A DNA stretch of 64,000 bases from Macrocystis pyrifera (taxonomy: Eukaryota > Sar > Phaeophyceae > Laminariales > Laminariaceae): positions 1-64,000 of the forward strand of contig JASSKH010000031.1 in assembly GCA_031763025.1 (NCBI GenBank), in the 5' to 3' direction. The notes under the pieces are model-generated. The model saw only the letters and a program-made list of their open reading frames with translations. It did no database searches and was not told the origin of the DNA. Position 1 is the first letter of the stretch. The number at the start of each line of letters is the position of its first letter. Below, piece by piece: positions 1-64,000 of this stretch. Both the position numbers and the translations under genes were made by a program.

Positions 1-36
1 AACCCTAACCCTAACCCTAACCCTAACCCTAACCCT
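1..36. repeat. Telomere, six CCCTAA repeats
   Basis: Six perfect AACCCT units open the window and stop at base 36, where unrelated coding-like sequence begins. C-rich strand repeats reading into the chromosome are what the left end of a chromosome looks like. The matching G-strand is TTAGGG. Only 36 bases are present, so the real telomere was probably trimmed in assembly. Confidence 0.95.
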
Positions 37-173
37 CAACCGCCCCCTGCGACACCATCCCACCACTCCCTTGCACCGAAAACGACTTTGGCGATTTCCG
101 CCGACACAGACCACGTATGGACAACTCGGACTTGGTTCTTACCCCCTGCTCTACTGTAACCTCTACCACCGTT

Positions 174-335
174 CAAGACCCTGCCGCCGGATCGCCTCGC
201 AGCCTCCCCGCCGGCCCCCGCTTTGCTCAAGATCCCGCCGCTGGACCGCCTCGCAGCCTTCCCGCCGGCCCCCGCCTTGCCCAAGATCCCACCGTCAACT
301 CGCTTCGCAGCGCCTTCATCGGTCACCTCTCTATC
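174..335 (+). repeat. 54-bp tandem repeat, about three units
   Basis: Units begin CAAGAYCCYGCCGCYGGA at 174, 228 and 282. The first two are nearly identical; the third diverges after about 20 bases. The period is 18 codons, and in one frame it gives a Pro/Arg/Gly/Ala-rich repeat containing QDPAAG. It probably belongs to the low-complexity linker of the retroelement polyprotein rather than to a separate gene. Confidence 0.75.
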
Positions 336-553
336 CTCGACTCCATCGCCGAATCGCCTCCCAGCTCCGAGAAAGCCGCCGTGACCGCTGGCGCTCCTGC
401 TGGTGTGGCTTTCAGGCCACCCTTCGTCTCGCCATCGCCCACCTTGGGCGTCGCACCTTCGGCCACTCCTCGTACCTCGTCAGGCCTAATTTCTTCTCGA
501 ACCCGTCGCCGTTCTGCCGCTGCTGCTGGGACCCCCTTACTCCTACGGACTAA

Positions 554-3087
554 GGATTTGGCCGTCGATCGTCAACTACGGCAGTCACAAGACCCTCACC
601 AACCCACCGCCGTTCACCCGCCGTCGCACCCAGGCCACTGCCGCGACGACCGGATACAGCTCGTCGCGGCGCCACTCAAGACTCGCCCTCACCAGCGACT
701 CCAGCCGACGCTACGCCACCACTGTCCCTGCCACCACCACAGTCCACCGCCCCAGGGCCTTCTCCCCCGCCCTCCCCTACTCAGTCACTTCCTCTACCTG
801 AACCCGTTGTCCGGTCTGCCGACGACCCACACCTTAGTTCCCGCGTTGAGCGTTATACCTCCACCGATTGGGCGCGCGAACAACGCACCGAACCCCTTTG
901 CTCAGCTACCATACGATATCTTTCCTTGGGCTCACCTTCACCACCACCGGGCGACCTCTTGGACTACATTCCCTCGACCCGTCGCCCACTTCTCTCGGAG
1001 GTCCTCGCCCTCGCCGCGAAAGACCAGCTGCATACAACCGACGACGACACAGTTCTTCTCGTTTACCGACCACACACAACCCCCCTGGGCCAACCTCGTA
1101 CGACTACACCGCAATCCCTCACATCGCCACCTCGCATTTACGTCCCAATGTTGATGCGACCGTGGGTCCTACACACTTGCCACTCCACCACCTATTGCCA
1201 CCTGGGTGTTGCTCGGACACTCAGCATGCTTATGCGCTTCTATTGGTGGATCGGCATGGACATCTCCACCCGCTGGTGGCTCCGCCGCTGCCTCAAGTGT
1301 CAGGCGCGAAAGTCTTCACGCCAAACAATTCGTTGGCCCACCCTCTCCCTGCCGCTACCAAACGGCCCCGGTATTCTCGTCAGCGTCGACTATTTCGGCC
1401 CCTTACCCATCACGCCTCGGGGCAAAGCTTATATTCTACTTTTCACCGACCGCTTCAGCCGCCGCGCCGACATGTACGCCACTACTGAGGCCGAGTTCAC
1501 CGCATCCGGCACAGCCGATATCCTCATCGACCGCTACATCCCTCTCTGGGGATGCCCCGTTGCACTCCTTTCCGGTCCACAATTCTGCGCCGAACTCTCC
1601 CGCGCCCTCTATGAGCGGCTCGGCATCAATAAAATCTCCACGAGCTCTTACTACCCGTGCACCAACGGCGGGGTCGAACGCGTTAACCACACCATGGCCC
1701 TGATGCTCGCCATGGTCGGAAACGAACTACAAAACGATTGGGACTTGCATCTTCCTCACGTCGAAAGCGCCTACAACAACTCCGTCAGCGCCGCGACCGG
1801 GCTGGCCCCCAACGAAGTACAAATTGGCCGGTTACCTCGCCTCCCCCTCACCGTGTTCGACTCCCCCAACATCGGCGGACATCAAAGCCTCAACCGGGAC
1901 CAGCTCGCTTACATTGACCTCGCTACTGCTCGCCAGCAACGCGCCTACCGCGCCGTCCGGGAACTCCACGCGGTCTACGTCTCACGCCTCGACCGACGCA
2001 ACGCACCCATCATGGCCGCCCTCCGCCTTTCCCCTCCGTTCTCTGTCGGCGGTTGGGCATGGATCTACAACACAGTTGCCACTATTCGACAGGGCGCCAA
2101 GAAAGGCACCGACGCCACCGTTCTTAAGACAAAACTCTCCTTCAACTGGATTAGCCCGTTCAAGATTCTTGCCGTGGGCCCAGCATCAGCCTCAGCCGTC
2201 CAAGACGGACGGCCCCTTCACGACAAGCTCCTGTACTTCGACCTTCCCTCGGACATGCCGGGGCGGGACTCCAAGCACCGCGTCTCCGTCCTCCGCTGCA
2301 AGCCCTGCCGGAACCCCGACGACATCGACGATCTCCCCAAACACCTACCGGCCGACCTGACCAAGTACGTTCTCAGCTCCTTCTCCACCAAGTCCCCGCC
2401 CTTCCACGTCACCTTCGACGATATCGCTCCACCGCCCGAACGCCTCGAGGTCGACCAGATCTCGGGACACCAACTCGTTCGTGGTCGGGGAGGCGTTCTT
2501 GCCGTGATGTACGAAACACACTGGGCCGGGCTCCTTAGCCTTTCTTGGGAACACGAACGTGACCTACAGCTCCACCGACCCCACATCCTCCGCTATTGGT
2601 CGGGAAACCCTTCACAGCATCGCCAGACCAACCGTTTATACCGCCAGATGCGCATCGGGGCCGCTCACCGTCAACTTTCGCGGTCCCGGGGCGAAATCTT
2701 CCTCGCTCCCGGATACAGCCTCGTACCACGCACCCTCTGGCTTCACCGTTTCAGCTCCTCACCTCTACCTGCCGGGGGGCACACCTCTGGTACAAGGCCC
2801 GCGATGGTCTCTGGTGGTTGGGCAAAGTTGCCCCGCGCGCCTCGACCGACACCTCCTCCACTCACTTCTACATCGTCCGCTTCCTCGACGACCCGGGACC
2901 GATCAAGATCAAACTCCTTCCGTTCCTCTACACCACTTCACGGAGCGCAACTCAAGGATCCTGGTGCCTTCAGCGTCATCAGGCCGGAGGACTAGCACGC
3001 GGAGTACTACGTAATGCTAATGCACCCCCCCCAACCACTCATCCACCCGGCCAGTTAACAGTAGCTGATGGTCGACGGATGCGTTAG
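554..3087 (+). pseudogene. Ty3-type integrase with chromodomain, frameshifted and active-site damaged
   Basis: The frame is open from 554 to 2995. A Pro/Ser-rich linker (554-810) leads into an HHCC finger at about 1165-1310 (H-x5-H, then CLKC). The integrase core follows, with the first catalytic Asp in SVDYFGPL near 1381 and the catalytic Glu in NGGVERVN near 1667. The second Asp is absent: the usual S-D-x-G-P-Q-F block reads LLSGPQF near 1568, as if two codons were lost. A chromodomain-like stretch ending SWEHERDL...ILRYW lies at about 2443-2600. The C-terminal tail with DGLWWLGKV (about 2808-2835) is in another frame, and the shift is most simply placed at the G6 run near 2773. Two independent lesions make this a dead copy. 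Ty3/chromovirus assignment is from domain order. Confidence 0.8.
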
Positions 3088-3944
3088 ATTGTAGTATACT
3101 AGCTTTGGGACCGGTATATTCTGTGCGTCCGCTGTCTTTGACACGCGTTCACTTTGTGTGTTGATTCCATCTAACACCTCACGTTTCGTTTGTTTCGCTA
3201 GGACGTAATTCGCAACAGAAAGTGTTATTGTACCTCCAGGGCCTACCTTTCTGTTATACCTCCTTCTACTTTTGCATAGGGGCGGTTTTTCGGTCTTCAT
3301 TATTTTTCTTTTTCCATTTCTTCTTCCCAGGCTTCTCTTTTTTTTTTTTTCTCTCTTCTCTTTTCTTCTTCATAGTCTTTGTTTGACAACCAATCCATGG
3401 GGACTTTGTTGTGTCCCTGTCCCTCTAGCTTCATGTAGACTTCGCTCTAAATCAAGTATTTTTGCAGGATTGTTCTCCCGCTTACTAGTTCGTACCTTAC
3501 CTGGCTCGGTCTCTCCCGCCTCTCTCGTAGCTTACACCGCGTGTAGCCACGACGGGTCGCATCGGGCCCTCAGTTGCCGCCTCCCCCCCCCCCCCTTGGT
3601 ATTCCTAGTTACGTATTGTACCACGACGAACATCCCGTTGTGCCTTCACTACTGCGTTTCCTTGACGTTCTTCATCTCTAGCACGACTGCTGCTCCTACC
3701 AGAGGCGTCTTAGCCTCATTTACGAGGTGTGGGTTGGTCTATGATCTCGTTAGTCTGTCGTTTGTTTTGAATAGCAGTATCTTCGACCCCCCCCTCTCTT
3801 TCGATTTTTCTGGTGTCTTAAATAGCCATCTCTATATCGTCGTGGGATCTGCATCTACGGCTATTCAGGGTGGGCTAATGTGATAGAGTACCTTGGTTGG
3901 TAGTCAATGGACCAACCATCAGTAGGGGCCGTTAAATATTATTG
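3088..3944. other. Non-coding, pyrimidine-rich; possible retroelement 3' UTR/LTR
   Basis: I see no gene here. There is a strong T/C-rich tract at about 3292-3372 and a C11 run near 3585. The position just after the integrase ORF fits a 3' LTR, but no second copy exists in the window to prove it. Confidence 0.4.
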
Positions 3945-3951
3945 TTCTAGT

Positions 3952-4080
3952 CGGGTCGTACCCCGTTTACCATTTGATATCTGTAGATACGCAGGCTATT
4001 ATTCCAGTCGGGTCGTACCCTGTTTACCATTTGATATCTGTTGACACGCAGGTTAGTATATCTGTAGACACGCAGACTGG
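3952..4080 (+). repeat. Degenerate 57-bp tandem repeat
   Basis: GTCGGGTCGTACCC starts at about 3950 and again at about 4007. Both copies are followed by GTTTACCATTTGATATCTGT. A shorter TATCTGTAGACACGCAG motif then repeats further along. The block leads directly into the 45-bp array. Confidence 0.7.
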
Positions 4081-4114
4081 TATACCTGTAGAATCTGATA
4101 TGCAGGTTAGTAGG

Positions 4115-4380
4115 TTGTACTATTGAAGCTGAGAATAACACATGCACCCTTACGGGGTGTTGTACTATTGAAGTTTAGAGTATCGTATGTTCCCTTACGG
4201 GTTATTGTACTATTGAAGCTTAGAGTAACGCATGCACCCTTATGGGGTGTTGTACTATTGGAGTTGAGGGCAACGCATGCACCCTTACGGGGCGTTGTAC
4301 TATTGAAGTTGAGGGCAACGCATGCACTTTTACGGGACGTTGCACTATTGAAGTGAGGGTGACGCATGCACCCTTGCCAG
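4115..4380 (+). repeat. 45-bp minisatellite, six units
   Basis: Units begin TTGTACTATTGAAG at 4115, 4160, 4205, 4250 and 4295, and TTGCACTATTGAAG at 4340 (shortened last unit). Each carries CGCATGCACCCTTACGGG or a variant. Because 45 is divisible by three, open frames run through on both strands. These are a by-product of the period, not evidence of a protein. Confidence 0.9.
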
Positions 4381-4802
4381 TAGAATATAGCCGGTTGAAG
4401 CCAGAGGATTCTCCTGGCTTCAAAAAAGCATGTGCTCCCCCCCCCCCCTCTTTCCTCACTCTTCTCACTTGCCCCTTTTGAGCAAGCCTTGCACCAATCA
4501 AACAAGAGAACTCCAAAAAGAACTAGGTCTGAGTTTGACCAAGCACAGACACCTGTGTCACACTTCTTCTGTGGATCATCATCCCGTGGAACCCTTACTG
4601 CTCTCCCACTCACACACATCACACTAACCCTCACTAAGGTAGTTGGACGTGACTGTGGGGGCATACTGTAGGCGCCATAACTTTCAAAAGCACCGATAAT
4701 TTTCGCCGAGACTTGGTGTATGTGTTCAAGTTTTTTCGAAGTGATTAAGGCAATCTCCTAAGCGTAATTTTTTTCACGGGTCGAGAAGTCAGCATCATAA
4801 GC

Positions 4803-4838
4803 TTAACCCTAAACATAACCCTAACCTTAGCCCTAACC
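4803..4838 (+). repeat. Degenerate interstitial telomeric repeat
   Basis: AACCCTAAACATAACCCTAA is followed by CCTTAGCCCTAACCC inside the satellite, in the same orientation as the terminal telomere. It explains much of the extra length of the first satellite interval. Confidence 0.8.
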
Positions 4839-5397
4839 CAGGGGTCGAGAAACATAGCATTAAAACCCCGTTGTTAAAATCCTTGAATGAAGTTTTTTTT
4901 CGCCCCCATGGTACTTGGACGTGACTGCGGGGGCATAATGTAGCCGCCATAACTTCGAAAACCACCGAAAATGTTTGCCGAGACTTCGTGAATGTGTTCA
5001 AGTTTTTCGAAGCGATTGCGAAAATCTCCCAAGCGTAATTGTTTTTTAGGGTCGAGAAAGTCAGCAATATAACCATTTGTTCGAATCCTTGAGTGAAAAA
5101 GTTTTCTTTTTCCCCAACGTTCTCGGACGTGACTGTGGGGGCATACTGTAGTCGCCATAACTATCCAAAACACCGATAATTGTTGCCGAGACTTGGTGTA
5201 TGTGTTTTTCAAGTTATTTCAGAGCGATTAAGGCAATCTCCAAAAAGCGTGAATTTTTTTAGGGATCGAAAAAGTCAGCATTATAACCCAGCTATAAAAA
5301 TCCCTGAATGAATTTGTTTTTTTTTTCACCAAGGTATTTGGACGTGACTGTGGGGGCATACTCTAGTCGCCATAACTTTCAAAAACACCGATATTTT

Positions 5398-6175
5398 CAG
5401 GCCTTTTCGCGGGTCAGGTCAAATCTCACGGGTCGGGTCGGATCGGGTCAGCTGACCCGACCCGACCCGCGAGACTATAAAATCCTCTTGACCCGACCCG
5501 ACCCGACCCGCGAGATTTCAAAACCTCCTGACCCGGCCCCACCCGACCCGCCACCTTCGGATTGACCCGTGAGACATGGGTTTCATGCGGGTCGGGTCAC
5601 TTTGACCTGCGAGACTATTTATCTTGACCCGCAGGTCCGACTTGCAGATCCGGCCCGTGGGTCGACACTTCAAAAACAATTCAATTTGCATTTTTGTGCC
5701 CACAAGCACTATGTGGCCTGGCTGTAGTGGGTATTAACGGATGCGGGCATGTGTATATGGATTAGGCAGTGTTTTAAACGCTTGAATAAGATACCAAAGG
5801 AGTATTATTGGGTATTTGTACGAAAAAAGCCTTTGGGTAAGAGAGCGGGAAGTGCTTTGAGTGTCGGATCCGCGGGCCGGATGCGCGGGTCCGACCCGGG
5901 CCACGCTGGCCCGACTCGCGAGTGACCCGTTTCTCACGGGTCATGACCCGACCCGACCCGACCCGTGAGCTTTTTATCACCTCTTGACCCGACCCGACCC
6001 GACCCGACCCGACCCGTGAGACTTGAAAAAATCTTGACCCGATCCGACCCGACCCGTGAGATTTGAAAAAATATTGACCCGACCCGTGAGAGTTTGAACA
6101 CTTCCTGACCTGACCCGACCCGACCCGACCCGACCCTTGACATTGTGAACACCCCGTGACCCGCGAAAAGCCCTG
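5398..6175. mobile_element. Non-autonomous hAT-like element, 778 bp
   Basis: The left end is CAGGCCTTTTCGCGGGTCA and the right end is its inverse, differing at one of 19 positions (CAGGGCTTTTCGCGGGTCA). The direct repeat GATATTTT flanks it at 5390-5397 and 6176-6183. An 8-bp duplication with CAGGG-type ends is the hallmark of the hAT superfamily. The inside is mostly runs of GGGTC/GACCC pentamers, with the left part in one orientation and the right part in the other, so the whole can fold back. No transposase is encoded. It sits inside a satellite unit, whose 208-bp spacing is restored when the element and one duplication copy are removed. Confidence 0.9.
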
Positions 6176-7095
6176 GATATTTTTTGCCGAGACTTGGTGA
6201 ATGTGTTGTTCAAGTTATTTCGGTGGTTAGGGAAATTTTACAAGCGTTAATTTTTTCAGGGGTCGAGAAAGTCAGCATTAAAACCATTTGTTAAAATCCC
6301 TGAGCGAAGAAGTTTTTTTTTCCCAAGGTACTTGGACGTGACTGTGGGGGCATGCTGTAGGCGCCATAACTTTCAAAAACACCGATAATTTTTGCCGAGA
6401 CTTGGTCTATGTGTTGTTCAAGTTATGTTAAAGCGATTAAGGCAATCTCTCAAGCCTGATGTTTTTTAGGGATCGAAAAAGTCAGCATTGCTATAAAAAT
6501 CCCCGAATGAGTTTTTGTTTTGTTTTCACCAAGGTATTTGGACGTGGCTGTGGGGGCATACTGTAGTCGCCATAACTATCAAAAACACCGATAATTATTG
6601 CCGAGACTTGGTGTATGTGTTCAAGTTATTTCAAAGCGATCAAGTCAATCTCCCAAGCTTGATTTTTTCAGATATTGAAAAATTCAGCATTACAACCCTA
6701 ACCCTCACTGAGGCAGTTGGGCGTTACTGGGGGGGCATATTGTAGACGCCATAACTTTCAAAAGCACCGATAATTTTCACCGAGACTTGGTGCATGTGTT
6801 GTTCAAGTTATTTCGGAGTGACTAGGGCAATCTTACAAGGGTGAATTATTTCAGGGGTCGAGAAAGTCAGCATTAAAACCTTTTGTTAAAATCCCTGAGC
6901 GAACAAGTTGTATTTTTTCCCAAGGTACTTGGACGTGACTGTGGGGGCATGCTGTAGGAGCCATAACTTTCAAAAGCACCGACAATTTTTGCCGACACGG
7001 GGTGTATGTGTTGTTGAAGTTATTTCGAAGCGATTAAGGCAATCTCCTAATCGTGGATTTAGTCAGGGGTCCAGAAAGTCAGCATTATAATCCCA

Positions 7096-8442
7096 CCTGT
7101 GCCATCTCTCTTCACAGAGACAGGGTACATGCATCATTATTTCACCCGCAAGGGTGGCGGTGGGCGTGCAAGTATCTATCTGAACCGACTCATGCGCGCC
7201 GGCTTCAGCAGTTCGGTTTCAGGGTTGAACTGGTCTCCGACATCGCAAGGGATTTTACCGGGATGGGTTGCCACGGTTAGTTGCATGAGGACGTCCTTGG
7301 GGTCCTTTTGTATTTTTTTTTACCAGCTGGGGAGCATGTTTCAGCGGTTTTTCCAAGGATCCGAGGGTTTCCACAAAAGTGGCTTGGGCTTAAGGGTTGA
7401 CTCGTACGTTTTAGTTTTTCATCGTGCACGTGTATTCGCTTAGGGTTTGGTGGGATTGACGGATTTTGTATTGTTACTCCTCGATGGCGGGAGCCCCGTG
7501 TTCTCGATCGCAACCGACGTGGCTCCGTACAGAAGGCGCGCGCTGGGCGTCGAGGACGGTCCGAGTCTTGAGAGGCCGTCCCGTTCAACGCGTGAGTAAG
7601 GCGGCGCATGAGTGTGCGTGCTGGAGGGGGGCATTCCTGTCGGAAAATGCCGGCTTTTCTTTCCTCGGATTGGCTGGCATGGATTGGCTGGCATGGTGTA
7701 TCTCGGATCTACCGCTCAGGATATCGCATGACTGTCCTTCTCCGGCCAATCAGCTGGGAAGGATGCTATTTTTTTTTCGGTGGTTCTGCCAAGATCCGTG
7801 TGTTTCGAGGGACGGATGGGCATAGTAATCGAAGGGGGGTGACGTGACTAAGCCGGGAGATAAATGCCTACCCGCACGAAAGGATGCGCAACCGAGGCAG
7901 CCCACAACCTCTCGCAGTTCCCTACGTAGCCTCGTATATTACCCTCGGCGCTATACTACTCCAAAGGAGCACCGGTCAGGACAGCGCTTACGATGGCCCA
8001 CCAACAAGGACCGCACGCTGCGTGGTATAATGCTCAGTTTGTGTATGAACTTCCGCAGAGTGTGAGTGTGACATCTTCGCCCAGCATAGAGCGGGCTAGA
8101 ATCCTGGGCAATAATAAAAACCATGATTTGAAAACAGGCGCTCGTTAGATGGTGTCCAAAGCACCCCGGAGCGGTAGCTCCTATCATGAGTGCTTTGCAT
8201 GCAAGAATATTGAGTGCTCTCCCAGAACTGATATATGCATGCCACGAGGCCGTGGCATATTCTGTCCCCTATGGCGCAAGTCTCCGAGGGTTCACGAAAC
8301 ATAACATAAATGCCTAAAATACAGTACTAAATGCCGAACCTATATTACTTAGTTATAGCACAGGCGGTGCGGCCCGTCAAGTACTTATAAAAAAATAGTA
8401 AACTCTTCTTTGAGGAGCCCCGTCCATCACAAGCAGTTTGAC
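7096..8442. other. No recognisable gene
   Basis: Open frames here are short, overlap on both strands and match no family I know. A small local duplication, GGATTGGCTGGCAT, occurs near 7668 and 7682. The sequence just after the satellite may be unique subtelomeric DNA. Confidence 0.5.
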
Positions 8443-8948
8443 CTAGCCAAGCCGCCTCTACCGTGGCAAGCGTCTCCGTCCTTCCGCGGGCGTAATACAA
8501 ATGAAATACAAAAGTGACGTTTCTCCGCGTCGTGCAAGCTAGTTGGGTATTTAAAGTTAGTCTCACATGCTCATCGTGGACCGGTCGAAAAAACACACAC
8601 TGGCAACGGCTCCTTATTGCTGAGGGTTCTTCTCACACCACCTCTTGACGAGACGAACACGATGCCACCATCATTCAAATGTAAATATACTAGCCAAGCC
8701 GCCTCTACCGTGGCAAGCGTCTCCGTCCTTCCGCAGGAGTAATACAAATGAAATACAAAAGTGACGTTTCTCCGCGTCGTGCAAGCTAGTTGGCCATTCA
8801 AAGTTAGTCGTCACATGTTCATCGTCGACCGGCCGAGAAAACACATAATGGCAACGGCTCCTTATTGCTGAGGGTTAGCTAAATCCTTCCCACACCACCT
8901 CTTGACGAGACGAACGCGATGCCACCATCATTCAAATGTAAATATACA
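8443..8948 (+). repeat. Tandem duplication of about 250 bp
   Basis: CTAGCCAAGCCGCCTCTACC starts at 8443 and again at 8690. GGCAACGGCTCCTTATTGCT recurs at about 8602 and 8850, and CACACCACCTCTTGACGAGA at about 8634 and 8891. The offset changes from 247 to 257 through small indels. No coding function is visible. Confidence 0.9.
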
Positions 8949-11398
8949 AAATACATGGCGGTTCCACTCGCTACGCTTGCTCACCAGTAAGAATGGGACG
9001 GAACTGACGGTCTTAACAACTAGTTGCTACCAGGCGACTTGCAAATGCCAGGAGCTCCATTGTGCTTCGCGGAAAGCAGTCCCGACGCCGCTTGCAAACG
9101 TACGTACGTACGTACGAAATCATTTTGTTCTGTTCGTATGTCGAAATGAGAAGCACAGCCCGGCAACAACGACAAACCAATGAAAACGAAGTTTTCGAAG
9201 AGAAAAAAAAACATCCCGTATGATATATGTATTTTCCCGCCTGATTGGAGCACTTTGCGCGGGTCAATAACCAAACTGAACTCCACAGCTCTCCGTCTTG
9301 TACACTGCCCGACTCTCTCACGACCATCTCGCCACGTATTTGGTGCAAGTAAAGCTTTCCTACCTCAGTGGGCCCCGTTTCCCGCCTCGAATGAAGCCAG
9401 GTGCTCACCGTGGCCCTCGTTCGCCGGTTTAACAATGTTGGTGTTTTGACTGGGGGGCTATCTCTGCACTTCAGCTTGTTCGCACAAATGAGCACCGCTC
9501 TTATGTTTATTAGCAGACCAAAACGAGGCTTTCACGCAACCCCACACCCGAACGCCGACAGAGACCATTAGTGCCTCCCTCGTGTCTTGACGGTCACGTG
9601 ACGCCTACCCACGAATACCGTGACCGCTCGGTCTAACTCTCGCTCTACTAGCCAGCTCGTTCTGACCCCCGCCACGGCGTCTGAATCGCACGCGTTACCT
9701 TGCACACACAGAACCAAAATATTGAACGAAAAACGGTTCACGCCGGCAAGTTGTAACAGGAGGCCGTGTCCAAGATCCATCTGGCAGTAGGGGTGCACCA
9801 GAAGTTCCTGAGCCCCTCACATTATCAATAGGAGCTCAATATCTCAGCCGATACAATACTTCGAAGAAATTCGTTCGTTCTACACGACCGGCACTGGTAT
9901 GCCCTCGTCCTAAAACGAACATACGACTACAAATTTTATCCTAACTGGTAGTTCCTTGCTTGAGGAACTCAATTGGTCAGAAGTCTTTGGCCCAAATAGC
10001 ACAACCGCTACCTTGTGGTGATTCCCAAGTGGGAGTGATGAGAGGCCAGGGATGAACCAACCGAGCACTTTCGGGGAAAAGATATATGTGAGTGAATCTA
10101 TTATCACACGGACACACTTCAAGTGCAATCAAATCGTTGGTTGCCAGTACAAGGGGCAGTAGTTCCTAGACATCATCAAATCAGAATTATGTCGTCCATC
10201 ATGACGCAAATGAAAGGCCGCTACTACGCATATCAAATATTGCACTGAGCTCAAGTACATGAAGGTGCAATCAATGCAGGAAATTGACCATGTGGCCTGC
10301 CTTCGTCACCATGCCGTCGCGAGCATATATACATGCCAGATAGTTTGTGAATTTTGTCCGAACCCCCGAAGTTCCTGATCATGGGAGAGGGTTATCATTT
10401 CCTCTTACCCATCGGCATATAGTACTCGTTTTAATTGTGTCACGTAAGTGCCATTAAAAAACACCGCATAACCAAGGCGTAAAATCGACACTGCCTCTCC
10501 AACGACGTTATTATCAATCATATTCTAGACCTCGGCAGTTCATAGTAGTATACTATCCCCACCAATATACCTGGCACTGCTGGTGATTGTTGCCGTACGT
10601 AATGTATGAGGGGCGACGCAATTGCGTGATATTAACGTTAGTGTTTGCGCGCCGGGTCTTTTGGGCCCTGGCCTCGGGTACCACAGTCCAAAGTGAAGAC
10701 CTGTGAACTGAAAGCATTGTGCCAGACCTCATTATTGTCCGTTGGCCACAACGAACACCTTATTTGCTTTTAGATGAGTACACTGACCGAGATTCAGCAA
10801 GTATTTCAATGTACACATCAGGGTCGAAATCACGCCGCGCACTATGTTGTCAAAACTCAACGTATGCCGAACTCACGTAGCACGTGCGGTCACGGTTGTC
10901 TTCCGAATCCCTGGGCTCTACCTGATGCCTGGCCTAGAAGAAACAATATGTGCAACACCATAAACAGTCCTAGGCCCGGAAAAATGAATGTGGTTTAAAC
11001 AAAATACGAAAGCGATATTAGATGATGCTTCGTTTGCGAGCCTTCGTCAGGTTGACTGTGTAGCATCATGAACAATAGTACAGCACCTCTATCGCAGCAC
11101 GACTCGACTGAACACGGCTTTGTCTGTTCTTCCTCGACCTCATGAGTCTGTATATAACAAGAGGATATACCGCAGACTGAACGCGTATACCTAAACAAAC
11201 GCAGCCAACCGACGTCGAAACCAAATCAGGCATAGTACGCTCTACATCGTCGTGGACGAAGCTTAGGTAGGTCATTCTTGTCGAGTATATCGTCACTCCC
11301 GACCACCACGGGAAAATGACGTCTACTTCAACCGAGTCCTCTTCTCTACTTGGCCCCTATTCTTAGCTGCATACGCATGTTTCGATTGTTGGTGTTTT
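8949..11398. other. No recognisable gene; 3' flank of the beta-helix gene
   Basis: Scattered frames up to 160 residues occur (minus strand, 9013-9495), but without domains, signal peptides or splice-supported continuity. A short ACGT microsatellite lies at about 9099-9116. The 3' UTR of the gene ending at 11399 must fall in the right part of this stretch. I could not identify its polyadenylation site. Confidence 0.5.
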
Positions 11399-12583
11399 TC
11401 ACAGAGAGTTAACAGACGTACTGGTAGATGTAGTGGTACAAGTCGATCGAAAACAATTTTGCTTCTTGAAAGGCGCGGGTCGCCCTGGGCTACATTCAGG
11501 CCCAGGAACTACTGAACCTCGTTTGATCGGCACACCGTAGGCAATAATGTCCGGGCTCCACGCAGGCTGCTCTTCTTCACCCGGAGACCGCACTTCCAAC
11601 AGGAACATCGGAATATCTCCGGGAACATCTCGAGTTCCCCACCTTGCCTTTCGTTTGGCTACAATCCAATCTCTCACCAAAATAGCGGACTGAAAGAACA
11701 CCGTCATGATCATGCATATGTTTGCCGCGATAAGCACAGCCGCAAATGCCGATATCGTGGTCGACTCCTCATTGGAAACATCCACCTTCAGAAGGAGTGC
11801 TACATACATGCTGGCCAGGATAATACCGTTTCCCCAACGGTATAGACCCATGTCCCCGCTTTTCTCAAAGGGAGACATAGACTCGGAAACAAACAAGAAC
11901 ACCACCGCGAGCAAAAGCACGACCGCAATTTGGGCTGGACTATTGGGAAGGACGAAGACAGCGATTCCCGTAAGCGTGATGCGACGGGCGCACTCGACCA
12001 CCTCGTAGTAAAATCGTGACGGCTTGTACGGTGACCATAGGTCACTAGCGGGCTGCAGCTGTAGCTTAGTGTCCCTACCAGATTTTACGAGCTCTATTCG
12101 ATTGCGCGCAAGCCAATACGTGAAAACCGCCGGAATGCCGATAGGATACACGCAGACCATGAACGTTGCGTATAGCTCGAAATTTTTGTGCTTGTCCGTG
12201 GCGCAGACCAGATCGTAGTCGGCTCGAAGGTATTCTATACCATCGTCCAATTCATCGCAGACAAACGTCTGGAATACAGTGTATGACACAGAGGAATAAA
12301 CGAAGAACGCCACAAAAAGAGCAGCGGATAGGTGCTTGTGTTTCACTCTCCGCAATGCTAGTTCCGAGCCCCTGTTACGCATCTTCGCTATGACATATGT
12401 ACATGATAGTAACCCGAGCACCACAATTGGTGCAATAGTTGAGAGCAGTAGTCGGTCGTAGAAGTTGGTTGCCCACTTGCACGAGAACGAGGAAAGCACG
12501 CCAATGTCGAAATTAATCGGGCTCATCTTCGACAGAAAGTCTTCGTACTCCTGGGGGTAGACGTGTCCAGCGATAGCAGCGAA
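11399..12583 (-). CDS. Exon 12 of the beta-helix gene: C-terminal membrane domain
   Basis: The acceptor CCCTTTTTCTTGCCAG precedes 12583 and joins in phase 0. The 394 residues have at least six hydrophobic segments, including LLLSTIAPIVVLGLLSCTYV, LSAALFVAFFVYSSVSYTVF, YATFMVCVYPIGIPAVFTYW, IAVVLLLAVVFLFV and AAVLIAANICMIMTVFF. The segment TFVCDELDDG...YLRADYDLVC is, from memory, characteristic of this stramenopile family, sometimes compared with TRP-like channel domains. The tail after about residue 330 is hydrophilic and presumably cytoplasmic. The stop codon is at 11399-11401. Confidence 0.85.
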   Translation of the reverse strand, partial: FAAIAGHVYPQEYEDFLSKMSPINFDIGVLSSFSCKWATNFYDRLLLSTIAPIVVLGLLSCTYVIAKMRNRGSELALRRVKHKHLSAALFVAFFVYSSVSYTVFQTFVCDELDDGIEYLRADYDLVCATDKHKNFELYATFMVCVYPIGIPAVFTYWLARNRIELVKSGRDTKLQLQPASDLWSPYKPSRFYYEVVECARRITLTGIAVFVLPNSPAQIAVVLLLAVVFLFVSESMSPFEKSGDMGLYRWGNGIILASMYVALLLKVDVSNEESTTISAFAAVLIAANICMIMTVFFQSAILVRDWIVAKRKARWGTRDVPGDIPMFLLEVRSPGEEEQPAWSPDIIAYGVPIKRGSVVPGPECSPGRPAPFKKQNCFRSTCTTTSTSTSVNSL

Positions 12584-15500
12584 CTGGCAAGAAAAAGGGG
12601 GACAGGAAAGCGCCAATACAAGGATCGAGTAGGCTAAGAATACGTGGTACCTGGAATAGAACATTGATGACATCATGCGTAAATTGGCATCAACCGAATG
12701 CATTCGAGCACTGGAGAGTGGCCACGAAGCACCTCTGTAAATTACGTGACGCGTGGAGCGACACGAGAAAACAGTCCCACATACCCCTACGTTTTGGAAA
12801 TACGGTGTTACCCCCCATACCAAGCAGTGCAACAGATGCACGCGCCGTAATTTTCTGAACGAAATCGTCCACCGATAGTAGGGACGTGCGGAGACACGAA
12901 GTCACGATACCATCAACTCAGTTATTCTGCAATACGGAAAACGAATGCGCACCTGAGAAACGATCTGCCAGACGACCACGACGATCTTGATGGCCGTCAA
13001 GGGGAACACCTTTAGGAGAAAGTCGTGAGTATGCAATGTAATTCGTCCCCAGTAGCTGCGCCCCGCCGAAGTTTCTTCTACCCACTCATCAGTCCCTCTC
13101 CCGAGGTAAGACAAGAGCATCATCGTCGCCACCAGAGCAGCCACTGCTATGAATACTATTAGCCCCGCTGCTGATTGATCGTTCGCAGAGGAGCACTTGG
13201 TACAGGAGTACGATATTCCTTCAGCGAACATTTCCTCGCAAACCGCGCAATCTGCAGGAGAAAGTAGAAGCGGTGTTCGTGGGATACACAAGCGGCGCAA
13301 ACCTTATCAGCCTCTCACAAAAATATTTACGAATCATGTCAAGGAGGCCAACGAACATCATCGAGGCAAGTGTTCCTTGGTGTTTGGCCTGCGCACAGCT
13401 ATAGCCGGGCATTACACTTGGAACTGAATACTACAAACATACCCTGTATACAAACACGCGAAATGACACGTGGCCATTGCGTTTGAGCAGGTGCAGATTA
13501 TCTCATTCAACACAGAGTCTTCATTGCCTTTCGTGATCATGGTGTGCGGGCCGTTCGCTTGTTCCTTGTATGGTGGGTGTCCAGTGGAAACATTGACCGG
13601 GTCTGCCCTTGACGGTAGGCGTAGTACCACATTATGCTGAGGAGATCTTGACCTCACCCAGTCACTGAGTTTGACATCTAAACCTGCAATCCAATGAACA
13701 ATCCCAAATCCCAAGCAAAGCACGAAAAATAATGTACAACACTACAATCAATAATAGTATTCCAATGACATCGGGCACAAGTCCCTAAAAAATGGTTTGC
13801 TAACAAAAGTCATCTCCTGTTGTAGCACGCCTCACTTACAGGGGCCTCGGTAGCCATCCGCGCAGTACTTTCCTGCGACGTCACCCCCCTCGCAGGCTTC
13901 GTATTGATAGCACTCACGAACATCTGTGCTAGTGTTCAAGGTGCGGTAGTAGCCCTTTAAAATTTGTATACTGGCCAGGGTAACGCCGGTTATTGAAGCG
14001 TTTGTGCCGAGCGGGAGAGGTTCGCACACAGGTATCCGACCGCTGTCTGTTACCACTGCCCCTTCCTCCAAGATTTCGCTCCCGGTCTTGCACCGGGCGC
14101 ATGCCATATCGAAGCGAGTCTCGGTATCATTCTGCTCGGTGTCAATCTGCATATCATTGAACGAAGCAGGGCAAAAAAATAGTTGAGACACGAATCTAAC
14201 TCCGCTGGATTGTTAGTCCCGTTTATTGAAATGGCTCCCGACATGCGAGTCATCCACGTCGATTGCGAGTGGAAACACGCTGAGAGAATGACAGGAGGGG
14301 CACGGGGCGAATCTCGCAACAGTTGCCTATATGCAGCTATTAGACACGTACAACGGGTCTCATGCACCGCAAACAATACAGGCGTCATCCCACCGTCGGT
14401 GGCAGCGTCAACGTGAAATGGGTTGTTCAGACCGTCAATTTAGCGGTCGTTACGTTTCAGTGTCTCAGTGTTGCTGCTCGGCCAAGTAACTGTTTAGATC
14501 ATGATCCTCACCTGTACACCTGATATTAGGTTCAGCTGATCTTCATACATCCTACACACACGTGTAGCTCGAGCTTGTAAAGATACTGCAGTAAAAAGTA
14601 CCAGGGTAATGTTTTTCTCAATTTCATTCCGTCATACGAGCAACAGTACACGCCATTCATAGGCAAAATCCGACTAATGACGGCAAGTGCGCCTTTCATG
14701 TTCACCTTGACGTCCGTCATGTTGCGATATTCACCAGCAGCACAATGCAAATCGTTGTCGACGAAGGTGACGTTTTGCATAGATTCCAGCAGTCCAATAC
14801 TGATGACGGCAAGTCCTTCGTCCCCCGCTCTGTTGGCAGTAAAGTTGCACATATTCAACGTCATGCTGCCTGTGTGGAAAATGGCTCCTCCTGATATCCC
14901 TGTGTAATAAATCGCCCCCAACATGCGAGTTAGATTTCTCCATGACAGAAGTTACGCGCTATTATTTATTATGTTAGTATCGAAGGAATACGGCTTACCA
15001 ACACCGATGTCGCAAAAACGCGTATTCAAGCGCAGGTCCCCGAACGCAGATACAACGCCAGCAACCTGAAGCCGGACTTGAATGCTGTTGGGTTCACAAA
15101 TAGCATCAAATTCATCAAATTTGTATCTGAGGATATTTCGAATAATTAGTATTTCGTGGGCCGGACGTTCAAGCCGAGAAGCAAATGCGCTCTGTTGTAA
15201 AATGTTGACACCGTTTCAAGACATCTCACTTGCATAGTTCCCGACAAAAGTGGAATTCTTCACTGCCGCAGTCCCTGCGCCAGTGTACAGGTACAACGCT
15301 CCTCCGTCTGTGGCGTTGTTTTCCTCAAAGTAACACTCCCCAAATTCTCTTGTGTCCTCTTTGGTTGATGTGAGAGAAATAGCACCGCCAAACTCTGCAC
15401 TGTTGAGGTTGAACCTTGAGCCACTGAGGTCAAGATCATCAGGCGCAGTGATCAACATTGCGCCTCCTCCAGCCTCCGCAGAATTGTTCGTGAATGATAC

Positions 15501-18500
15501 GATCCCCTTGAAATTAAGGCTCGACTCCGACGTGGATGCGATTGCACCTGAAACCCGGTACGACCGTTGAAATAAAGGCAACGTATTAGGGGCGTTGTTG
15601 GCAGTGAGCAGACGTCGTCCAAAAAAGATGAAATATTGTCAAACTTCCATCAGCAGTGTTTCGTGAGGAAAGGAAAAATAGAAATCTGCAACATCAACAA
15701 AGTGTGATTCGTAATAGTTGGGTTATCGAGAAGGGGTCTCAATCTTGTTGAAGGGGACGATACCTCGCCAGGCGTGGTGACCCGGTCGGGAACAGGTGCG
15801 TGAACCCTCGGAGTCATATAATTGCAAACCTCGGTGTAGTGACGATCCAGTCGCCGTCGCCCGTTAAGGTTTCCCTGGTCGAGGCGACAGCTTTACCTCA
15901 AAGGATTCACCTGTACTCGCCGCCTCAGGCGTTGGACGGCGTTCCTGACCGACGAGTCTATGCAAACGTTGAAAGGCAATACATGTTTGCCGAGTTTCAG
16001 GAAAATGTCTGCACGCGATGACGCAGGCTGACTGGTGTAACATACACCCTCAAGGTGCTGCAGAGTCCACAAAAATCCCGGGGGTCCCCTTCCAGGCTTA
16101 GCTCCTGTTTCTACTGTGCGATGCATTGGTTGTTTACGTTGTTGTCCAACAGCCCGTACAATATCATGAATTTTCTAGTACTACCGGTTGAACCCTTGGG
16201 ATTGGATATGTGAGTTTTTATTGATGCCACACTTTAGGGTACACACAGGACGCGGGGGGTTGGCCTTGGGTTGTCGACCAAGACGGTATCAGCACAACAC
16301 ATGTATATCGAAGAAACGGTGGACAGACTCGTCTACTGGGTGATCGGAACGAATACTCGGCACACAAGACGATGGACCTGATAACCATTGCTTTCGGAGA
16401 CAACATTTTGTCCACTCTTAACTACGATTTGGCCTTCATATCCGCGGTTTCATTCTCAGAGGAAAGCAATGTATATACAGGTATATACTATTTGCGCAAT
16501 GTTGCTGTCCGTGGACGATGATATTAGGCCCAATCTAGAGACCTACATGGTGGTGCGCAAACCAGCGAGAAACGGGAGAGTCTCCCAAAAAGACATTTCC
16601 ATGGATGACTTGTCGCAGAACTGTTCGCCGTTCTATCCAACCACCACCGGTGACACATACGTACCAGGCAAAGACTGAGCACAGGCGACCCATGAAGATA
16701 CTTAATAAAGTATCAACTAATTGTGACTATTTTTTTGTTCGTACATGAGTACCTGTTTCCGCCCATGGGTATCACATGTTACGAGCTGTTGTCGCTGGCT
16801 ATACATCTTACCTCCACTGCGAGCCCAATTGCTGGTGAAATTGGTGTGGGAAGTGATAGTAGTTGTGCAAGTTTCGTCGCTGATGGCACCTGCGGGTGCG
16901 ATATCACGAGTATACGATGGTCATGTTAAAAGGTAGTCCCGTAACATCGTCATGTAAGGAGCAGTTGGACGGACACAGACCGTATCGTGGACGCTGAGTA
17001 AGAGCGGTATAGAGTTGTTCATCGTCCATATATCCTTCCGAGAGCAGACTAGCGTGTATCTATAAATAGTTGGAATAGTTGTGTGTGCAGTCCATCGCGC
17101 TGCACATCATGTAAGGCAGTAGCACATATCATGCTGAGCGTGTATGTTGAAGACGTCTAAATTCCCCATACGCCTTTGTTGGAGACGGCACACGGAACTG
17201 CGCGGAAACGAACCGCGCTTGCAAGCATCCCCGTTTTTGTGCGTAGCTACGCGTCCCACCGAATAGATTCGGGATGTTAACACTGCATCATTTCACCCAC
17301 CCGGCAATGCGTCACAATGTGACGATGAAAAAGCTACTACTACGCTTGAGTGGACAGGTGATGGCGAGTTTCGACGATACAGTCAGAATATTCCAGGAAC
17401 GACGATAGTACACAGACGTTGGAGTACTATCACCCCAGAGAAATCGCGCGCATACACTGTCTCGTCGCACCTCCGTCCATGCTGGCCGCATTCCCCTCGA
17501 AGATGGTTTCACCATGGATGTTGATCTCGGAAAAATTGGCATGGATTGCACCTGCCGGTAGACGAAACGTACAACATCGTCTCCATCGATGAGATTGTTC
17601 ACGGATACCCATCACCCAGATCGCACTTGTTGTGGTTCGGGACGTTTCATCGACAATTTATACTGACCAACTTTTGCGGGATCAATTTACAACTTGACGT
17701 ACGAGTGCTGTGTGGTGTGTGATGTGGGTGTTGAATAGTTCTTAAGGTGCGTTGACCAAGCTGTTGGCCATGCGTACCCTACCACCTGTACGCGTGGCCA
17801 ACGGCTGGTATGTTGATCCCCGTTCGTTTTAGTCAAGTAGATTGTGAACCGCTGGCGCTCGGTACTGGGCCATTATCAACTCCCCGTACATCTATTTTGA
17901 CAGAGGAAGGTTCCAGAGTTCCAGGTATTAGAAGCTCACGTACGTCCGACAGGAACAAGTCACAGTGCAACGGAAATCTATTGGAATGTGCGTTTGAGAG
18001 AGAAACCAGTACAGCAGAGTCGTACAAGCCTGTATCGCCAGATCAGCGTACTATTAGTTCGCAGTTTCGACTTTTCCTGGGTCAATATACGTACCACTCT
18101 TCACCCGTGTAACCAAAGTATTGTTCGCTATTGCGAAGCCAAACCAAAATCTGGGTCGGATCCAGGTCTTTGGGTGCTGACGCGTCCAGAACCAGTCTTC
18201 TTCTCGGAGCTACCAGATAGCTTGCTCTGGGTACAGGGCGATGACAGAGCTCTTTGTGCCCGGGCTGAATCCCATATGACATCGTTGGTCGGGAGAAGCC
18301 TTACATGTGTTTGTGTTCATGGGTTCAAGCTTGCGTAGCTATCCCTGCGAGTCATGGTTCAGAGATGTTATGTGGCCACTACTTACCTCCTCCATCCTTT
18401 GCGTTGTTCCACGCCAAAAACGAGGTATCCCAGAAGTAGATGAAAGCGTTCTTGCTGTTGATGGCACCTGTAATTCATGACATACGCGCAATGCCAACAA

Positions 18501-21500
18501 TCTTCTGGTTGGTCGGGGGTAATCCGGTTGGGTACTACTGATTGAGTTTCTCACAGTCAAGAAACTCGTGCACGGATTTTGGCAAGTGTACAGTGCAAAT
18601 ACTCCACCTTACTTGGCAAATACACGGTCTCGAAGTATAGACGTGCAATCGCTGTCAATATGGAACGAGAAGCAAACAATCAACTCCACAGTAAACGCAA
18701 GCGTAACATAAACACATGCACTCGCGAAGCGGGTTTGTCGCAGAACTGCTGGATGCTATTCTACGACCATCATGTGTCGTGATGACAATAGTGCGTTCAT
18801 TGCCGTGGTTGAGGTGGTACAACTCTGTGTGAAGAGAACTTGTGTACACATGAACGATTGTCAAGCGATTGGCCGAGCCATCTTCTGTTGCGTATCAGGT
18901 ACGAAATATATGAGCCCATGCTGGACAAGCCGAGAGGAGCGACGTCGTTGACGGATTATTCCAAACATTGATAACCCGTGAGTTGCCAAGGAACCGAAGC
19001 GCACCACTCAGTGGCCATGGCAGGTACCAATACGAACATTAGAACGATTGTGGGCGATCACATCGTATGTATCTGATATTTGGCACATAAAGGTACGCTA
19101 ACTGGCAAGTCGTGCCTTAGGGTTAGGGATAGGCGTTGCACAAGTCGTTCATCTTGGAATAGTTTGAAACACATTTGAATTATTTCTATCAATATCAACA
19201 CATCCACAAGATCAGAGGAGCGCGCCCACACATCATTGAAACCCCATTTGCAACGCCACGGCATGCGCACATTGTTACCTGTAAACGAACAAAGTATTGC
19301 AGTTTTATATCTTGAAATGGATCGTCTACCAGCAAACTAATGTATTGTGTGTAATACACAAGTACGGCTGCCAAACGGCTTGTAAGTCCTCTCTAAGTCG
19401 CAGTCCATTAGGTTGACGTACAGTATGCTGAGCGTGTTTTCACCGTCTGGTTTCCCCCATCCTGCTGAAAAGAACTGTCAACCATTGGACCCTTCGCACC
19501 TCCGGTTTTCTTTGCCGTGTTGTTCGTGAAGTTCACTCCGCCGTCGAAGGAGATGTTGGATGAGATCACATTCAAAACACCTACGGATTGAACAGATGGC
19601 AAACACGTGCGCCATGCGTCATACGTGTTGATATTTCCATATTTCTATTTCTATACAAGGCCCTCTTGGGAGCGGTTAAAGACCACAATCCAATCTATCC
19701 AGGCGCCCTGCGGTAGCTGTCTAGTCGAAATAACGCGAAACGAAGGCAGCACCAGCGGTGCTCCGTTCCAAGACAATAAACATGGTTTGAGGTCTTTGTG
19801 CTCTTGCTGGTATATTGAGACAAAATGCCAGGGGTGTTCAAAGGCCTGTGACACAAGTGCCTTGCTGGCGATGTCTTCGTGACATAACACTATACATTTC
19901 AATAGTGAACCATGTTCTATTGCTGGACATGAATTTTACTGACACTATACTACCAGGTGTATATTAAGATCGTGAACCATGTCCTGTGCAGGCCGATGAC
20001 GGCACAGGCTGTTTTCGCCTGAAATTACTTGCAGATTATCACATATTGTGAAAAATACTTGTGATGCACATATGCACCATGCAAAGAGCAGTGGCCATGG
20101 TTTAGCGCTTCGAGGCAATGGATGCACTCCCGTCCTAGGTTAATTCCAGGATGAATGATCTAGTGAGCAAATTTTGTATCTATCAATTATCTACTCCAAG
20201 AAGCGTCGGGGGCGTTGCTTTGATTCATCGTCTTTTGTATATTCATTGGTTTCGTCCTGCACGAGAATGCTACTTTGAATTTGACGTGCTACGTGCTTGT
20301 GCGACGGAGAGTAGACTTGTTCGGACTGACTCAATTTCCGTATATCCCAAACAAGCGCCATCCCAAACCCAATCACCGCGGCATATGCCTCGAACCCGTA
20401 CTTGATGAAGACATGTGGTACAACTTCGTGTGAGCGTGCTGTGTCGCAACCTGCACACCCCATCCGACGCACAATTCTGAGTCCAAATGTGAACAAATAT
20501 AACGAGTAGCGTTTGGTTAAACTTCCCGATGATTGTGGGAAATATATCCACCCCAGTATCATTTTTATAAAGAATGTGCGACGCCGTGGCCAGTGGAAGA
20601 GAGAACAGCAACTGTGTCCCTGAATCCGTATGGAACATTGGTGCAGATCACATCCATGCAACGTTTCCTTGATAGCATGTATTATTTAAGGCAACAGAAG
20701 CAAGTGCTAATAGCTTTCCACGCACACTACGTTGGCAGGGTTCTATCGTGAACCTTCCTGGAATTTCAATCGCTGGCTGGTGCTCGCCGAGCGGCCTTGA
20801 TACGATTGTCACCTCTAACTGAGTTGATCCCGGACAGGGTCAAACATATCGTCTCGAAGCAGGAGACGGGCGACCTGAAAGGCTTGGAAATCGTGGGATA
20901 TCCACGCATCCACGTATGTTGTGTAGTGCACAGCAGTCGTTCATGCGCATGCATATATCCGACAATTTTCGAGTTTTTGTTTCCGTCGAAGGAGCAACCA
21001 AGGTGCATGATACCAACGCATTCATCTCGCATATTCACGCACGTTCAAACGCACCTCCACGCTCGAATGCTGTGTTGTTCGACGCACATACTTCGTCAAA
21101 TGTCACGTTAGATTTCTCGGAAATGGCGAACACACCTGTGGATGGGAATGCGACGAAGTCCACCAAGTCAATGGATTCAAGAAATGTACCTCAACAATGG
21201 CCGAGGTGGGTGTTGGACGTAAAACGTATATCGTTTACTTGGTAAACCTCAGGACATCGTGTGACCGTACGTAGTGAAGGATTTGGAGCATTTCTTGCAG
21301 AATGCCAAGCTTAGAGCCACTGATCGAATTGCACCGACAAGCCACGCATGTGGATGCAGTATACCCTCATGAACGACGCATGAAACGAGCCTCCCGTTCC
21401 CCTTGGGGTACGTGCAGTGGCTTACACGAGGAATCCAATTCTGGCATGGCCTTACTATACATATTTATGCGATGCGTAGGTGCATGCAGATGGTTCAAGG

Positions 21501-24444
21501 TTGGAGGTACGGACTTCTAAGTGATCGTCGTCTCCAAAGGGGAATGGGCCAATCAAAACATTGCGGTCACGCCATACCATGCACCTGAACGTAAATAATA
21601 ACTCGAATCCCACTGCATGAAGCACGTTTATAGACAAAAGACTACGATATATTAAGCCGACCAACGCGGTCCTCTCGTCTCGACATCACTAAGTGGTGGG
21701 TGTGGGCTTTATAAGTCACCTTCGTTCGCGGCAATACAACTGTCCACCCTGTGAATGGATAAAACCGGAAAACGTTCAAGGCTAGGTCTAAAATGGACGA
21801 AGCAAAGCAACCCAGAAGGTGAGCGATATTGTTACGGGCAGGATATTCGAAGTGTTGTGCCAGGTATTTGTTACTACGCCAATATTTCATACATTTCAAG
21901 CCCTGGTCTTCCTCCATGTTAAATGCAAAATATCGTAGAACAACGGGAGCAAACCTTAACCTCGTAAAAGGACGGGATACGTTGTTGTAGGCATACCTCC
22001 ATCTAGCGTTGCTCTGTTGTTGGTGAAGGCGTTCCGTCCGGTAAGGGAGACGTTGGAGGATGCTGCGCTTAGAGCGCCTCCTGCGACATACCAAGCAAAC
22101 GACAGGACGGAAGAATAAATGTCGGTTGCAGGCTTCCTGTATGCAACCGATGGTGATGCTCCGACGACCGCCTTCAAGGAACTCCTTTCGTCAGGCATTG
22201 AACACAACTGAGGGAGGTAATACATATGATGATGCTAACCTTTGAGGGCAAATATGTCGATTGTTCACGTTGGACAATATCACTTCCAGGGTGCCATCAT
22301 TCGCCACAAGACACAGATACACATTCTTGGGACGAATCGGGCAGGTCTTACGGCCAACGCAAATGCGGTCATTTTTACGTGTCAATTGTACGAAGTATAC
22401 TTGTCCGTTGGCGTGGATAGGTCCCTGGCGCGAGTGCAAACCCTGGTAAACTCTTGGTTTCGCTGTGTTGGTTGTACATGCGCGTCTCGATACTTCTGGA
22501 CCATGTTATCAGGTACGTAGATACAACTGCTTGGATCAACCAACCAAGCCCAACCCGTCTCCCGTTGGTAATCAGGGAATGGTTATATTGCCGATAAAAT
22601 CTACAGTACAGACTCCGATTTATGTCAAAACCTATGGCGTTCTGGTGTATCTGAGTTGTGGCCACATGCCACTGTCCTGCTTTCTTCAAAGGCAGCTTTC
22701 GTGTATGGCGTATGCACGATACAGTGTTGGGTACATTTAGCTTTCGTCTATGCTAGATAAAAACTTTACGACGTCAGCACAGCCTGCCGGTATACTAACA
22801 GTAGAGCTAGACTCACCTGGAAGGTATTTCTTAAGCAATAGTTTGCACATATGTTCGTCCACCCCTCTTAGTTCAAGATTGCTCAACTTCAACACTCTCA
22901 CGTGCACCCCCCGTAAGTGCGAACCACATACTGCCTTGCTGGGCGACTGAGCACTTTTGCGTGTCGCACGGCCGGATGGATCCAAACATCGTTACTCTCG
23001 TGTGGGGTGGATGGTGTCATATTTAGTTACTCTGGTATGACATTAAGGGCATGATAGATGTACATTGTACGGTTTCAACCATATATTCATTTCATTGAAC
23101 GAGACTCGGGAGTATTAAATCAGGGTCTGGAAAACATCTTGATTGCTGTACTGCCACATTGATCGACTCATCCAGGGCAGGATCCGCGGAGTACAACATA
23201 CCAGGTCGGCACAACTCTATAGCAACAGGCTCAAGGTTATGGTCATGGCTGGAGCCTTCGCCTTCAGTAAGTAGCAGTAGAGTAAACCTGTGCAATGGCG
23301 CCAAAACTATGTAAACATTATTCAAGACTACTGCTGTCTTGAACTCGATTGGTTCAAAGCACCATCATTTTTAAAAGTAGTCTGGTGTGCACAGTTAACA
23401 GCACGTTAAAACGGTCGACTCCGTCGGCACGTCAAGCGGGCCCCTGGCGGGAGCACCGACGTCCGGCGATAAAGCAGACTCACCAGGAAACTAACAAGAT
23501 TATTGAAGCTCATAAACTATCAGTGTTTCCAAGAATATACAACGGATTTTAACGGCAGCAGTACCGAGGTAAACGCTCTTAGTACTGCAGTCCCGTTGGG
23601 GGGAAATCTGCTTGTATTACGATTGGTTTGTCCCCAAAACGGGACGGCGGTTTTAGACGGCTCAAGAACTACCAGGAAACGACATTCGGAGTTTTCTACC
23701 CGACCATCTGTCGATACAACATTCTCATCAGTTAGAGTTAAGGTAGCGGCCACAGCAATCGCAAACCACTTTTACAGGGATCCTCGACCCATCATGTACG
23801 TCTCATCGCGACAAATCTGCGCAGTCTTACATATTTTTTTTCAAGTCTTCGTCACATCAATTTTGATTGAAAAGAATGCACGAAGTCGATTCAAGCCGTC
23901 TTGGGGATGTGGGTTGTTACTATACGCGGAGAAATACCAGTCGACACGCTTGGTTCAGGAAATCACAAACATCACCTGACAACGAAGCGCTGTTGCCCAC
24001 GAAGTTGCAGTCGCGCACAATCACCGTGCTGCTTTCAACAGCTGATATTGCCCCCCCAGCACCGGTTGCATTGCCCCCTGTAAGGACCAGCTGACTCAAG
24101 GTGAGCGACCCGTTAGACACAAAGAATATGCGGTCAGTGCCATCAGCGTTGATTTCAGCATCGTTGGACCCGGTGACAGTTAAGCTGTTGCCTTGGGACA
24201 CCTCGATCCTTTCGTCGATCGTCAAGACGCCGGGCCAGGTCACATCGAAAACTCCTTTTGTGCAGTTCTTCATCGCCTCGCGTAGTTTCTGGACATGTTC
24301 AGGCTCAGCCACATCCCCTTTATAGACCTCAGATAGACAAGAACCCGATTCTACGTGGAAGACGGAGAAGGACGCCAATGTAGTCACCACTGCAAATAGA
24401 CTTGCCTTCAACCTACAGCAGACGAAACGGCACGAATAAGGCAC
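11399..24444 (-). CDS. Right-handed beta-helix repeat / multi-pass membrane protein, 12 exons
   Basis: Exons on the minus strand: 24444-23976, 22080-21997, 21135-21055, 19580-19500, 18467-18387, 17551-17471, 16889-16812, 15547-15230, 14899-14706, 14146-13840, 13251-12953 and 12583-11399. All introns are GT-AG. Phases agree throughout and lengths sum to 3258 bp, or 1085 residues. Order: a signal peptide (about residues 1-35), a beta-helix start with NADGTDRIFFVSNGS, then repeated rungs of the GGAI...FxNNxA type resembling chlamydial Pmp repeats, a Cys-containing stalk (CADGYRGPYCAVC across an intron), and about eight membrane helices. Beta-helix domains commonly bind surfaces or polysaccharides. 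A surface receptor or adhesin role is inference. The acceptor of exon 10 is the least certain boundary, and further rung exons may have been missed. Confidence 0.85.
12953..14146 (-). CDS. Exons 10-11 of the beta-helix gene: Cys stalk and first two membrane helices
   Basis: Exon 10 (14146-13840) carries RFDMACARCKTG and ends GYRGP. Exon 11 (13251-12953) continues YCAVCEEMFAEG and SCTKC, giving a cysteine-rich EGF-like or juxtamembrane stalk. A hydrophobic helix (AAGLIVFIAVAALVATMMLL) and a second one (LTAIKIVVVVWQIVSQ) follow. The donor GTAAGTGA of exon 10 and the CTTTCTCCTGCAG acceptor of exon 11 are both strong. Exon 10's own acceptor (GATATGCAG) is weaker. Confidence 0.8.
15230..15547 (-). 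CDS. Exon 8 of the beta-helix gene: fused multi-rung exon
   Basis: At 318 bp this exon is about four times the usual rung exon and carries four successive rungs: GAIASTSESSLNF...FTNNSA, GGGAMLITAPDDLDL, FGGAISLTSTKEDT and DGGALYLYTGAGTAAV...FVGNYA. It starts after a TTTCAG acceptor and ends at GTGAGA, phase 1 at both sides. It looks like single-rung exons that lost their introns, or the ancestral state before introns were gained. Confidence 0.85.
20191..20661 (-). CDS. Unrecognised fragment inside intron 3, 156 codons
   Basis: This open frame lies within the intron between 21055 and 19580, on the same strand as the gene. It contains a hydrophobic stretch (FEAYAAVIGFGMALVWDI) followed by a charged tail with DETNEYTKDDESKQ. 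A second overlapping frame at 20270-20638 contains FPTIIGKFNQTLLVIFVHIW. The pair could be one membrane-protein C-terminus split by a frameshift, or chance. I recognise no family. It lacks the phase-1 borders of the rung exons, so I did not include it in the gene. Confidence 0.25.
   Translation of the reverse strand: MHGCDLHQCSIRIQGHSCCSLFHWPRRRTFFIKMILGWIYFPQSSGSLTKRYSLYLFTFGLRIVRRMGCAGCDTARSHEVVPHVFIKYGFEAYAAVIGFGMALVWDIRKLSQSEQVYSPSHKHVARQIQSSILVQDETNEYTKDDESKQRPRRFLE
23976..24444 (-). CDS. Exon 1 of the beta-helix gene: signal peptide and first rungs
   Basis: The first Met (24444) is followed by basic residues and a hydrophobic stretch around ASLFAVVTTLASFSVF, a typical secretory signal. 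The mature part contains NSLTVTGSNDAEI, then TGAGGAISAVESSTVIVRDC and NFVGNSAS, which are beta-helix rungs. The exon ends CAG|GTGATG on the coding strand in phase 1, matching the next six exons. The start is the only Met that gives a signal peptide in this frame. Confidence 0.85.
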
Positions 24445-25141
24445 CGATTAGGTGCGAAAAATCGGAGGTGAACAACCACATACAAGGACCTGCATCGTGA
24501 ATACGGAGCCTACGGTTCGATCACAACTCCACCCGACGAGCTTCAAGAACTTCAAGCAGAAACATACATGGAATATATTCCTCGTCAGACACGCACTGTA
24601 CTTACCCGCATATGGGACACCTCCAAAATGTACTAGAGGGAGGTCACGAGAGTTTGCTGCACTAGGAGGCGAAGCCCACGGAACTCCGTGAAACAGTGCT
24701 ATAGGTACGCGGTTGAAAAACGTTCAACTCAGTTGTGGGTGGGTGTTGCCACTCTCACACAAGATCGGTGTCCGATCGGTGTCCAACCGTGGCGGTGGTT
24801 TTCCCAGAGGCTTTAACGGTACGTACAGTAGTTGTTCGTACGTATATAAAGCAGTGGGGGTCCTATTCAAGTGCGGTGGGTCATCAAACGAGGATATCCG
24901 CTCTTGGGTGGGACCCTTCATTCGCCGGCTAAGTGCGGTACTGCAAATAGCAAGTGAACAAAATCCGTTCCAATTGCACGTGAAAATATCAAAGAAGTTA
25001 CATCGCATTGTACGCGCCAAAAACAAAAAACAAAATGTGTCGGGTCAACGTGCCCAACTGGGCTAAATTGACACACGACACGAAATTGGGAACGTGGAAG
25101 TGTGGTGAGCTTAAGCTTTATTTTTACCAATCCGCCGGAGG

Positions 25142-25179
<38 letters not shown>

Positions 25180-25639
25180 ATTGGCATTTGAAACTGATTT
25201 CGTGCATTCGAGTCGCTTTTGACTCGACATGTTTTTGTCATCGCACGATATTAGATCTCTGGCCACGCGAAGGCGATTCCCAAACGGACTCTTCCTCCAT
25301 CCCCTGTAATACGGGTCGTCACAGGGTGAGTTTTGTTGCTGGCCATGCACATAGGTGAGGTCTCACGGCGTGGTCCCGAAGTACAATATCGTACGAGAAC
25401 CGCGAACAAGCTCGAACCATGAATGTCAACTTTCAAGCACAAGTTACCCTCCAATCTCTTTTTTTACCGTCATAGCCGTACCCCTACGCAAAGAAAATGG
25501 AAGTGAAGCGAAAGAGGTAAACAAGGCCATACAGGAGTATGTAGATGAGGCCAGCCATTCAGTTTCCGTCTTCAAGGAATAACATTGACATATTTTGTTT
25601 TGCATCTCCCTGACACTGTAGTGGTATTATTAATCCGAC
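24445..25639. other. Upstream region of the beta-helix gene; no gene seen
   Basis: This region holds the presumed promoter and 5' UTR of the minus-strand gene, but I found no clear TATA box or initiator. A 36-base A run is listed separately. Remaining frames are short and unsupported. Confidence 0.45.
25144..25179 (+). repeat. A36 homopolymer
   Basis: Thirty-six uninterrupted A residues. No retrogene or SINE body that I recognise lies directly upstream, and no target duplication is obvious. It may be a poly(A) relic of a retroposed transcript, or replication slippage. Confidence 0.8.
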
Positions 25640-26520
25640 TAATACTCCAAGCAACTGCACGTAAGAGTCGGCGACTTACTTCAAGTCGTGTCGACTCATG
25701 TGGGTGCTCAGAGCGAAACACTTGCCAAGCTTCGAAAGGCTCACCACCGAGTCTTCGTCAAAACATCGACATAAATCGTTTTGCATCTCCTTGACACCGC
25801 AGTGGGACCATCAATCCCACTAAGTCGAAGCGACTACATGTAGGAGTCGGCGACCTACTTCAAGTCGTGCCGATTTATGTGGGTCCTCAGGCGAAGCACT
25901 TGCTAAGCTTCGAAAGGCTCACCACCGAGTCTTTGTCCGACTCAGTAGCTTCCAGCGCCGACTTTGTACCCACCACGACATCCCCTCGTACGCAAAGGCC
26001 CTCAACATTACGGGTTGCGAGAGCATGAAAACGAGTATGCGTAACCCGCGGCTTTAACTTCCGTGGACCGTGTCACGGCTCTGCAAGGGGTTGTTATTCT
26101 GGTAATGTTCTAGACAACTGGGGGGGAGAACCCCAGACCTGGCGGACAGTTTCGGACTTAGAATAGACGCATAATCGAAGACCTTCAGGAGTTCCGAGCC
26201 ACGATCAACAAAACAATTCCTTTTGGTGTTTGGAGTTGGGACCACTATGTGGTCCGCTGCAGCTGAAAATTCGAGGATGTCGCACCGGTCGGTCCTCGAA
26301 GCATTCACACTGTTCATGGTGAGGTGGCAACGAGGATGACGCACGGCTCATTACGCAGCGCCGCGCATCCGCCATGGGTGCGCCCCCCGCCGTGGGTGGT
26401 GCCCAACGGAATGGGGGCAAGGGACGCAACAGAAGGAGTGGACGGAAAACCGACCGAGGAAATACGCCTGCGCTACTCGTGGCACTAACTGCTGCAACGG
26501 ATTCGAACGCGATATGGTCC
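25586..26520 (+). mobile_element. Old LINE 3' fragment, with a 182-bp internal duplication
   Basis: From about 25690 the sequence matches the C-terminal coding part of the LINE at 33.2-33.9 kb with many substitutions and indels. Examples are GCCAAGCTTCGAAAGGCTCA, AGACCTGGCGGACAG and CGCCGCGCATCCGCC. A segment starting TTTTGCATCTCC is present twice, at about 25595 and 25778. It includes CTTCGAAAGGCTCACCACCG in each copy. The reading frame is lost throughout. It is the oldest-looking LINE copy in the window. Confidence 0.8.
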
Positions 26521-27450
26521 ATGTAGGACACTTTGTCCAACAATTTTTCCAAGACCAAGACACAGCTTTCTCGGGGAGGTAGATCCGAAATCCAAAGACA
26601 TCGGCAAACGCCTTGTTTCTAGGTGCAGGTCTCCAAGGAGTTTTTATTCCGTTTTTTCTTCCCTGAGCGTTTGTATCGTAGATAAACCGAAAACTCTCCA
26701 AACGTTTCTTGAGACCGGGGAACTTTCATGATCACCAATATCTCAATCAATTTGGACAGCTCTCAACATTTTCTCGCGACTCGATTTTTCTTGTTTTGAC
26801 AAATAGAAATTTGATTGACATATTCCAAAAAAACTGGATCTAGGAGGTCGACTTCACTAGTTTTATTCAGGATAATTACCAATACGGTTTTTAAAAACTG
26901 TGCGGCAAACGATTCCTTTCATCAAACTACGCGAAGAGTTATTTCTATTAATAGTGAGAAAAGCTGTACGTATACGTCCCGAGGTATTCGTAAAATTGTT
27001 TTGCCACTGCCTCACACGGACCCACATGAACCTACACACTGAAAATAGTATCAGGTATATACGATATACCATACTTAAAGTAGTATGTCCGATACAACAC
27101 ACACACCCACACAGCAGGGCTCTGTTGGGGTGACACACCCACACAGCAGAGCTAGGGTTATAGGGGGGGCTAGAGGACTGCAGACCACAAGAAGGAAGCA
27201 GAGGCGGTAGCAGCGAGCAGCTGGACAGGAATGCCGGACGTTTTCCGTCCTTCAAAGCACTCAAATTCTCAACAAGTGGAAGAAGCAAGCGAAACAAATA
27301 CGGTGATGCAGGAGGCAGCGGAGGATACGGGTCTGATTATTGGGGGAGGGGCGTTGTTAGACACATGTGCGGTGACTGGGTGAATCACTTTGTGAAAAAA
27401 ATGTTTTGGCGTGTGGAGAGGCAATTATGAATAGTTCCTGTGACGGAGTG
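26521..27450. other. No recognisable gene
   Basis: ACACCCACACAGCAG is repeated at about 27107 and 27138, followed by a telomere-like AGGGTTATAGGG. A minus-strand frame (26863-27297) has no recognisable domain. Confidence 0.45.
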
Positions 27451-28509
27451 TGGTTTAGGGTTAGGGTTACAGAGTGTGATTTTGGCGTGCAAGGAGGTCC
27501 TCCTGTGGCTGGGTATGGATTCGGCGAGAGTGCTAAAAAAAAAAACTACGAATACTGCCGGTGGGTTGTTCGAGTGAGCATTGCTCTACAATACACCATG
27601 GCTGATATTTCAGCCACATGGGACAATATTATGATTATATGGTACAGTACGTACGACATGTACAATGTATCGTATGTGCGTACGTATAATTGTACGTCGG
27701 TTGCCATTGAGCTGTACCGTACAAAAAAACATGATCACTGCTGCCGTGAGAACGATGTGCGTACGGGTGACATTAGCGCCAACCTTCGGCTATATCGGGT
27801 CGATTTCGGGATAATTTCGGGTTAATTCGGTGGAAAACGTTGCTTTTCTTCCAAAACAAAAAACACCGCCGATGCCATGTGTACGTTTTTGACATTAAAC
27901 CGTTTTTTCTACACGTCGACATCCAGTTCAACCAGTGTCAGTGCCGATTCTTCAATCCGAAAAGAGATAAAGGTGAGAAGTTATGTGGTAACCAAACTAT
28001 GCCACCAATTGCAAGTTAGCTCTCACCAACACGTTTTTCAGCACGCGCAAGGGTGGGATTTCGCATACACACAACGGCACCAGCCCGAGTGACCGTAAGC
28101 GGATCGACTACATCCTAACCCGTCAAGCCCATCGACCTAGAGTACAAGATGTTGAAGTCGTCCCACAGCCTCCTGCCCCAGCTAAGGCTGACTCAGACCA
28201 CAACATCTTGTATTTCAAAGTCCGACTCAGTGGTCACTTTGCGTCCAACAGACAAATACGTAGACCGACAAAACGCCTAGAGTTCGACAGGCAGCTTTTT
28301 ATGTCCGATGGAAAGTGTCGTGAACGCGTAGTCGCGAGGGTCATCTCCACTCTCAACCAGCTTAACCAGCCCCGTAATACGTCTGGCATGGTTGAGTTTT
28401 TCACTGCGGCTATTATTGATGCGGTCGAAAAAGAGGGACCACCCCCTCCACGTCGCCACCGCAGACATGAATGGTGTGAGTCTGTGGTTTAGGGTTAGGG
28501 TTACAGAGT

Positions 28510-28857
28510 GTGATTTTGGCATGCAAGGAGGTCCTCCTGTGGCTGGGTGTGGATTCGGCGAGAGTGCTAAAAAAAAACTACGAATACTGCCGGTGGGTTG
28601 TTCGAGTGAGCATTGCTCTACAATACACCATGGCTGATATTTCAGCCACATGGGACAATATTACGATTATATGGTACAGTACGTACGACATGTACAATGT
28701 ATCGTATGTGCGTACGTATAATTGTACGTCGGTTGCCATTGAGCTGTACCGTACAAAAAAACATGATCACTGCTGCCGTGAGAACGATGTGCGTACGGGT
28801 GACATTAGCGCCAACCTTCGGCTATATCGGGTCGATTTCGGGATAATTTCGGGTTAA
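28510..28857 (+). CDS. Hypothetical 115-codon frame repeated in each 1.03-kb unit
   Basis: A frame beginning MILACKEVLLWLG and ending RVDFGIISG is open in all four units. The other copies are at 29542-29889, 30573-30920 and, in a longer form, 27406-27825. A few amino acids differ between copies. I recognise no domain, and recent duplication alone would keep the frame open, so coding is doubtful. Confidence 0.2.
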   Translation: MILACKEVLLWLGVDSARVLKKNYEYCRWVVRVSIALQYTMADISATWDNITIIWYSTYDMYNVSYVRTYNCTSVAIELYRTKKHDHCCRENDVRTGDISANLRLYRVDFGIISG

Positions 28858-30984
28858 TTCGGTGGAAAACGTTGCTTTTCTTCCAAAACAAAAAACACCG
28901 CCGATGCCATGTGTACGTTTTTGACATTAAACCGTTTTTTTCTACACGTCGACATCCAGTTCAACCAGTGTCAGTGCCGATTCTTCAACCCGAAAGAGAT
29001 AAAGGTGAGAAGTTATGTGGTAACCAAACTATGCCACCAATTGCAAGTTAGCTCTCACCAACACGTTTGTCAGCACGCGCAAGGGTGGGATTTCGCATAC
29101 ACACAACGGCACCAGCCCGAGTGACCGTAAGCGGATCGACTACATCCTAACCCGTCAAGCCCATCGACCTAGAGTACAAGATGTTGAAGTCGTCCCACAG
29201 CCTCCTGCCCCAGATAAGGCTGACTCAGACCACAACATCTTGTATGTCAAAGTCCGACTCAGTGGTCACTTTGCGTCCAACAGACAAATACGTAGACCGA
29301 CAAAACGCCTAGAGTTCGACAGGCAGCTTTTTATGTCCAACGGAAAGTGTCGTGAACGAGTAGTCGCGAGGGTCATCTCCACTCTCAACCAGCTTAACCA
29401 GCCCCGTAATACGTCTGGCATGGTTGAGTTTTTCACTGCGGCTATTATTGATGCGGTCGAAAAAGAGGTACCACCCCCTCCACGTCGCCACCGCAGACAC
29501 GGATGGTGTGAGTCTGTGGTTTAGGGTTAGGGTTACAGAGTGTGATTTTGGCATGCAAGGAGGTCCTCCTGTGGCTGGGTATGGATTCGGCGAGAGTGCT
29601 AAAAAAAAACTACGAATACTGCCGGTGGGTTGTTCGAGTGAGCATTGCTCTACAATACACCATGGCTGATATTTCAGCCACATGGGACAATATTATGATT
29701 ATATTATACAGTACGTACGACATGTACAATGTATCGTATGTGCGTACGTATAATTGTACGTCGGTTGCCATTGAGCTGTACCGTACAAAAAAACATGATC
29801 ACTGCTGCCGTGAGAACGATGTGCGTACGGGTGACATTAGCGCCAACCTTCGGCTATATCGGGTCGATTTCGGGATAATTTCGGGTTAATTCGGTGGAAA
29901 ACGTTGCTTTTCTTCCAAAACAAAAAACACCGCCGATGCCATGTGTACGTTTTTGACATTAAACCGTTTTTTCTACACGTCGACATCCAGTTCAACCAGT
30001 GTCAGTGCCGATTCTTCAATCCGAAAGAGATAAAGGTGAGAAGTTATGTGGTAACCAAACTATGCCACCAATTGCAAGTTAGCTCTCACCAACACGTTTT
30101 TCAGCACGCGCAAGGGTGGGATTTCGCATACACACAACGGCACCAGCCCGAGTGACAGTAAGCGGATCGACTACATCCTAACCCGTCAAGCCCATCGACC
30201 TAGAGTACAAGATGTTGAAGTCGTCCCACAGCCTCCTGCCCCAGCTAAGGCTGACTCAGACCACAACATCTTGTATTTCAAAGTCCGACTCAGTGGTCAC
30301 TTTGCGTCCAACAGACAAATACGTAGACCGACAAAACGCCTAGAGTTCGACAGGCAGCTTTTTATGTCCGATGGAAAGTGTCGTGAACGAGTAGTCGCGA
30401 GGGTCATCTCCACTCTCAACCAGCTTAACCAGCCCCGTAATACGTCTGGCATGGTTGAGTTTTTCACTGCGGCTATTATTGATGCGGTCGAAAAAGAGGG
30501 ACCACCCCCTCCACGTCGCCACCGCAGACATGGATGGTGTGAGTCTGTGGTTTAGGGTTAGGGTTACAGAGTGTGATTTTGGCATGCAAGGAGGTCCTCC
30601 TGTGGCTGGGTGTGGATTCGGCGAGAGTGCTTAAAAAAAACTACGAATACTGCCGGTGGGTTGTTCGAGTGAGCATTGCTCTACAATACACCATGGCTGA
30701 TATTTCAGCCACATGGGACAATATTACGATTATATGGTACAGTACGTACGACATGTACAATGTATCGTATGTGCGTACGTATAACTGTACGTCGGTTGCC
30801 ATTGAGCTGTACCGTACAAAAAAACATGATCACTGCTGCCGTGAGAACGATGTGCGTACGGGTGACATTAGCGCCAACCTTCGGCTATATCGGGTCGATT
30901 TCGGGATAATTTCGGGTTAATTCGGTGGAAAACGTTGCTTTTCTTCCAAAACAAAAAACACCGCCGATGCCATGTGTACGTTTT

Positions 30985-31100
30985 TGACATTAAACCGTTT
31001 TTTTCTACACGTCGACATCCAGTTCAACCAGTGTCAGTGCCGATTCTTCAATCCGAAAGAGATAAAGGTGAGAAGTTATGTGGTAACCAAACTATGCCAC
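30985..31100 (-). mobile_element. 3' end of an older LINE, minus strand (left part)
   Basis: ACATTAAACCGTTTTTTTCT and the following 90 bases are the reverse complement of the terminal segment of the LINE family, diverged from the younger copies. It breaks at ACTATGCCAC, where the plus-strand LINE starts. The same LINE resumes at about 34760 on the other side. Equivalent pieces occur in each tandem unit. Confidence 0.8.
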
Positions 31101-31302
31101 CAATTGCAAGTTAGCTCTCACCAACACGTTTTTCAGCACGCGTAAGGGTGGGATTTCGCATACACACAACGGCACCAGCCCGAGTGACCGTAAGCGGATC
31201 GACTACATCCTAACCCATCAAGCCCATCGACCTAGAGTACAAGATGTTGAAGTCGTCCCACAGCCTCCTGCCCCAGCTAAGGCTGACTCAGACCACAACA
31301 TC

Positions 31303-31752
31303 TTGTATGTCAAAGTCCGACTCAGTGGTCACTTTGCGTCCAACAGACAAATACGTAGACCGACAAAACGCCTAGAGTTCGACAGGCAGCTTTTTATGTC
31401 CGATGGAAAGTGTCGTGAACGAGTAGTCGCGAGGGTCATCTCCACTCTCAACCAGCCTAACCAGCCCCGTAATACGTCTGGCATGGTTGAGTTTTTCACT
31501 GCGGCTATTATTGATGCGGTCGAAAAAGAGATACCACCCCCTCCACGTCGCCACCGCAGACATGGATGGTGTAAGTCTGCCGAAACCTTGGCCGCATTCA
31601 TATTAGCATGGACAGCGAGGGAGGATGCACGGCAATTCTTGCGTGCCCACCCCCAGGATAGAACCGCGTGGATCACACAGATCTGCGTGTGCGAACTTGC
31701 AGAAGGTGATTGCCGCAGGACTGGATGCGTACTTCGAAGCGTACCTCGCTGA
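31303..31752 (+). pseudogene. LINE A endonuclease-side ORF, 3' part
   Basis: This frame holds the region between endonuclease and RT (VKVRLSGHFAS, DRQLFMSDGKCRERVVARV, EFFTAAIIDAVEKE). The catalytic endonuclease core is missing by truncation; upstream bases still encode a THNGTSPSDRKRIDYI motif. The frame ends at 31752, after overlapping the RT frame by about 128 bases. The same overlap exists in copy C. Confidence 0.75.
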
Positions 31753-33834
31753 AACCGAACGACTACTGGCGAACAACGACCAGAGAGGCTTTTACAAGCA
31801 CCTTAAGAGTACGGTAGGATTGGAAGGGACTAAAGCGAGTAGCGAACAGTTCATTAGGGACGAGGATGGCACGCTGTTGCGGGATAAGGTGCGAATTCGT
31901 GAACGGTGGGGGAGGTTTTACCACAAACGTTTGAACACGAAATCGCTTAAACTCGATTCCACGATCATCGACCTCTTGCCACCACGACCGCTTAAACTGT
32001 CGCTCGGAGATGAACCATCCATGGACGAGATGACGGAAGCACTTAAGGGGATGTCAAACTGGAAAGCTGTCGGGCCAGATGGTCTCCCGGCCGAACTCCT
32101 GAAAATCGACCACCCCGCATTCGCCCAGTGCTTTCACAACATCCTTGTCAATGTTTGGGGAACAGGAGAAGTCCCCCAGCCATGGAAAGACGCGATCATC
32201 AAGGTCCTTCACAAAAAGAAGGACCGAACTGATTGCAACAACTACAAATGGATTTCGCTGGTTGCCCACGCAGGCAAAGTCTTGTTGAAAATCGTCGCGT
32301 CGCGCCTCAGCAACTACTGCGAGACCGAGGAATTACTCCCGGAGGAACAGTGCGGCTTCCGCCCCGCACGATCAACGATTGATATGTTGTTCGTCGTGCG
32401 CCGGTTGCAAGAGCTTGGAAGACAGAGGAAAATCCCCCTGTACTTGTGCTTCATCGATCTGCAGAAAGCGTACGACTCTGTCGACCGAGAGCTGTTATGG
32501 GAAGTACTCACACGTTTTGGCGTACCAACCAAGATGTTGAGAATTATCTGTAATTTCCACGATGGCATGCGGGCTCGCGTGTGTACGGATGACGGCGAGC
32601 ACTCGGAATGGTTTGATGTCACGCAGGGGCTGCGGCAAGGCTGTGTGCTGTCACCGTTACTGTTCAACGTATTTTTCGCTGTTGCGTTGCACGTCGTACT
32701 AGTACGCTTTAGCCATGACGAAGCAATCGTAAGGGATTTGGTCCAACTCAGTGATGCTGGAGTAGTCGGGACGGAGGAGCAGGAGCCGTTGGCGTGCGTG
32801 CGAAGGGCTGTATGGGGCATGTTGTACGCCGATGACGCAGGGATTGTCTCGAAGTCGGCTGAAGGGCTCGCGAAAAAGATGACAGTCATCGTGACTGTCT
32901 TCGAAGCATCAGGCCTTACGGTGTCGGAAAAGAAGACAGAGACTATGCTTCTACAAACGCCAGACCAGAAAACCGTCGCACCACCGCTCGTTATCGAAGC
33001 AGCAGGCCAGAGGTATAAGCAGACGGCCCAGTTCTTGTACCTAGGCGGCGTTATCCACGAAAATGCTGACCTCTCGCTCGAAATCGACCGACGGATCCGT
33101 CTCATGCGAGCATGCCTCAAACGGTTCGGCCCGGAGCTGTATGATAGGACGACCGCCCCCCTTAGCCTGAAAGTCCGAATGCTGAAGGCCGAGGTGATTG
33201 AGACCCTGCTCTACGGGTGTGTGACGTGGACCCTCAGAGCGGAACACACTTTGCCAAGCTTCGAACGGCTCACCGCCAAGTCCTGTTGCGAGCCATTGGC
33301 TTCCAACGCCGACTTCGTACTGACCATGCCACCCTCTCGTACGCGAAGGCCCTCAAGATGACACGTTGCGAGAGCATCGAAACGACCATCCGCAAACGGC
33401 GTCTCTTCTTCGCGGGGGGGGTGGCACGGCAAAGCAAGGATCGATTACCCAGCCGGGTGATGTTCGGGACGATTGCTGGTGGGGAGAACCCGAGACCTGG
33501 CGGACAGGTTAAGACTTGGCATAGATGCGTAGTCGAAGACCTTAGGGAGTTCCGCGCCACCGAAGGGTCAACGGAACTTGCTCCCTTGGTGTTTGGAGTT
33601 GAGACCGCACCGTGGCCCACTGCTGCAAAAAAGGCGGGGAAGTGGTACCGGGGGATCCTGGAAGCAGCCGAACGGTTCATGGTGAGGTGGCACGAGGCTG
33701 AGGCTGAGCTGAGCAGGCAGCGCCGCGCATCCGCCGTGGGTGGTGTCCAAGGGAATGGGGGGAGGAGGGGCAACAAGAGGAGTAGCAGAAAACCCGACCA
33801 AGGGAATGCGGAGAGGGGGGGGGAAGAGGAGTAG
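31625..33834 (+). pseudogene. LINE A reverse transcriptase, frameshifted near the C-terminus
   Basis: The RT is open from 31625 to 33361. Motifs: [22 protein letters not shown] (first catalytic Asp), [18 protein letters not shown], and [10 protein letters not shown] (YADD catalytic pair, near 32826). At 33246 two extra bases (ACAC against AC in the other copies) shift the frame. The C-terminal domain continues in the frame 33217-33834, with TIRKRRLFFAGGVARQ and VKTWHRCVVEDL. A G-run one base longer than in copies B and C (near 33820) ends it early as well. [11 protein letters not shown] differs from [11 protein letters not shown] in copy C at conserved RT positions. The enzyme is therefore inactive as encoded. 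Confidence 0.85.
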
Positions 33835-34759
33835 CAGGGAAACTGCAGTGGACGAAAGTAGGAAGGAGATGGCAGATAGGGTAGCCAGGTACCGGGCAGA
33901 CTAAGAAGTAGAACATGCCTATACTACTCGTACCACCAACTGGTGCAGCTGGTTCGAACGTGGTCTTCCTTTGTCTTCCTGTTGTTTTTGTTTATTTTTA
34001 TTTCATTTTATTGTCTTCTTTGCGGTGACCCTATGTGATTTTCATTTCTCTTCCTTTTTCCGATTGATAAGCCTTATTGAAGGAGTCGTGTGGCGTGGGT
34101 GGATGACGAGCCTGCTCTGCTTGTTTCGTACTGTCTGACGCCGAGGGGCCGGGCATAGTTGACGAACGCTGGACGATGGTGGCAGACAGGGTAGCAAGGT
34201 ACCAGGCGGGCCAGCAGGGAGACCCTGGCTGTGCTACTCGTACCATAAACTGCTGCCGCTACCTGGAACATGCCTTGTGCTTTGTTTGGTTTGACTGTTA
34301 TTTTTACCTTGGTTCTTAGTCTTACTCTGTTGACGACTAGTGGTGTTTTCTTCTTTTTCTTTTTTTTTCCAGCTCGTTCTTTTCAAGTGTCTGCCACGTC
34401 CCCTACGTGGGGGTACGATGGTTTGTTGCTATACTGAAGTATATACATATACCAGGTATATTTTAGTTTCTTTTCTCTTTCGAATTGTCTTTGTTTTTGT
34501 TTTAGTTTTTTCTCTTTGTTTCGTTTCTGTGTCTCTAGGTCATGGAATGTGTATGTCGTGCCTGTCGTACGCAGTATGATGACATGGCATTGCATTACAT
34601 ACGTGGCAACGTAGTATCTCTGTGGCGTAGCTTAGTGACCACATAACTTGTATCTCTCTAGGTTTGAAGAATCGGCATGAACACTGGTTGTGCTGGATGT
34701 CGGTCGACGTGTAGAAAGAACGGTTTAATGTGAAGAAAACAACAACAACAACAACAACA

Positions 34760-35224
34760 TCAGCTGTACGTTGCCACGTATGTAATACGATGTCCTTACA
34801 CCGGATACGATAGCCACGACATTGTATGAAACAGAGAAACCAAACAAAACAGATAAAAACAATACAAAGACGAACCATAAGGGAAAAAAATGGAAGAATG
34901 AAGCTGTTGTGCACCCCCCCAGGGGATGTGTCAGACACTTGAATAGAGCTGGAGCTGAAAAAAAGAAAACATCACTACTTATAAACAGAGTGAAACTAAG
35001 AACCAGAGGAAAATAACAGGCAAACCCAAGCACATAGCACCCTCCAGGTAGCGGCAGCAGTTTGTGGTGCGAGTAGTATTGTCAGGGTCTCCCTGGTATT
35101 CCGCCTGTTACCTTGCTACCCTGTCTGGCGTCTCCGTCCTGCGTTCGTCAACTATGCCCCGCGCCTCGGCGCCAGACAATACGAAACAAGCAAAGCAGGC
35201 TCGTCATCCACTCACGCGCCACGT
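34760..35224 (-). mobile_element. Older LINE, minus strand (right part), 3' UTR
   Basis: The sequence is the reverse complement of the LINE 3' UTR seen at 34081-34612, with many substitutions. It starts at ACGTTGCCACGTATGTAAT, exactly the stretch expected to follow the part at 30985-31100 if copy A had inserted between them. It fades out at about 35224, near the equivalent of the end of the LINE coding region. Confidence 0.8.
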
Positions 35225-35987
35225 CGTAAAAATACGTATATACATGCATACATGCGTACGCTGGTTTCACTTTTCCTACTTTGGGGTGTGCGATGTGCTT
35301 CATTTAGTTGTGTGTACTCTGTTGTTTTCTATGTTCACAGCAGTCTTTACAGCACCATGGACACTCGGCGATTCGTCTGCACCACCCCGCGTTGAGGTGG
35401 TCTCAGGTTTGGTACGGCAACATAATTTCGTGCCGAGCAGGCGGTTCCGCGAGGACCGTCTGGAAGCTTCAAAGCTGTCAACGGGGGGCGGGCGCCAGAG
35501 TAAATACTATTGGCGCTCCCGCCGTGGCGAAACAAACGAAGCGTATAAATAGTGTCTCTTTGCAGGTCCAAGTGGAGCCCGTGGTACCTACACCCTGAAG
35601 AAAACAAAACAATCCAGATTTTGGAGGCCATGTGGCACGCTTGATGCTTTAGGCGCGTTCTTTTCTTTTCGGGATTGTCATGGACATATCGCCGCTCGTG
35701 GCGCGCGTTTTTTACTTGGTTTTAGTATGTACCTGATCTTGGCTCAAACGGATCAGGTATATCTGATTTTGGCATTTGCCCAATAATCATTCTGCGCACT
35801 GATGCTATATAATAACCCGAACAAGAGAGAATGATATGACGTCGCAACACATTTCAAATGCGTCGGCCAGTCGTGGCAAGCTGGTAGATATTCCAGCAAA
35901 ATTAAAATTCCAAGATTTATCCTTGGAAGCCCGTAGTGTGACAGGAGATTCGTTGACACAAAGAGTTCGGATCTCTCGTTTTTTTTT
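35225..35987. other. No recognisable gene
   Basis: Frames of 94-96 codons on opposite strands near 35308-35631 overlap each other and show no domain. The tract T12 near 35979 leads into the SINE-like repeat. Confidence 0.45.
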
Positions 35988-36275
35988 TTTCACCACTTTT
36001 CTACTTTCCAGCCTAACTCGTACCAGGTGTCGTCCCTTGTTCCCCCCGGAACGTGCCTTTATTTTTTGTCGCGCACAGGGTTCAGCATTCCCACTGCTCG
36101 TCGATTTTCATCGAATGTAGCTAACTCACGCTCTCGCGCTTTCCGCTAATCAATTTTTTTTATGCAAGAAAAAGTCCCTACGAGCATACACTCAGTGAGA
36201 CTTGACCCCACGAAATTGCTCTTGGTAGGCACGCGGACCACCTACCAAGCCACCGGGGACGCCGGCATATACGTA
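35988..36275 (-). mobile_element. tRNA-derived SINE, copy 1
   Basis: On the minus strand this starts at about 36272 with GGCGTCCCCGGTGGCTTGGT, including an A-box-like TGGCTTGGTAGGTGG. A damaged B box (GGGTCAAGTCTC) follows about 50 bases later. A shared body then runs to about 35988 and matches the copy at 37838-38155, including CTCACGCTCTCGC and TCAGCAT(G/T)CCCACTGCTCG on the plus strand. RNA polymerase III promoter boxes in a dispersed repeat define a SINE. Confidence 0.75.
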
Positions 36276-37837
36276 AGTGAGACGCCCGGATACAGCACAA
36301 TGACCATTTGCAAATATATATATTCCTGCCCTGCAATTCGTCTGCCAAGCACCGGGTCGTGCGAGGTGGAAAGGAAAAAAGTGCCGCAGGATTCAAGCGG
36401 TATGTACTCCTCGACGACGGTCGAGGCTTCCGAGCTGGCAACGGGGGACAACTCCAGAAGTGCTCTTTCAAGGGCGCACGAGGTCACCTCATATTTAAAT
36501 AGTGGTGCCGCATGCTAAAATTGTATTGGTTCAGCAGTTCCTTCAAATTATGTCCGAATCTACTCGGCTCTGTACCTGACCTAAAAATGTGCGCACTGAG
36601 TGACCACGAAATCAGTCACCCTAAGCATTCACATGTTGAAAACACACACATCGTATACTAGGTACGAGTTAAATACCTACATACCAGGTACCGGTACCAG
36701 GTACCTAGCCTACCACTCTGGTACAAGACATGATTCAGAATCATCACTGCTGCTATTCTTGCGCAAAATAAACTGCGATTGTGATTTTTCATGGCCAAAC
36801 ACCGCATGTGTTTTTCACTTGATTTCAATACCGTGTGTTGCGATGCCCATAATGTAGTTTGTCTCAAATGACACAGATACCCCCGTTTATAGTTTTAGCC
36901 CAAAACGCAGAACATGATATCCACTGAAATACATCAGACGGCAATTGGTACCAGGTACTATTATTAATAGAAACGAAACAAACTGCAAACACGGGAAACT
37001 TCGTGATCCACAGTCCATGGTCATGCCATGCACTCTCCCACCACAAGGGGCAAACTTTTTCCGTGTGTCCAGTGTTCAATGCACGGAAGTACTATTAATA
37101 CTATTACCATTCTGCAATACCCTATCAATACATGTAGTTAGAAATGTCTCCAGACCCACAAGATTTGAATGCACGCTCTGAAAAACTATATATATGTATA
37201 ATACTGAGTGGCCCATTTAGGACTGTATGCCCTGATTTGGGCACGAACTATTAATACTTACAATTTGAGTGGTTCATCCCCAAAACGAGACTGCAGTGCT
37301 AAACGGTTTGAAAGGGGCGTGAATTCAAGCAGAACCCTTGTGGCTTGCAAACAGAACCAAGTGTACCTCAACCCGTTTGCTTCAGTGCGTGGACAGGCCC
37401 TGAACCCTGAAATAAAGGTATTTAGCTACGCTCGGGGGTATCGTCCGCAGTTCGCCTCACCAGACTCGCTTGGAGGCAATAGGCTGATAAGTGATGCAGT
37501 CGAGCTCCTGGCTAGTTCAACGTGTAGATGGACACATATATGCAAGGCATATTATTATTAATATGTGTTTGTGCGAGTTTTGATGTTGCGGATAACCTAC
37601 CTACGTGTGTGTACTATTTAATACGTCTGGTACATACCAGGTACGAGGTACGAGGTTGTGGTCTAAGGGAAGATTTAGCTGTATTTTTTCTCGTATATAT
37701 CCACACGTGGTTCGTCTGACCTATTATCAATAGTAGACATACCCCGGTACATACCACAGGTACCAGGTAGGTACGAGGTTGTGGTCTCTAAACGAATATT
37801 AAGCTATATTTTACGCCTATATATATATATATATATT
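36276..37837. other. No recognisable gene; short GGTACC-rich repeats
   Basis: TACCAGGTAC and variants occur at about 36683, 36695, 36951, 37637 and 37767. GTACGAGGTTGTGGTCT occurs at about 37646 and 37773. The two segments following it, including TTCGTCTGACCTA, resemble the right flank of SINE copy 2. A TA microsatellite lies at about 37820-37836. Confidence 0.5.
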
Positions 37838-38155
37838 ATCATCACTTTTACTTCCTTCCAGCGTAACTCGTAAGAGGGTTTACCCTCTGCGATCTTCTGG
37901 ACAAGCCGTGGTCACAGGTGTCGTCCCTTTTCCCCCCCCGTACGTGCCTTTTTTTCTGTCGGGCATAGGGTTCAGCATGCCCACTGCTCGTCGATTTCCA
38001 TCGAATATACAGCTAACTCACGCTCTCGCCCTTTCCGCTATGGAATTTTGGGCAAGAAAAAATCCCCACGAGCACGCACTCGGTGAGACTCGAACCCACG
38101 AGATTGATCCTGACAGGCTCGCGGACCACCTACCAAGCCACCGGGGACGCCGGCG
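37838..38155 (-). mobile_element. tRNA-derived SINE, copy 2
   Basis: The minus-strand head at about 38152-38072 is better preserved than in copy 1. The A box lies in GTGGCTTGGTAGGTGG, and the B box is GGTTCGAGTCTC flanked by a foldable T-stem (GTGGG/CTCAC). The anticodon region is present but the acceptor stem is not convincing, so this is a tRNA-like SINE head, not a tRNA gene. The body has about 40 bases (near 37870-37915) that copy 1 lacks. Confidence 0.78.
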
Positions 38156-38824
38156 CTGTATGTATCCATACGTGATTCGTCCGACCTAGACATACCCTGT
38201 TTTTTTTTTAAGGCTGCCTCTCCCGGCCCGGGACCCAAAGGTGGTGGTACCATACCTCAGGTACTAATGGCTCGAGGATAATTGGATCGTGGCGCGGCAC
38301 ATGGGCTGCGACAATATACGCACCTCTCTGCTTTGTATTGATGAAACTGAAAAACATATATACTCTAGTGCCTGGTATACGAAATACCTAGAGAGTGTAG
38401 GTGCTCTTCTTTGCATATCGATGCAAGACGCACCCGAGAGCCGACTGGAGCTGATATTATTACAATATTGTTCAACGTTGTTATCAATCACTCACACATG
38501 AACGACTCACATTAGACTTGGCGATGGAGTCGAAGTGACGCAAAGAAGGACGCAACAGAACAGCGAGGTGCTCAATCCCTGTCGATGAAGAAGCACTTAA
38601 GAAGTCGACGACGAACGGATGTAGGCAGAACACTTCAGCAAAGCTGCTGAAGGTGTCGATAGACGGTATATTGTTAAAAATAGCCGTAGCTACCAGTCCC
38701 TCCGTTGTATGGATTACTGGTTCTTGGCAAGGCAGATTGCTCCGATCGCACAAGTGACCAGAGATGGTAGAGTTCACCACGATTTCGACAAAATGGTTGA
38801 CACACACTAACATACGATCCGAAG
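38156..38824. other. No recognisable gene
   Basis: A minus-strand frame at 38484-38813 (109 codons) shows no domain I recognise. The rest is unassigned. Confidence 0.4.
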
Positions 38825-38995
38825 GTTGTTGTTGTTGTGTGTTGTTGTTGTTGTTTTCTTCACATTAAACCGTTCTTTCTACGCGTCGACATCCAGCACA
38901 ACCAGTGTCCGTGCCGATTCTTCAAACCTAGAGAGATACAAGTTCTGTGGTCACTAAGCTACGCCACAGAGATATAACGTTGCCACGTATGTAAT

Positions 38996-40792
38996 CCAGA
39001 CCAGAAAACCCTCGCACCACCGCTCGTTATCGAAGCAGCAGGCCAGAGGTATAAGCAGACGGCCCAGTTCTTGTACTTAGGCGGCGTTATCCACGAAAAT
39101 GCTGACCTCTTGCTCGAAATCGACCGACGGATCCGTCTCATGCGAGCATGCCTCAAACGGTTCGGCCCGGAGCTGTATGATAGGACGACCGCCCCCCTTA
39201 GCCTGAAAGTCCGAATGCTGAAGGCCGAGGTAATTGAGACCCTGCTCTACGGGTGTGTGACGTGGACCCTCAGAGCGGAACACTTTGCCAAGCTTCGAAC
39301 GGCTCACCACCAAGTCCTGTTGCGAGCCATTGGCTTCCAACGCCGACTTCGTACTGACCATGCCACCCTCTCGTACGCGAAGGCCCTCAAGATGACACGT
39401 TGCGAGAGCATCGAAACGACCATCCGCAAACGGCGTCTCTTCTTCGCGGGGGGGGTGCACGGCAAAGCAAGGATCGATTACCCAGCCGGGTGATGTTCGG
39501 GACGATTGCTGGTGGGGAGAACCCGAGACCTGGCGGACAGGTTAAGACTTGGCATAGATGCGTAGTCGAAGACCTTAGGGAGTTCCGCGCCACCGAAAGG
39601 TCAACGGAACTTGCTCTCTTGGTGTTTGGAGTTGAGACCGCACTGTGGCCCACTGCAAAAAAGGCGGGGAAGTGGTACCGGGGGATCCTGGAAGCAGCCG
39701 AACGGTTCATGGTGAGGTGGCACGAGGCTGAGGCTGAGCTGAGCAGGCAGCGCCGCGCATCCGCCGTGGGTGGTGTCCAAGGGAATGGGGGGAGGAGGGG
39801 CAACAAGAGGAGTAGCAGAAAACCCGACCAAGGGAATGCGGAGAGGGGGGGGAAGAGGAGTAGCAGGGAAACTGCAGTGGACGAAAGTAGGAAGGAGATG
39901 GCAGATAGGGTAGCCAGGTACCGGGCAGACTAAGAAGTAGAACATGCCTATACTACTCGTACCACCAACTGGTGCAGCTGGTTCGAACGTGGTCTTCCTT
40001 TGTCTTCCTGTTGGTTTTGTTTATTTTTATTTCATTTTATTGTCTTCTTTGCGGTGACCCTATGTGATTTTCATTTCTCTTCCTTTCTCCGATTGATAAG
40101 CCTTATTGAAGGAGTCGTGTGGCGTGGGTGGATGACGAGCCTGCTCTGCTTGTTTCGTACTGTCTGACGCCGAGGGGCCGGGCATAGTTGACGAACGCTG
40201 GACGATGGTGGCAGACAGGGTAGCAAGGTACCATGCGGGCCAGCAGGGAGACCCTGGCTGTGCTACTCGTACCATAAACTGCTGCCGCTACCTGGAGCAT
40301 GCCTTGTGCTTTGTTTGGTTTGCCTGTTATTTTTCCCTTGGTTCTTAGTCTTACTCTGTTGACGACTAGTGGTGTTTTCTTCTTTTTCTTTTTTTTTTCC
40401 AGCTCGTTCTTTTCAAGTGTCTGCCACGTCCCCTACGTGGGGGTACGATGGTTTGCTGCTATGCTGAAGTATATACATATACCAGGTATATCTAGTTTCT
40501 TTTTTTGTTTCTTTTCTCTTTCGAATTGTCTTTGTTTTTGTTTTTATTTTTGTTTTTTCTCTTTGTTTCGTTTTTGTTTCTCTAGGTCATGGAATGTGTA
40601 TGTCGTGCCTGTCGTACGCAGTATGATGACATGGCATTGCATTACATACGTGGCAACGTAGTATCTCTGTGGCGTAGCTTTGTGACCACATAACTTGTAT
40701 CTCTCTAGGTTTGAAGAATCGGCACGGACACTGGTTGTGCTGGATGTCGACGCGTAGAAAGAACGGTTTAATGTGAAGAAAACAACAACAAC
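38996..40792 (+). mobile_element. LINE copy B, 5'-truncated, nested in copy C
   Basis: It begins CCAGACCAGAAAACCCTCGC in the late RT region and ends in an AAC tail. Copy C sequence on the left stops at GTATGTAAT (38995) and continues on the right at GCAATGCCATG (40796), exactly contiguous in the uninterrupted LINE. AAT is present at both borders and may be a 3-bp target duplication. Coding parts are 39071-39493 and 39400-39933. A lost base near 39458 (GGGGTGCACGG against GGGGTGGCACGG) separates the two frames. Confidence 0.9.
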
Positions 40793-42843
40793 AATGCAAT
40801 GCCATGTCATCATACTGCGTACGACAAGCACAACATACACATTCCATGACCTAGAGAAACAAAAACGAAACAAAGAGAAAAAACAAAAACAAAAACAAAG
40901 ACAATTCGAAAGAGAAAAGAAACAAAAAAGAAACGAAAATATACCTGGTATATGTATATACTTCAGTATAGCAGCAAACCATCGTACCCCCACGTAGGGG
41001 ACGTGGCAGACACTTGAAAAGAACGAGCTGGAAAAAAAAAGAAAAGAAGAAAACACCACTAGTCGTCAACAGAGTAAGACTAAGAACCAAGGTAAAAATA
41101 ACAGTCAAACCAAACAAAGCACAAGGCATGTTCCAGGCAGCGGCAGCAGTTTATGGTACGAGTAGCACAGCCAGGGTCTCCCTGCTGGCCCGCCTGGTAC
41201 CTTGCTACCCTGTCTGCCACCATCGTCCAGCGTTCGTCAACTATGCCCGGCCCCTCGGCGTCAGACAGTACGAAACAAGCAGAGCAGGCTCGTCATCCAC
41301 CCACGCCACACGACTCCTTCAATAAGGCTTATCAATCGGAGAAAGGAAGAGAAATGAAAATCACATAGGGTCACCGCAAAGAAGACAATAAAATGAAATA
41401 AAAATAAACAAAAACAACAGGAAGACAATGGAAGACCACGTTCGAACCAGCTGCACCAGTTGGTGGTACGAGTAGTATAGGCATCTTCTACTTCTTAGTC
41501 TGCCCGGTACCTGGCTACCCTATCTGCCATCTCCTTCCTACTTTCGTCCACTGCAGTTTCCCTGCTACTCTTCCCCCCCCTCACCGCATTCCCTTGGTCG
41601 GGTTTTCTGCTTCTCCTCTTGTTGCCCCTCCTCCCCCCATTCCCTTGGACACCACCCACGGCGGATGCGCGGCGCTGCCTGCTCAGCTCAGCCTCAGCCT
41701 CGTGCCACCTCACCATGAACCGTTCGGCTGCTTCCAGGATCCCCCGGTACCACTTCCCCGCCTTTTTTGCAGCAGTGGGCCACGGTGCGGTCTCAACTCC
41801 AAACACCAAGGGAGCAAGTTCCGTTGACCCTTCGGTGGCGCGGAACTCCCTAAGGTCTTCGACTACGCATCTATGCCAAGTCTTAACCTGTCCGCCAGGT
41901 CTCGGGTTCTCCCCACCAGCAATCGTCCCGAACATCACCCGGCTGGGTAATCGATCCTTGCTTTGCCGTGCCACCCCCCCCGCGAAGAAGAGACGCCGTT
42001 TGCGGATGGTCGTTTCGATGCTCTCGCAACGTGTCATCTTGAGGGCCTTCGCGTACGAGAGGGTGGCATGGTCAGTACGAAGTCGGCGTTGGAAGCCAAT
42101 GGCTCGCAACAGGACTTGGTGGTGAGCCGTTCGAAGCTAGGCAAAGTGTTCCGCTCTGAGGGTCCACGTCACACACCCGTAGAGCAGGGTCTCAATCACC
42201 TCGGCCTTCAGCATTCGGACTTTCAGGCTAAGGGGGGCGGTCGTCCTATCATACAGCTCCGGGCCGAACCGTTTGAGGCATGCTCGCATGAGATGGATCC
42301 GTCGGTCGATTTCGAGCGAGAGGTCAGCATTTTCGTGGATAACGCCGCCTAGGTACAAGAACTGGGCCGTCTGCTTATACCTCTGGCCTGCTGCTTCGAT
42401 AACGAGCGGTGGTGCGAGGGTTTTCTGGTCTGGCGTTTGTAGAAGCATAGTCTCTGTCTTCTTTTCCGACACCGTAAGGCCTGATGCTTCGAAGACAGTC
42501 ACGATGACTGACATCATTTTCGCGAGCCCTTCAGCCGACTTCGAGACAATCCCTGCGTCATCGGCGTACAACATGCCCCATACAGCCCTTCGCACGTACG
42601 CCAACGGCTCCTGCTCCTTCGTCCCGACTACTCCAGCATCACTAAGTTGGACCAAATCCCTTACGATTGCTTCGTCATGGCTAAAGCGTACTAGTACGAC
42701 GTGCAACGCAGCAGCGAAAAATACGTTGAACAGTAACGGTGACAGCACACAGCCTTGCCGCAGCCCCTGCGTGACATCAAACCATTCCGAGTGCTCGCCG
42801 TCATCCGTACGCACGCGAGCTCGCATGCCATCGTGGAAATTAC

Positions 42844-44068
42844 CAAGGGTGTGTTCGGTACGGTACTACCGAGGCCTACCGGCGGTAAAATACCGCCGGT
42901 ATACCTGTACCGAGAGGATTCGGTACGTTCGGTCTGGAGTTCTATACCGTACCGACAATTTCGGTACGTTCGGTCTGGAGTTCTATACCCTACCGAACAT
43001 TTCGATACGTTCGGCACGATGTCCGTACCCTTACCGGCGGTATCGGTATGATACACCGTACCGATACCGAGAAGCTCGGTATGTTCGGTACGATGCCCAT
43101 ACCGGTACCGAGAATTTCGGTACGTTCGGTACCATGTCCATACCCTTACCGAGAACCTCGGTACGTTCGGTACCATGTCCATATCGTACCGGCGGTATCG
43201 GTATGACACAACGTACCGATACCGAGCTTATACCCTACCGAGAGTACCGATCCCGGGCTAATCGGGAAGTTAGGCTCGGGACAACCCGGTGCCGGTACAG
43301 TACCGCCACACACATAGCACGCAGCAGCACAGCAGCACAGCAGCGTACCCTGCCTCATCGGTACAGCGGCCCTCATGAGCACCACAACACCCCCCCCCAG
43401 CAACAACGACAATGATGACCCCGCCGCTGGCGACCAAAGCTCATCATCGCCAGCGCCGGCGCCAGCTCCTCCGGAGGCAGACGTTGTCGAGGCAGAGGTC
43501 GTGGACGGCGGAGGAGGCAACAGCAGTGTGCCACGGTTTAGACGTTCAGGCAAGACAAATAATACCCGGTGTGGTAAGGCGCCCATCGAACTCTGGAAAT
43601 GAATGTGATGACAAAAAAAAAAAAAAAAAAAAACTGTCGCAGACACACACATTCTTGATGGGCAATACCATGGTACTGCTGTGGAGCGACGCTCGGTTTG
43701 ACTAATACCGCTGGTATCTGCGGTACGGTACCGGTATGGAGGTCTATACCGTACCGAGAATTTCGGTACGTTCGGTATGGAGTTCTAAATCGTACCGAGA
43801 ATTTCGGTACGTTCGGTCTGGAGTTCTATACCCTACCGAAAACTTCGGTACGTTCGGCACGATGTCCGTACCCTTACCGGCGGTATCGGTATGATACACC
43901 GTACCGATACCGAGAAGCTCGGTATGTTCGGTACGATGCCCATACCGGTACCGAGAATTTTCGGTACGTTCGGTACCATGTCCATACCCTTACCGAGAAT
44001 TTCGGTACGTTCGGTACCATGTCCATACCGGTACCGAGCGTACCCGTACCGTACCGAACACACCCTTG
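42844..44068. mobile_element. Non-autonomous hAT-like element, 1225 bp
   Basis: Both ends begin CAAGGGTGTGTTCGGTACGG inward, and the match extends to 23 bases without mismatch. GAAATTAC flanks the element at 42836-42843 and 44069-44076. The 8-bp duplication and CARGGG-type end define a hAT-like element. The interior consists mostly of a minisatellite built on TTCGGTACGTTCGGTA and CATACC-TTACCGAGA words around a central unique part (about 43250-43700) with an A21 run. It disrupts the RT of LINE copy C. The perfect ends and target duplication indicate a recent event. Confidence 0.93.
43375..43602 (+). CDS. Short frame in the hAT-like element, possible transposase N-terminal remnant
   Basis: Seventy-five codons with a Ser/Pro/Asp-rich start, an acidic middle (EADVVEAEVVD) and a basic end (FRRSGKTNNTRCGKAPIELWK). 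hAT transposases often begin with a low-complexity stretch before a BED finger, so this could be what is left of one. No zinc finger or catalytic domain is present. Evidence is weak. Confidence 0.25.
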   Translation: MSTTTPPPSNNDNDDPAAGDQSSSSPAPAPAPPEADVVEAEVVDGGGGNSSVPRFRRSGKTNNTRCGKAPIELWK

Positions 44069-45690
44069 GAAATTACGGATAATTCTCAACATCTTGGTTG
44101 GTACGCCAAAACGTGTGAGTACTTCCCATAACAGCTCTCGGTCGACAGAGTCGTACGCTTTCTGCAGATCGATGAAGCACAAGTACAGGGGGATTTTCCT
44201 CTGTCTTCCAAGCTCTTGCAACCGGCGCACGACGAACAACATATCAATCGTTGATCGTGCGGGGCGGAAGCCGCACTGTTCCTCCGGGAGTAATTCCTCG
44301 GTCTCGCAGTAGTTGCTGAGGCGCGACGCGACGATTTTCAACAAGACTTTGCCTGCGAGGGCAACCAGCGAAATCCCTCTGTAGTTGTTGCAATCAGTTC
44401 GGTCCTTCTTTTTGTGAAGGACCTTGATGATCGCGTCTTTCCATTGCTGGGGGACTTCTCCTGTTACCCAAGCATTGGCAAGGATGTTGTGAAAGCACTG
44501 GGCGAATGCGGGATGGTCGATTTTCAGGAGTTCGGCCGGGAGACCATCTGGCCCGACAGCTTTCCAGTTTGACATCCCCTTAAGTGCTTCCGTCATCTCG
44601 TCCATGGATGGTTCATCTCCGAGCGACAGCTTAAGCGGTCGTGGTGGCAAGAGGTCGATGATCGTGGAATCGAGTTTAAGCGATTTCGTGTTCAAACGTT
44701 TGTGGTAAAACCTCCCCCACCGTTCACGAATTCGCACCTTATCCCGCAACAGCGTGCCATCCTCGTCCCTAATGAACTGTTCGCTTCTCGCTTTAGTCCC
44801 TTCCAATCCTACCGTACTCTTAAGGTGCTTGTAAAAGCCTCTGTGGTCGTTGTTCGCTAGTAGTCGTTCGGTTTCAGCGAGGTACGCTTCGAAGTACGCA
44901 TGCAGTCCTGCGGCAATCACCTTCTGCAGGTTCGCACACGCAGATCTCAAGTGTCTTCCACGCGGTTCTATCCTGGGGGTGGGCACGCAAGAATTGCCGT
45001 GCATCCTCCCTCGCTGTCCATGCTAATATGAATGCGGCCAAGGTTTCGGCAGACTCACACCATCCATGTCTGCGGTGGCGACGTGGAGGGGGTGGTACCT
45101 CTTTTTCGACCGCATCAATAATAGCTGCAGTGAAAAACTCAACCATGCCAGACGTATTACGGGGCTGGTTAGGCTGGTTGAGAGTGGAGATGACCCTCGC
45201 GACTACTCGTTCACGACACTTTCCATCGGACATAAAAAGCTGCCTGTCGAACTCTAGGCGTTTTGTCGGTCTACGTATTTGTCTGTGGGACGCAAAGTGA
45301 CCACTGAGTCGGACTTTGACATACAAGATGTTGTGGTCTGAGTCAGCCTTAGCTGGGGCAGGAGGCTGTGGGACGACTTTAACATCTTGTACTCTAGGTC
45401 GATGGGCTTGACGGGTTAGGATGTAGTCGATCCGCTTACGGTCACTCGGGCTGGTGCCGTTGTGTGTATGCGAAATCCCACCCTTGCGCGTGCTGAAAAA
45501 CGTGTTGGTGAGAGCTAACTTGCAATTGGTGGCGAACGACAGGAGTCGTCTGCCATTATCATTACGAACATCACGCCCATATGCTCCAAGCACTCTATTT
45601 TCATCATCACCACACCCTTCCATCCTCTGTCCAGTTCGCGCGTTGGCATCCATCAGTACAAACAGACACTCTTTCGTCGGTGACTACGTA

Positions 45691-46102
45691 CGAAACTCCA
45701 AATATTCCGCTGTGAAATGTCCTTGGGTTAGGAATTTCAAGATATACGTAAAAAATTCCCTGGACCACTGAACGTTAACACATACATAATAATATAGTTT
45801 AGGGGTAGGGTTAGATGTCCATCACGTATCAAGGCATATTTTCGTTTTTTCTTTTACTGCTCTGTTCTTTCTTTGTCTCTCTCGCTTCGTTGTGTGTCTC
45901 TCTCTTCGCTTTCATTTCCTTTGGGCGTTTGGTTGTTCGTTTGTACACCTGCGCACGTATGCAATCAATCGCTCTTTCTATTACGGGGGTCCATGGTTTA
46001 GAGGACATATAGTATATACATAAAAACCTACACCGTATATTTAACTATATATATACCAACAATATTTGGTCCTATTTACTATATTCAGTTTAGTCCCCCT
46101 TA
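45691..46102. other. No recognisable gene; short telomere-like tract
   Basis: TTTAGGGGTAGGGTTAG lies at about 45799-45815. A T/C-rich stretch follows. GGTCCTATTTACTATATTCA near 46068 resembles one arm of the adjacent foldback element. Confidence 0.45.
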
Positions 46103-46209
46103 ACATTACAGGGGACCGTAGTAAATACAGAATAGGACCGACGGTGTAAACAATTTACCTATTTTTACTAACTATATTCGGTCCTATTCACTATGGTCTC
46201 CCGTAATAG
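46103..46209. mobile_element. Small foldback element (MITE), copy 1
   Basis: The left arm ATTACAGGGGACCGTAGTAA and the right arm, inverted ATTACGGGAGACCATAGTGA, both continue to AATAGGACC. The left arm has an extra 7 bases. The same pair of arms is found at 62713-62814 with different loop sequence. The target duplication is unclear. Confidence 0.7.
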
Positions 46210-46330
46210 TTGGGTTTTATTTGAACTTATTTGATTTGATTCCAGCAGTACACAAAAAAATCACACACACACACCCTGGACAATAGACATTGACCCCTGC
46301 AATAGCAATATAATTTGGTGCAATGGACGG

Positions 46331-46775
46331 GTATATTGTCGTCGGCAAAGGCTATCGATTGGCACGTTCCTCGATCCATTGTCGTCGGTAATGCCTAGCT
46401 ATCGATAGGTTGCGTCCCCAACATATTGTTCAGGCAGGAGTGTGCTGAAGTACCTGGGTTGGAAGCTATTGTTACTGACAATGGCTATCGACGGATAGCT
46501 TGCAGAATCTACTGCGGTCCACAGCAGTGGCTATAGATGAACACATTTCTTGATCTGTTGTGGCCGGCAATGGCTATTGATAGATGCATTGCTTGATCTA
46601 TTGTGACCGGTAATGGCTATCGATAGATATGTCTCTGAATATTTTGCAACCAGCAATGGCTATCGATATATACGTTTCTAATCTATTGTGGCCGGCAATT
46701 GCCATCGATGGACACCGTTGAGAATCGATTGTGGTGGACAATGTCTATCGATGGACACCATCACCAGCCTATTTC
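46331..46775 (+). repeat. 43-bp palindromic minisatellite, block 1
   Basis: Loosely repeated units of the form CAATGGCTATCGATAGA...CTATTGTGGCCGG. Most contain the self-complementary CTATCGATAG or a variant. Units are diverged and the period is irregular in the left half. Confidence 0.8.
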
Positions 46776-47149
46776 CACACCTACAATGCAATCTGATTTA
46801 CTAATTAAGCAACGCAATATTTTGTTCCGCAGCAATGTCATATTTTCATCTTGTGATCACCACCAGTATGGAATGAGTGCATGGTGTATCGTGATGGAGC
46901 AGCAATGTGGGTGCATGGCATAGCGTAAAGGAGGGCTGCAACGTTGTGTGTCTCAACAAAGCATTAAGTATGTGTTGCATTGTCGGCTGTGTTGTTGTGA
47001 TTTGTACTCTGTGTTATTAATAGTGATTCCAAATCGGTTACACTCTGTACGGATAAGATAGATGAGGTAAGATGTGCATATTCCCTGGACAATAGGAAGG
47101 AAATAGAACATTGCCGCTACAGCAGTAGCCCCGAAAAAGCGTGTGTCAA
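46776..47149. other. No recognisable gene
   Basis: Unassigned DNA between two blocks of the 43-bp repeat. Confidence 0.4.
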
Positions 47150-47340
47150 TGGATATTGTCAACGACAATAGACTGGCAACGCTGGCTAGCGATAGACATT
47201 GTGAACCACAATAGACTGGCAACGCTAACTATCGATAGACACTGCTAACCACAATGGACTGGCAACGCTGCCTATCGATAGATGTTGTTACCGACAATAG
47301 ACTGGCAAAGCTGTCTATCGATAGATATTGTCAGGGAACA
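47150..47340 (+). repeat. 43-bp palindromic minisatellite, block 2
   Basis: Four to five units with an exact 43-bp period, each with CAATAGACTGGCAACGCT and CTATCGATAGA. Relative to blocks 1 and 3 the CTATTG word is on the opposite strand, so this block is a related family or an inverted version. Confidence 0.85.
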
Positions 47341-47359
47341 ATACAGGGTTCTACACTAT

Positions 47360-47737
47360 TTGACCTTGTCGTGGGCATACCGTGGCATTGCCATGATACC
47401 GACCATGGCATACCATGGCATCACCACGGCATCCCATGGCGTGGCATAGGATTCCATGGTACGCCGTGGGAGTTGCGGTGGCATGCCATGGGTGGTACCA
47501 TGGCAACCCCCGCGGCTACCGCCACGGCCCTTCATGGCAACCCCACGGCATGTATGTCATGGCAACCCCCACGGCACCCCAATGCCCACGGCACCTAGGT
47601 TAGGGTTGATGTTAGGGTTAGGGTTAGGGTTAGGGTCCCATGGTATGCCGTGGAGGTCCGTGGAAGATTCCGTGGTATGCCGTGGAAGATGCCGTGGAAG
47701 ATTTTGCCGCAGGTGGTGCCACGGCATGCCACGGCAT
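47360..47737. repeat. CCATGG/GCCGTGGC palindromic repeat block around an interstitial telomere
   Basis: Dense short words (CCATGGCA, CCACGGCA, GCCGTGG) are arranged in both orientations. In the centre, at 47598-47637, lies GGTTAGGGTTGATGTTAGGG followed by further TTAGGG units. The two flanks are roughly mirror images. I could not find clean terminal repeats or a target duplication. Confidence 0.8.
47598..47637 (+). repeat. Interstitial telomeric tract, about five TTAGGG units
   Basis: TTAGGGTTGATG followed by four perfect TTAGGG repeats, ending at TCCCATGG. It is oriented opposite to the terminal telomere of this window. Confidence 0.9.
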
Positions 47738-47739
47738 GT

Positions 47740-48539
47740 CGCGAAAAAAGGCAATAATGTACATACCTCGTGTTTTCGTAATAGACTATTACCTAAACCT
47801 ACTGTAAACCGTGGAATGATGTATGTCGATGGCCATTCTTGACGACCGCCGAAGCTTCTATTGCCGCCAACAATAGGTACCCGATTGTATCCAACAACAG
47901 CCATCGCCAAGCACAATAGATTGTTGGCCGGGCTCCTAAAAATATGAATCTGACTTACTTCGTTCCAGTACGAGACAAAACTCTCGAGTTAAGAAACGGA
48001 AAGCTGATAATTTTCTTGTCATTGTGGTTTCATTTTTAGTTTCCAGATTATTTTGAAAGTGCAGTTAATCGAGGACAATGTAAGGGTAGCAAATCGATTT
48101 TTTTCCGAACAAAAAAATAATCTAAGTTATAGATGACTAGCATCCGAAAAAATAGCTCTTACTCACTTAGTTTCAGTATGGGACAAACAAACTCGAGATG
48201 AGAAACGGAAAGGATACGACGTATAATTTTCAGCGTAAGGTGGTTTGAGTTTAATGATCCACGTTTCATTCAAAGTGGAGTTAATAGACTTATAGGACAA
48301 AGCAAGGGTATTAAATCGAGTCAATTTCTGAAACTAAGAGCGCACACAAGTTGATGACAGTTACCAATATCTTGGTGCGCGAGTTTCTTTTAATTGCGAC
48401 ATCTGTATATAATGTATTCTTCAAGACAGTGTGAGAGCGTATGGTCTCCACAAGATAATGACGTCGCTTCAAATTACCACATACATACAGAACATGACAT
48501 ACCTCATATATCGTGGGATGAGTGCAAAATATCCTCGAG
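47740..48539. other. No recognisable gene; local inverted-type duplication
   Basis: Two related segments near 47955-48060 and 48170-48280 share CTTACT...TTCAGTA, CGAG..GAGAAACGGAAAG and GTGGAGTTAAT-like words, a diverged duplication of about 215 bp. Nothing else is recognised. Confidence 0.5.
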
Positions 48540-48985
48540 ATGGCTATCGACGGATAGCTTCTACAATCTATATGGCCGGCAATGGCCATCGATAGACATA
48601 TCGCACAATCTATTGTGGCCGACAATGGACGTCGATAGACCTCTCGCACAATCCATTGTGGCCCGCAATGGCCATCGATAAACCTCTCGCACAATGTATT
48701 GTGGTCACCAACGGCTATCGATAGACATTTCGCACAATCTATCGTGGCCGGCAATGGCCATCAATCGACATCTCGCACATTCTATTGTGGCCTGCAGTGG
48801 CCATCGATGGACGAAGTTCACCATCTATTGTGTTAGACAATGTCTATCGATCGACAATATCACCAGTCCATTGTCGCCGACAATACCTATCGATAGATAC
48901 CTTCCACAATCTACTGTCGCAGATAATGTACATCGATAGATTCCCCTCCTCGTCTATTGTCGAAGCAATAGACTATTGTTGTGTC
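48540..48985 (+). repeat. 43-bp palindromic minisatellite, block 3
   Basis: About ten units with a regular 43-bp period, for example CAATGGCCATCGATAGACAT...CGCACAATCTATTGTGGCC. Open frames through it on both strands reflect the sequence words, not coding. Confidence 0.9.
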
Positions 48986-49029
48986 CATTGTCCAGAGTGT
49001 GGTAGACATTTTTCACTTGACTGTTATCT

Positions 49030-49142
49030 CTGTGTCGTCGTCTGTGGCCACAGATATCGTATCTTTCTAGGGTGAAGAGTCAGCACGGACACTGGGCTTG
49101 CTGGGTGTCGACGAGTAGAAGAACGGTTTAATGTGAAGAACA
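49030..49142 (+). mobile_element. Solitary LINE 3' terminus
   Basis: TCTTTCTAGGGTGAAGAGTC and GGTTTAATGTGAAGAACACA match the last 110 bases of the LINE family (compare 34650-34740). The tail is (CA)n rather than (AAC)n. It is either an extreme 5' truncation or a remnant. Confidence 0.75.
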
Positions 49143-49638
49143 CACACATTCCATTTCGTCTCAAATTTCCCGTTTTGTTATGTTTTAAGTAGTTGGCACA
49201 TGTTGGATAACAGGTTGCTGCTTGCACCCCGCAATCGCGCAAATAAAGGGCGTTCTCCTCTTTGAGGGGGACGTTATGCTTATGATTAGGCCCGATCTTC
49301 TAAGACGCGAGCCGTAAGTCGGACTGGTAAGTCGAGCGCAGCGAGGCCGCAGGCCGAAAAAATAGTCGTGCGGATTCCATTATTAATTTGGAGCGTCTTC
49401 TTTTAGCGCGTCTTAGATTCGTCCTCTTAGATTCGTCTTGGTCGTCTTAGATGCGTCTTGGCACGTCTTAGGTTCGTCTTGGCAGCACTGGAACAAGAAT
49501 TGTGTCGAAAAACAACAGTTTTACTTCACAAGTACACGGGTACAGCAGTACAGCAGCAACCGCACAACAATGATGTAGAGCCGTAGTAAATAAAGCAATG
49601 ATACACTTGATAAGTGCAATTGTTACTTACTACGTACA
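49143..49638. other. No gene; CGTCTTAG-type short repeat
   Basis: At about 49390-49490 the words CGTCTTAGATTCGTC and CGTCTTGG recur every 12-30 bases. A GC-rich stretch (GCGCAGCGAGGCCGCAGGCC) precedes it. Confidence 0.5.
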
Positions 49639-50124
49639 ATGAAGGGTAAACAGCAGTATTATTGCGTACTCGTGGTAGTGTTACAGCGGGTGGCGCCAGG
49701 GAGGGAGGTTCATAGCGCTGTGACTGTCGTGACCAGCGCTATGGGGAGGATAATACGGCGCGAGACCATTGCCCTGATCAGGACCACGCGTCGGGTCTAT
49801 TCGATAGGCAGAGGGCAAGCTTTGGTTAGCATCCTCTGGGCGGATCTTATAGGGGCCAGGGAGGATCCCCAGTGTGGGAACGCCTTCGGTCTCGGGTACA
49901 GAGCCAGTAACGAGGTTCCGGGACCACCCGGTGTTTACAAAACACCACCAAGAGTTAAGAAAGAAAGTCAAAGCCAGGTGATCTGTGATACCTGTCCTAT
50001 CGACCCCCAGTCCCTTGGACCCTGCCGTGCCCGTCGTGCCCGTCATCGTGTCTGTGGTGCTTCGTTGAGTGCTCACGCTGACAGCTTGCATTTATCGCAT
50101 TGCATCGATCCACGTTCTGCATGA
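49639..50124 (+). CDS. Unrecognised 161-codon frame
   Basis: An open frame starting MKGKQQYYCVLVVVLQRV, basic overall, with a Cys pair near the end. A frame of similar length is open on the opposite strand (49681-50091), so base composition may explain both. TGGCGCCAGGGAGG near 49690 resembles a retroelement primer-binding site, but no LTR pair supports that. I do not recognise a family. Confidence 0.2.
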   Translation: MKGKQQYYCVLVVVLQRVAPGREVHSAVTVVTSAMGRIIRRETIALIRTTRRVYSIGRGQALVSILWADLIGAREDPQCGNAFGLGYRASNEVPGPPGVYKTPPRVKKESQSQVICDTCPIDPQSLGPCRARRARHRVCGASLSAHADSLHLSHCIDPRSA

Positions 50125-51117
50125 CCCGATCATTACTGCTTGAAGGCACTTCCTCGAACTCCCAAACAACAGGTGAGCCGGCCTCAGAGATCTAACGAAC
50201 ACAGGTCCTTTTTACGGTCTGAGAGCTGTACCCTGCTGTAACATGATGAACCCAGGCTGATCGAAGTGCATTGCAGGAGATCGGAGTGTTCGCCAAACGT
50301 GTGCAAGAGATCGGAGCGATTGCAAACTTGTGAAATCATGTCATCGTGTTCTCCGTATAAATCCCACGTTTGATCTTGCATAATACTTCATTGCATACCA
50401 GGTACTTGGTATATTCATACATCCACATGTTTTCGTTGTTGCCTGCCTTGTATGATGGTGATACGTGCAATATGCTGTTATGTATTCACGCTGCCGATGG
50501 TGCTCTGCTTGTTTGTTTCGTGAGGCTTTGAAGATACTTATCAGGTCAATGCATGCAGGCATACTCGTTGCTCGTGCTCCGTTTGCCTGTTGCTCGTGCT
50601 CGTCTGTTCGCTCGTTGTTCATCATCGCACACTCATGCATGTTCGTTAATAAATGACTGCATGCTATTGACCACATCTTGTCTTCAAAACCGAATGCAAT
50701 CGACGGGTATCGATACAAGCCAAAGGTGCCGTACGTACTAATGCACGCATGCTCTCGTGTACCGTTTGCCTGGTTAGGTGATACCGAAAACTAACAACGT
50801 TGAGCCTTACGCCGTTTGGGCGTGCGTAACCCTATAGAACCATGAACCCCTGGACAACACCGTGCATTGTCGGCTGGCAAACATAGAACTTTCAAGAAAA
50901 CCACGGATATTTTGGTGACTAGTATTCTTGCCGCGATGCTTGTAGACTACATCAGTAGTAATAGACCAATCGTCGTATTATGCACACCAAATGGAAAGTC
51001 CGATGCACGTTTGACCCTCTTCGGTGTCTCCGGTCGTGCCAATTTCTGTGTTGTATACCAACCGAGCGTTGCGCTCGAGTATCAGGTACAACACCTGGAG
51101 GACTGAAAGCCAAGTAC
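50125..51117. other. No recognisable gene
   Basis: GATCGGAG-type short repeats occur near 50258-50310. A 79-codon frame at 50867-51106 lies directly beside the LTR element and has no known domain. Confidence 0.4.
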
Positions 51118-51334
51118 TGTTCGTCAGCCCCAAGCACAGGTAGTCAAGACACCCAGACAATCGATGAGTTGATGATTTAGGTCGTTTATTATTATCTCCC
51201 AGCAGTGGTAGGGACAGCAGAAGTGACTTTGTGCGTCATCCCACAACACCCAGATGTCAAGAATCACGTAATGCACAATAAGCCAATATCCCGAACCGGC
51301 ACGTAACTGTCAAGCTAAAGAGGCACAACCAACA
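51118..51334 (-). repeat. 3' LTR of the minus-oriented retrotransposon
   Basis: 217 bp, about 98% identical to 53248-53464. Differences include GATGATTTAGG against GATCATTTAGG and GTGACTTTG against GTGACATTG. The adjacent bases 51335-51347 form the polypurine tract on the minus strand. Confidence 0.9.
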
Positions 51335-52517
51335 CCCTCCCTGACTCTTTACGTAACATTTACGGACCAAGACAACAACACACAACTCCATGACCTAAAC
51401 CACCCACAAACAAAAAAATCGAAAAGAAAGAGGAAACCCACCCTTGTGAGCAAAAACCTCTCACTCTCCCCACAGAGAAATATTGCAATTGTAGACGATA
51501 TTACAATACATCCACGCAAATATAATAAAAACTAAGGTGGAAAGTACAATGCCAGAGATCGCGGAGAACCCCGTTCCCCCGGACAAAAGTCTCCTTTGCC
51601 CCCTACTCCCGTCATAAATTCTCAGATCGTAACGGTAATGCGAGATAGCGTACGTCCTTTTTCACTTGTAAAATTAGAATTTATCTGGCGCTAAAGTTAC
51701 CCGAAAAATAATAGTCGCTACCCAGTAGCTCCTAATAATCGAATAAAGAAACAATAAAATGCCGCTACTGCTTTCGACACGAACAGCTTAAGCCCTCCCA
51801 GCTACGAAAACTATTCGATCATTCGCAGAAAATATTTGATGTTCCACTCTTCTCCGATTCGAACAAGTATGCAAAATGATACTGTTGGCAGAACAACCAA
51901 TCAACCATGAATATGCTCACCCTCCTTTATTTTGCAGGCAGTAGTCTACTGCCAAAAATAAAGATACCCGCAAAATTCAATATAATCAGTAGCCACCGCC
52001 AATACTAGCAATACACCTCACCTCCCTTTGGTGTATCAGCGTACCCTTCTTTCTCCATACCGCTACGAGTATGCATTTCATTGCTACCAGGCCCCATCTG
52101 GTCCTGTCTACACCAGAAAAACACTACAAGTTTTTCGGATTTACAAAGACTGTTTGATTTGAACATGAAAATACATTTCGAAGCTACCAGGCGAAAAAGG
52201 CTACGTATACCACCCAGAACGAATCCCAGATGATACATCGTCTACTATCTACGGTTTCTCCACCCTGGCCGCAAATAAATAGACCTCACGTTCTACCAAA
52301 AAAAATAATTTCGATCGACAGGTGTATCCGTCGTAAAATTAAATTCACCATTCATTCCTACGAAATCACACCATGATGACCAGACCTGCCCCCTCCGCCC
52401 CGCGATGTTGCCGGACCTTGCATGAAGCTCCGGCTGACGAAACACCCAGATCTGCTCGCTTGTTGCCACCCGGACGAAACCCCATCGTTATTTGGTACTG
52501 CTGCAGACAGTCCACGA

Positions 52518-53205
52518 TTACCCCACGCCCGTTTCCTGCCACCGCTTTTTAACAGCAGCAGAATGCACGCAGCTATTTTGCCACGCGACTTTGCCCCACC
52601 TAACACCCCCCGGTAGGGTTGCACACGGCTGGCGGCCGTGCGGCTTCTCGCGGAATTCGCATGCAGACATGTACCCTCGCTGAGCGATAACCCCATATCT
52701 GCTGCCTCCACAACCTCTGAAGTGGAGTGCGTACGGCAAATAAATGTCGTACGACTTGAAGTCCCCCGCTCGCAACACACGGCGGAGGTGCCTACGGTTG
52801 TCCGCCGTAGGGCTTTTAGCTGCTGTGCCCCTAAAACGCCGTCGTCTCCACATTATCTCCGGGATCCCCCACCATCGCAAACAAGGCCGCCGCCGGCGAT
52901 TCATCCACGTCCGCCGGCGATGCGCACTTGCTGCTCTCGTGTCCTCTCCCACGACACCTTTTCGCAGAGCTTTGCGGTGCGACTGTCGCTGTAGTGGCCC
53001 GCAGCCCTGCACCGGAAACATCTCCCCTTCGCTTTCCCGGCTCCACCGTGCCATCGTCGGAGCGATCCAACGATGGCGACACAACATCCTTCCCTGCTGT
53101 ATCCACGGCAGGTAGCCCCTGCTCCCTGCCGGACTTTTGTTGTGCCTTACTCTCTCAGAGCAAGGCCCTGCTCCGAGACTACGGCTCTAAGATCATCAAG
53201 TTCAT
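52518..53205 (-). pseudogene. Degenerate gag with zinc knuckle
   Basis: Near the 5' LTR the minus strand reads MGDELDDLRAVVSEQGLALR and then a stop, a coiled-coil-like gag start. Further on, CFRCRAAGHYSDSR (about 53023-52980) is a CX2CX4HX4C knuckle in which the last Cys is Arg. The frame continues to about 52518 with mostly Arg-rich sequence. Neither a protease nor an RT motif follows. A non-functional gag is the best reading. Confidence 0.55.
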
Positions 53206-53247
53206 CACCCATGATGAGGCTGCGTCGGTACCAACGACTCTCTAGAG

Positions 53248-53464
53248 TGTTCGTCAGCCCCAAGCACAGGTAGTCAAGACACCCAGACAATCGATGAGTT
53301 GATCATTTAGGTCGTTTATTATTATCTCCCAGCAGTGGTAGGGACAGCAGAAGTGACATTGTGCGTCATCCCACAACACCCAGATGTCAAGAATCACATA
53401 ATGCACAATAAGCCAATATCCCGAACCGGCACGTAACTGTCAAGCTAAAGAGGCACAACGAACA
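53248..53464 (-). repeat. 5' LTR of the minus-oriented retrotransposon
   Basis: It is the partner of 51118-51334. Just inside it on the minus strand, TTGGTACCGACGCAGCC begins about 12 bases after the LTR and could be a primer-binding site. The matching tRNA was not identified. Confidence 0.88.
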
Positions 53465-54435
53465 AGTGCAAGAGGAAAGGACAAAAAAAAAACTGGAGCA
53501 GCAGATGAAGATCGGTTACGCAAGCCCTCGGGGGGCACGGGTCACACGGGGTGACATAGTTTCAGCTGGACGATGATGAGCTTGCACACAACGGAGGAAG
53601 GTGTGGCTTGCTGTGTCCGGAGGGTTCGGGCTAGATATATCGATGCAGCCCAACCTGAGTAGTACCAGGCCAACAGGTATGGAGCGGGTGAAACACAACC
53701 GTGGTGATCCTTCTCTTTTTCTGATGTCGTATCCACAGTCGAAAATGCTATATTATTCTTGCTGTACGTTTTTCGTCGAGCGCAAAAAAAAATCGGGGGG
53801 GGTAGGCTGCTGTGTCGCCCTGATTGACTTAGATTTCAAGTCACGCACCAAAGCTAGAAAACTCGCGCAGCGCATGCCGTAATATGCGGGACCACCAGAG
53901 ACATGGATCCAATGAGATACCGGTAGCAAGCATGATATAGCGCATACCAGTGACGAGCAGCCCGGTGTGTTCCGAAAGACATGGAATCCGAGTAGTAAAT
54001 TGATTGATGTGCTGTATTCATTTAGACTACCATGGAAATATTGCTGTGGGCTGTCAATATGTGTACGACTCAATTAGTCAGCCCAACCTGATCAACCGTC
54101 AGTATTTGCGTGGTCACATATCACATGTACTGGTGTTGTTAAAAAATGTCTCGCTGCTGGTATCGAAAAAGCAGTAGTAGGGAGTACTTTTGAATATGAT
54201 TGCGGGATGAGCGCCTCCCATAGATGGTTCTAAGTGTGAAGCTGGACGTAGGTGCTGATGAGCCTACCCACGACAACTTGTCTACCGCCGCCCGGAGCAA
54301 AGGCACCTCAACTCGGAATTACACAGAAGAGCCGTATCTCCGTCTCTACAATGCTATCAGTAGTCTAAACACTACGCACGATGCTCAAAAAGATGAAAAT
54401 AATAGTGCTGACGACCTGCACTGCGGTACACTATT
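53465..54435. other. No recognisable gene
   Basis: Short frames on both strands (53601-53882 plus; 53753-54073 minus) without domains. Confidence 0.4.
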
Positions 54436-54524
54436 GGTATTAATATCAGTCTTAGTGCATGTATTTGGAAGAAAATATAGTGTTTGCGATAGAGGTAAAA
54501 AAAAAAAAACTTTACTTCCGCTAA

Positions 54525-54853
54525 AAGAGGAAGGTTGTCGTAGGGGCAACCTGGTGTTTGGAGGGTAACGGGTAGAAAATATAAACCAGTGAAGGAATGA
54601 GACGGTTTCGGAGGGTTTCCCATATAATAACAAGGGATGTTTAGTACGGGGGTAAGAACGAAAAATAATAGAAGTTCCGGATGTTTGATGAAGAAAGACC
54701 AACGCAGTTCAGATACGAGCAAGCAGCGGTAGAGCGGTGTGAAGCGGGGTCGTCGGTGCAGCGAGTATCCAGGATAGATAGCTGACGGGCAAGGCCCTGC
54801 ACGAGCTGAATAGAACCGGGCAAGGGACGTCAGGGAGTCGTCTGGTTGTTTTT
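54525..54853 (+). repeat. Left B repeat of the DIRS-like element
   Basis: Starts AGAGGAAGGTTGTCGTAGGG and ends GGGAGTCGTCTGGTTGTTTT. It is repeated at 59691-60017 with only a few mismatches. The A repeat lies immediately to its left. Confidence 0.9.
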
Positions 54854-54906
54854 GACAGGGGAAGGGACGTCAAGGAGTCGTCAAGTGGTCAGCAGTCATT
54901 GAGCCT

Positions 54907-55556
54907 GTGCGTTGGGAGGGTCGACGACCAGGAGGGGGGAACCTGTTACCGCGATACAGCAGCAGGACGAGGAGCACGACAATCTTGTGGGAGGCCCAGG
55001 GCCAAGGCGGGGGTCGACCCAAGGGAACGGGGCGGCCGGTAACGCGGGGGACGATCAGTCTTCAGCAGGAGGGTCGGGCAACAACGACGACGGTAGAGTG
55101 CGAGCAAATACCCTGAGTAGCCTGGGTACGAGTAGGAACGTGCACTTTGAGGGTAGCCAGACCGTACACCAAGGAGCTCACATGCGGTCGGGTAGGGGGC
55201 GGGGGGGACGGCTCGTATGGGAACCGTGAGCAGTCCAACTCCATGCAACATGCCCCATCGCAGCGCAACGACCAATTTTTTTCCCGGAAACGAGTTTCAG
55301 GGGCCCCCATGATCGGGGGGAGGGAGTTCGTATCAGCAGGAGGCGGGGGGGGGGGAGGCGGGCTATCCATCAGCTCACGACCTTTAACGGGCCCTCACAG
55401 GCACCCTGGGGCCCGGGAGGCCCGCCGCCGCAGCAGCAGCAGCAGCAGCAGGGGTAGGCACTGCAGCAGCCGAATAGCCGGGGCACACCACAGCAGCTAC
55501 AGCAAGAGTGGGCACCACAGCAAGAAGGGTGGGCATACGGGGGGGGGGGGGGGGGG

Positions 55557-55612
<56 letters not shown>

Positions 55613-56470
55613 GTGGGCATCAGAGCAATGCGGCAGGGAAAACGCGGGGGGGAGGGGGGGGGGGGGGGGGATAGGTTGGGGCGGGGGGGGAGTACCGAAT
55701 CCGCGACAGCAGCAACAGCGGCCAAGCATGCGGCTACAGTAGCAGCAGCAGCAGTCAGGCCTGGGGGGGGGTTCGGGGATGTAAGCGAGTGGGAGATAGA
55801 CGTGTCGGGGTCGCGACAGCGGCAGATGGGGGCACCCGAAGGACAGTGGGGGTGGGCGGGGGAGGAGACAAGTCGGTGGGAGAGGGGAGCACGGAGGTTG
55901 CACCGGCAGCCGCAGCACGAAGCAACTCCGGGGTGGGGGGACGACATCAGTTCAGTACTGAGCACCAGGCCGCAGTGGGGGGGAGGGGGGAGCATCGAAT
56001 ATCTCGTCCGGGTTGCAAGGTTGGGAGGGGGGGGGAAGGATGGGGGGGGGGGAGGCGGGGAGCGGGGAAGCAAGCCATCAGTAGCGGAGACGATGTGGCG
56101 CAAGAGCAACCGCACAATAGTGGTCTGGTCATCACTGCGCGGGGAGGGGAAATCCCCACCCTTTGATTCGGCGGATGCCTTGGGTACGACTATAGGGATC
56201 TTCATCGTCAAGGGGGAAGGGACACAGCAGGTAGCAGCGCTGAGCAACATTGATGTGCGGAATTTCGCGCAGAGGGACCATTTTGGCTTCGGGGGAGGAA
56301 GCGCGCGGTGGTTTTGTCAGAAACAGGTGCGACATCCGGCCGGCGCGTTGAAGATCAGAAGCGTTGGGAGGTTGCACAGGGGTTGTTGGGGAAGGTGTCG
56401 GGGAAATCGGTGAAGGCGGCAAGCTTAGTGCGAGTTTAGCTACGACGGCTGGGGCAGTTTTGTCGCGGGT
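54907..56470 (+). pseudogene. DIRS-like gag region, low complexity
   Basis: Several overlapping frames are rich in Gly, Ser, Arg and Gln. They include an 18-Gln run from (CAG)n at 55558-55611 and G-runs up to 18 bases. RNVHFEGSQTVHQGAHMRSG near 55135 and ALGTTIGIFIVKGEGTQQVA near 56177 look protein-like, but the frame changes repeatedly at G-runs. A gag role is inferred only from position before the RT. The long minus-strand Pro/Leu frames are mirror artefacts. Confidence 0.5.
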
Positions 56471-56512
56471 AACCAGGGGGGGGAAGAGGGGGTAGGGAGG
56501 GTTGTGTAATGG

Positions 56513-58110
56513 TTGGGGGGTTCGTTGACAGCACCCCACATGGACCCAGAGCGCGTACAAGCGTTCTTCGGGGACAAGCACCAATTCCCGGAAATCGACA
56601 AGTTGAGGCACATAGCGCGCGTGGGGGTACCGGTAGACGTTGGGCCAGGGGGGAACCTTACACAGGAACTTGCATACGGAAACCATTCAAGCGCGCAGAA
56701 ATTTAGCGACGCAGTGTGGGAAAAAGCGGTTGCGGACGTGGCGGGGGGCAGGGCGATTTTTTCCCAAAGAAGCAAACAGAGAAGGTTCCGGGACTGCGGG
56801 TGTCCCGGGTACGTATTAGGGCGAGTACCTTTACGTCAATTTGCGCTTGCAGTTTGGGTGGAGGGGTAGTCCGGGGTGGTGGGGCGTGATATCAGCTGCG
56901 ATGCAGCATGCGCAACGCAACACCACGAGAGCATCCGCGCGGTAGAGCACGTGACGGTTGCGCAGGCAACGGGGCGTCAAGTAGCCCAGTGGCCGGCAGA
57001 GTGCGTAGTGCGGCCAGCGAACGAGGGAGGGCAGGACGACCCAGCCTTTGTGTTTTTTTTTTTTTTTTTTTTTTATGGATGATGCCATCTCAGCAGAAGT
57101 TCAGTGGGATCCGGAAGGGGCGCGGTGTTTTGACTTGTCTCGATCGCCTAGCGGGAATCCACAAGCAGGCTATGGGCGAGAGGTCAGAAGGGGAGGAGCC
57201 GTTACTTTCGAAAACAAAAAGGTGACAGGCTGGGCAACGCAACAAGAGGTGTTGGGGTACGATGTTGACACAGAGAGCATGACTATTGCCCTCCCGAAAC
57301 GACAGTGGACGAATTACGCGCGCGATTGGCAGATTGGCCAGCAGGGCGGCAGACGGTAACGGTGAGGGAGGTGCTAGTGTTAGCAGGGAAGTTGCACCAC
57401 GCATCCTTTGTAATCCGGCCCGGACGGTACTTCGTCCGTCGGCTTCTGCAGTTATCTAATCTGCATCTGATGGCGTGGAGCGGGCCGGGGGGGGGGGGGG
57501 GGTGCGTGGGGTAGGTTCAGAAAGCAGAAGGAAGCGAGACGAGTTCTACGGTTGTCGCGGGAGTTCATGGCAGACGTGGGAGGGTGGAGATGGTTTTTGG
57601 AGACGGGGGGGGGGTACGGGGGAGAGAGCATAACAGCACCGTCTTTCAGCTTCGTGAAGCAGCGGCCGAGTAGAACCTGGTTTTCGGACGCTTCATTGAC
57701 AGCGATAGGGGGTTGTGCATGGAAACGGGGGTGTACTGGAGATTCGCCCTGCCAGAAGAGGTGCAGAAACGTACGATAAAGGGGGGGCAGGCGGTAGCTG
57801 ATTTAATTTCCATTAACCTGTTGGAGGTCATGGCCATGGGGGTGACGGCGTTCGTAATGGTAGACATGAGGGGGGAGAGACCGGGTAGGAAGGGGGGGGC
57901 AGTTTTGATGAGGGCAGATAACGAAGCAGCTGTAACCTGGGTAAAGAGGTGTCGTCGTGGGGGGGGATAAGAAACAAGCGAGGGTAGGGGCATTGATGAG
58001 AATGATGGGGGCGTTGGAAGCAAGGGGAAGGTGGTGTTTCAGGCAAGGCACGTACGGGGGGTCGATAACAGGTTGGCAGATGGTCTGACTAGGTGGCGAG
58101 AGGAACAGGT
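56513..58110 (+). pseudogene. DIRS-like RT and RNase H, several frameshifts, part of RT missing
   Basis: The RT start reads AYGNHSSAQKFSDAVWEKAV at about 56675-56734, then the frame shifts at T6 (near 56756) to FPKKQTEKVPGLRVS. The middle fingers/palm part is not recognisable, and a T24 run (57051-57074) stands just before the catalytic MDDAIS. The thumb side has EVLGYDVDT and REVLVLAGKLHHASFVIRPG. RNase H residues: Asp in WFSDASLTAIGG (57681), Glu in NLLEVMAM (57820) and Asp in MRADNEAAVTWV (57915), followed by RHVRGVDNRLADGLTRW. All three catalytic residues exist but in different frames. Confidence 0.8.
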
Positions 58111-59310
58111 TCTCGAGAAACAGAACGCAGAATGTCCCGAAATCGCTTGGCAGGTGCAGGAACTGGGATCGGGGAGCAGCTAGTGTGTTCGGAGATATGG
58201 CGAGAGAGTACGCATTTGAAAGAGTTGCAGCTTCGTCTCGAAAACTTACGAGGCGAATTGGAGGATGTGGGTGAGCTGGAGATTGTTGGTCGGGAAGGGG
58301 TGTTGGCTGCAGAAAGACATGGGGAAGATGGAGTTAGTGGGGGAGTTGGTCGAGTTCATGGGGTACTGCTGCGCAGAAAAAAGGGAACCAGGAGTCGACG
58401 GTAGTAGGCAAGTTAGTGGCGATTAATTTCTACCATGAGCAGTTCGTGGGGCTTTCGTTGCCCATGAGTAACCCATTGATCAGATCGGTGAGGCAAGGTA
58501 TCAAGAGGGCACACGTAGAGACGGGTAGTCAGCAGAGGGTAAGAAGACCATTGACTTGGGGGATGCTGAAGGGGATGCAAGGAAGCACTGCATCATGGGG
58601 GCAAGGGGGGAGGGTGTTATGGATAGGTCTGACACTGTCCTATTTTTTTTATGTTGTTGCGAGCGTCAGAATTGTTTGCCAAGGAGAGAGGGGTGTATCA
58701 CAAGGTATACTGCATAAGGAGGGGGGATGTCGCGTTTTTCAGAGTTAACGATCAACTGGCGGAGGGTAGCATTCGGAAGCAAATAAGGTAGAGGTGAGGT
58801 TCAGGGGATCGAAGGGAGACCAAGGAAGAAAAGGAGCGGTACTAGTCAGGACAAGATCAGGACGGGGTGGAGGAGAGGAAGGAGGGGCATTGGGGCTATT
58901 GGTGGAGCTTTCGAAACGTACAATGACGGGGAGTTGACAAGGGAAGCCCCTTTGATGTCATATCGAGGAACGGACGGTTGGAGGGTCGGGCCAGGGGGAA
59001 GGCAACCCAGTGCTGGAGGAAGGGTCTCGCCAGTGTAGAGAGGAGGTGGAAGGAAGAGGGGAGAGGAGCGGGGGCAAGCCTGATTCCGGAAGAATTCGCG
59101 TTGCATTCGGGGAGAATAGGGGGGGCAACCAAACTGGCCGCGAGAAGAGTGCCAGAGGCAGTGATTAGGAAAGAAGGGAGATGGTCGTCGGACTCGTTTA
59201 TGGTGTACGTTAGGGCTAACATGGAAGACCCGGTATGGGTATCAGAGGTGCTGGAGCATGGGGAGGGGGAGTTTGAGAGACAGCCAGGACAAGGAACGAG
59301 ATGGGGTTAA
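58093..59310 (+). pseudogene. Tyrosine recombinase of the DIRS-like element, frameshifted
   Basis: The N-terminal, DNA-binding half reads VAINFYHEQFVGLSLPMSNP and RRPLTWGMLKGM (58416-58600). The box I Arg lies in LLRASELFA near 58653-58680, in a frame offset from the preceding ORF at a T8 run. Box II is LHSGRIGGATKLAA (about 59099-59140), and the nucleophile is the Tyr of FMVYVRAN (about 59200). Thus R, H-x-x-R and Y are all encoded but no single frame joins them. This enzyme class inserts a circular DNA intermediate by recombination. Confidence 0.82.
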
Positions 59311-59690
59311 ATACAATAGGTGCTACACCGCCCGGTATAGTAAGGACCGCTTGGGAAGCTGCAAAGTGCCCGAACAGTGCTTACACATATCCGGACGAAG
59401 GGGGAAAGGAACCGCGGTCTCGTGAGGGGAGGCGTTCCACTAGCGGAGCGCGACCGGTAAGGAGGTCGACCGCGTTTCGTTTGTGTGGAGGAGGGGGGAG
59501 GCGTAAGCAAGCGAAAAGGGACGAGGCGACCCCCCCCCTTTTCTCTTCCATCCGGCTATTTTATATAGGGGTAAGGAAGGCGTACGCACGCAGGGGGGGG
59601 ACGGTCCAGGGTCCAGGGCAGCCCCCCCCCCCCCCCCATTTCGGCTTCTTCAATTAATATCAAGCATTTTTTCGTGGAAGTGAACAACCA

Positions 59691-60017
59691 AAGAGGAAGG
59701 TTGTCGTAGGGGCAACCTGGTGTTTGGAGGGTAACGGGTAGAAAAGATAAACCAGTGAAGGAATGAGACGGTTTCGGAGGGTTTCCCATATAATAACAAG
59801 GGATGTTTAGTACGGGGGTAAGAATGAAAAGTAGTAGAAGTTCCGGATGTTTGATGAAGAAAGACCAACGCAGTTCAGATACGAGCAAGCAGCGGTAGAG
59901 CGGTGTGAAGCGGGGTCGTCGGTGCAGCGAGTATCCAGGATAGATAGCTGACGGGCAAGACCCTGCACGAGCTGAATAGAACCGGGCAAGGGACGTCAGG
60001 GAGTCGTCTGGTTGTTT
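59691..60017 (+). repeat. Right B repeat of the DIRS-like element
   Basis: It is the near-identical partner of 54525-54853, with differences such as AAAAGATAAACC against AAAATATAAACC. It ends in a T run followed by C7, where the left copy has TTTGACAGG. Confidence 0.9.
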
Positions 60018-60096
60018 TTTTTTTTCCCCCCCACCCTCCCGCAACCAATTTCCACGGCGGATGGGCAAACGGAGGGGAAGGAGACACAGTGGTCGA

Positions 60097-60311
60097 TTAG
60101 TAATGGCTTAATCCCGATCGCACGGGCCGTTTGAAACGGAATCATTACATATTAATCGTTTGGTTTTCGTGGTGGGTTCCCGATCGCACGGGCCGTTAGA
60201 AACGGATCCACTAGAAAGCACGCGTAAGTGGCGGTCGATTAAGTGATAGCATAATCCCGACCGCACGGGCCGTTAGAAACGGAATCATCACATAATCGTT
60301 TAGCAATCGTG
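60097..60311 (+). repeat. Three short repeats with GATCGCACGGGCCGTTAGAA
   Basis: CGCACGGGCCGTTWGAAACGG occurs near 60119, 60186 and 60258. The first and third copies also share AATCAT(T/C)ACAT and a TCGTGGTGGG-like end, a 142-bp period. They lie between the right B and A repeats of the DIRS-like element and may be part of its terminal structure. Confidence 0.8.
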
Positions 60312-60313
60312 GT

Positions 60314-60411
60314 GGGTATTAATATCAGTCTTAGTGCATGTAATTTGGAAGAAAATATAGAGTGTTTGCGATAGAGGTAAAAAAAAAACAACAACTTTAC
60401 TTCCGCTAAAA
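60314..60411 (+). repeat. Right A repeat of the DIRS-like element
   Basis: GGTATTAATATCAGTCTTAG through ACTTTACTTCCGCTAAAA matches 54436-54525, with small indels and a longer A/CAA tract. Confidence 0.85.
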
Positions 60412-60750
60412 AAAGTGAATTTCCTTCCCTTCCTGATTTCGGTGTGTTTGCGAGTGAGGTAAACCAAATCCTGCAGGCGACGCCTCCGAAAATAAGAAGG
60501 GAAGTGGAGAGGTGAGGCAAAGCGGCAACAAAAAAAAAGAACGGAAAAAAAAAACAGCGGCTGCAGCGGCAGCCCAGCAACGTTTCGGCGGCAGAGTTGA
60601 TCGCGAAGCCACCATTGCCATCCCACGACTACAAGCAGCAGCACAGCAAGCGGCAGCTAGCTGGCGATAGCCGCCGCTAGGTGCAGCTTGAGCAACAAAA
60701 ATAAACAGCGTCAGTACCAGCACCAGCACCAACCAGTTTCCGTTTTTGGA
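60412..60750. other. No recognisable gene
   Basis: A-rich and GCAGC-rich stretches lead into the CTG array. Confidence 0.4.
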
Positions 60751-60802
<52 letters not shown>

Positions 60803-60908
60803 GCTCGGCCTACGCAAGCCACAGCGCCGGCGCGCTCCGCTCCGCCGCCGCCGCCGCAGCCGCAGCCGCAGCCGCAGCCGCAACCGCAGCCGCCGCCGCG
60901 GCTGCTGA

Positions 60909-60956
<48 letters not shown>

Positions 60957-60961
60957 GCTGC
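60751..60961 (+). repeat. CTG microsatellites flanking a GCC/GCAGCC stretch
   Basis: CTG repeats at about 60751-60802 and 60913-60958, with a GCCGCAGCC array between. Depending on frame they give Leu, Ala, Cys or, on the other strand, Gln and Arg runs. No gene is claimed. Confidence 0.9.
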
Positions 60962-61590
60962 TGCCGCAGTATGGTGAAATCGAAATGATACACGAGCTGT
61001 CATGCTGTCGCGCTCTGTACGAGCACGAGTACGAGTACGAGTGAGTACGAGTCCTTTTTGGGACGACGCATCCTCCACGTCGTCACCAAGCGGGCGAAAG
61101 CGTGTACCGTAGCAGCGGCGGCGGCCCGCTGGCACAATCTACCGCCGCTCGTGCGCGCTATACCCAAGCTACACCTCTCGAGCCTCTGTGCTCCCAGCAG
61201 TTGTCGTGATGCGTACGGCAAGCAGCATGGTGGCATGGAAGATGCTCGGTGTTTTGATCCTTCGTGTTCGAGATTTGAGTTGCGTTCTGCGTCGGGATAA
61301 TGCTCGGTGCGTGTAGGCCAATGAAACAGAGAGCCAAAAGTTACCGTAACTTTCGCTGAAATCCTTACTTCGCTAAAGTACTTTTCGGCCGTTTTTTCGG
61401 AAATTTACCTCAAAAATTTACCTCGGGAGAATTTTCAGAGAAGTAAAAGTAAAAAAAAAAAAAACGCAAACACTCCAATACAGGAACCATGCTGCTGCTG
61501 TACGCTGTACCTGGAGTTTTTATTTATTTATTTCCCGAACACGGTTGATTTATCGATATACGGGGTTGGTGAATACTAAACCACAAGCGT
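60962..61590. other. No firm gene; one weak protein-like segment
   Basis: The plus frame 61058-61300 contains ARWHNLPPLVRAIPKL, reminiscent of the C-terminal end of some non-LTR RT proteins (WNxLP). The rest does not match, so this is only a hint. A12 and TTTATTTATTTA tracts follow. Confidence 0.3.
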
Positions 61591-61830
61591 ACAGGGGGGG
61601 TGGCTCGCAGTATGCTTTTTACACATACGTACATAAAGGACGTATACAATATACCCATAATACTAAAACTGTACGGCAAGGTACCGAAGGACCCTTTGGC
61701 TCGCAGATGGCTAGCAGCACGCTTTTTACACATACGTAATATGTCCATACTAAAACTGCTAGATCCCGAGGGACCCTTTGGCTCGCAGTATGCTTTTTGC
61801 ACAAACGTACATAGGGGACGTATGTGTGTG
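61591..61830 (+). repeat. Three tandem copies, 82-96 bp period
   Basis: GGCTCGCAG recurs at 61602, 61698 and 61780, each followed by GCTTTTTACACATACGTA or a variant. The last two are preceded by GGACCCTTT. Confidence 0.8.
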
Positions 61831-62536
61831 CATGTGTATATGTGTACGTATGTTTGTCAAATTTTCGTACTTTTGCCAACTTTTCTCTTCGCACGAGCCC
61901 TTTTAGGCAAAACAATGAGTACACGGACACGGGAAGCCCTGCCGGACACATTGGTGTAGGTCTCGGCGCGATCCGTGCACTCTGAAGCGCGTGGCAGGCG
62001 TTTATATATTTTTTTCCGGCGGGAGTGGATAAGACGATTTCCCTGGTTTCAGTCAAGAGGCCTTATTTTGTACGTACGTATCGGTATTTTGTCATGCTCT
62101 CTGTTTTCTCCCCCCGGCTCTCATGAGCTGTGAGCACACAGCTCACAGGCATATACCAGGTACACAACACACAACAGACAACATGCACAGATCCCATCGT
62201 TCCAACGCTGCCGCCCACACGCCGTGCGTGTTCGACACACCCATATGCGCAGTGTTGCTGTGGTTGGTTGTGTCTGTCGGAGCCTGGCGTCCGCATTCCA
62301 TCGTCTGCCATATATTTTTTTATCCTTATTAATATGTACCCAGCATGGACGTATAAAAATTATCCCATACGACATACATTTTTTTGGGTTGTTGCACGGA
62401 GCACGGACCACCGCCTAGAGAACAATACCCACAGCAGTGCACAGAGCGTGCTTACCTCCAGCTTCCTACAGCACCACAACCAACCCTGCTGCCCAGCAGC
62501 AGCAGTGGGCACACCTTGCGCCCTAATTTATATTTC
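61831..62536. other. No recognisable gene
   Basis: A TACCAGGTACACAACACACA stretch lies near 62154. The frames across 62130-62729 have no domain I know. Confidence 0.4.
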
Positions 62537-64000
62537 TGCACCTTGTGGGTGGGAACAGGGTGCCAAATGGGAAGAGGTTTCGGCAGATTCGAGGTACCAA
62601 GCGGGAGCAGGGTGCCAAACGCAAAAACAACAATATACGGGAGTGATCCCATTAGGCACCCTGCTCCCACCGCCAGGGCTCACAAATAAAATTGTTGCAG
62701 GAGATTACCATTGCGGGGGACCATCGTAAATAGGACCAAATACTGCTAGTAAAAAAAGGGAACATATAGTTTTTTTGTGTGTAGGGTCCTATTTACTATG
62801 GTCTCCCGTAATACAAACACCCCAATCCCACTCAGAGCTGCAGAAATCGTCCCCAGACACGAAACTAGCAAATAAAAATATAGGAACTCGCATATGCGGG
62901 AGCCGATTGGCGAAAACAAAGACGGGTTTTGAGCCCGAGCTGTGCCTTCGGGTGGGATCAGGGCGGCTGGTGGGCCTCCGGCGGCTCTTCGGAGGGATGA
63001 TTCTATTTTTGCACCTTGTGGGTGGGAGCAAGGTGCCAAATGGAAAGGGCCCACGGCGAGGTCGAGGTACCAAGCGGAAGCAGGGTGGCAAACGCAAACT
63101 AAATTTTTAGGCAGGCACGACTCCGATCTGATCCAACCCGGGTGTGATCCCGTGGGCACCCTGCTCCCCCCTGTGGCGTCTGGGACATGCATCACGGTTT
63201 GAGCAAGATCATGCACACCTACACACATAGCTCATAAATGATGTTGTGGCCGGAGATCAGTACAAAGCACCCTGATCCCTTTCAGAGGAATAACAATCGT
63301 CCGCAGACACGGCAGAAGCAACAAGAAAAAATGTACGAACTCGCATACGCGGGATCGGGAATCGAACCTATTGGTGAAACAATAGACGGATTATCGCCCG
63401 AGCTGTGCCTCTGGATGAGATCAGGGTGTCCGGTGGGCCCCCAGCGGCTTCTTCCACCGGGATGATTCCATTTCTACACCTTCTGGGTGGGAACAGCGTG
63501 ATAAATGGGAGGGATTCAAACTACTCAATTGGAACAGGGTGCTTTGTAGTATTCTCCGGCTGCTCCTGCCGAGGGCTAAGTATATCTCTAAACCATTAAG
63601 TGGGAGCAGGGTGTCAAACGGGAAAAGTTTCGAAATATTCGAAGTACCAAATGGGATCAGGGTAGTTGGTGGGCCTCCGGCGGCTCCTGCGGAGGGCTAA
63701 TATCATTTCTGCACCTTGTGGATGGGAGCAGGGTACCAAATGGGATCATATCCGGGTGGAATCAGGGTGCGGCTGGGATCAGGAGGGAAATGCTTAAAGG
63801 TCCGCACCACCTGTTTACCTTGAATGAACATTGTCTAGTAGTATGTACTGATGGGTGTTGGTCTGATTGTGAGCACGAAGTGGGCACAGGGTGTTTTGTA
63901 GTAACTACGGCGGTCCTGAGAGGATTCACGCCCTCGCAGACGGCCGCTGTTGCGAAACATAGGCCGGTGGGGTGCCTGTGGATGGGATCAGGGTAGTTGG
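62537..64000 (+). repeat. Diverged repeat modules of about 470 bp, continuing past the window end
   Basis: TGCACCTTGTGGGTGGGA starts at 62537, 63010, 63475 (diverged) and 63710. TGGGCCTCCGGCGGCTC occurs at about 62971, 63434 (diverged) and 63670. GGAGCAGGGTGCCAAA-like words recur many times. CCCGAGCTGTGCC appears near 62935 and 63399. The final bases (GGGATCAGGGTAGTTGG) repeat the stretch at about 63654, so the array goes on. Long frames here come from the repeats. Confidence 0.8.
62713..62814. mobile_element. Small foldback element (MITE), copy 2
   Basis: The left arm ATTGCGGGGGACCATCGTAA and the inverted right arm ATTACGGGAGACCATAGTAA both continue ATAGGACC, around a loop of about 45 bases. 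It matches the arms at 46103-46209 and lies within the repeat modules. Confidence 0.75.

What the first reader, a model, noticed from the sequence alone, without database searches (positions are those of the whole stretch)
11399..24444. Modular beta-helix surface gene with symmetric phase-1 rung exons near a telomere
Seven consecutive internal exons (78, 81 or 84 bp, and one of 318 bp) each begin and end in phase 1. Each small exon encodes one rung cassette, so any can be skipped, duplicated or swapped without breaking the frame. The gene lies within 25 kb of a chromosome end, among repeats. Together this suggests a surface protein that could diversify by exon shuffling or alternative splicing. 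Exon lengths and phases are read directly; the diversification role is inference.
Basis: partly seen in the sequence, partly recalled or inferred. Interest (0 to 1): 0.75.

Follow-up and report, generated by a model that had tools for sequence, protein, structure and literature searches.

The report
Kelp surface protein with one-rung exons
A brown-seaweed gene near a chromosome end encodes a spiral-shaped surface protein built from repeat-sized exons, but the copies examined keep the same exons, so it seems to vary by gene copying and point changes rather than by shuffling exons.

Summary
On the minus strand a 12-exon gene (24412-11399) reads as one open frame. Seven consecutive exons (84, 81, 81, 81, 81, 78, 318 bp) are symmetric phase 1-1: six carry one beta-helix rung each, the seventh four. 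The host is a brown alga, probably Macrocystis pyrifera (inference). The protein joins a PMP-type parallel beta-helix, a Cys-rich neck and a multi-pass membrane domain (TRP-like in some relatives). The membrane domain has at least 105 places in this genome; on 35 large contigs 25 of 74 lie within 300 kb of an end, against 3 of 109 kinase hits, so the chromosome-end position is a family trait. Diversification by exon shuffling is not supported where tested: eight near-identical places (at least six distinct) keep the same exons and splice sites in every part read, and an older paralogue pair (61% in the membrane domain) has the same six single-rung plus one four-rung exons. Another subfamily packs its rungs into long open frames. 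Between species the count differs by about one rung. What varies is sequence: one-rung exons change amino acids faster than the four-rung exon or membrane domain, and the window copy alone shows accelerated change confined to exons. Alternative splicing could not be tested.

The parts
1..41 (.). telomeric TTAGGG-type tract (AACCCT x6.7)
   Evidence: the window is C213:1-64000 of an 8.87-Mb contig
23976..24412 (-). exon 1 of the model: rest of signal peptide, N-terminal cap, rung 1; an upstream start exon is not resolved
21997..22080 (-). exon 2, 84 bp, phase 1-1, one rung
21055..21135 (-). exon 3, 81 bp, phase 1-1, one rung
19500..19580 (-). exon 4, 81 bp, phase 1-1, one rung
18387..18467 (-). 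exon 5, 81 bp, phase 1-1, one rung; weakest profile score (E 1); 78 bp in five of the eight copies, 79 in one, 81 in two
17471..17551 (-). exon 6, 81 bp, phase 1-1, one rung
16812..16889 (-). exon 7, 78 bp, phase 1-1, one rung
15230..15547 (-). exon 8, 318 bp, phase 1-1, four rungs without introns
14706..14899 (-). exon 9, last partial rung and cap (acceptor refined by relative P0002)
13840..14146 (-). exon 10, Cys-rich neck
12953..13251 (-). exon 11, end of Cys-rich neck and first membrane helix
11399..12583 (-). exon 12, multi-pass membrane domain, tail, stop codon

Best explanation
This is one member of a large brown-algal family of cell-surface proteins: a right-handed parallel beta-helix ectodomain made of PMP-type GGA(I/L/V)...FxxN rungs, a Cys-rich neck, and a multi-pass membrane domain that some relatives match to the TRP channel family. 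It most likely works as a wall- or polysaccharide-facing sensor or channel: the helix reads a ligand outside and the membrane domain passes the signal (function inferred). The one-rung exons are an old, conserved layout of one part of the family. The family varies mainly by copying whole genes near chromosome ends and by amino-acid change in the ectodomain, above all in the one-rung block, not by present-day shuffling of rung exons. Shown: gene structure, copy number, chromosome-end enrichment, constant exon layout in the copies examined, fast-changing rung block. Inferred: surface location, ligand class, signalling role.
Confidence: 0.6

Rival explanations
1. Cassette diversification, the first reader's view: rung exons are gained, lost, swapped or skipped to produce variant ectodomains, as claimed for LRR exons of brown-algal ROCO genes.
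For: All seven exons are symmetric phase 1, so skipping keeps frame. Ectocarpus models P0002 and P0003 differ by exactly one 27-residue rung, and Scytosiphon P0001 has one rung more than the window gene. The ROCO precedent reports LRR exon shuffling and splice variants (PMC11378527, sections read).
Against: Exon content is constant in the eight near-identical places wherever read and the one-rung and four-rung exons of C195a/b match in number. No further rung exon was found in the introns by the profile. Introns share no similarity with each other, so no trace of recent exon duplication. Within the gene each rung's best-scoring partner is at most 48% identical.
Confidence: 0.15
2. Parallel intron gain: an intron-free rung array was cut by introns inserted at the repeated proto-splice site GGAG|GT that every rung border offers; exon symmetry is a by-product of the repeat.
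For: Introns 2-7 all sit in GGAG|GTG. The four-rung exon keeps three uncut GG borders at the same register. Paralogue C126 has 24 rung-profile hits (13 and 11) in two long open frames.
Against: Intron sequences show no common origin, so no introner-like element. Window, C195 and C223 share an uncut four-rung exon of 318-327 bp, which suggests one inherited layout. Direction, gain or loss, was not tested on a tree.
Confidence: 0.3
3. The window copy is a decaying pseudogene or assembly artefact.
For: Four sister places have frameshifts; the window lies in a repeat-rich chromosome end.
Against: The window copy reads without internal stop through 12 exons. Against the outgroup copy introns have 10 indels per kb, exons 1.6.
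Confidence: 0.1

Closest known systems
Chlamydial polymorphic membrane proteins (Pmp; Pfam PF02415)
   Same: Rung motifs GGA(I,L,V) and FxxN in a parallel beta-helix (abstract start of PMC11166332 as listed); large, variable surface family
   Different: No autotransporter family found by Pfam in the window protein; instead a Cys-rich neck and helical membrane domain; eukaryotic, intron-rich
[quoted passage not shown]
   Same: Same sequence family over most of the length (35% identity over 81%); the window gene is a member
   Different: I found no published description of the one-rung-per-exon layout, copy number or chromosome-end enrichment (searches; open-licence library only)
Brown-algal ROCO (LRR) and NB-TPR genes
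   Same: One structural repeat per exon, constant intron phase, in brown algae (PMC11378527, sections 11 and 15)
   Different: Phase 1 instead of 2; 78-84 bp instead of 72; beta-helix rather than LRR or TPR; no ROC-COR domain; no shuffling found among the copies examined
Subtelomeric variable surface families of parasites and fungi (VSG, var, FLO; recalled, no call)
   Same: Large surface-type family enriched near chromosome ends
   Different: Kelp copies examined keep one exon layout; switching or exclusive expression is unknown

Membership tests
Chlam_PMP repeat proteins (PF02415) | repeat match above the curated cut-off | tested here: met
   42 bits against cut-off 20.6, E 5.2e-11 (on the 1,071-aa translation before exon 9 was refined)
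Chlam_PMP repeat proteins (PF02415) | parallel beta-helix fold | tested here: met
   Predicted on relative P0001, not on the spliced window protein; Foldseek alone best E 0.0084
Pmp autotransporters of Chlamydia | C-terminal autotransporter barrel | tested here: not met
   No autotransporter family at E<=1; C-terminal part is helical and hydrophobic
TRP / Flc-type channels (PF06011) | match to the TRP profile in the membrane domain | tested here: inconclusive
   No match for the window protein at E<=1; 14 of 41 relatives match at E<=1, best 1.7e-8
TRP / Flc-type channels (PF06011) | fold of a solved channel | tested here: inconclusive
   No convincing structural match
ROCO / NB-TPR shuffled-exon genes of brown algae | one repeat per exon, all in one phase | tested here: met
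   Six one-rung exons, all phase 1-1; the seventh symmetric exon has four rungs
ROCO / NB-TPR shuffled-exon genes of brown algae | repeat-exon number differs among recent copies | tested here: not met
   Same exons in eight places wherever read; C195a/b same six plus one
ROCO / NB-TPR shuffled-exon genes of brown algae | splice variants with different repeat sets | not testable with these tools
   No RNA data available
ROCO / NB-TPR shuffled-exon genes of brown algae | ROC-COR or NB domain | tested here: not met
   Pfam scan shows neither at E<=1
Subtelomeric variable surface gene families | enrichment near chromosome ends | tested here: met
   25 of 74 against 3 of 109 kinase hits, p 9e-9; contig ends, not all shown to be telomeres
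Subtelomeric variable surface gene families | exclusive or switching expression | not testable with these tools
   No RNA data available

The most novel reading that the evidence does not exclude
Kelps carry a large chromosome-end family of beta-helix membrane receptors that diversifies quickly, and the telomere-proximal window copy is being remodelled in its exons only. Its lineage has 46 private changes in 3,213 exon sites against 31 in 9,436 intron sites, with a sharp step at the splice borders, both replacement (38, about 7.9 expected from the intron rate) and silent (8, about 2.5 expected) changes raised, and 13 exon against 4 intron sites that share the outgroup state. Exon-only change of both kinds would fit overwriting from a spliced (cDNA) copy of another family member; in the one-rung exons, where 13 replacements stand against 1 silent change from C167, it would fit strong selection for new ligand specificity.
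Probability: 0.15. Interest if true: 0.8.

Novelty: new variant of a known kind. Interest (0 to 1): 0.5.

Why it matters
Brown algae evolved complex multicellularity on their own, and what they use to sense walls and microbes is largely unknown. A family with more than 100 genome places, enriched near chromosome ends, with a sugar-binding-type fold on a multi-pass membrane domain, is a strong candidate receptor set. It also offers a third repeat fold, after LRR and TPR, for the exon-shuffling hypothesis of brown-algal immunity, and here the copies examined do not shuffle. The question is directly testable with kelp RNA and resequencing reads.

Tried and rejected
Introner origin of the introns: no mutual similarity at blastn E 1e-2. 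Further rung exons in the window: none by the profile, best score elsewhere E 0.31; since true exon 5 scores only E 1, a very degenerate one could be missed. A closer genomic donor for the window's exon-1 changes: a DNA search listed only the same eight loci; the same search with exon 12 did not complete. Conversion by genomic tracts spilling into introns: the first 100 bp of introns have 4 private changes in 2,174 sites. Exon acceleration as a family rule: rejected; the two other ingroup branches show none (11 of 3,213 against 46 of 9,436, and 19 against 60), nor does the C195a/b pair, 10 of 2,622 exon and 84 of 13,705 non-coding sites. Rung-by-rung orthology with Scytosiphon: reciprocal best hits for only 5 of 11 rungs, three of them the last three of the four-rung block. 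C223 gave at least five single-rung exons and C191 at least two; their gene starts were not found or not fetched, so their totals stay open. Membrane-domain fold: nothing convincing among solved structures; the VIA list showed no TRP channel, which excludes nothing. Rfam and tRNA scans of the window: none at their default thresholds. Literature: nothing on this exon layout found; the library lacks most subscription papers.
Full report
What is there. The gene lies on the minus strand. Twelve exons from 24412 to 11399 join into one frame of 1,074 residues with only a terminal stop. The seven exons in the finding have lengths 84, 81, 81, 81, 81, 78 and 318 bp; all start and end in phase 1. Introns 1-8 and 10 are phase 1, introns 9 and 11 phase 0. 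Each of the six small exons holds one rung; the 318-bp exon holds four, and exon 1 holds one more, so eleven rungs plus a partial last rung in exon 9. Exon 9 was refined to 14899-14706, since that acceptor (present in 8 of 8 copies) restores the sequence seen in relative P0002. The Pfam and homology searches used the 1,071-residue translation made before that. The start codon lies in an upstream exon that I did not resolve.

Is it more than chance. Open symmetric AG..GT segments of 72-93 bp are frequent (158 in 13 kb), so the borders need other support. A profile of rungs from 34 relatives plus 10 window rungs, run over all six frames of the window, puts its seven best frames on seven of the eight rung exons (E 0.008 or better). 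Exon 5 (E 1) and the cap exon (E 0.33) are not above background (best elsewhere E 0.31); they rest on splice sites, frame and conservation. Splice sites are kept in the related copies wherever read. Against the outgroup copy, introns differ by 10 indels per kb and exons by 1.2-1.6, and 13 of 18 exon indels over four pairs are 3 nt; for the close pair window-C167 the two rates are equal.

Host. The best relatives are Scytosiphon and Ectocarpus proteins. The assembly has 537,376,219 bases; the 35 contigs C189-C223 sum to 467 Mb, 87%. A table in PMC12116465 (passages seen) gives Macrocystis pyrifera 537.5 Mb, 35 chromosomes and 92% in chromosomes. Size and number fit, the share less well; giant kelp is likely, by inference.

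Family and place. The membrane domain has 105 scored places in the genome at E<=1e-5, a lower bound. Of 74 on the 35 large contigs, 25 lie within 300 kb of an end (3.3 expected); counted as clusters, 21 of 53 (2.4 expected); limits of 100, 200 and 500 kb give the same picture. Protein-kinase hits at E<=1e-10 as control: 3 of 109. Contig ends are not all telomeres: of 35 contig starts read, telomere repeats are plain at C197, C204, C208, C211, C213, C215, C220 and C222, with one unit at C214 and C219; the other ends were not read. Tandem and segmental copies are not independent, so p values are indicative.

Do exons shuffle. Eight places match the 318-bp exon at 93-100%, and the same eight regions match exon 1 at 88-100%. 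C100, C167 and C170 are 99.7% alike over 16-20 kb and may be one locus assembled three times, so at least six loci are distinct. Six were read for exons 1-12; C203_22k for exons 3-12 (its exon 1 is listed, exon 2 was not read); C170 for exons 1-10, to its contig end. All exons read are present, in order, at the same splice sites; lengths differ only by indels of 1-4 nt. Paralogue C195a, 61% identical in the membrane domain, has exon 1, six one-rung exons (84, 81, 96, 84, 78, 81), a 327-bp four-rung exon and the cap; C195b, read from its first one-rung exon, matches. C223 shows at least five one-rung exons and a 321-bp four-rung exon; C191 at least two, its start not fetched. C126 has 24 rung-profile hits, 13 and 11, in two long open frames. 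Across species, counted on predicted proteins, P0001 has seven rungs between rung 1 and the four-rung block, P0002 seven, P0003 six, the last lacking exactly one rung. The layout is thus stable in the recent and older paralogues examined and drifts slowly between species. This speaks against shuffling as the current engine here; it does not test splicing.

How it varies. Between C203_7.13M and C202_12.2M (intron divergence 10.2%), dN/dS is 0.118/0.150 in exons 2-7, 0.045/0.167 in exon 8, and 0.031/0.099 in exon 12. C202 carries frameshifts; its sister C203_22k, without those length changes, gives 0.124/0.180 for exons 3-7 and the same for exon 8. The rung-exon replacement rate exceeds exon 12 (p 2.5e-7) and exon 8 (p 0.005), but not introns (p 0.72). 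So the one-rung block is the loosely constrained part, and positive selection is not shown by this comparison.

The window copy is odd. With four taxa (window, C167, C203_7.13M, C202_12.2M), private window changes number 46 in 3,213 exon sites and 31 in 9,436 intron sites (p 1.7e-10); leaving out sites within 6 bp of a gap, 45 of 3,093 and 25 of 7,978. The other two ingroup branches show no exon excess. Thirty-eight are replacements and 8 silent; the intron rate predicts about 7.9 and 2.5. In the one-rung exons window and C167 differ by 13 replacements and 1 silent change. Relative-rate tests agree: exons p 0.027 to 2.3e-4 over eight combinations, introns 0.065 to 1. The first 100 bp of introns have 4 in 2,174. 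Raised silent change, mostly outside the one-rung exons, and 13 exon against 4 intron sites shared with the outgroup argue against simple positive selection over the whole gene and hint at exon-limited overwriting, but no donor was found in the assembly by the exon-1 search. It is one lineage in one assembly, and C195a/b show nothing of the kind.

Comparison. In brown-algal ROCO genes each LRR sits in a 72-bp phase-2 exon with reported shuffling and splice variants (PMC11378527: outline and abstract, sections 11 and 15; the 2012 original, Zambounis et al., was not held). The present gene shares the repeat-per-exon plan with another fold and phase, and without shuffling in the copies examined. 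Introns 2-7 lie in GGAG|GTG, so intron gain at a repeated proto-splice site remains a serious rival for the origin of the pattern.

Verdict. A real, well-read gene structure; an interpretation right about architecture and place, not supported about mechanism on present evidence.

Noticed in passing
window 554-2992 (+): Retroelement remnant with integrase zinc-binding domain (Integrase_H2C2, E 1.2e-12) just inside the telomere tract.
   Followed up: partly
window 4842-6691 and C211:1-50 (L058): Satellite of about 206-215 bp; its motif (...TTGGACGTGACTGTGGGGGCA) also directly follows the telomere repeats at the start of contig C211, so it may be a shared subtelomeric satellite.
   Followed up: no
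window 27449-31579 and 31096-45533: Four tandem copies of about 1,032 bp (98% alike) beside a reverse-transcriptase frame (31607-33358, RVT_1 2.5e-33), with a long inverted partner at 40793-45533 holding a second RVT_1 frame.
   Followed up: partly
C100, C167, C203_6.98M, C202_12.2M copies: Coding frameshifts in four sister copies, at least one at a homopolymer; dead genes and assembly errors cannot be told apart here.
   Followed up: partly
C203_22k, between exons 5 and 6: Insertion of about 6.7 kb in the intron relative to the window copy, with exons in place.
   Followed up: no
C126:3394001-3414000 (L053, L054): Paralogue with 24 rung-profile hits in two long open frames; several relatives of its membrane domain lie on the same contig.
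   Followed up: partly
window 24344-24286 (start of mature protein in exon 1): Short N-terminal stretch after the signal peptide differs in all copy groups and carries the densest changes.
   Followed up: partly
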